Origin: Acidobacteriota bacterium
Lineage (GTDB): Bacteria > Acidobacteriota > Terriglobia > Bryobacterales > Bryobacteraceae
DNA length: 35,705 bases
Reading direction: 5' to 3'
Assembly (NCBI GenBank): GCA_016871015.1
Contig: VFZX01000032.1
Location: 1-35,705 of the forward strand
The position numbers and the translations under genes were made by a program. Position 1 is the first letter of the stretch; each line of letters starts with the position of its first letter. Of the stretch, positions 1 through 35,705 are shown piece by piece. The notes under the pieces were generated by a model. The model saw nothing but the letters and a program-made list of their open reading frames with translations, did not search any database and was not told the origin of the DNA.

Positions 1-19
1 AGCCGCACCCGCCCTTGAT

Positions 20-54
20 AAGTGTCAAGCAAGAATCCAGGCTAAAGTGTCAAG
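20..54. repeat. Direct repeat AAGTGTCAAG x2
   Basis: The 10-mer AAGTGTCAAG occurs at 20-29 and again at 45-54, 25 bp apart start to start. It could be part of an insertion-sequence end or a regulatory repeat. Its closeness to the broken kinase array makes a mobile-element origin attractive, but nothing else here proves it. Confidence 0.35.
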
Positions 55-122
55 GATGTGTCCGGTCGCGCACGTGCGCGCGTCTTCGATAGGGAGAGGG
101 GACACTCTGCCATCTTACAACT

Positions 123-153
123 AAAAAAGGGCCGCTTCAAAGCGGCCCTTTTT
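123..153. terminator. Bidirectional intrinsic terminator
   Basis: A perfect inverted repeat: A-run, GGGCCGCTT, a two- to four-base loop, then AAGCGGCCC and a T-run (stem arms 124-137 and 140-153). The GC-rich stem is flanked by A residues on the left and T residues on the right, so it can end transcription on both strands. It probably closes a gene lying left of the window, or insulates the kinase remnants that follow. Confidence 0.85.
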
Positions 154-433
154 GGGTGTATTGCGTGAGCAATCCACCAGAGAAACTTATATGCTCGCCA
201 TGACCTTTGCAGGATGGCTTTCGCCCATTGTGGGATCTTGCAATTAGCCAGCGAGTTGCGAATTGGAACCCCACTCCCACGTGATCCCTTCCGCGTGAGC
301 GCATTAAGCACATCACCAGAATCACCTCCATGACGCCGTGGATCGGCGCACGTTGTCAACCCTCCCTCCCTCAAAATTCCTCAGAACTCTAAAGGGGCCC
401 GAGATTCGCCTTTTGTTCCAGTCGTATGTTGCA

Positions 434-958
434 CGCATGGACCGATTTCGTCACTGCCGTATCCCCTGACGGGAAGGTGCTGCTGTTCGGAGGGAATGAC
501 ATCATGAAGCTCACGTTGGCTGGCGGCGGGGTGGAGCCGTGGCTGAAGACGGACTTCAGCGAATGGGGCGCGGTTTTTTCACCGGATGGACGGTGGGTCG
601 CGTACGGATCGGACGAGTCCGGCCGTTTCGAGATTTGTGTTCAGGGCTATCCCGAGACGCGCGGCAAGTGGCTCGTTTCCGCTGTGGGCGGCGCATTTCC
701 CGTGTTGCGGCGGGATGGGAAGAGCTGTACTGGGTCACTGGCGGTGGCGAGGTGGCCGCGGCCAACATGGAGTTGTTGACCGACAGCGTCCGGCCTGGCC
801 GTCCTCAGGCGCTGTTCCGCATTGCCGGCTCCACTCCCTTTTTCCAAACGCTCGACGGACAGCGGTTCCTGGTCCTCGAACCCGAGTCCGGCACTCAGGC
901 CCGTGCCCAACTGGTGATTGTCCAGAATTGGGCCGCCCTGTTGCGTGACGCCAAATAG
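434..958 (+). pseudogene. Kinase/PD40 copy A, 3' remnant, frameshifted
   Basis: This is a near copy of the last ~170 codons of the intact kinase gene downstream (compare about 3045-3558). It holds only C-terminal PD40 beta-propeller blades ([23 protein letters not shown]) and the same terminal motif [11 protein letters not shown]. Similarity starts abruptly at about 434, so kinase domain, membrane anchor and most of the propeller are gone. One A is missing near 720 relative to the intact copy (GGGAAGAGCTG against GGGAAAGAACTG), which shifts the frame; the remaining homology continues in the second frame to the TAG at 956-958. It is a broken paralogue and the leftmost unit of a tandem array. 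Confidence 0.9.
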
Positions 959-984
959 AGCCGGTTGATAAACTGTTGGGACCG
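959..984 (+). repeat. Inter-kinase linker, copy 1
   Basis: The 26 bases between the stop of kinase copy A and the ATG of copy B are repeated at 3559-3584 between copies B and C with one mismatch (second base G against A). Conserved spacers show that the array arose by tandem duplication of a unit of about 2.6 kb. The linker has no promoter-like sequence and only a weak purine stretch (TGGGACC) before the ATG, which suggests co-transcription. Confidence 0.85.
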
Positions 985-3558
985 ATGCCGTTGACTGCTG
1001 GTCAAAAGCTCGGACCCTATCAGGTCGTCGCCCCGCTCGGGGCCGGCGGGATGGGCGAAGTGTACAAGGCACGTGACACGCGGCTGGACCGCACGGTCGC
1101 GGTGAAGGTCCTGCCTGATCACATTGCCAAGAAGACCGACGCGCGGCAGAGGTTTGAGCGCGAGGCCCGCGCCGTCGCCTCGCTGAACCATCCGAATATT
1201 TGCACGCTGTTCGATATCGGCGATGGCTATATGGTCATGGAGTTCATTGAGGGGGAGACGCTGGCCGAGCGGATCAAGCGCGGTCCCGTTCCGATCGAGC
1301 AGTCCATCGCGCTCGGGATTCAGATTGCTGACGCGCTGGACCGCGCGCATCGCGCCGGAGTCACGCACCGGGACGTGAAGCCGCACAACATCATGCTCAC
1401 GCGCGATGGCGTGAAGCTGCTTGATTTCGGACTCGCCAAGTCGAGTGCGCCGAAGCCGGGGCAGAGCGACGAGACGGTGACACAGTTGACGGGCGAGGGG
1501 ACTGTGCTGGGCACGCCACAGTATATGGCGCCGGAACAGTTCGAGGGCAAGGAAGCGGACGCGAGGTCGGATATCTGGGCGTTCGGCGCGGTGTTGTATG
1601 AGATGGCGACCGGACAGCGAGCGTTCCAGGGCGGCAATTATTCGAGTCTGGTGGCGGCGATCCTGGGGTCGGAACCAGCGCCGATGCTGGTGAAGCCGTT
1701 CACGCCGGTGTGGCTGGAGCGGCTGGTGCGGCGGTGTCTGCGCAAGGATCCGGAAGAGCGGTACCACTGCATGCGGGACATCGTGCTGGACTTGAAGTCG
1801 CCGCCGGCGGCGGAGTCCGCGCCTGTCCGGTCCAGCCGCTGGCCGTGGGTGGTGGCGGCGGCACTGCTGATCGCCGGTGCCACGGGCTGGGGACTGTGGC
1901 TGCGCGCCCGGACGACTGATCCGCCGCTGCCTGTCGCAGCGAACATAGAGCCGCCCGAACAAACCACCCTGACGCCGGCAGGAAATGGGGGCGGTTCGGC
2001 GATTTCACCGGACGGGCGGACTCTCGCGTTTGTGGCCACCGACGCGAAGGGTGAGACTCTCTTGCATGTGCGGCCATTGGAGTCGCTGGCGGCCCGCGCT
2101 CTGCCGGGAACGCAGGCGGCAGGGCGTCCGTTCTGGTCGCCAGACAGCAAGTCGCTGGCCTTCTTCGCCGGTGGCAAGCTCAAGCGGATCGATCTGGCTG
2201 GAGGGACACCCGTGAACCTGGCCGATGCCGGGCCCGGACGTGGCGGAGACTGGAATGACAACGGAGTGATCCTATTCGGCACGAATCCCAGCGCCGGCGT
2301 CCAGCAGGTTCCAGCTAGCGGCGGACCCTCCGCACTGGTGACCAGGGTGAACAAGGAAGCCGGCGAACTGTTTCACTACCATCCCCAATTTCTTCCCGGC
2401 GGCCGGGACTTCCTGTACCTGGTGCGGCACAACGATCGGGGCAAAATGGGCATTGCGTTGGGATCCCTCGACGCCAAGGGTTCACCCGCGATCCTGGTCC
2501 AAACGGAATTTGGCGCGCGCTATGACGCCGCGCTGGGGCGGCTCCTCTATGTTCAGCAGGACGGGACGCTCATGGCGCGACGCCTGGAGTTGGATCCTCC
2601 GCGCCTGGTGGGTGATGCCAGGTTGGTTGCGCAACGAGTTCGCACTGCCCCATCTAACGGATTCGCGGACTTTTCCCTTTCGCGGAATGGGACGCTTCTC
2701 TACGTCCAATGGCCACAAGGGGCAGGGGCAAGAAGGCGGTTCGCGTGGCGGGACCGTTCCGGCAAGCTCCTGGAGACGATCGGTGAACCGGTCCATGGCA
2801 TAAGCTTCTTCAGCCTGTCGCCCGATGGGTCACGGGCCGCTTACGCGGCTGGACGGAGTTTTGACGAGGCCGACGTCTGGGTGATGGAACTGTCGCGCGG
2901 ACTCAGCACACGGCTGACCTTTAACAAGGGGTTCTCTGCCCGCTGGGCGCCGGACGGACGGTCGGTTTATTACAACAACGCGACGGGGATTTACGGCAAG
3001 CCCGCCGACGGTTCCGGGGAGGAGGTCCGGCTCGGCAGCGGCGCATGGCTCGATTTCGTCAGTGCCGTATCCCCTGACGGGAAGGTGCTGCTGTTCGGAA
3101 ACACTGACATCATGAAGCTCACGTTAGCTGACGGTGGGGTGGAGCCGTGGCTGAAGACGGACTTCATCGAATGGGCCGCGGTTTTTTCACCGGATGGACG
3201 GTGGGTCGCGTACCAATCGAACGAGTCCGGCGGTTCCGAGATTTACGTTCAGGGCTATCCCGAGAAGCGCGGCAAGCGGCTCGTTTCCGCGGCGGGCGGC
3301 GGGAATCCCGTGTGGCGGCGGGATGGGAAAGAACTGTACTGGATCACTGAACGTGGCGAGGTGGCCGCGGCCAGCATGGAGTTGTTGAAGGACAGCGTCC
3401 GGCCGGGCCGTCCTCAAGCGCTGTTCCGCATTGCTTCCCCTTTCCAAACGCTCGACGGACAGCGGTTCCTGGTCCTCGAACCCGAGTCCGGCACCCGGGC
3501 CCGGGACCAGTTGGTGATTATCCAGAATTGGGCCGCCCTGTTGCGTGACGCCAAATAG
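985..3558 (+). CDS. Ser/Thr protein kinase with PD40 propeller
   Basis: Transmembrane Hanks-type kinase, 857 aa, predicted to phosphorylate Ser/Thr of unknown partners in the cytoplasm while a beta-propeller senses or binds something outside. In order: Gly-rich loop [11 protein letters not shown] (~19-29), ATP lysine in VAVK (K41), catalytic loop HRDVKPHN (128-135), DFG (147-149), APE (182-184), one membrane helix (~286-306), then a propeller of PD40-type blades with repeated SPDG-like motifs to the C-terminus. All catalytic residues are present. I chose ATG 985 rather than TTG 976 because the family typically begins MPLTxGxxLGPYxV. It is the only intact member of a three-copy tandem array; both neighbouring copies are broken. 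Confidence 0.93.
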
Positions 3559-3584
3559 AACCGGTTGATAAACTGTTGGGACCG
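3559..3584 (+). repeat. Inter-kinase linker, copy 2
   Basis: Second copy of the 26-base spacer seen at 959-984, 25 of 26 bases identical. It joins the stop of the intact kinase gene to the start of truncated copy C. Confidence 0.85.
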
Positions 3585-3829
3585 ATGCCGTTGACTGCCG
3601 GTGAAAAGCTCGGACCCTATCAGGTCGTCTCCCCGCTTGGGGCCGGCGGGATGGGAGAAGTGTACAAAGCCCGTGACACGCGGCTGGACCGCACGGTCGC
3701 GGTCAAGGTGCTGCCTGATCACATCGCCAAGAAGACCGACGCGCGGCAGAGGTTTGAGCGCGAGGCCCGCGCTGTCGCCTCGTTGAACCATCCGAACATT
3801 TGCACGCTGTTCGATATCGGCGATGGCTA
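3585..3829 (+). pseudogene. Kinase copy C, N-terminal remnant
   Basis: The first ~82 codons match the intact kinase almost perfectly ([14 protein letters not shown], the Gly-rich loop, [19 protein letters not shown]). Similarity then stops at 3829/3830, in the middle of the N-lobe. The open frame does not stop there: it continues in frame as a TonB-dependent receptor fragment to the TGA at 4059-4061, giving a 159-codon chimera. HRD, DFG and APE motifs are all absent, so it cannot be an active kinase. The junction looks like an illegitimate recombination or deletion that joined two unrelated genes. Confidence 0.9.
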
Positions 3830-4442
3830 CACTTGGCAATGGAACTTCGGGATCCAGCGCGAGGTGTTCCGCGGAGTGCTGCTCGAGACGGCCTATGCCG
3901 GCAACGGCGCGCACAAGCTGACCGGGCGCGACCTGCCCAACCAGGCGTTTCTCGATCCAGATGCGGCGGGGCCTACGACGGTCCTCAGCCGGCGTCCGAA
4001 TCCGAATATCGGCGACGTCAGCTATGTGAGCTCGCTCGACAACTCGAACTACCACGGTTGAACGTCAAGTTGGACAAGCGCTTTGCGGGCGGAGTGTCGC
4101 TATTGGGCGCCTATACGTATTCGAAGGTGATGGGGATTGGCGGGGCGCTGTCCGGCGACCCGTCGCGGCAGCAGCATGCGCGCAACCGGCGGGCCGAGTA
4201 TGCCGTTCTCGAGTTCAACCAGACGCAACGGCTACGGTGGCTTGGATCTACGAGCTTCCGTTCCTGAAGCGGAGCCTGGCGGGAGGCTGGTCACTGCAAG
4301 GGGCGTTCACCACCCACACCGGATTTCCGCTCACGCCCGCGCGTCGGTGTCGTCCAATGCCGGGCGGCAGGGTACCAACCGCGCCGACCGGACTTGCGAT
4401 GGCAACCCTGCCCGCGCGGCACGGTCGATCAACCGGTGGTTT
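3830..4442 (+). pseudogene. Oar-like TonB-dependent receptor fragment
   Basis: Remnant of the barrel region of a large outer-membrane receptor, related to the three intact receptors in this window. Motifs follow the usual order but jump frames: QWNFGIQR and DNSNYHG (to about 4058), LNVKLDKRF and GAYTYSK (second frame), AWIYELPFL and LAGGWSLQGAF (third frame), then NRADRTCDGNP and RSINRWF (back in the first frame). At least three indels are needed (about 4058, 4232 and 4340), so the gene is dead. The signal peptide, regulatory-like domain, plug and extreme C-terminus are missing. The right limit (4442) is approximate. Confidence 0.85.
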
Positions 4443-4490
4443 GTTGAATGTCCAGTTCCATACGGAGGCCAGGGAACCAGGAAACTTTGC

Positions 4491-4496
4491 TATGAT
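4491..4496 (+). promoter_or_regulatory. Possible -10 box for the DUF4258/YgiT pair
   Basis: TATGAT lies 30 bases before the ATG of the DUF4258 frame. No good -35 hexamer sits 16-18 bases upstream, so the call rests on the -10 alone and is weak. Confidence 0.3.
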
Positions 4497-4525
4497 TCGG
4501 GTGCCAGCAGAGCCACTCGAGTGCC

Positions 4526-4809
4526 ATGTCTACTGGGGAGCGGATCCGTCAACTGGTTCAGGAGGGCCGCTACGTGATCACCAGACATGCCCACCAACGG
4601 ATGGCTGTTCGAGGGATTACGCTCCAAGATGTGAAGGCGGTCGCCGGCTACGGAGAGACGACCCGAAGCTCCTGTTTATGAATCTGGTCGAGGGTGAGCC
4701 TGTCGACGTATCATGCGCGTTTGATGGCGTTGTTGCCCACATCATCACCGTCCACAGATTCGATCCCGCGCGTTGGACTGATCCGAGGACAAGAAGAAAG
4801 GAGAACTAG
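4526..4809 (+). pseudogene. DUF4258 toxin-like gene, frameshifted
   Basis: From ATG 4526 the frame reads a typical DUF4258 N-terminal half (GRYVITRHAHQRMAVRGIT) for 51 codons, then stops at TGA 4679-4681. The second half of the family (DDPKLLFMNLVEG, then HIITVHRFDPARWTD) is present in another frame and ends at TAG 4807-4809. A small indel near 4660, between GYGE and DDPK, accounts for this. DUF4258 proteins are small, RelE/HigB-like in general character, and often sit directly before a YgiT-type zinc-finger gene, exactly as here; toxin activity is inference. Either the gene is inactivated or the assembly has an indel error. Confidence 0.8.
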
Positions 4810-5058
4810 ATGAAACCTCACCACTGTTCGATCTGCGGCGGAGGCGTGACACTGGAAACGATTCCTCATCAACAACCGTGGGGTAAAGAACTGTTCGAGT
4901 TCGAGGATGTTCCGGCGTGGGTCTGCACTCAATGCGGCGAGGCGTTCTTCGAGGCGCACGTAGCCGAGGCGATCGACCGGATCATCCAGGACCAGCCTCA
5001 GCCGGTCAAGTACCGCCAAATTCCCGTGTTCTCACTCCCAACGATCACGGGACGGTAG
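4810..5058 (+). CDS. YgiT/MqsA-type zinc-finger protein (antitoxin-like)
   Basis: An 82-aa protein with two CxxC pairs (C6/C9 and C39/C42) forming the zinc-binding fold of the YgiT/MqsA N-terminal domain. It starts directly after the stop of the DUF4258 frame and has a good ribosome binding site (GAAAGGAGA, 4796-4804). Full-length MqsA is about 130 aa and carries a C-terminal helix-turn-helix; this protein ends before any such domain, so it may neutralise a partner but is unlikely to be an autonomous DNA-binding repressor. The gene is intact although its upstream partner is frameshifted. Confidence 0.85.
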   Translation: MKPHHCSICGGGVTLETIPHQQPWGKELFEFEDVPAWVCTQCGEAFFEAHVAEAIDRIIQDQPQPVKYRQIPVFSLPTITGR

Positions 5059-5069
5059 CTATACTACCG
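5053..5069. terminator. Small hairpin shared by convergent stops
   Basis: CGGTAG-CTATA-CTACCG forms a 6-bp stem with a 5-base loop. The stem arms contain the stop codons of the antitoxin-like gene (TAG 5056-5058) and of the sulfatase (CTA 5064-5066 on the plus strand). There is no T-run, so it is a weak bidirectional terminator candidate at best. Confidence 0.4.
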
Positions 5070-6584
5070 CCGGAGGGGAACGCTTCGGGTCCCCGCCTTG
5101 TACTTCTCCAACAGCGCATGCATCTCCCGGACCTTGTCCGGAAACTGCGCATACAGATTCTTCACCTCGATCAGATCTTCCTTCAGGTGGAACAGCTCGC
5201 CCGGCTGATCGTGCTTCTTCACGCCATTCCGGTCCTTCCACCACTGCGGCTCGGCCGCCCCGTGCGCGCCAGTGGACTCGATCAGGACCCAGTCGCCCTG
5301 GCGCAGCCCGTACTCATCGTTCATGCTGTGGTGGACCGTGGCCTCGCGAATCGCCTTGGACCGCTTCTTGCCGAACCACGCCGCGCCGATGTCGTAGCTG
5401 TCCTCGGCCGCATCGTTGGGCAGCTTGTATCCCGTGACCGATGCCACCGTTGCCATCACGTCGGTATGGCACACGACCTCGCTTTCGACGCGGCCCGCCG
5501 CCGCGCGGCCCGGCGCCCAGACGATGTAGGGCACGCGATGGCCGCCCTCCCACAGCATCCGCTTGGCGCCCCGCAGTGGACCTTGGCTCGCGTGGCCGTG
5601 TTCCTGCAAGACGGGATAAGTGAGATTCTCCGGACCGTTGTCGCTGGTGAACACGACGATCGTGTTGTCCGCGTTGCCCGACGCCCGGATGGCGTCCATC
5701 ACCTTGCCCACGGACCAATCGGTCTGGTAGACGAAATCGCCGTACTTGCCGGCTTTGCTCTTCCCGATGAACTCATCGTCAGGCGCGATCGGCGTGTGCG
5801 GCGAACTCATGGGGAAGTAGAGGAAGTACGGCTCGCCGCGCTTGCTCCGGTCCTCGATATAGCGCACCGCGCGGCGGGTCAGCTCCGGCAGGACGCCCTC
5901 CAGCCGCCACCCCGGTTCCATCATTCCAGGCCAGCCGAACATGGAGTCGGGCTTTGGCCCCGTCGGCTTGCCCAGCAGCCGGTCGTTCTCGATAAACGTG
6001 TACGGCGGGAAATTGGGAAGGTCCACGCCGAAGTAATAATCGAACCCGCGCGTGACCGGACCCTCGGCCACGGGCTTGTCGAACCGCACCTTCTTGGCGA
6101 ACTCGTCACGGATCTCACGCTGCGGATCGCCGATCGCCACGCGCGCGTTGACCTTCGATCCGTCCGTGGTCGCCCAGTCCCAGCCGAGATGCCATTTTCC
6201 GACGCAAGCCGTGTGGTAGCCGAGCTTTTTCAACATGCCGGGCAGCGTCAGCCGGTTCCTGTCGATGAGCGGCTTGTCCCAAGGCCACAGGACGCGGCTC
6301 TTCAACTCCGTGCGCCAGGGATAGCGGCCCGTCAGCAGTCCGTAGCGTGTCGGCGAGCAGACACCGCACGGGGTGTGGGCGTCGGTGAAGCGCGTGCCCT
6401 CCGCGGCGAGACGGTCGAGATTCGGCGTGGGGATCCTCGACTGTGGATTGTAGGCGCCAACATCGCCATAGCCGAGATCATCGGCAAGGATCACCACGAT
6501 GTTGGGGCGGTTCCGCGCGGTTGCGGGCAGTGCCACGGACGCGGCGGCCATCGACTGGAGAAGGGTTCGGCGGGAAAGCTGCAT
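5064..6584 (-). CDS. Secreted sulfatase (arylsulfatase family)
   Basis: 506 aa. It hydrolyses a sulfate ester on an unknown substrate, probably in the periplasm. The N-terminus is a twin-arginine-type signal (SRRTLLQ followed by an Ala-rich stretch, ~4-23). The metal-binding motif is IVVILADDLGYGD (DD at 35-36). The catalytic motif C76-S-P-T-R80 followed by YGLLTGR is the canonical formylglycine signature of type I sulfatases. Length fits the family. Maturation needs a formylglycine-generating enzyme or anSME; none that is convincing lies in the window. It is transcribed alone, divergent from the glycosylase gene and convergent with the antitoxin-like gene 5 bases away. Confidence 0.95.
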   Translation of the reverse strand: MQLSRRTLLQSMAAASVALPATARNRPNIVVILADDLGYGDVGAYNPQSRIPTPNLDRLAAEGTRFTDAHTPCGVCSPTRYGLLTGRYPWRTELKSRVLWPWDKPLIDRNRLTLPGMLKKLGYHTACVGKWHLGWDWATTDGSKVNARVAIGDPQREIRDEFAKKVRFDKPVAEGPVTRGFDYYFGVDLPNFPPYTFIENDRLLGKPTGPKPDSMFGWPGMMEPGWRLEGVLPELTRRAVRYIEDRSKRGEPYFLYFPMSSPHTPIAPDDEFIGKSKAGKYGDFVYQTDWSVGKVMDAIRASGNADNTIVVFTSDNGPENLTYPVLQEHGHASQGPLRGAKRMLWEGGHRVPYIVWAPGRAAAGRVESEVVCHTDVMATVASVTGYKLPNDAAEDSYDIGAAWFGKKRSKAIREATVHHSMNDEYGLRQGDWVLIESTGAHGAAEPQWWKDRNGVKKHDQPGELFHLKEDLIEVKNLYAQFPDKVREMHALLEKYKAGTRSVPLRR

Positions 6585-6669
6585 CAGTAGCCAAGGATAC
6601 TACGCGGGGGCGCGTCCCGAGGTTGGGCGGCCGAACCCCTGGACAGGCGGGGGATGTTAGATTGTCTTC

Positions 6670-7560
6670 ATGCCGGAGCTGCCCGACGTCACCGTCTATG
6701 TCGAAGCCGTTCGCGAGCGAACCCGTGGACATCCAATCGAGAAAGTCCGCCTCGGCAGCGTGTTCCTGCTGCGTACCGCCGAGCCTCCGGTTACCGCGGT
6801 GGAGGGCCGCGTGGTCACCGAAGTCCGCCGCATCGGGAAGCGTGTCGCGATCGGAGTGGAGGGCGGGTGCTGGCTTGTACTGCACCTGATGATCGCGGGC
6901 CGCCTTCATTGGTCCGCTCTAGCCCGCACTGGTAAGCGTCCCAAGACAGATGGCCGCCGGATCCTGGCATCGGTTGATTTCCCGCACGGCAGCCTGTACC
7001 TCACCGAGGCCGGAACGCAGAAACGCGCGTCCCTGCACATGGCGTCGGGTGAGGACGGCCTGGCGGCGCTCGATCCGGGCGGAATCGACGTGCTCACCTG
7101 CGGCCTCGCGGAGTTCTCCGCCATGCTCACCCGTGAAAACCATACGCTCAAGCGCGCGCTCACCGATCCACACAACTTCAGTGGAATCGGCAACGCCTAC
7201 TCGGACGAGATCCTGCACCGTGCCTGCCTCTCCCCGATCCTCCAAACCCACCGCATGACCAGCGAAGAGACCGGACGCCTGTTCGACGCCACCCGCGAGA
7301 CACTGATCGATTGGGTGGACCGGCTGCGCAAGGAAGCCAATGGCGGATTCCCGGAGGGCGTTACGGCGTTCCGGGAGGGCATGGCGGTCCACGGCCGTTT
7401 CGGGCAGCCTTGTCCGCGTTGCGGCGCCAAGGTCCAGCGGATCCGCTACGCCGCCAACGAAACCAACTACTGCGCCCGTTGCCAGACCGGCGGGCGGGTG
7501 CTCGCCGACCGCGCGCTGAGCCGCCTTCTGGGGAAGGACTGGCCGCGCACGCTAGACTGA
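6670..7560 (+). CDS. Fpg/Nei-family DNA glycosylase
   Basis: 296 aa, predicted to excise oxidised bases and nick the abasic site. The N-terminus is MPELPDV, giving the catalytic Pro2 and Glu3; a lysine sits at position 57 (GKRVA), the same position as the conserved Lys57 of E. coli Fpg. The C-terminus has the zinc finger C-x2-C ... C-x2-C (CPRCG ... CARCQ) of the family. The sequence after PELPDV (TVYVEAV) differs from classical MutM, so I place it in a Fpg/Nei-related subfamily and give no symbol. It begins 85 bases from the divergent sulfatase start and is followed 4 bases later by an MFS gene, with which it is probably co-transcribed. Confidence 0.92.
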   Translation: MPELPDVTVYVEAVRERTRGHPIEKVRLGSVFLLRTAEPPVTAVEGRVVTEVRRIGKRVAIGVEGGCWLVLHLMIAGRLHWSALARTGKRPKTDGRRILASVDFPHGSLYLTEAGTQKRASLHMASGEDGLAALDPGGIDVLTCGLAEFSAMLTRENHTLKRALTDPHNFSGIGNAYSDEILHRACLSPILQTHRMTSEETGRLFDATRETLIDWVDRLRKEANGGFPEGVTAFREGMAVHGRFGQPCPRCGAKVQRIRYAANETNYCARCQTGGRVLADRALSRLLGKDWPRTLD

Positions 7561-7564
7561 AGGA

Positions 7565-8782
7565 TTGCCTCCGAACCGCAAGGCGCTCACGTTCCTGCTC
7601 CTCACTGTATTCCTCGACTTGTTGGGCGCGGGGATTTTGCTGCCGGTGATCCCCTATCTCGTCAAGCCCTACCGCGCCGACGCCACCACCGTCGGATTGC
7701 TGACACTGGCCTTCTCCGCCGCGCAGTTCCTTGCCACTCCGGTGCTCGGCGCACTCTCTGACCGCCATGGACGCCGGCCCATCCTGCTGATCAGCGTGTT
7801 CGGGTCCGGACTTGGCTATGTGCTGTTCGGCATCGGTGGATCGCTCGCCGTGCTGTACTGCTCGCGCCTGCTCGACGGCGTCACCGGGGGCAACATCTCC
7901 ACGGCGCAAGCCTATATCGCCGACGTCACGCCGCCCGAGGACCGCGCCAAGACCTTTGGCCTCATCGGCGCCGCATTCGGACTCGGCTTCATCATCGGAC
8001 CCGTGGCCGGAGGGTTCCTCACGCATATCAGTCTCCAGGCGCCCGCCTATGCCGCGGCTCTGCTCGCCTTCTCCACTACCGTGCTGGGATACTTCGGCCT
8101 GCCCGAGTCGCTGCCTCCCGATCGCAGGCGCGCGACGCCGCTCACCATCGCGGACCTCAATCCCATCCGGACGCTGATCCAGAACTTCAACCGTCCCGCG
8201 CTGCGCCTGCTGTTCCTCGCGGCGTTCACCTTCAATTTCGCCAACAGCGGATTCCAGTCGAACTTTCCCGTGTTCACCTCGGCGCGCTTCGGGCTCTCGC
8301 CCGACCAGAACGGACTGATCCTCGCTGGGGTGGGCGTTGCCGCCGCGATCACCCAAGGACTGCTTGTCCGCCGCATCAACCCGATCTTCGGCGAGCGGAA
8401 GCTGGCACTCGCCGGATTCCTCACCGGCGCGGCCACACTGGTTTGGACCGCGTTTGCCCGGTCCACCTGGGAGGTTACGGTCGCGATGGGACTCTGCGCG
8501 TTCGGGGTGTCGCTCGCCTCCCCGGCCCTGCTTGGACTCATTTCCCAAGCCGTCAGCGGATACGAACAAGGCGTCGTGCTGGGCGCGATGACGTCGATGG
8601 CGAGCCTCGCCCGCATCGGCGGACCGTACTGGGCGGGCGTCACCTTCGACCACATCGGGCCGGGTGCGCCCTACTGGACCGCGGCGCTGTGGCTGCTCGC
8701 CGGATTCGCGTTTATCTGGATGCGGTCCGGGCAGCCAGCCACCGGCCGGTCTCCAGCAGCAGCGACTCCTCATCCGCGCTGA
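7565..8782 (+). CDS. MFS transporter, TetA-like drug:H+ antiporter
   Basis: 405 aa integral membrane protein with about 12 hydrophobic helices. The loop after the second helix is [11 protein letters not shown], the MFS motif A in the form typical of the tetracycline-resistance-like DHA1 group; [10 protein letters not shown] is the antiporter-type motif C region. Substrate cannot be deduced. The start is TTG at 7565, four bases after the glycosylase stop, with no separate ribosome binding site of good spacing, so it is probably translationally coupled. Its last 71 bases overlap the end of the convergent GAF gene. Confidence 0.88.
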
Positions 8783-9182
8783 ACACCCGCTCACGCCGGT
8801 TGGCGATCCCGAGTACGCCGGCGACGCGATCGCCTTCGAGCATCGGCAGCGCGATGGCGCCCTCGAGTCCCGTGGCCCGCGCGCCGGGACGCACGTCGCC
8901 GCTGGAATCCGTCTGAATGTTGCATGCCGTGACGGATTGCTTCCGCTCGGCCGCAAGTCCGGCCATGCCCTTGCCCACCGGAACCACGCGAATGATTTCG
9001 ATGACGGGCGGCGGAATCCCGGCGCTCGCCGTCCGCAGGTGCAGCATCCCATCGCCACCCATCAGGTGAACGGTCCCACTGTCGGCTCCAAAATGGGCGA
9101 TCACCGCGGCCAGCGCCTCAGCCCACGGATCACTCCGCGCAAAGCAGCCAGCCAGTTGCTGTTCAAGTGCCGGATCCATCAT
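8712..9182 (-). CDS. GAF-domain protein
   Basis: 156 aa, a single GAF sensor domain with no attached output domain. The typical core is visible: FGADSGTVHL (~31-40), GKGMAGLAAER, then GLEGAIALPMLEGDRVAGVLGIANR, then [17 protein letters not shown]. The ligand is unknown. Its ATG overlaps the TGA of the DUF1501 gene in an ATGA, so it is the last gene of the bshC-PSD1-DUF1501-GAF operon and probably translated by coupling. Its 3' end overlaps the MFS gene on the other strand by 71 bases. Confidence 0.88.
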   Translation of the reverse strand: MMDPALEQQLAGCFARSDPWAEALAAVIAHFGADSGTVHLMGGDGMLHLRTASAGIPPPVIEIIRVVPVGKGMAGLAAERKQSVTACNIQTDSSGDVRPGARATGLEGAIALPMLEGDRVAGVLGIANRRERVFSADEESLLLETGRWLAARTASR

Positions 9183-10582
9183 GCAAGCAGCTCCTTGATC
9201 ACGTTCCCGGCGACATCGGTCAATCGCATGTCGCGGCCCGAATACCGGAAGGTGAGGCGCGTGTGGTCGAGCCCCAGCAGGTGCAGCATCGTCGCATGCA
9301 GGTCATGCATGTGGACCTTGTTCTCCACCGCGAAATACCCGAATTCGTCCGTCGCACCATGAATCATGCCGGGCTTCACGCCGCCCCCCGCCATCCACAT
9401 CGTGAACCCGAACGGATTGTGGTCGCGCCCCACCTGCTTCACGTAGCCGCCGTCGGGAAACTGCGCGCATGGCGTGCGGCCGAACTCGCCGCCCCAGACG
9501 ACGAGTGTTTCATTCAGCAGTCCGCGCGACTTGAGATCCTTGAGGAGCCCGGCAACGGGCCTGTCGGTCGCCCGCGCGTTGACGCGGTGTCCGTGCTCGA
9601 TGTTGCCGTGCTGGTCCCAGCGGTCGATCCCCTGGCGCGCTGGTGTCAACAGCTCGACAAATCGCACGCCCCGCTCCACCAGCCTGCGCGCCAGCAGGCA
9701 CTCGCGGCCGAACTCCGCCGTGTCCGGTTCATCCAGGCCGTACAGCCGTCTCGTCGCGACGGATTCGCGCGAAATATCCAGCAGGTCGGGCACGGCGCGT
9801 TGCATCCGGAACGCCATCTCGTAGTTCTCAATCGCCGCCTCCACCTCATTCACCTTGCCGAAACGCTCCAACACTCCCTTGTTGAGCTTACCGAGGAGAT
9901 CGAGCTTGCTCTTCTGTACCGCGGGATCACGGTCCGCCGGTTGGAGGTCAGCCACCGGATGTTCGCCGTTGCGGAACAACGTGCCCTGGTGCGTTGCTGG
10001 AAGGAATCCGCTCGCGAAGCAGTCCATGCCGCCGGGCGGAATCAGTCCGCTCTCGAGGACAATGAATGCCGGCAGATTCGCGCTCTCGCTGCCCAATCCG
10101 TACGACAGCCACGCGCCCATGCTCGGCCGCCCCTGGAATCCGGATCCCGAGTGGATGAAGTAGTTCGCCGCCGTGTGCTCGGAATGATCGGCCACCATGG
10201 ACCGGATGATCGCCAGCTCATCCACGCATCCGGCCACGTGCGGGAACAGATCGCTCACAGGCGCGCCGCTCTGCCCGTGCCGCCGGAACTCGAACGGCGA
10301 TCCCAGGATCTTGTCGCTGATGTTGAACACGGTCGCGGGCGGCCGGAACGGCAGCGGCATCCCGTGGTCCTGCTTCAATCGCGGCTTGGGATCAAACGTG
10401 TCCATCTGCGACGGGCCGCCATCCATGAACAGGAAGATCACCGACTTGGCCTTCGGCTCGAAATGTGGCTTGCGCGCCGCCGCCAGAGCCTCCCGCGACA
10501 TCAGGTGCAGCGCCGCCAATCCGCCGAATCCGTTGGCGCACCGGGCCAGCATGTCGCGGCGCGTCTGAAATCTATTGGACAT
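9179..10582 (-). CDS. DUF1501 Tat-exported protein
   Basis: 467 aa member of the DUF1501 family, sulfatase-like-fold proteins abundant in planctomycetes and acidobacteria, whose function is not established. The Tat motif TRRDMLAR lies near the start, followed by a short hydrophobic stretch. Family signatures are FLFMDGGPSQMDTFDPKP, VVWGGEFGRTP and GRDHNPFGF. I take ATG 10582 rather than an upstream start 30 bases earlier because it puts the Tat motif close to the N-terminus; this start overlaps the end of the PSD1 gene by 11 bases. PSD1-type cytochrome proteins and DUF1501 proteins are routinely encoded side by side, which suggests a joint envelope function. Confidence 0.92.
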   Translation of the reverse strand: MSNRFQTRRDMLARCANGFGGLAALHLMSREALAAARKPHFEPKAKSVIFLFMDGGPSQMDTFDPKPRLKQDHGMPLPFRPPATVFNISDKILGSPFEFRRHGQSGAPVSDLFPHVAGCVDELAIIRSMVADHSEHTAANYFIHSGSGFQGRPSMGAWLSYGLGSESANLPAFIVLESGLIPPGGMDCFASGFLPATHQGTLFRNGEHPVADLQPADRDPAVQKSKLDLLGKLNKGVLERFGKVNEVEAAIENYEMAFRMQRAVPDLLDISRESVATRRLYGLDEPDTAEFGRECLLARRLVERGVRFVELLTPARQGIDRWDQHGNIEHGHRVNARATDRPVAGLLKDLKSRGLLNETLVVWGGEFGRTPCAQFPDGGYVKQVGRDHNPFGFTMWMAGGGVKPGMIHGATDEFGYFAVENKVHMHDLHATMLHLLGLDHTRLTFRYSGRDMRLTDVAGNVIKELLA

Positions 10583-13169
10583 AGACAAACTCCGCCGAGT
10601 TGAACAGCACATGGCACAGGTCCGCCCAGGGACGCTGCCGCACGAAGGCCAGTGTCTCGTTGAGTTCCCACTGCTCCGGAGTCCTGCCGAACGCCTCCTG
10701 ATACATTGCGCGAATCCGCCGTGCCGCGTCCGGCTCGCCTTCGGTCCGCCGTGCCCACGCCGTTGCCGCGTCGACGACCAGCTCGTTGTTCATCATCATC
10801 AGCGCTTGCGACGGCACGGTCGACACTCCGCGCGCCCCAATCGAGGACACCGGCAGCGGATAGTCGAACGCAAGAAACATCGGCGTAATGAAGTTGCGCC
10901 GGACCTGAATGTAGATGCTCCTCCGCCCGGCTCCATCCAGTGGACCGGACTTCGGCTTGCCCCGCCCGTCCTGATACCGCGAGATGTGGGGTGTCACGCC
11001 TGGACCAAACTGCGTCCGGTCGAGCTTGCCCGACACCGCCAGCAGACTGTCACGGATCGTCTCCGCTTCGAGCCTCCGCACCGGCATGTGATGCAGCAGA
11101 TCATTGCGAGGATCGAGCTTCGCCGCCTCCGGCGCCACGCGGCCCGACATCCGGTAGGCGCTCGACAACACGATCATGCGGTGCATTTCTTTGATGCTCC
11201 ACCCGCTCTCCACGAACGCCCGCGCCAGGTAGTCCAGCAGCTCCGGGTGCGACGGACGCTCGCCCATCCGTCCGAAGTTGTCCGCGCTGCGAACGATTCC
11301 GTGGCCGAAGTGATGCTTCCAGATCCGGTTCACCATCACTCGCGCCGTTAGCGGATTCGACGGACTGGCAATCCGCTCCGCGAGCTCCAACCGGCCGATT
11401 CCACGAACCGGCGTCTGCTGCTCGCCCGCGATCACCGCCAGGAATCCGCGCGCTACCGGCTCGCCGAGATTCTTGTGGCTGCCGCGGATATGGAGCCGCA
11501 CGTCGGCTGGATCCAGATCTGTGGCGATCATTCCGAACGCCGACGGTGGCGCCTGCACGGCGCCCGACAACTGGACCGGCTCACCGGGATCTCCCGCCGG
11601 CGGCTCGCTGCTATCGGAAATCACGATCCGTTCCACTTGCAGGAACCCGGATGTGCTGCGATCGACGATCTCGAAATAGCACAGCCGCCCGATCTCCTTG
11701 GTCGCCCGCAGCGTCTTCCACTCGAACTCAGGCTTGCCGGATGGAAACGCGTGGAGGCTCTTATGCCCATCCGCAATCAGCGTCACGCGTAACGCGGCGT
11801 CCTCCTTCGCGTTCCCGTCGTGTGCGCTGCCCCGCATCCGGATATGCACCCACAGGCTCGGCATGCGGAACTTGCTTGACGTGAGCGAGCCGGCCAGCGG
11901 CGCCCCCGCGCTGACGGGCGCCTGGTATGCGGCGCCACTCGCGGTCCAGCGGACATCGCCCGCGCCTTCGATCACCGGCAACGGAGCTGGCGCTCCAGGC
12001 GCACTCCGCGCGACCTCGCGGGCCCGCGCGGGCGAATCGATCACTGCCTCGCGGACATCGGTGGAATGCAGAATCCCGGCCAGCGCATAGTAGTCGGCGG
12101 TGCGGATCGGGTCGAACTTGTGGTCGTGGCAGCGCGCGCACGATACTGTGAGTCCTTGAAACGCCTTGCTGATCACGTCGATTTGGTTGTCGACTTCGTC
12201 CGCGCGCGACTTCACCGAATCGGTTGCGCTGTTGAGCACCTCGCCGAACCAGTAGAACGAAGTCCCGAGCGGCGACTCGAGGAACGCGCCGTCCGCGGTC
12301 AACCGCGGATTCGGTAGCAAATCGCCAGCCAGATGCTCGCGCACGAACTGGTCATACGGCAAGTCCTGGTTGAACGCGCGGATCACGTAGTCGCGATAGC
12401 GCCACGCGTCGAGCTTCGTGTTGTCGAATTCGTGCCCGTTGGTTTCGGCGAACCGCACCAGGTCGAGCCAATGGCGTCCCCAGCGTTCGCCGTAATGCGG
12501 GGATGCGAGCAGCCGTTCGACCACCGCCTTCTCCGCTTCGGCGCTCGAGTCCGCCAAATACGCGGTGACCTCGGCGGGCGTGGGCGGCAGCCCAATCAGA
12601 TCGAATGTGACGCGCCGGACCCAGACCCGCTTGTCCGCGGGCGGCGCGGGCCGCAGTCCTCTCGATTCGAGCCCAGCCAGGATGAAGCGGTCCACTGGCG
12701 ACGACGGCCACCCGCTATCCCGGACCGTGGGAAGCGCAGCCTTGCCCACCGGCTGGAACGCCCAGAACTTGCGCCCCTCGGCGAGATCGATGCCAGAAAC
12801 CTTCGACGCCGGAGCGCCCGCTTCCCGCGGATCTGGCGCGCCCATCTCGATCCACCGCCGGAACGCCGCGATCTCTTCGTCCGCCAGCTTGCCTGTGGGC
12901 GGCATCTTGAGATCCAGATCCCGGTAGCCGATCGCCTTGAGCAGCAAGCTCTTCTCCGGCGCACCAGGCGTTACCGCCGGACCCGTGTCGCCGCCCTTGC
13001 GCAAACCTGCGGCGCTGTCCAGCCGGAGTCCACCCATCGGTGCTTTGAGCTTGCTGTTGTGGCACGGCTGGCACTTTTCCACCAGCACCGGCCGGATCGA
13101 TTTCTCGAAGAACTCGGCCGCGGTGTCAGCCCACGCAACGCCCGCGGCTAGGATCGCAATCCATCGCAT
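10572..13169 (-). CDS. PSD1/PSCyt1 c-type cytochrome-like protein (DUF1549/DUF1553)
   Basis: 865 aa exported protein. A short signal peptide (~1-14) precedes a PSCyt1 domain with the heme motif C33-QPC-H37 and the following KMPP (Met axial-ligand candidate, ~88-91). Next come DUF1549 (RVTFDLIGLPPTPAE, HWLDLVRFAETNG) with a second CxxCH (C344-ARC-H348), a jelly-roll-like central section, and DUF1553 (NRIWKHHFGHGIV, HPELLDYLA, TVPSQALMMMNN). The family is expanded in planctomycetes and acidobacteria; redox coupling to breakdown of a complex substrate is a common guess, not shown. It lies 19 bases after bshC and overlaps the DUF1501 gene. Confidence 0.93.
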   Translation of the reverse strand: MRWIAILAAGVAWADTAAEFFEKSIRPVLVEKCQPCHNSKLKAPMGGLRLDSAAGLRKGGDTGPAVTPGAPEKSLLLKAIGYRDLDLKMPPTGKLADEEIAAFRRWIEMGAPDPREAGAPASKVSGIDLAEGRKFWAFQPVGKAALPTVRDSGWPSSPVDRFILAGLESRGLRPAPPADKRVWVRRVTFDLIGLPPTPAEVTAYLADSSAEAEKAVVERLLASPHYGERWGRHWLDLVRFAETNGHEFDNTKLDAWRYRDYVIRAFNQDLPYDQFVREHLAGDLLPNPRLTADGAFLESPLGTSFYWFGEVLNSATDSVKSRADEVDNQIDVISKAFQGLTVSCARCHDHKFDPIRTADYYALAGILHSTDVREAVIDSPARAREVARSAPGAPAPLPVIEGAGDVRWTASGAAYQAPVSAGAPLAGSLTSSKFRMPSLWVHIRMRGSAHDGNAKEDAALRVTLIADGHKSLHAFPSGKPEFEWKTLRATKEIGRLCYFEIVDRSTSGFLQVERIVISDSSEPPAGDPGEPVQLSGAVQAPPSAFGMIATDLDPADVRLHIRGSHKNLGEPVARGFLAVIAGEQQTPVRGIGRLELAERIASPSNPLTARVMVNRIWKHHFGHGIVRSADNFGRMGERPSHPELLDYLARAFVESGWSIKEMHRMIVLSSAYRMSGRVAPEAAKLDPRNDLLHHMPVRRLEAETIRDSLLAVSGKLDRTQFGPGVTPHISRYQDGRGKPKSGPLDGAGRRSIYIQVRRNFITPMFLAFDYPLPVSSIGARGVSTVPSQALMMMNNELVVDAATAWARRTEGEPDAARRIRAMYQEAFGRTPEQWELNETLAFVRQRPWADLCHVLFNSAEFVYVQ

Positions 13170-13188
13170 CGAGTACCATGATATCCGC

Positions 13189-14763
13189 TCAGACCGTGAT
13201 CACGATGTGGTCCGGACACTCCAGCCGGACCCTCTCATACACCCGCTCGATCAATCCCATCCCGTGCAGCGCCAGGAACGGCAGGATCGTGTACAGCCGC
13301 TCCTGCAAGTGCTTCTCCGGGAAAATCAGCGAGTACAGATAAGCCGCCTCGGCCGCCGCCCTCTCATCCTTGCGAAGCGCGGCCCGCTCGGTCTTGAGCC
13401 GGACCTTCGATAATTGGTACCGCATCTTCGCCAGACTCTTTTGCGCGGACTCCGCCAATGTGGTATCGAATCCCCGCAGCACTCCACTCAACGAATCCAG
13501 TGCCTCGCCTACCGCGGCACCCGTATCATCAAGCGACCGCCGGACCGCTGGCGGCGCCAGTTTCTCCGCCACCCGCTGCCGCAGCGGCTCGATCCCGTCG
13601 TAGAAATGGGGCAGCGCCAGCGCGTAACGCTCCATCAGCTTGGCCGCGCGCGCGTCGAGGATCGTGAATCCGGCCCGCGGCGCCACCACTGGGCCCCGCC
13701 GTCCCAGCCCCTCATACAGCACCTGCGTCTGTGCCAGGTACGCGATCTCGGCTGGACCTCCAATCTGCGCCACCGATGGCAGGATATAGTCCTGGACCAC
13801 CGGCCGCAACAAAGCGTTCGGTGAGATCGACGCTGCGCGCGACCGCATTTCGCCGCGCGAAAACCGTGCGCCCGGCTGGACCCAGCCTTCTCCGTCGTAG
13901 CGAAGCGTAGTCCGCATTCCATGCTCGAGCAGGAAGAACAGGGACGTCTTCGCCTCAAAATGGACCTGCGCGTGATACCCCGCTGATTCAAGTTCGCGGT
14001 TCCGCTCGATCAGGCGCGCCGACAGCCGTGCCGATTCCTCGATCGCCTGCTCGATCAACGGCGCCGCGATTTCCCGGACGCCCGGACACATCGGGTCGAC
14101 GAACAGTAGTCCCGAGTCCGGCAACAGGCGCCGCAGCAGCGCCATGAACGCCGCCGACATCGTCGCACCTGGCTTGTAGGTCTCCTCCACCAGCGCTGCG
14201 ATCTCAGCGCCAAAGGGAAGCTCACCGATCAGCGCGCGCAACTCCGCAACGGGATACGTGGACGGCGCCACATCACCCACCGGAACCGGATCCAGGGTCC
14301 CCGAATCCACCTGCTGCGCTCCCACATGGATCCCGGGCCCGAATCCCCACGCCTGGCGCACTTCGGCGAAGTCGTGATCCTCGGAGGCCAGCCAGAAGAT
14401 CGTGACCGCCGGAATTCCGCGTGCGTTGAGAGTCTCGGTGAGCCTCGCCGCGGTCAGCGCCTTATAAATCGTGTAGCAAGGACCCGAAAACAGGCCCACC
14501 TGCTGCCCCGTGACCACGGCCACGGTCCCAGGTTTCTCAAACAGCGCCAACTCCTGGCTCTCACCGTTCAGCTTCCGTAGAATCGCCGCCATTGCGGCCC
14601 GCCGGTCGTCGGGATAATCGAGGCGCGCGACCGCCGCGTCGTAGCTCTCCGGCACCATCGGCGAGCCCTCGGAGAAAGGCGCTACCCGGTCATGCGCGTA
14701 CACGAAATCAGCGAACAGTTTGGAGGTGTTCGGCAAATCCGTGTGGCGCACGCAAAATGACAT
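13189..14763 (-). CDS. bshC: Bacillithiol biosynthesis cysteine-adding enzyme BshC
   Basis: 524 aa. It catalyses the last step of bacillithiol synthesis, addition of cysteine to glucosaminyl-malate, in the cytoplasm. Recognition rests on VVTGQQVGLFSGPCYTIYK (~84-101), FWLASEDHDFAEV (123-135), SLFFLLEHGMRTTLRYD, and a C-terminal helical/coiled-coil stretch ending in the usual short domain; length is normal for BshC. An AAGGA ribosome binding site lies about ten bases before the ATG. No bshA or bshB is in the window. It is the first gene of an operon with exported PSD1 and DUF1501 genes, an unexpected pairing for a cytosolic thiol enzyme. Confidence 0.93.
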   Translation of the reverse strand: MSFCVRHTDLPNTSKLFADFVYAHDRVAPFSEGSPMVPESYDAAVARLDYPDDRRAAMAAILRKLNGESQELALFEKPGTVAVVTGQQVGLFSGPCYTIYKALTAARLTETLNARGIPAVTIFWLASEDHDFAEVRQAWGFGPGIHVGAQQVDSGTLDPVPVGDVAPSTYPVAELRALIGELPFGAEIAALVEETYKPGATMSAAFMALLRRLLPDSGLLFVDPMCPGVREIAAPLIEQAIEESARLSARLIERNRELESAGYHAQVHFEAKTSLFFLLEHGMRTTLRYDGEGWVQPGARFSRGEMRSRAASISPNALLRPVVQDYILPSVAQIGGPAEIAYLAQTQVLYEGLGRRGPVVAPRAGFTILDARAAKLMERYALALPHFYDGIEPLRQRVAEKLAPPAVRRSLDDTGAAVGEALDSLSGVLRGFDTTLAESAQKSLAKMRYQLSKVRLKTERAALRKDERAAAEAAYLYSLIFPEKHLQERLYTILPFLALHGMGLIERVYERVRLECPDHIVITV

Positions 14764-14806
14764 GATGAGCGATCCTTCAGGTTAGCAGATGCGACAATAG
14801 CGGCTT

Positions 14807-15124
14807 ATGGATGAACAATCCTTTCAGCGCAACGCTGCTGCCGCCATGCACCGCCTTTATAAGATGCTCGCAGCCGCCTCCGAGGATCATGACTTTGACG
14901 TGGACTTCAACAATGGAGCCCTGACCATCGAGTTCGAGGATCCGCCCGCGCGATTCGTCGTGAGCCCGAATTCACCGGTCCGGCAAATCTGGGTGTCGGC
15001 GAACGTGAAGAGCTTCAAGCTCGACTGGGACGCGGCCCGGGACGAGTTCGTCCTGGGAGATGAGACGCTGCCAAACCTGATCACGAGACAGATCTCAGTC
15101 CATACCGGCAGCCAGGTATTCTAG
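14807..15124 (+). CDS. cyaY: Frataxin-like iron donor protein CyaY
   Basis: 105 aa, the size of bacterial frataxins. An acidic N-terminal helix is followed by the beta-sheet core with GALTIEFEDPPARFVVSPNSPVRQIWVSA, whose tryptophan and SPN..RQIW segment are characteristic. Frataxin binds iron and modulates Fe-S cluster assembly in the cytoplasm. It is divergent from bshC with 43 bases between the two starts; both iron and low-molecular-weight thiols feed Fe-S metabolism, so shared regulation is plausible but not shown. Its TAG and the stop of the convergent receptor gene share one CTAG. Confidence 0.88.
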   Translation: MDEQSFQRNAAAAMHRLYKMLAAASEDHDFDVDFNNGALTIEFEDPPARFVVSPNSPVRQIWVSANVKSFKLDWDAARDEFVLGDETLPNLITRQISVHTGSQVF

Positions 15125-18100
15125 AATTCGTACCGCAGCCCGAACTGCATCTGCCGCGCCGCCGCTGCCCCGGTGATCCGCCCGAAGTTCCGGTTGTCCA
15201 CGGTCATGTTCGGCGTGTTGAAGTTGGCGTGGTTGAGCGTATTGAACAGCTCCCACCGGAACTGCACCGAGTGGTTCTCGACGATCGCGAACCGCTTCTG
15301 CAGCGAGATATCGATCACCTGCCGGCCTGGGGTGTCCACTGTGCCCCGTCCGGCGTTGCCAAACGTGAACTGATCCGGCAGCCGGAACGCGTCGATGTTG
15401 AAGAACCGCTCCGGCGTCCGCGTGCCGGTGGACCACGACTGTCCCGGGACCACGTCGGCGCGCATCCGTCCTGCCCGGTCGCAATTGCAGCGGTCCTGGG
15501 CGACCACCGCGCTTTGAGACAGTCCGGTCCGGAACGTGCCAATCCCCGCGAGCTGCCATCCCCCGATCCAGCGGTTCGACTTCATCCACGGGAACTCCAG
15601 GATGTAGCCCAGGCTGAACAACTGCCGCGCGTCCTGAGCCGACCGGCCGCGCTCGGCCTTCAGGTTGTCGCTGTCCTGCGCATTGTCAAAGCTGTTGCCT
15701 CCCCCGCCGAATGAAGCCGATCCGGTGTCCAGCGACTTGCTGAACGTGTACGCAGCCAGGAACGAGTGGCTGCGCGAGAAGCGCTTGTCGGCCTTGAACT
15801 GCAGCCCGTGGTAAATCGACGGCATGCGCGCCTCGCGGACGAAAAACGTCGCGAACCCTTGGAACGGACGGCGTGGCTGGATCGCACCGGGACCCGGTCG
15901 CGGGCTGTTGATGACGTCGCTGCGCGGCAGCTTGGTGCCTTTCGTGCCGACGTAGCCAAGCTCGAGCACGAGGTCGGAGGCCACCTGGCGCTGGACCGTG
16001 AAGTCCCACTGCTGAACATAGGGATCGCGCCGCCCGTACTCAAGCGCGCGCACCGACACGATACCTGAGGGCGAGCGCCTGTCCAACTGGAATGCGTTCT
16101 CGAACGTCAACACCGGCGAGGGAAACACGGCGGTGAACACGTCGTTCACGATGCGCGGCGGATTCTGTGCCTGGAACGTGAACATCTGCCCAAGCGACAA
16201 CGCATAGAACACTCCATATCCGCCACGGATCACGGACTTGCCGCCGGCGCGCGGCCGCCACGCGAACCCGAAGCGCGGCGCCCAGTTGTTGTAGTCTCCC
16301 TTGTACATCGCGAACGGGTACTTGAAGCCTGTCACTGGACCGGTGTCGCCCGGCTGCACTACCGCCGCGCGGCCGGATCCATAGATCCAATCGACGCTGG
16401 CATTGCGCCCGTACTTGTCGGCCAACGGCGTGTTGAACTCGTAGCGCAGGCCCAGGTTGATGGTCAACGTGCGCGACACCTTCCAGTCGTCCTGGAAAAA
16501 CGCTCCGAACAAGGTCGAGCGCATGTCGACGCGCGTCGATCCCACTTGCCGCTGGGAGCGCGACGCGAACCCCAGCAGGTAATCGGCGAACTCGTTGCCG
16601 GTCGAGGTGGCTTGCGCCGCGTTGCGTGTGAACCGGCCGTCGAACTCGAACGTGCCGCGCCCGTGACTGTTTTGCACGCCGTTCAACTCGCTCCGCTGCA
16701 TCTGAACTCCGAAGCGGAACGCGTGCGCCTGCCGGATCAGCGACACCGTGTTGTTGACCTGCTTCACATTGTCCTTGCGGATCGTTGGGAACGGATTCGA
16801 AGGATCGGAAACCGCCGCATAGTTCGGAATGATGCTCACGTTCGGAAAGCCGAAGTCGATGGGATCGGTTGATACACCGCCGATTCCCAGCTTGCCCGCG
16901 ATGTCGTCCTTGAAGGTACGCGCGGAGATCGTGTTCGCCCGGTCGCGGTTGAACCCCAGTCGAAGCTCGTTGATCAGATTCGCGGTCGCCAGCCACGTGT
17001 AGTTGAGCGTCGCCAGTTGCGCGCGGGGCTCGTTAAACGTGCCCAGCACTGGAAGCGATCCGGGTGAAAACGAAGTTGTGTTGTTGATGCCGTAGCGGCC
17101 GAACAGCATGTGCTTGGCGGAGATCTGATGGTCCACGCGAACGCCCCACGTATCTCCCGTCGAGCGGCTTCCGGCGGTGTTGATGAAGTTGATGGTGCCT
17201 TCGCGGAGATTCGGTTCCGGATAGAACTGATTGAGTCCCGCGGCGACCTTTGAGATTCGTTGGGATGGAATCCGGTTGCCTGGGAACTGCTGGACCGTGT
17301 TCGCGCCCGCGCTGTACGTCAACACGTCGAAGACCGGCCGCTCGCCCGCGAAGTCCCCGCCGCGAAGGGCAGGCGACGGGATGTTCGAACGCGCCTGTGC
17401 GGTCTGGCGTACCCGCAGCCCCTCGTAGTCGCCGAAGAAAAACGTCTTGTTGCGCCGGATGGGGCCGCCGAATGTGCCGCCGAACTGGTTCCGCTTGAAC
17501 GCTGGCGGAGGTCCTGCGGGCTCAAAGAAGTTGCGCGCGTCGAACTTGCGGTTCCGCAGAAACTCAAACGCCGTGCCGTGGAAGGAGTTGGTGCCGCTCT
17601 TGGTCACCAGGTTGATCTGACCGTTCCCTGCGAATCCGAACTCGGCGGAAGGAATCGCGGTCTGGACCTTGAACTCCTGGATCGCGTCGAGGTTCGGCGA
17701 GATCACCACGGAGCCGTCAAATCGCGAATAGTTGTTGGTGCCGTCCATGACGTAGCCGTTGAAATCGCCGCGTCCGCCATTGATCGCCAAACCGTCGCCA
17801 TTGGTCGCGCCGGTGGTGACGCCGGGAGTCAGGGTGGCGAGTTGAAGAAAGCCCCGGCCGTTGAGCGGAAGCGTCAGCGCCTTGGTGGTGTCGATCACGT
17901 CGCCGAGCGATGCGTTCTCAGTCTGAAGCAGTGGAGGAGCGGCCTGCACGGTCACCTCCTGCTGCACCGCGCCGAGCTCGAGCGCCACGTCAATGCGAAC
18001 CTGCTGGTCCACCTGGAGCGAGATGGAAGTGATGCTCGCTTTCCGGAATCCCGTCTTTTCCACCGTAACGTTGTAGACGCCCACCGGCAGGAAGTTCGCC

Positions 18101-18285
18101 ACGTAGCCGCCTTCGGTGCCGGAAGCGGCTTCACGCTGCTGGCCTGTCTGCTCGTTACGAACAATGACTCTGGCGCCGGGGACTGAGGCTCCACCGGAAT
18201 CGGTAATCGTGCCCAGAATTGTTCCCGTGACATTTTGCGCCCTGAGATTCAGCGCCAACAAGAGAGTCAGAATCGCTGTCCGCAT
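15121..18285 (-). CDS. Oar-like TonB-dependent receptor 1
   Basis: 1054 aa outer-membrane receptor. Signal peptide ~1-16 (ends LRAQ), a carboxypeptidase-regulatory-like beta-sandwich (~18-105, TGTILGTITDSGGASVPGA), plug (~115-235, LPLNGRGFLQL, NLVTKSGTNSFHGTAFEF), then a long barrel ending in ...RYEF; a final Phe is the usual outer-membrane insertion signal. The substrate is unknown; in acidobacteria such proteins are thought to take up large oligomers. Upstream on the same strand lies a 3' scrap of a TIGR03437 gene, and the same junction recurs at 23609-23763, so it was probably once directly downstream of the Kelch/TIGR03437 gene. It is now about 5.4 kb away. Confidence 0.93.
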   Translation of the reverse strand: MRTAILTLLLALNLRAQNVTGTILGTITDSGGASVPGARVIVRNEQTGQQREAASGTEGGYVANFLPVGVYNVTVEKTGFRKASITSISLQVDQQVRIDVALELGAVQQEVTVQAAPPLLQTENASLGDVIDTTKALTLPLNGRGFLQLATLTPGVTTGATNGDGLAINGGRGDFNGYVMDGTNNYSRFDGSVVISPNLDAIQEFKVQTAIPSAEFGFAGNGQINLVTKSGTNSFHGTAFEFLRNRKFDARNFFEPAGPPPAFKRNQFGGTFGGPIRRNKTFFFGDYEGLRVRQTAQARSNIPSPALRGGDFAGERPVFDVLTYSAGANTVQQFPGNRIPSQRISKVAAGLNQFYPEPNLREGTINFINTAGSRSTGDTWGVRVDHQISAKHMLFGRYGINNTTSFSPGSLPVLGTFNEPRAQLATLNYTWLATANLINELRLGFNRDRANTISARTFKDDIAGKLGIGGVSTDPIDFGFPNVSIIPNYAAVSDPSNPFPTIRKDNVKQVNNTVSLIRQAHAFRFGVQMQRSELNGVQNSHGRGTFEFDGRFTRNAAQATSTGNEFADYLLGFASRSQRQVGSTRVDMRSTLFGAFFQDDWKVSRTLTINLGLRYEFNTPLADKYGRNASVDWIYGSGRAAVVQPGDTGPVTGFKYPFAMYKGDYNNWAPRFGFAWRPRAGGKSVIRGGYGVFYALSLGQMFTFQAQNPPRIVNDVFTAVFPSPVLTFENAFQLDRRSPSGIVSVRALEYGRRDPYVQQWDFTVQRQVASDLVLELGYVGTKGTKLPRSDVINSPRPGPGAIQPRRPFQGFATFFVREARMPSIYHGLQFKADKRFSRSHSFLAAYTFSKSLDTGSASFGGGGNSFDNAQDSDNLKAERGRSAQDARQLFSLGYILEFPWMKSNRWIGGWQLAGIGTFRTGLSQSAVVAQDRCNCDRAGRMRADVVPGQSWSTGTRTPERFFNIDAFRLPDQFTFGNAGRGTVDTPGRQVIDISLQKRFAIVENHSVQFRWELFNTLNHANFNTPNMTVDNRNFGRITGAAAARQMQFGLRYEF

Positions 18286-18409
18286 CGCGCACCCAGTATA
18301 CTCCCGCCAAGTGCGAGTTGCTGGTCACTCACCCACGCCCATGGTCACGGTGTTGGACTGCCGTCCGCTCATCGTGATCCGTACCGGGATTTCCGCGCCC
18401 GCCGCGGCG
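18252..18409. repeat. Junction direct repeat, left copy
   Basis: About 158 bp that match 23609-23763 in the same orientation, with only scattered substitutions and one small gap near the outer end. It contains the first codons of receptor 1, the intergenic spacer and the last ~27 codons of a TIGR03437-type protein. Together with the right copy it brackets the 5.2-kb segment carrying receptor 2 and its partner gene. Confidence 0.9.
18325..18409 (-). pseudogene. TIGR03437 C-terminal scrap
   Basis: The last ~27 codons of the Solibacter-type C-terminal domain (EIPVRITMSGRQSNTVTMGV, stop TGA at 18325-18327) without the rest of the gene. It is nearly identical to the end of the intact Kelch/TIGR03437 gene at 23679. 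It was created by duplication of the junction, not by gradual decay of a full local copy. Confidence 0.85.
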
Positions 18410-18450
18410 GCTCATGCCTGCATCATTTCGATTCATGAACGACTCCGAAT

Positions 18451-19776
18451 CTACCAATACCCGCGCCAACGGCCTTCCCAGTAAGCCCAAAGCCAGCCTG
18501 TGAGGCTATCGAAATCGACCAACTCGCCCTCAATCCTCCAATCCGGAGGGAGCGCGTGGCGATCGGACTGAGCCATGACAAAGCGGAATGTGTTGAGGTC
18601 GAGCCCTTCGACGACCTTCCGCGCCACTTCGGCCATGTTCTCCTTCGGGAACCATCGCTGGGCGTTGACGGCCGCGCGGGCAAAAATGGCGATTCGCCCC
18701 GTGCGGGTCGGCCCGCCTCCGAAACCCGGGTTCACGGGCGCCATCTCTCCGGTTTCCAGATTGTGGGTCCAGGCCGTGTACGCCGTGGCATCCGGCAAGA
18801 CTCCGGTCCGGAGGGTCCGGAAGACGTTGAACATCATGCTGCGCCAAAGCTCGTGGTGGGCCGGATCCATCTCCATCATGAGGCTGGGCAGATAGAGCAT
18901 GCGATGGGCTGTATACCCGCGTACGGTACCAGCGGGGACCGGCCACTTCTTGTCCAATCCGCATCGCTCGTACCAACCCTGGACTTCACGGAGGTATTTG
19001 GAGTCGCCGGTCGCCTCCCAGGCTAGCTGGAGCAGCGGGATGTGGATGAGGGCGTGGCTCCACTCCCGGTTGACCAACTGAAGTTCCGCTTCGCTCATGG
19101 GATGCCCGAAGTAGCCGTATTTGATGTAGTAGCGATGTTTGATCTGGTAGTCGGCCATATTCCGGAACATCTCATCCAGGACGGCCCGGTCCTTGGGCGG
19201 CGCAATGTTTCGATACGCCTCCAGTCCCACCACCAGGCACTGCACCTGATCGCCGGAACTCTGTTTGTTGAACTTGCCTCCGTAGGGCTTGATCACGAAG
19301 CCGGGTTCGTCCTGGGCTCCCAGATCGTAGATGTACTTCAGAGCGCCGAACGTCCGCCGGCACATCTTCAGAACCTCGGGATCGCCCGTCACGCGATACT
19401 GATACGAGAGTGCGCCCAGGTAGAAGGCCGTGTTGGAGGTGGTATTCTCCCAGGCGCGCCAAACGTGCATCGGGGGCAGCCCGAGTTCTTCCTCTGTTTT
19501 GCCCTTGAGGTGCCGGTGGCGATAGGCTCCCTTGTAGTCCTCGGCCGTGGGCAACTTGTAGTCGCTGGCCCGGACGAACATCGGAACCATGCCATGCGCC
19601 TGCAGCATCCTGGTTTCCAGCAGATTCTGGATGCGCAACGCCTTCTGCTCGAGTTGAACGCTGCTCATTGGCGCGCCGTGCGCGGATCCCGCCCCGGCTG
19701 TCGCCGCCAGTAGCGGGATCAGGCGCTTCCCCGCGCGCCCCGCGACAATCGTAGTCAAAGCATCTCTTCTTCTCAT
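18451..19776 (-). CDS. Exported protein of unknown function
   Basis: 441 aa. I do not recognise the family. The N-terminus MRRRDALTT followed by an Ala-rich hydrophobic stretch (to ~34) looks like a Tat-type signal. The rest is rich in aromatic and helical segments (WRAWENTTSNTAFYLGALSYQY, HPMSEAELQLVNREWSHALIH, FDSLTGWLWAYWEGRW), the texture of an (alpha/alpha) toroid as found in many glycoside hydrolases and polysaccharide lyases; that is inference from pattern only. I place the start at 19776, because the frame upstream of it only runs antisense-free through the end of receptor 2 in a shifted frame. It follows receptor 2 by 41 bases, so the two form one transcription unit. Confidence 0.8.
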   Translation of the reverse strand: MRRRDALTTIVAGRAGKRLIPLLAATAGAGSAHGAPMSSVQLEQKALRIQNLLETRMLQAHGMVPMFVRASDYKLPTAEDYKGAYRHRHLKGKTEEELGLPPMHVWRAWENTTSNTAFYLGALSYQYRVTGDPEVLKMCRRTFGALKYIYDLGAQDEPGFVIKPYGGKFNKQSSGDQVQCLVVGLEAYRNIAPPKDRAVLDEMFRNMADYQIKHRYYIKYGYFGHPMSEAELQLVNREWSHALIHIPLLQLAWEATGDSKYLREVQGWYERCGLDKKWPVPAGTVRGYTAHRMLYLPSLMMEMDPAHHELWRSMMFNVFRTLRTGVLPDATAYTAWTHNLETGEMAPVNPGFGGGPTRTGRIAIFARAAVNAQRWFPKENMAEVARKVVEGLDLNTFRFVMAQSDRHALPPDWRIEGELVDFDSLTGWLWAYWEGRWRGYW

Positions 19777-19817
19777 TGGACCGGAATGAAACCTATTCTT
19801 CTTCTTCCTGGGGCCTC

Positions 19818-22800
19818 TCAAAACGTGTACTTGAGCGCAAGCTGAATCACCCGGCCCGGTTGGGCACTGAGAATTCGCCCGAATGCCGGCGACGTGGCTT
19901 GGGCGTTCGGGTTGTTGAAGTTCGCGTGGTTGAGCGTGTTGAAGGTCTCTCCCCGAAACTCCACCAGGTGCCCTTCGAAGATGCGGAAGTTCTTGACCAA
20001 TGCCAGGTCGATATTCGAGAGGGAAGGTCCATAAAGGACGTTCCGGCCGCTGTTGCCCCACGAACCGTCGGCTGGAATCGCGAATGCCGAGGTGTCGAAG
20101 AATCGGGACAACATCTCATTGCGGGGCCGGCCGCCCGGCAGGAATGGGTTCCGGCCCAAAGCGTCGGCGCGCTCGCCCCCGGTTCCGCTCAAGGAGGTCG
20201 CGCGCCCTGCCAGGACGGTGATGGGCAAGCCGCTGCGCAAGTTCAGGATGCCATTCAACTGCCAACCTCCGGCGATTCGCGCCAGCGCGCTCGTCGAGCT
20301 TCGCAGGAAGGGAAGGTCCCAGACAAAAGATCCCACGTAGACGTGTCTCACATCGAAGTCGGAGGTTCCGCGGTTGAGCCGCGGATTGAAAGGATTGGGT
20401 TGCCCGAGTGACGATCTGCCGCGGGAGATGAGATCGATGGACTTGGACCAGGTGTAGGAAGTGAGAACCGTGAAACCCTGCGAGTAGCGTTTGTTGAAAG
20501 TCACCTGCAAGGAGTGATAGTTGGACGTCCCACTCGATTCGGAACGGTCCAACCCGGCGAAGTTTGGAGCCAGGATGCGGCGTGCGTCGATGTTCGCCAC
20601 GGTCGACGCCCCAGGCACGAAGATCGCGGGGTTGCTTTCGCGGCTGAGCCACAGTTTGGTTCCTTTGCTGCCGGCGTAAGCCAACCGCAACAGCGCGTTC
20701 CCCTTGACTTGCCGCTCCACGCTGAGCATCCATTGCTGGATGTAACCTATGCGGAAGTTCCAATCAAAGTAAGGCTGGACGCTAGGCCGGGTGAAAACGA
20801 AGTTGGGATTGTTCCGGGAAGCATCGTCGAACGGAAACGGGTTCGGGGTTCTGCTGGCGCCATAGGGATCCTGAAAACTGCCGGGAGCGTTGATGAGAAC
20901 GCGCCGGTTGAAGGGCTCCGCCTGGCCCAGATTCTCGATCGATGCCGATCGGATATTGTCATAAAATAACCCGTATCCTCCACGGACGCTCGTGCGGCCG
21001 TTCCCCTGAACGTCCCAGGCAAAGCCGGCACGGGGCGCGAGATTATTCATATCGCTGCGGTACACGCCTTCCGGGACGCCGTCATCGCCGACAAAAACCA
21101 AGCCCACCGGTGCATTTGGAAAGCGGCTCGACTTCTGACCCAAACGGATGGTTCCCAGCCACCCGTTATCCACTCGGGCGGGGATCCGGGGCTCGTAGCG
21201 CAGGCCGATGTTGATTGTCAGCCTCGGCTTTAGTTTGAAGTCGTCTTGAAAAAAGAAGTCGTGCTCACCCGCCCGGCGCAGTTGCAGATTGGGGGCATTC
21301 TGGGTGAACGACAGCGGCAGCCCAAGCAGGAAATCCCCGAAGCCGACCCTGCTGAACTGAGCGCCGAAGCTGAAGGCACCGCCGGCGGAGGTGCCGTTGG
21401 CTGCGTCGATGATCATGCGACGGGATTCGAAACCAAACTTCATGAAGTGCCGCCCGCGGATGTAGTTGACCGTGTCGGCGAACTGGTACGTCTTCCGTTG
21501 TTCGTTGCTCGACCGGCGTGCATCCGCGAAAAAGTCCTGAGTGCCGAGACTCAACCAAGTCTTCCCGTTCACTTCGGGTGCGGCGATTTTCGCGCCCAGT
21601 TCGGCCCAGGATTTGCTTTCGAGGGGGAAGCCCACCTCGGCGACCCGGATGTATCCAAAACGGAAGTCGTTGATCAGCGAACCGCTGAACGTGTGAGCAT
21701 CGGCGATCGCGAGACTTCGCGTGCGGAAATCGCCAGGATGATTCACGAAGGACGGCAAGCCGCCATCGGTGACCAACACGTTGTTGTTGTAGAAGAAGCG
21801 CCCGGTCAGGCGGTTCTTGCCGGTCAGTACGTGATCGATTTTGGCTACGTACTGATGGAGATCGTTCTGCCGTGGAAAGTTGTAGCGGAACGGTCCCCGC
21901 AACCCGTTCGGGCTCTTGGGCAAGAAGCGTTCGATGAAGCGCGAGGCGACGGGATCGATTCGCGTGGCGGGTATGCGGTCATCGGGAAAACGTTGTCCGG
22001 TGGACGGGTCGATCGGCCGTTGTACCGCTTGCGAAAAATCACCCTGCCTCTCGGCATCTGACGGCACCGAACTGATCGTGGTGACGGAGGCGAATCGCTG
22101 AATGGTGCCCTGATACGAACCGAAAAAGAAGGTCTTGTTCCGGATGACCGGTCCGCCCACCGCCGCGCCGAACTGATTCTGGCGCAGCACTTCTCTTCTT
22201 GCCGCAAAGAAGTTCCGCGCGTTCAGGTTGTTGTTCCGGAGGAACTCGAACAGTGCCCCATGGACCGTATTCGTACCCGACTTGGTGATCGCATTGATCG
22301 TTCCGCCCGCGCTCCGTCCGAACTCCGCGCTCAGCGAGAACTGGACGATGCTGAATTCCTCGAGCGCCTCTGGCGAGGGCATGACCGCCGGGGCGTTCGT
22401 CCAGGTGTCGACGGCGCTCCCGCCATCGAGCGTGTAGTTGTTCATTGTGCCCCGGGAGCCGTTGATGGAGACGCCGCGGTTCTCGGCGCCACCCGATCCG
22501 GCGTCGGACACCACTCCCGGCAACAACAACTGCAACTGGAGCGGGTTGCAGCCGCTGAGCGGCAACTGGCGCATTCTGGCCGAGTCCACGAGCAGACTAT
22601 GGTTGGCACTGCGGGTTTCCACCAGAGTGGCGTCGCCGGTCACGGTTACGCTCTGTGTGAGGTCTCCGACTTCCAGCACCACGTCGATCCGGGCATTCTC
22701 GTCAGTGCTGAGGGAGATGCCCGCCCGCGTGTGCTGCTTAAAGCCGGGCGCTTCCACTTTGATCGAGTAACTCCCCACAGGCAGAAGCGCCACCAGGTAT

Positions 22801-23003
22801 GATCCGGTTTCGCTCGGGACCGTTGTTCTGAGCTGCCCAGTTCGTTCGTTCCTGACGGCGACGCTGGCCTTTGCCACTGAGGCGCCGGTAGCGTCCTGAA
22901 TCGTGCCCCAAACTGTCGCGGTCCCTTGGGCAAACAGCGGAACTGCGCAAGCCAAAAACGTTGGAATGATTCTGCGGCGGACCAAATTTGTCAAGTGCCT
23001 CAT
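19818..23003 (-). CDS. Oar-like TonB-dependent receptor 2
   Basis: 1061 aa outer-membrane receptor. Start chosen at ATG 23003 (MRHLTNLVRRRIIPTF...), preceded by GGAAAGCGAGG, rather than the open frame 60 bases further up, because it places a normal signal peptide (ends PLFAQ) at the N-terminus. Regulatory-like domain (~28-115, GTIQDATGASVAKASV), plug (LPLSGCNPLQLQLLLPGV, AITKSGTNTVHGALFEFLRNN), barrel ending ...LKYTF. It is clearly diverged from receptor 1, so it is not a recent duplicate. By eye its base use is somewhat less GC-rich than that of receptors 1 and 3. It has its own strong promoter and heads a two-gene unit inside the direct-repeat-bounded segment. Confidence 0.92.
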   Translation of the reverse strand: MRHLTNLVRRRIIPTFLACAVPLFAQGTATVWGTIQDATGASVAKASVAVRNERTGQLRTTVPSETGSYLVALLPVGSYSIKVEAPGFKQHTRAGISLSTDENARIDVVLEVGDLTQSVTVTGDATLVETRSANHSLLVDSARMRQLPLSGCNPLQLQLLLPGVVSDAGSGGAENRGVSINGSRGTMNNYTLDGGSAVDTWTNAPAVMPSPEALEEFSIVQFSLSAEFGRSAGGTINAITKSGTNTVHGALFEFLRNNNLNARNFFAARREVLRQNQFGAAVGGPVIRNKTFFFGSYQGTIQRFASVTTISSVPSDAERQGDFSQAVQRPIDPSTGQRFPDDRIPATRIDPVASRFIERFLPKSPNGLRGPFRYNFPRQNDLHQYVAKIDHVLTGKNRLTGRFFYNNNVLVTDGGLPSFVNHPGDFRTRSLAIADAHTFSGSLINDFRFGYIRVAEVGFPLESKSWAELGAKIAAPEVNGKTWLSLGTQDFFADARRSSNEQRKTYQFADTVNYIRGRHFMKFGFESRRMIIDAANGTSAGGAFSFGAQFSRVGFGDFLLGLPLSFTQNAPNLQLRRAGEHDFFFQDDFKLKPRLTINIGLRYEPRIPARVDNGWLGTIRLGQKSSRFPNAPVGLVFVGDDGVPEGVYRSDMNNLAPRAGFAWDVQGNGRTSVRGGYGLFYDNIRSASIENLGQAEPFNRRVLINAPGSFQDPYGASRTPNPFPFDDASRNNPNFVFTRPSVQPYFDWNFRIGYIQQWMLSVERQVKGNALLRLAYAGSKGTKLWLSRESNPAIFVPGASTVANIDARRILAPNFAGLDRSESSGTSNYHSLQVTFNKRYSQGFTVLTSYTWSKSIDLISRGRSSLGQPNPFNPRLNRGTSDFDVRHVYVGSFVWDLPFLRSSTSALARIAGGWQLNGILNLRSGLPITVLAGRATSLSGTGGERADALGRNPFLPGGRPRNEMLSRFFDTSAFAIPADGSWGNSGRNVLYGPSLSNIDLALVKNFRIFEGHLVEFRGETFNTLNHANFNNPNAQATSPAFGRILSAQPGRVIQLALKYTF

Positions 23004-23084
23004 TTTGCCTCGCTTTCCGACGGTGTCCGGTGACCGCCGACGGCGGCTCCAGACGCCTGCCATCCGTCAGGTAAGGGAGTATGG

Positions 23085-23113
23085 AGTATATCGTGCAGTT
23101 TTTCTCCTGTCAA
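23085..23113 (-). promoter_or_regulatory. Sigma70 promoter of receptor 2
   Basis: On the minus strand TTGACA (23113-23108) and TATACT (23090-23085) are separated by exactly 17 bases: a perfect -35 and a five-of-six -10. Transcription would start near 23078, leaving a leader of about 75 bases before the receptor ATG at 23003. This is the clearest promoter in the window. Confidence 0.8.
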
Positions 23114-23135
23114 CCAACTTGTACACCAACTTGTA
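23114..23135 (-). promoter_or_regulatory. Tandem operator-like repeats
   Basis: The plus-strand 10-mer CCAACTTGTA occurs at 23114-23123 and 23126-23135, a 12-bp period, starting one base upstream of the -35. On the coding strand each reads TACAAGTTGG. Placement on one face of the helix directly before the -35 suits an activator or a repressor. TTGTA-type half sites occur in some GntR-family operators, but no regulator gene is adjacent and the assignment is inference. Confidence 0.6.
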
Positions 23136-23244
23136 TAATCGAAGATGCGAGCAAACCTGGCTGCGCGGCCGCAGGACAGGATGCTGAACACCCGCCGCCC
23201 GGACGGCGCGGTCAATAGTCGATTCCAACCTTGCGGCGCGGTCT

Positions 23245-23467
23245 TTCGGGCTGCGTGGCGGTCCCATCTCAAGGCCATGGTGTGTCGGTCGACTTCTTCG
23301 CCTTGCCGACCATCCGGCTCCAGGTGCTGTACGTATTACTGGTTCTGGCTCACGAGCGGCGGCGAATTCTGCGTTTCGGTGTCACCGCCCACCTCACCTC
23401 CGCGTGGACCGCCCAGCAACTCCGTGAAGCCTCTCCGGGGGACACCGCGCCACGGTGTCTGCTGCGG
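23245..23467 (+). pseudogene. Integrase-core (rve, IS481-like) transposase remnant
   Basis: About 75 codons of a DDE-type transposase core. The motif series VDFFALPTIRLQVLYVLLVLAH, then RRRILRFGVTAHLT, then WTAQQLREA, then DTAPRCLLR is that of the IS481-like integrase core common in acidobacteria. The preceding WRSHLKAM piece sits in another frame, so there is one frameshift near 23282. The first catalytic Asp (in VDFF, 23291-23293) remains; the second (expected in LLRDRD) is lost because similarity breaks off at about 23467. It lies just inside the right border of the repeat-bounded segment. Confidence 0.8.
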
Positions 23468-23608
23468 GTAACTGTTCAGACCCTTATGATTGTTGGGCTT
23501 GAAGAGGGCGAAAGCTGGGCGCCGGTTGGAGTCGTGAAGCTGTACTTCTGAGCCGCGCGGCTACCAGTCCATCACCGAGCCGTCGTCCTCGTCGTACGGC
23601 TCGGGGTT
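23468..23608. other. Unassigned spacer between transposase scrap and repeat
   Basis: No recognisable gene. It joins the broken end of the transposase remnant to the right direct repeat. On the minus strand it would be read through from the truncated receptor-like start at 23639, but the frame soon ends without a recognisable receptor domain. Confidence 0.5.
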
Positions 23609-23763
23609 GCGCCAGGAGAGTCAGAATCGCCGTCAGCATCGCGCACCCAGTGTACTCCCGCCAAGTGCGAGTTGCCGGTCACTCAACCACGCCCATGGTC
23701 ACGGTGTTGGACTGCCGTCCGCTCATCGTGATCCGTACCGGGATCTCCGCGCCTGCCGCGGCG
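23609..23763. repeat. Junction direct repeat, right copy
   Basis: Matches 18252-18409. On the minus strand it holds the end of the intact Kelch/TIGR03437 gene, the spacer with a TACACT/TATACT-like box, and a truncated receptor start (ATG 23639-23637, reading MLTAILTLLA against MRTAILTLLLA of receptor 1). Similarity to receptor 1 ends at 23609. Confidence 0.9.
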
Positions 23764-25256
23764 CCGGCGGGAACCCGCGTGTTCAACTGAGCGAGTCCCG
23801 GAAACCCGGGCGCCGGACCCGCGAACAGCACTTCGCCCGCCACCCCGCCGATGGTCACGGTTGCGCCGGCGCCGTACCCGGTTCCGTAGATCTCGATTGC
23901 CTCGCCTACCCTGGGTGCGCGCGACTGTTCGCCCGACGCGCGAGCCAGCAAACCCGTGCCCGCCACCAGGATCGCGCCTTGCCCTTCTCCGCGCTGCCCA
24001 AAGGCAAAGATGCCCGGAGCCGCCAGATCGATGTCCACCGGATATGGACTCTGATTCGGAACGCCCGCGTTCGTCACCACAACCTGCGTCCGGCCTGTGC
24101 CGGCTGTAGGTGGCATCAGGAAGTTGATCTGCCGCGGCGACACAAAGAACAACAGCGCCGGAATGTTGCCCACCGTCACCGTGACACTGTTCAATCTGGT
24201 CACGGGACCGCCGGGCGGCGCCGCCTGGCTGCCGTTCGAGAGGAACTCACCGAACAACGACGAGATCACATTCGGCGCGACCAAAGCGTCAAAGCTCGCC
24301 GCGTTCCGGATCGCCCCGTCCACGCGTGGCGCACTCGCGGGCAGCAGGAACACTTCATGCGCCATGGAGAAATCAGCGCCCGCGCGGGGACCGCCGGAGG
24401 CCGCGAAGATCCGTTCGTCGAGAGTCACTCCATAGAATCCATGGCGCGGCGTGGGCATCGGCGCAAGCTGCCGCCAGCGGTTGTCCACCGGATCGAACTC
24501 GTGATTCTCCTCGTAGGTTCCCTGCGGCCTTGGACTCGGACCTTCGCCGCCGAACACGATGATCCGGCCGCGAATGACGCCACTGCCCAGTCCGCCGCGG
24601 GCCACTGGAATCGGCGCACGCGCGCGCCAGGTGTTCGAGGCCGGATCGTACTCCTCGGTCGCGGCGATCTGCGTTCCTCCGTTGCGGCCTGCGATTGCAA
24701 AGACTCTGCCGTCCACGGCCTGCGCCGTCAGATGGTCGCGCGCGTTGGCCATCGGTGCAAGCAGCGACCATTCCCCCGCCGCGGTGTCGAAGACATCAAG
24801 GGTTGGCACGGTCCCTGTTGCGCCGACACCGCCGGCGATATAGATCCGTTGTCCGATGACCGCGACTCCCGAAGCACCACGCGGCCTCGGCATCCGCGCG
24901 ACAGAGCTCCAGCGGTTCACTTCGGGATCGTACACGAACGTCTCGTCCAACAAGAAGGACGTGCCGAAGCGGAGCGCGCCCAACAGGTAGAGCTTGCCAT
25001 TCACGGCGGCGACATTGCAATGATCCACCGATTCAACCGGGACTGGAGCGGCTTCGGTCCAGCGGTCGGAGCCCGGATCGTAGCGGAACATCCGGTTGGT
25101 CCCGCCGGCCGCGGTGATGCCACACAGGCAGTAGATCTGGCCCCCGATAGCGACGCCCGACACCTCAGTGGCCGCAATCGGATACGGAGCCCGTGTCTCC
25201 CACACACCCTGGCCAAGCATGGCGGCCGCGCAAGCAAGGAATGCAAAGAAGCGCAC
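23679..25256 (-). CDS. Kelch-repeat protein with TIGR03437 C-terminal domain
   Basis: 525 aa exported protein. GTG start at 25256, five bases after the stop of the ceramidase-like gene, followed by a short signal peptide (FFAFLACAAAMLGQ). Residues ~20-310 hold about six Kelch blades (paired Gly and W/Y motifs such as IYIAGGVGATG and ASNTWRARAPIP), a beta-propeller. Residues ~315-525 are the Solibacter-type C-terminal domain TIGR03437 (IRNAASFDALVAPNVISSLFG, LFFVSPRQINFLMPP, APGIFAF, EIYGTGYGAGATVTIGG, NTRVPAG, SNTVTMGV). That domain is a useful lineage marker but has no known function. Fourth gene of the RraA-Nramp-ceramidase-Kelch operon. Confidence 0.92.
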   Translation of the reverse strand: MRFFAFLACAAAMLGQGVWETRAPYPIAATEVSGVAIGGQIYCLCGITAAGGTNRMFRYDPGSDRWTEAAPVPVESVDHCNVAAVNGKLYLLGALRFGTSFLLDETFVYDPEVNRWSSVARMPRPRGASGVAVIGQRIYIAGGVGATGTVPTLDVFDTAAGEWSLLAPMANARDHLTAQAVDGRVFAIAGRNGGTQIAATEEYDPASNTWRARAPIPVARGGLGSGVIRGRIIVFGGEGPSPRPQGTYEENHEFDPVDNRWRQLAPMPTPRHGFYGVTLDERIFAASGGPRAGADFSMAHEVFLLPASAPRVDGAIRNAASFDALVAPNVISSLFGEFLSNGSQAAPPGGPVTRLNSVTVTVGNIPALLFFVSPRQINFLMPPTAGTGRTQVVVTNAGVPNQSPYPVDIDLAAPGIFAFGQRGEGQGAILVAGTGLLARASGEQSRAPRVGEAIEIYGTGYGAGATVTIGGVAGEVLFAGPAPGFPGLAQLNTRVPAGAAAGAEIPVRITMSGRQSNTVTMGVVE

Positions 25257-25261
25257 CAGGG

Positions 25262-26650
25262 TTACTTCACCCGCTCCAGCAATTCGAGGATCACGTCGGT
25301 GATTTTCACGGACGCGCCTTTCTCCACGTTGTTCGTACCGAGCCAGGTCTCGTATCCGCCCAGTTCGTGATGCCGGGGCGTGGGCAAATAGCCCCAATGG
25401 CCGTTAGCAAGCTCAATCGTGAAAACCGGCTTAACGGCCGACCGCTCCTTGATCGCGAGGCCAATCTCGGTGAAGACCTCGAACGGGATGGCGGCGATCG
25501 CGAACCCGCCGATCCGCATCGCCTGAAGCTTGATCAACGCCGTGGCGGGGCCTTCCTGGAGCCGTAGCGCGCGTTCGGCATAGGCCTTTGCGTTGCGCGG
25601 GAGCTTGGATTCATCCGCCTCCTTCAACGCGGCCTGCGCGAACGTGAGCTGCGCGGGCGTTGGCTTGCGGTAGGCAAGCTCCAACTCGCGCTCAGCCGAT
25701 CGCAGCTCCGCGGTCCCCGTGTACTCCATCGTCCGTGACGCCTCCACCGCATGGCCCGCGATGCGAGTGGCCACCTCGCGAATCCTTTGCATGGGCTCGG
25801 CGCGCGGCCGCGGATGCACGAAGTCGATGTTGTTCACGTCGCCACTGGTTCCGTTGGACAGGATCGCGACGAAGGAGGGGTTGTCCTGAGCCAGGGCCTT
25901 GGACACCTGGTGCGCGAACTCTCCGAAATAGTCCGATGAAACCTGATTGGCCGGAATGCCGCCAACGTAGTGCAGCGAGTAGTTGCCGAGCAGGGCGAGC
26001 GGCTTGCCTGCTTCGTTCCGGATCGACACGATCGAGAAGCCAGGATCAGTAGGTCCGGCTGGGTGAATCAAGTCCCTGCTCCCGGCGGGCGGATTCATCC
26101 GGGCCTTGTCATGCGTTTCGCCAAACGGATTCGGCGGAATCGACCCGTCGGTCATGAACCACCGCCGGTTGAACAACTCCTCGGGAACATAGCGGACCGC
26201 GTAACCGATGCGTGCGGGCTCGAGTCTCGAATGCGCGGTGGCGATCGCGTTCGCGGTCTGATCGATGATGCGCTGGACGTACCGCCCTTCCAGCGAGTCG
26301 CGCTTGCTGGCGTCCGACGGCGGCGCCGAGTGCGTGTGAGTCGCCGCGATCAGCATGTGGCTCGTGGGGATCCCGGTGCGCTTGGAAGCAATCGCCTTGG
26401 CCTCGTCCATCACGTCGCGTTTGACGAGGCAGCTATCGATCACCGCGATGGCAACCCGGTTCGCGCCCTCTTCGAGCACGATCGCGCGCACATGCAGCGG
26501 ATCGTGAGCGGACTGCGCTAGCGTCAAGCCGAAATTGCCGATCAAACGTACCGGCCACTCTTGAGGTGTGATGTCGGCGGCGTGTGCTCCGGCGCGCAAT
26601 CGTGCGAGCACCGGCAAGGCGGTCAGCAAAAGGGGCAGAAAGAGTCTCAT
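25262..26650 (-). CDS. Neutral/alkaline ceramidase-like protein
   Basis: 462 aa with a signal peptide (~1-24), probably periplasmic. It resembles the N-terminal domain of neutral ceramidases, zinc amidases. The zinc motif is present as AATHTHSAP (102-110, H105/H107) and a further candidate ligand lies in NYSLHYVGG (H227). The serine of the family's GDVSPN motif is absent: the equivalent stretch reads SGDVNNID (269-276). Ceramide hydrolysis is therefore doubtful and another amide or ester may be the substrate. Start ATG overlaps the TGA of the permease gene (ATGA), which fixes the start and implies coupling. Confidence 0.88.
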   Translation of the reverse strand: MRLFLPLLLTALPVLARLRAGAHAADITPQEWPVRLIGNFGLTLAQSAHDPLHVRAIVLEEGANRVAIAVIDSCLVKRDVMDEAKAIASKRTGIPTSHMLIAATHTHSAPPSDASKRDSLEGRYVQRIIDQTANAIATAHSRLEPARIGYAVRYVPEELFNRRWFMTDGSIPPNPFGETHDKARMNPPAGSRDLIHPAGPTDPGFSIVSIRNEAGKPLALLGNYSLHYVGGIPANQVSSDYFGEFAHQVSKALAQDNPSFVAILSNGTSGDVNNIDFVHPRPRAEPMQRIREVATRIAGHAVEASRTMEYTGTAELRSAERELELAYRKPTPAQLTFAQAALKEADESKLPRNAKAYAERALRLQEGPATALIKLQAMRIGGFAIAAIPFEVFTEIGLAIKERSAVKPVFTIELANGHWGYLPTPRHHELGGYETWLGTNNVEKGASVKITDVILELLERVK

Positions 26651-28050
26651 ATGACTACCAGAACCATCATCGCGAAATAGAATACAGCGCAAGCGACTAG
26701 CGCCGCACGCCGTGCTAAGCCCGGACGCAGCTCCGGCGGGAGCAGAGTGGTATTGACGATCAGCAACTGGACCGCGGCGAGCGATAGAATCGGACCCGCG
26801 ATCATACCCAGCGCCTTGAACAGCGTCATCGCGCTGCCCCAGTTCGCCGTGATCGCGCCCCACACGGTGAACGCGGCGAGCAGCGTGTAATAGATTCGCC
26901 GGACACTCTGCTGGTCCCACATCCGGCTGGTCCACAGGATGTCGGTCACAGTGCGGACCAGCGTGTCGGTGTTGCCCAAGTGCGTCGAGAAGAGGATCCA
27001 GAAGCCGTTCAGCAGTGCGAGAAACCAAAAGCCGCTCCAGAGCCGCTCCGTAAGGTACTGGGCTTGAAACGCGCCTGCGCCAAGTGCCGAGAGGTCGGTG
27101 CCGGGAGGAATGATGCCAGCCGCGAGATTCACGTTGAGGAACATGCCAATGAAGCATCCGAGCGCCCACAGCCAGAGTTGATCGGCCTGGACGTACTTGG
27201 TCCAAGTGCGCCAGCGCCGCAAGCTTTCGGGAGTGACCGCGAACACCGTGCCTGTGCGCGAGAGCGTTACCGTGCGTCCACCCAGCGCGCCGGGAATCGC
27301 GCCGCTGACGGATCCCATGCCGAAACCTTTGTCGCGCACCCAGCTCGAAATAACCAAATTTCCGATGCCGCCGGATCCGGCGGTTGCGGCGAGCGCCGCG
27401 AGCAGGACAACATCGCCGCCCTTGGGCAGGTATCCAAACTGGAAGAAGCCGGTGGCGGTGCGCCACCAAGTTGCCGCGTCGACGAAGAACACGTTGACCA
27501 CGAGCAGAAACGCGAAGATGAACACGATCATCGCCCAGGACACCCGTTCGAGCGTCTTCTCGATAGTCCCGCCGGTTGCAAGGATCACCGCGCTGAGCAG
27601 CATGACGCCATAGGTGATCCATTGCATGGACCCGGCGTCCGGTGCTCCCGGCATTCGCCCCATGAACGCCGCGAACACAACCGACGCGCACGCGGCAGCA
27701 AGTGCCGGAAGTCCCAGTTGCGCGACGGTGAGCACCGCGTACAGTCCGCCCCACACGCGCGGACCCGGCCGGAGGCGCATGAATCCGGCGATGACCGGCT
27801 CGCCCGTGTACAGTGTGTACCGGATCGATTCCAGGTTGAAGATCACCTGAAGGACGATCGCCGCGGTGGCCACCCACATAATGGACGGGCCGTGCTGCAC
27901 CAGGAGCGCTGGTCCCGCGAGCCACTCGCCGCCACCGATCGACGCCGCCAGCAGGATGGCGCCTGGACCGATCATGCGGAACGCGTTCCGCAAGTTGAAC
28001 GGAGGAGGATCAGGCAGCTCGCCTTGCTTCCAATCCGGAAGCCGGTTCAT
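26647..28050 (-). CDS. Nramp-related permease
   Basis: 467 aa, about 11-12 membrane helices, resembling the Nramp/LeuT-fold metal permeases. The first helix reads IGPGAILLAASIGGGEWLAGP; the canonical Nramp DPGN metal motif is not there, and helix six has TAGSGGIGNLV where classical Nramp has MPH. Mn/Fe transport therefore cannot be assumed; it may carry another cation or an organic solute. The ATG overlaps the RraA-like stop by 4 bases and the gene's stop overlaps the next ATG by 4 bases, so it is translated as part of a tight operon. Confidence 0.85.
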   Translation of the reverse strand: MNRLPDWKQGELPDPPPFNLRNAFRMIGPGAILLAASIGGGEWLAGPALLVQHGPSIMWVATAAIVLQVIFNLESIRYTLYTGEPVIAGFMRLRPGPRVWGGLYAVLTVAQLGLPALAAACASVVFAAFMGRMPGAPDAGSMQWITYGVMLLSAVILATGGTIEKTLERVSWAMIVFIFAFLLVVNVFFVDAATWWRTATGFFQFGYLPKGGDVVLLAALAATAGSGGIGNLVISSWVRDKGFGMGSVSGAIPGALGGRTVTLSRTGTVFAVTPESLRRWRTWTKYVQADQLWLWALGCFIGMFLNVNLAAGIIPPGTDLSALGAGAFQAQYLTERLWSGFWFLALLNGFWILFSTHLGNTDTLVRTVTDILWTSRMWDQQSVRRIYYTLLAAFTVWGAITANWGSAMTLFKALGMIAGPILSLAAVQLLIVNTTLLPPELRPGLARRAALVACAVFYFAMMVLVVI

Positions 28051-28715
28051 TGCGCGCCTTCGCTCGCGCGGAGTTGCGGAATGAACGTGCCGCTACGCTT
28101 GCGGTCGATGACTTCACCCACGCGCAGGATGGACGCCAGATCCTCGCCCGCGCGGACCCTCTTGGCGATCGCTGCTTCCGCTTTAAGGATCGCCTGGGCG
28201 CCGGCGATCGCGTGGTCGAGCTTCGCCGCCGGGATCACGACTACGCCGTCATCGTCACCCACCACCCAGTCGCCCGGCTGCACCGGCAGGCCGCCGCAAC
28301 TCACGCACACGGCCAGCTCGCCCAAGTACTCAGCGCCGCCGGCGTTCGGCACGGCAGACCGGGCGAACACGGGCAGCCGGCTGCGGCGGATCTCAGCCGC
28401 ATCGCGGATCGCGCCGTCGACGACAACGCCGGCGAGTGCCTTGCGGTGGGCCGCCATGGTGGTCAAGCCGCCCCACAACGCAGTGTTCGTCTCACCGTGT
28501 CCGTCGATCACCAGCACCGATCCTGCTGGGCATTCCGACAGCGCTTTGCTCACCATCAGGATATCCGCGGTGTGGACCCGCACCGTGTACGCTGGTCCCG
28601 CCATCCGCGAGTTCGCCGACCAGCAGCGGATGCCGTGATCCATGGCGCCTGTTTTGCCCAAGGCATCTGACAGTGCCGAGGTCTCGAGTTTGCGCAGGAT
28701 CCGCCCGGTTTGCAT
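28047..28715 (-). CDS. RraA-like / HMG aldolase-like protein
   Basis: 222 aa from ATG 28715. RraA-fold proteins include 4-hydroxy-4-methyl-2-oxoglutarate aldolase, oxaloacetate decarboxylases and the RNase E inhibitor RraA. Visible motifs: SALSDALGKTGAMD near the start, ALWGGLTTMAAHRKALAGVVVDGAIRD (the Arg-Asp active-site pair), PVFAR, and GDDDGVVVIPAAK. Catabolic use is favoured by the operon with permease and hydrolase. An earlier ATG (28748) is possible, but the extra codons are AT-rich and unlike the rest. First gene of the operon. Confidence 0.88.
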   Translation of the reverse strand: MQTGRILRKLETSALSDALGKTGAMDHGIRCWSANSRMAGPAYTVRVHTADILMVSKALSECPAGSVLVIDGHGETNTALWGGLTTMAAHRKALAGVVVDGAIRDAAEIRRSRLPVFARSAVPNAGGAEYLGELAVCVSCGGLPVQPGDWVVGDDDGVVVIPAAKLDHAIAGAQAILKAEAAIAKRVRAGEDLASILRVGEVIDRKRSGTFIPQLRASEGAQ

Positions 28716-28818
28716 CCCCGCTATTGTCTCAAATGAACGTTCGGTCATGCGGCTCGTTGGCAATGGTAGGCCCGCGGGCGTCCTCAAAGTGGCGATCCAG
28801 GTGTCATAATGTGAGCCG

Positions 28819-29016
28819 GTGCTCGAAGAGTCATTTCTCCCTCGCGACCTCGTCGTCAAGGCGGCGTTCGCGGTCCTGATCGTGCTCGCCTCGTGGCGTG
28901 CCTACATGGCCTGGAAAGCAGGCAAGCGGCTGCGTCTGCTGCTCCACGCGGTGACCGCGGCGATTCTCGGGTTCGCCGTCTATACGTTTGCCACGTTGCG
29001 GCTCCGTCTGTTCTAA
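28819..29016 (+). CDS. Small two-helix membrane protein
   Basis: 65 aa from a GTG start, of unknown family. Two hydrophobic helices (~12-30 and ~42-58) are joined by a basic loop (WKAGKRLR), and the C-terminus is basic. It ends eight bases before the cyclase gene on the same strand, so it may be co-transcribed with it. A CATAAT box nine bases before the GTG could be a -10, which would give a nearly leaderless transcript; no clear -35 is seen. Confidence 0.6.
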   Translation: MLEESFLPRDLVVKAAFAVLIVLASWRAYMAWKAGKRLRLLLHAVTAAILGFAVYTFATLRLRLF

Positions 29017-29024
29017 TCACTCTC

Positions 29025-29999
29025 ATGAACCGGCGTGAACTCCTTACTTCATTAGCCGCGGCCGCTGCCGTGGCTCCGCTCGATGCCGCTCCCGCGAAGG
29101 CGACCAAAGCCGACGTCGAGCGATGGATGAAAGAACTCTCCAACTGGGGCCGTTGGGGCCAACAGGACCAGCTTGGGACCATCAACCTGATTACTCCCGC
29201 CAAACGGAAGGAGGCGGCTGGTCTGGTGCGCGAAGGCGTTTCGGTTTCGCTCGCCCACCCCGTGGAAAAGAAGAATGCCGTGGACAACGGCAGTCCGTTC
29301 GAGCACCGGATGGAGGATGCGGGCATCTGGGCGCACAGCTTCGTGCTCGATTCCTACCACGTCAACTATCACGGATTCGCGCACACTCACATCGACGCGC
29401 TGTGCCACATGTTCATCAACGGCAAGATGTACAACGGCCACGCGCCTTCGACCGTCACCAAGCAGGGCGCGTCACAGCTTGCGATCTCCGCCTATCGTGA
29501 TGGGCTGTTCACGCGTGGCGTGCTCATGGACATTCCCGCGTTGAAGGGCAAGAAGTACCTGGACCTGGGCGAGGCCATTCATCCCGAGGACCTCGACGCC
29601 TGGGAGAAAAAGTCCGGCGTCAAGGTCCGTGCCGGTGACGCAGTGCTCATCCACACCGGCCGCTGGATCCGGCGCGCGGAGAAGGGGCCGTGGGACGCAT
29701 CGAAGCAGTGCGCGGGGCTTTATGGGACTTGCGCGAAATGGTTCAAGCAGCGGGACATGGCAATTCTCGGAAGCGACGCGGCGTCTGATGTCGCGCCTTC
29801 GGGTGTGGACGGCGTGGCCCAGCCCATCCACCAGTTGTCGCTTGTGGCGATGGGCATGCCGATCCTTGACAACCTGGACCTGACCGCGGTGAGTGCCCAG
29901 GCGGCGAAGTCGCGCCGCTGGGAGTTTCTGTTGACCGCGGCCCCTTTGGTGGTCGAAGGCGGCACGGGATCGCCGCTCAATCCGATCGCGACCTTCTGA
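29025..29999 (+). CDS. Exported cyclase-family hydrolase
   Basis: 324 aa metal-dependent hydrolase of the cyclase/kynurenine-formamidase-like family (PF04199). The N-terminus MNRRELLTSLAAAAAV has a Tat-like twin arginine, unusual against the mostly cytosolic family. The metal motif is HGFAHTHIDALCH, the family's H-x-G-T-H-x-D-x3-H pattern in its variant form, and IHTGRW follows as expected. The start at 29025 rather than upstream codons places the signal sequence at the N-terminus. It is followed after five bases by receptor 3, and the two probably act together: import of a substrate and hydrolysis of it or a relative in the periplasm. Confidence 0.9.
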   Translation: MNRRELLTSLAAAAAVAPLDAAPAKATKADVERWMKELSNWGRWGQQDQLGTINLITPAKRKEAAGLVREGVSVSLAHPVEKKNAVDNGSPFEHRMEDAGIWAHSFVLDSYHVNYHGFAHTHIDALCHMFINGKMYNGHAPSTVTKQGASQLAISAYRDGLFTRGVLMDIPALKGKKYLDLGEAIHPEDLDAWEKKSGVKVRAGDAVLIHTGRWIRRAEKGPWDASKQCAGLYGTCAKWFKQRDMAILGSDAASDVAPSGVDGVAQPIHQLSLVAMGMPILDNLDLTAVSAQAAKSRRWEFLLTAAPLVVEGGTGSPLNPIATF

Positions 30000-30004
30000 G
30001 CCCC

Positions 30005-33000
30005 ATGCGCCACATACCGGCTATGCTCGCTGCCGCCGCTTCGTTGCGTGCCCAGACCACGCTTGGAAGCGCCGCCGTCACCGGGACCGCGCGCGACGAG
30101 TCGGGCGCCATCGTTCCTGGTGCGGCCATCGTGTTGATCGAGACCGCGCGCAACCTCGAGCGCGAGACGCTGTCGAACGACGCGGGCCGGTTTGTGTTTC
30201 CCACTGTGCCCGCTGGCGTGTACAACGTACGGGTTTCCAAGACCGGATTCCAAACCTACCAGACGTCGGGCATCACCGTGGAAGTCGGCCAGTCAGCCGC
30301 GCTTGAGATCGTGTTGAAGGTCGGCGACGTGGCGACCACGATGAGTGTTGCCGCGGAGGCTGCTTTGCTCCAGACCGAATCCAACACAATCGGCACCGTG
30401 GTGGACTCGGCGCGCGTCGAAGAGCTGCCGCTCAACGGACGCAACTTCCTCCAGCTCGCGCTGCTGGCGGGCGGGTCAAACGAAGCGGTAGGACGCGGCA
30501 ACGTGAACCAGACCGGCCACAACAACCGGACACTCTCGGTGGCCGGCAACCAGGCGTCGCACACGGGATTCCTGATCAACGGCATTGTGGCACGTGGCAC
30601 GCGGTCGGCGGAGTTGACCGTGAATCTGTCGGTGGCGAGCATCGATCAGTTCAAGGTCCAGCAGAGCTTCTTCATGCCCGACCAGGGGCCGAATCCTGGA
30701 CTCGTGAACGTGACGACCAAAGGCGGCGGGAACCAGTTCCATGGGCAAGCCTTTGAGTTCGTGCGCAACGAAGTCTTCGATGCGCGCAACTTCTTCGCGC
30801 CGGGACCGGAGAAGCTGCACCGGAATCAGTTCGGCGGCGCCGCGGGTGGGCCGATCGTGCGGAACCGGCTCTGGTTCTACGGGAACTACGAAGGCATGCG
30901 CGAGGTGACCGCGTTGTCAGGCCGCGCCTACACGCCGACTCAAGCGATGTTCGGAGGCGACTTCAATGAGACCGGACGGAACATTTTCGATCCGGCATCT
31001 TTCTCCGCCGAGACAGGGCTGCGCCAGCCGTTCGCCAACCGCGTGATTCCCAGTGCGCGGTTGAATCCTGTATCCCGCAACCTGCTGCGCTATTACATCC
31101 CTGGGTCGAGTCTCGCGCAGCGGCCGAACAATGTGTTTCTGAATCCGCGCGATTCGCAGACTGACGACCAGTACGGCGGACGCGTGGACTATGCGATCAA
31201 CGCGTATCAGTCGTTGTTCGGGCAGTTCATCGGGATGCGGTCGCCGCTGGTGAACGCGGGTCTGTTTCCACTGTCGGGCGCGTTCTATCCCAACGACACT
31301 CACGTCGCGATGGTCCAGCACATCTGGACGCTGAGTCCGGCGCTAGTGAACACCTTCCGCGTGGGATTCGCACGGAGCCTGGCCATCTTCAGCAACGAGG
31401 GCAAGAGGGCGGGACCGATTTTGAATGAGATCGGTATCCCCAACACGCTCGAGACCAATGGCGTGACCGGCATCAATCTTCAGGAGTACACTGCGTTCGG
31501 CCGCGCGAACGGCGACCTGGGCAACGTCGACAATCTCTACCAGATCGACAACGGGATGAACCACATTCGCGGAACCCACAACTTTCAGCTCGGCGTGGGG
31601 ATCCGGTATTACCGCACCTGGCAGCAGAATGCCAACGCCGCGGCGCACGGGAATCTCGCGTTTCAGCGCAACTTCACCGCGCAGCTCCAGCGCAACGCCC
31701 AGGGGCAGTTCACCCCACAGGCCAACACCGGAGACGCGTTCGCGGACTTCCTGCTCGGCACCAACACCACCGGCGCGATGCGCGGACTTCCGCGGATCCC
31801 CTACCGCTTCTCGCAGTTCATGCCCTATTTCCAGGATGTCTGGAAGCTGCGCCCCAACCTCACGCTCAACTACGGAATCTCCTGGTTCAAAGCGACCGTT
31901 CCGAATCCGCAGAAGTGGGCGAGCACGTGGCCTCATGGCTTCAACTATGAGACCGGACTGCTCACCTACGCGGCGCTGGGCGAGATTGATCCGCGGGTCC
32001 TGCTCCCGGACAACAACAACTTCACGCCGCGCCTGGGCGTCGCCTGGACGCCATGGAGGAACACGGTGATCCGGGCCGGCGCCGGCCTCTACTATTCCGA
32101 CCAGCAGCTCGGCAGCTTGCAGTGGACGATGGTGGCGCCACCCTTCAATGATTCGATCGAAGTGAACAACGGCTTTGTGCCTGTGCCGCAATGGGTGCTC
32201 GGGAGGAACATATTTCCCGCGCGGCCCCAGCGTCCTCTCGACAAGAACTACGCCGCGACGGTGCAAGGCTCGGCGCCATTCCTGTTCAACGAGGAGTCGC
32301 GCAATCCTTACATGCAGCAGTGGAACTTCTCGATCCAACGGACCCTGGGCGGGAGCGACATGATCGAGCTGGTGTACCTGGGATCGAGCAACCACAAGCT
32401 CCAGAGCCGGCATGATTACAACCAGTGCCGTCCGACCCCGGACCTGCGGTGCAACAACGCCACCAAGCCGTATCCGCGCTACGCCAGCCTGTTGCGAATG
32501 GACTTTCCGGCAAACTCGTCCTATCAGGCTTTCATCGCCAAGTACGACCGCCGCTTCGGCCGGGGACTCGCCTACCGGGTCGAGTACACCTGGGCCAAGA
32601 CGCTGAGCGACGTCGCCGAAGGAGAAGCGCAGATTGCGTTCTGCCGCGGGTGCGAAAAAGGCCCGACCGGCTTCGATGTCCGGCATCGCGGAGTCGTGAG
32701 TGCGATTTACGAACTCCCCGTGGGACGCGGCCGCGCGTGGGGTTCAAGCATGTCGCGCGCGGTGGATCTGCTCGCTGGCGGATGGACCGCGACGGCGATC
32801 GGCACTTTCCAGACAGGACCCGCGTTCCACCCGGTAGCGCCTAACGTGACGGCGAGCTCGTTCAGCGATTCACGTCCGAACCGGATTTGCGACGGGCGTG
32901 ATTCGGGACTCGCCAACGGCCTGCGGACCAACGGGCTCCGCCAGTTCGACACCACCTGTTTCGTGGCGCCGCCCACCGGCTTTTTCGGCAACTCGGGCCG

Positions 33001-33232
33001 CGGCTTCCTGAACGGTCCGGGAGTGAACAACTGGGACATCGGGATCCAGAAGTTCTTTCCGCTTGGCATCAGCGAGAACATGCGGATGCAGTTCCGCGCG
33101 GAGATGTTCAATGCATTCAACCATGCCCAATTCAGTCTGCCGGTGACCAACGTGGCATCTCCGAATTTTGGAATAGTCGGTGGAGCCCGCCAGCCGCGGC
33201 TGATCCAATTGGGGCTGAAGCTGCTGTTCTGA
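30005..33232 (+). CDS. Oar-like TonB-dependent receptor 3
   Basis: 1075 aa outer-membrane receptor. Signal peptide ~1-16 (ends LRAQ), regulatory-like domain (~22-110, TGTARDESGAIVPGA), plug (~115-240, LPLNGRNFLQLALLAGG, VTTKGGGNQFHGQAFEFVRN), barrel ending ...GLKLLF with the C-terminal Phe. Two cysteine pairs occur late in the barrel (NQCRPTPDLRCNN; FCRGCEKG). The transport substrate is unknown. It follows the cyclase gene by five bases, so it is very likely regulated with it, and lies in the divergent unit opposite the RraA operon. Confidence 0.93.
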   Translation: MRHIPAMLAAAASLRAQTTLGSAAVTGTARDESGAIVPGAAIVLIETARNLERETLSNDAGRFVFPTVPAGVYNVRVSKTGFQTYQTSGITVEVGQSAALEIVLKVGDVATTMSVAAEAALLQTESNTIGTVVDSARVEELPLNGRNFLQLALLAGGSNEAVGRGNVNQTGHNNRTLSVAGNQASHTGFLINGIVARGTRSAELTVNLSVASIDQFKVQQSFFMPDQGPNPGLVNVTTKGGGNQFHGQAFEFVRNEVFDARNFFAPGPEKLHRNQFGGAAGGPIVRNRLWFYGNYEGMREVTALSGRAYTPTQAMFGGDFNETGRNIFDPASFSAETGLRQPFANRVIPSARLNPVSRNLLRYYIPGSSLAQRPNNVFLNPRDSQTDDQYGGRVDYAINAYQSLFGQFIGMRSPLVNAGLFPLSGAFYPNDTHVAMVQHIWTLSPALVNTFRVGFARSLAIFSNEGKRAGPILNEIGIPNTLETNGVTGINLQEYTAFGRANGDLGNVDNLYQIDNGMNHIRGTHNFQLGVGIRYYRTWQQNANAAAHGNLAFQRNFTAQLQRNAQGQFTPQANTGDAFADFLLGTNTTGAMRGLPRIPYRFSQFMPYFQDVWKLRPNLTLNYGISWFKATVPNPQKWASTWPHGFNYETGLLTYAALGEIDPRVLLPDNNNFTPRLGVAWTPWRNTVIRAGAGLYYSDQQLGSLQWTMVAPPFNDSIEVNNGFVPVPQWVLGRNIFPARPQRPLDKNYAATVQGSAPFLFNEESRNPYMQQWNFSIQRTLGGSDMIELVYLGSSNHKLQSRHDYNQCRPTPDLRCNNATKPYPRYASLLRMDFPANSSYQAFIAKYDRRFGRGLAYRVEYTWAKTLSDVAEGEAQIAFCRGCEKGPTGFDVRHRGVVSAIYELPVGRGRAWGSSMSRAVDLLAGGWTATAIGTFQTGPAFHPVAPNVTASSFSDSRPNRICDGRDSGLANGLRTNGLRQFDTTCFVAPPTGFFGNSGRGFLNGPGVNNWDIGIQKFFPLGISENMRMQFRAEMFNAFNHAQFSLPVTNVASPNFGIVGGARQPRLIQLGLKLLF

Positions 33233-33341
33233 TTACGGAATTGTGTTGATCGGCGGCTTGGTGTGGACAGCCGACTCCGACGGTGAGTGGATCGATCCAC
33301 GGTGGCCTAAGGGAAGAGCATGAGTCCGGGGCGGGCGTACA
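33233..33341. other. Intergenic region with a 14-bp palindrome
   Basis: Between receptor 3 and the SUMF1-hydrolase gene. It holds a perfect palindrome GTGGATCGATCCAC at 33287-33300. With no loop and no T-run it is a poor terminator and a better candidate for a dimeric regulator site, about 40 bases before the next start. No clear promoter hexamers are seen. Confidence 0.4.
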
Positions 33342-35192
33342 ATGGGTTCTCCCATGCTTCCTGGAGCAATTTTCCTTGCCGTTTCCCTAATTGAAGTCCC
33401 CGCAACCCGGGTGACCGTAATCGATGGGGCCACGTCCGTTCCGGTCACTGTCCGCATCCGGCGCTTCGCGATTTCCGGGACTGAAGTCACCCAGGGCGAC
33501 TACGAAAGGATCACCGGCTCCAATCCGGCGGCCACGCACCGTGGCGCGGACCTGCCCGTCCACTCGGTCACCTGGCATGAAGCGATCCGGTTCTGCAACC
33601 TGTTGTCGGAACGCGAGAGCCTCGCGCCGGCCTACGATCTGGCGGCGGGATCGCTGCGGCCGGGAGCCACCGGATACCGCTTACCCACCAGCATGGAATG
33701 GAGCGAGGCCGCCGGACCCGCTTCGGCGGCGGGCGCCCATCTCGGACATCAGCAGACCAAGGACACGGCGCCGCTCCTCGAGTGGCTGCGCTCGGCCGGG
33801 CCGAAGCCGCCGGCCACGCTGCCCGCCAACGCTCTCGGTGTCCGCGGCATGTATGGCAACGTCTGGGAGTGGGTCCACGACTGGGCTGACCCATCCGGCG
33901 CCATTTCGGCCGCCGATGATCCAACCGGACCGCCGACGGGCGTGGCGCGCGAGATCCGGGGAGGCGCCTACAGCTCACCGCCCGGGGGCTGGACCAAGGG
34001 CTTCCGGTCGTCGCAGGATCCCAACCGGCGCAGTCCGTACACTGGGTTCCGGGTGTGCCGGACGGTGCCTGGCGGTGCCGCGGAGGCGTATGCCGCGGAC
34101 TGGTTCGCGCCCTACCAGCAGAGTGTCCCCGGCGCGATGGCCGCGCCCAGTGGATCGCGCGACGCGATTGAGTCCCGGTGGAATGCCGTGCTGGGCACGC
34201 CGTCCACGTCCAAGCCTCCGGTCGAAGCCCGTCTCATCCGTCGCGATGAGACGCCCTTGTACACCGCCGAGATGCGCGAGCTGCGGGTGGAGGCGGACTA
34301 CTGGGAGAAGATCTACGTGATGCTTCCGCGCACGGCCCCGGCGCGCCGGCTGCCGGTGGTGATCGTGCCTTATTATGACGTCGATACACCGGCGGGAGCG
34401 AGCTTGGGTGGCCGCCTCCACACGCCGCCCGGCACGCGGAGCTTCGCCTACCTGGCGGTCCAGCAGGGCTTCGCGGCGGTCGCGATCCGCTGGTACGGCG
34501 AGAGCTACGGGGAGAGCTACGCGGAGGCCGTGGGGAACCTGAAGCTGCGCCATCCGAGTCTCACCGGACTTGGCAAGTGGGTGTGGGACGCTCGCCGCCT
34601 GGTGGACTATATCGAGACAGTGCCGGCGCTCGATGCCGGGCGGATCGGGATGATCGGCCACTCGCTTGGCGGCAAGATGACGCTGTACGCGACGGCCTTT
34701 GATCCGCGCATCCGGGTGGCGGTGGCGTCCGAGCCTGGGATCGGACTGAGTTTCTCGAACTATGAGGACTTCTGGTACCTCGGCGAGAACATCAAGCGGC
34801 TGCCGGCGGGGAGCGACCACCATGACCTGTTGGCGCTGATCGCGCCGAGGCCGTTCCTGTTGATTGGCGGCGACTCGGCGGACAACGACAAGTCGTGGCG
34901 GTACATTCATGCGGTGAAGCCGCTGTACGGGAATCCGGACCATATCGGTTACCTGAACCATCGCAAGGGGCACTCGCCGACGCCGGAGTCGGTATGGAGG
35001 GCGATGGAGTGGTTGCGGCGGTTCCTGACCGAATCCGGCCGCTTGCTTGCGCGCGGCTCGGAAGAATCGCTTATCGGGGGAGCCGGATTAGTAGCGCTTG
35101 ATCGCGGCCCAGGAGGCGAGCGCGGTGGCAAAGACGAGATCGTCGCGGGCGGTGCGGCGGCGGCTGAACTGGGACAGCTCGATTTCGAGTGA
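33342..35192 (+). CDS. SUMF1-like domain fused to alpha/beta hydrolase
   Basis: 616 aa, probably exported (hydrophobic N-terminus; ATG 33354 is an alternative start). Residues ~36-242 form a SUMF1/FGE-fold domain (ISGTEVTQGDYERITGSNP, GYRLPTSMEWSEAAG, GMYGNVWEWVHDW, REIRGGAY, GFRVCR). The catalytic cysteines of true formylglycine-generating enzymes are missing from the RGGAYSSPPGGW region. Residues ~295-565 form a dienelactone/acetylxylan-esterase-like hydrolase with nucleophile GHSLGG (S441), acid D511 or D514, and His H544. Residues ~566-616 look like read-through: this tail overlaps the convergent terminase-like gene by 105 bases. Likely an esterase with a SUMF1-type accessory domain. Confidence 0.85.
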   Translation: MGSPMLPGAIFLAVSLIEVPATRVTVIDGATSVPVTVRIRRFAISGTEVTQGDYERITGSNPAATHRGADLPVHSVTWHEAIRFCNLLSERESLAPAYDLAAGSLRPGATGYRLPTSMEWSEAAGPASAAGAHLGHQQTKDTAPLLEWLRSAGPKPPATLPANALGVRGMYGNVWEWVHDWADPSGAISAADDPTGPPTGVAREIRGGAYSSPPGGWTKGFRSSQDPNRRSPYTGFRVCRTVPGGAAEAYAADWFAPYQQSVPGAMAAPSGSRDAIESRWNAVLGTPSTSKPPVEARLIRRDETPLYTAEMRELRVEADYWEKIYVMLPRTAPARRLPVVIVPYYDVDTPAGASLGGRLHTPPGTRSFAYLAVQQGFAAVAIRWYGESYGESYAEAVGNLKLRHPSLTGLGKWVWDARRLVDYIETVPALDAGRIGMIGHSLGGKMTLYATAFDPRIRVAVASEPGIGLSFSNYEDFWYLGENIKRLPAGSDHHDLLALIAPRPFLLIGGDSADNDKSWRYIHAVKPLYGNPDHIGYLNHRKGHSPTPESVWRAMEWLRRFLTESGRLLARGSEESLIGGAGLVALDRGPGGERGGKDEIVAGGAAAAELGQLDFE

Positions 35193-35660
35193 GTCCGCGT
35201 GAGTGGCTGTGCGGGCGACCGACAGCTCGCGGGTCTCGATCAGGATCTGCAGGTTGGCGATGAGATCCTGGCGCGGGACATGGAAGACGCCGTTTGACTG
35301 AGTGGCCTGCCCGGGTCCGGTGATGACGACGGGGAGCAGGCGGCACGGGGGCCGTGCGGCCTTGAGGAAGTCGACCACGGGACGCCCGACACCGGTGGCG
35401 TCGACCACCAAAGATGTGTTGTCCGCGAACGGAGGCTTGGCGATGAGACTGGCGACGGAGTGGGCCAAGCTTGTGTACGGCGTGTCCAGCGCGACGCGGC
35501 GGAGCGCGCGGATGCGGAGGCTGACGCGTGTCAACTGCTGGTAGGTGGCCAAGTCGAATTCACCGGTGAGTTCTGCTGCGCGCTCCTCTTCGATCCAGCC
35601 CGTGGGCGAGCGGTTGTGATCGTCCAGGACTCTAACCCATCTTCTACAGTGCCATCGCAC
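35088..35660 (-). CDS. Terminase-nuclease-like stand-alone domain
   Basis: 190 aa from a GTG at 35660. It resembles the RNase H-fold nuclease domain of phage terminase large subunits: TLVVDATGVGRPVVDFLK-like segment (~83-100), PVVITGPGQ, NGVFHVPRQDLIANLQILI, and ARDDLVFATALASWAA near the C-terminus with the usual Asp pair. The ATPase half is absent, and the N-terminal strand that should carry the first catalytic Asp is poorly matched, so the start may lie elsewhere or the gene may be decayed. Stand-alone relatives occur in acidobacterial chromosomes. No other phage gene is nearby. Confidence 0.7.
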   Translation of the reverse strand: MRWHCRRWVRVLDDHNRSPTGWIEEERAAELTGEFDLATYQQLTRVSLRIRALRRVALDTPYTSLAHSVASLIAKPPFADNTSLVVDATGVGRPVVDFLKAARPPCRLLPVVITGPGQATQSNGVFHVPRQDLIANLQILIETRELSVARTATHADSLEIELSQFSRRRTARDDLVFATALASWAAIKRY

Positions 35661-35705
35661 AAGTGGTTCGTTTTCACAGGGTTGAAATTTTCGGAATGGC
35701 CTAGT

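Follow-up and report, generated by a model that had tools for sequence, protein, structure and literature searches.

Receptor and enzyme genes stand in pairs in loci of the polysaccharide-utilisation type. Outer-membrane receptors are encoded in very large numbers by acidobacterial genomes, and how these sets change is the question on which the locus described here bears. In Candidatus Solibacter usitatus Ellin6076, very large sets of diverged paralogues have been traced to ancient acquisition and duplication (PMC3174227). In bacterial genomes, about 10% of small variable segments have direct repeats on either side (PMC2884548). For merodiploids formed during transformation of Streptococcus pneumoniae, one report describes alternative pairing of incoming DNA on sister chromosomes (PMC3784515).

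The window analysed here, a stretch of 35,705 nucleotides, belongs to a soil Acidobacteria genome available as an 8.66-Mb draft assembly. Its positions 1-72 recur unchanged at positions 45-116 of L065, on a different contig of this genome, which points to a repeat at the contig end.

The locus within this window is probably a scar left by duplication on both sides of an acquired receptor-enzyme unit, and known recombination can produce scars of this kind.

The Kelch-receptor junction in two copies

Base-by-base alignment revealed direct repeats with an ungapped core at 18259-18409 (left copy) and 23613-23763 (right copy), both listed on the plus strand and identical at 143 of 151 positions (5.3% divergence). 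The starts at 18252 and 23609 of the preliminary description correspond to this core plus 'GCGCCA' across a 3-nt gap. The match is far beyond chance (E=6e-63). On the minus strand, both copies comprise the 28 terminal codons of a Kelch/TIGR03437 gene, the stop codon, a 39-bp spacer and the initial 8-9 codons of a receptor gene from its ATG. The Kelch stop lies at 18325-18327 in the left and 23679-23681 in the right copy, and the complement of the receptor ATG at 18283-18285 and 23637-23639, respectively. The reading frame is kept in both Kelch tails, which end in SNTVTMGVGE (left) and SNTVTMGVVE (right) before the stop. The left receptor start, MRTAILTLLLALNLRAQ, comprises the first 9 codons of receptor 1 (rec1; 15121-18285, minus strand) and runs on in frame into this intact gene of 1,054 aa. 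At the right copy the start reads MLTAILTLLAQPR, again in frame, and its homology ends after 8-9 codons, where the gene is broken off. The Kelch tail of this copy belongs to the intact Kelch-repeat gene with a TIGR03437 C-terminal domain (23679-25397, minus strand), whose true start is probably near 25202. It had been claimed that direct repeats hold a Kelch end, spacer and receptor start, and that the intact Kelch gene adjoins only the right copy and intact receptor 1 only the left; the sequence bears out both. Because the chimeric junction is present twice, the Kelch gene and the receptor start would once have been joined and their joint copied.

The eight mismatches are spread over the receptor start (3 in 27 bp), the spacer (2 in 39 bp) and the Kelch tail (3 in 85 bp). 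Strain variants or a repeat-induced misjoin in the draft assembly might imitate such an arrangement, given that the genome consists of 720 contigs and that the longest exact run common to the copies, 58 bp, is enough to branch a short-k assembly graph. We consider this improbable: copies that differ at 8 sites are not one collapsed sequence, the genes on both sides are intact, and the unique sequence at both joins between copy and segment must exist in some molecule.

The junction occurs in these two copies only in the whole assembly, and no third copy was found in 237 family genomes, where matches reach about 20-50 bp at most. We therefore rejected an origin of the repeat from a dispersed element or a MITE. 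Site-specific integration has a similar outcome, with imperfect direct repeats restoring the ends of both flanking genes; the Kelch-receptor junction would then be the attachment site, and the copies would be attL and attR of an integrative element. Against such an element, which we regard as very improbable, stand the lack of any other copy of the junction in the own genome or the family, the absence of tRNA genes from the window, and the gene content of the segment: its long minus-strand frames are a second receptor (rec2) and a predicted enzyme (exp), and in place of a recombinase gene there is only a 62-aa transposase fragment. Ordinary site-specific integration does not fit a segment that has no recombinase gene.

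The segment between the copies

The segment (18410-23612, 5,203 bp) has a GC content of 60.6%, compared to 64.2% for the remainder of the window. In a genome sample of 1,227 overlapping 5.2-kb stretches (mean 63.9, SD 1.2), none has so low a GC. When the 67 receptor genes of the genome are ranked by third-position GC, rec2 falls in the first percentile and rec1 at the median. In composition, the segment is atypical.

The rec2 gene (19818-23063, minus strand) encodes 1,081 aa as called, and its best relatives are 55-59% identical. It has the domain architecture of rec1, in both cases an N-terminal CarboxypepD_reg domain (E ~1e-18) and a full-length OMP_b-brl_4 outer-membrane barrel (1e-226 or better) in Pfam. 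On the same strand, exp (18451-19779) encodes 442 aa as called. Its matches to the Pfam families GH88 and GH127 of the six-hairpin glycosidase fold are weak (17.1 and 16.6 bits) and stay below the family cut-offs of 26.6 and 24.9, and its single-sequence fold is unreliable (pLDDT 43). Judged by these matches, exp is a probable six-hairpin-glycosidase-like, sugar-cleaving enzyme.

A promoter-like site of the sigma-70 type, TTGACA-17-TATACT, matches the consensus at 11 of 12 positions (23085-23113, minus strand) and is associated with rec2. Beside it are two operator-like CTTGTAYA boxes, 12 bp apart (23118-23137, plus strand). The box has a background of 0.02 per kb in the genome sample, was absent from all 49 other receptor upstream regions, and did not occur pairwise in the other listed loci. 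We would guess that the boxes are an operator, perhaps of a GntR-type regulator. With its genes, the consensus match, which predicts a promoter, and the rare boxes, the segment has the appearance of a self-contained unit under separate regulation.

The transposase remnant (23282-23467, plus strand; 62 aa) matches an integrase-type transposase (G000:C3:59274) at 69% identity, gave no Pfam match and lacks ends. Ordinary transposition does not fit: a duplication of 151 bp compares to the usual 2-14 bp, element ends were not seen, and the transposase is a fragment. The preliminary argument that a repeat of about 155 bp is too long for a transposon target duplication therefore holds. Inverted repeats of at least 30 bp were not found in the window.

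The locus among relatives and among receptor genes

If the Kelch gene and rec1 were once neighbours, relatives might retain the empty site. This check failed to find one. Kelch homologues in six genomes (G001, G023, G034, G032, G018 and G044) have other neighbours and never rec1, and the rec1 orthologues of two genomes (76% identical; G001 and G192) are never adjacent to a Kelch gene. The surroundings of the two orthologues differ, with an unrelated gene upstream at L097 and a transposase fragment at L098. With no genome carrying Kelch beside rec1, the adjacency would have both arisen and been interrupted within the lineage of the window. Because the copies differ by 5.3% and the nearest relatives share only about 70-75% DNA identity, the duplication appears to be younger than any sampled split. 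The missing empty site consequently says little, as the sampled genomes would have diverged before the event.

The genes of the segment are distributed unevenly. The receptor to which rec2 is 55% identical has orthologues in G000 and G001 that are 88% alike, and by this difference rec2 has no orthologue in these relatives. Apart from the own genome, exp homologues of at least 50% identity were present in 3 of 100 relatives (G094, G011 and G053) and missing from all 395 further genomes sampled in the phylum; a second copy of exp lies at G000:C172. The homologues in G000:C172 and G094, and a weak one in G002, are located within about 5 kb of DUF1501/PSD1-type pairs, which occur about once per 80-90 kb; the one in G094 additionally has a relative of the window's transporter close by. 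This resembles the window, where we take the genes at 9179-10612 and 10572-13169 to be a DUF1501/PSD1 pair. Hence exp may be native to clusters of this type, and a functional link to the pairs is possible. A conserved rec2-exp unit was ruled out, as the homologues are unlinked in other genomes. The patchy occurrence of exp, the orthologue-free rec2 and the atypical GC fit with acquisition. Atypical composition and patchy distribution, the two marks of horizontal acquisition, coincide in the segment, and the best reading is that it was inserted and is partly of foreign origin.

At contig G011:C343, an exp homologue is likewise enclosed by a repeat pair (L068 2038-2221 and 5673-5856). The pair consists of two copies of a MITE-like element, 184 bp long and bearing terminal inverted repeats (CTAGCCCGCATTTCTCACACG), and was dismissed as an instance of the same architecture.

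The preliminary description suggested that receptor repertoires might be shuffled in this way. A survey of 1.67 Mb of this genome, covering 68 receptor genes, found rec2 between direct repeats of 70 bp or more and none of the 67 others. Among 89 receptor genes in other loci a single one was bracketed, the rec1 orthologue of G001. There, 100-bp direct repeats (L064 5770-5866 and 10966-11065, G001:C193), 90% identical and unique in that genome, enclose a ceramidase-like gene together with the orthologue. The inner repeat copy lies just upstream of a TPR gene. That both cases touch the rec1 family is suggestive, and coincidence is possible.

The G001 arrangement makes rec1 look like a moving gene and bears on a different history, in which rec1 itself was relocated. 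Together with the 124 bp upstream of it, rec1 would have been copied to a position behind exp, and the original next to Kelch lost except for its first codons, rec2 and exp being older. The differing surroundings of the two orthologues and the company of exp and DUF1501/PSD1 pairs elsewhere agree with this. Two separate events would be required, however, and the atypical composition is that of the segment and not of rec1; we consider a relocation unlikely. From the same two cases, the window and the G001 orthologue with its ceramidase-like gene, one could also propose that the lineage repeatedly captures ~5-kb receptor and enzyme units by recombination that duplicates 100-150 bp of target, which we regard as improbable.

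Other locus-specific repeat pairs of the same genome surround unrelated genes and are 90-284 bp long and 93-95% identical. They lie around an MqsA-like gene in L185 (10645-10734 and 11522-11611) and an ATPase-like gene in L223 (11982-12102 and 13586-13706), both named from sequence, and around further unrelated genes in L237 (14308-14405 and 15896-15993) and L242 (11984-12265 and 16490-16773). Pairs of all kinds amount to ~9 per Mb here. The rate is 2 per Mb in the other loci and 5 per Mb in an isolate-type genome of the same order that consists of a single contig; these are too few for a claim of enrichment, which we dropped. With no other receptor of this genome bracketed and similar pairs around unrelated genes at similar rates, the shuffling proposal was not supported. 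The locus is most likely an old one-off insertion and not a receptor-shuffling system.

Within the window, a partial tandem duplication (434-1229 and 3042-3829; 91%, ~797 bp) brackets a Ser/Thr kinase-PD40 gene (976-3558). A truncated second copy lies at 3576-4061.

Insertion history and comparison with known systems

The chimeric junction is duplicated, the intact genes are on the expected sides, and the segment is atypical in composition with an internal promoter-like site. These observations, together with the orthologue-free rec2 and the rare exp, support the earlier proposal that two neighbouring genes were separated by an insertion; the part that no relative corroborates is the former adjacency. 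We favour, with a probability of roughly one in two, an insertion at the Kelch-rec1 junction with duplication of about 150 bp, most likely by homology-assisted capture. In the lineage of the window, the start of rec1 would have come to be placed 39 bp behind the end of the Kelch/TIGR03437 gene. An insert of ~5.2 kb with its own promoter, rec2, exp and transposon remains would then have entered at the junction, and the duplication of ~150 bp in the process would have left both resident genes unbroken. As a route, one end of the incoming DNA may have recombined at the junction of one sister chromosome and the second end may have joined ~150 bp away on the other, an exchange that we infer from other bacteria. 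The product would be foreign DNA flanked by two copies of a short stretch, which afterwards drifted to 95% identity. Functionally, a receptor-plus-enzyme unit under separate regulation may thereby have been added to a catabolic cluster. The segment holds no integrase and no recognisable element ends, which counts against this history.

The position of the breaks bears on the choice between such a local duplication and the decay of a larger one. The right copy retains 27 of 3,165 bp of rec1 and the left copy 85 of ~1,524 bp of the Kelch gene. In the larger event, the whole Kelch-rec1 pair would have been duplicated in tandem, and the inner rec1 and Kelch copies later replaced by rec2-exp and a transposon with only their ends left behind. 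No unusual insertion chemistry would be needed, and partial tandem duplications are present here, at the kinase gene of the window and in L228, L177 and L244. Both deletions would, however, have to stop by chance close to the gene boundary, no more than 85 bp from it in Kelch and 27 bp in rec1 (~5e-4 if uniform), and further Kelch or rec1 remnants were not found in 18410-18460 and 23064-23612. We rate this as unlikely, and because both breaks hug the gene boundary a local duplication at insertion is favoured.

The locus thus offers a single case in which the insertion of a receptor-enzyme unit, with a predicted promoter of its own, can be read from the sequence. Judged by the genome sample, it is probably exceptional, which narrows the question of how receptor sets change.

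As in loci of the polysaccharide-utilisation type, an outer-membrane receptor is followed by a probable glycosidase on the same strand; unlike in these loci, a SusD-like partner was not seen, exp is a putative glycosidase, and the relatives of rec2 and exp are unlinked elsewhere. The Ellin6076 genome likewise combines large paralogue families, TonB-dependent receptors included, with many mobile elements, and the term 'direct repeat' does not occur in that paper (PMC3174227). Capture of foreign DNA with homology at one end corresponds to homology-facilitated illegitimate recombination (PMC2884548 and papers cited there), whereas most repeats at small variable segments are below 30 bp and ours is ~150 bp. 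The merodiploids of S. pneumoniae are duplications of ~100-900 kb that arise from existing repeats, in contrast to 151 bp at a gene junction here. There, a duplication is left with foreign DNA between the repeated segments (PMC3784515), as would be the case at the locus described here.
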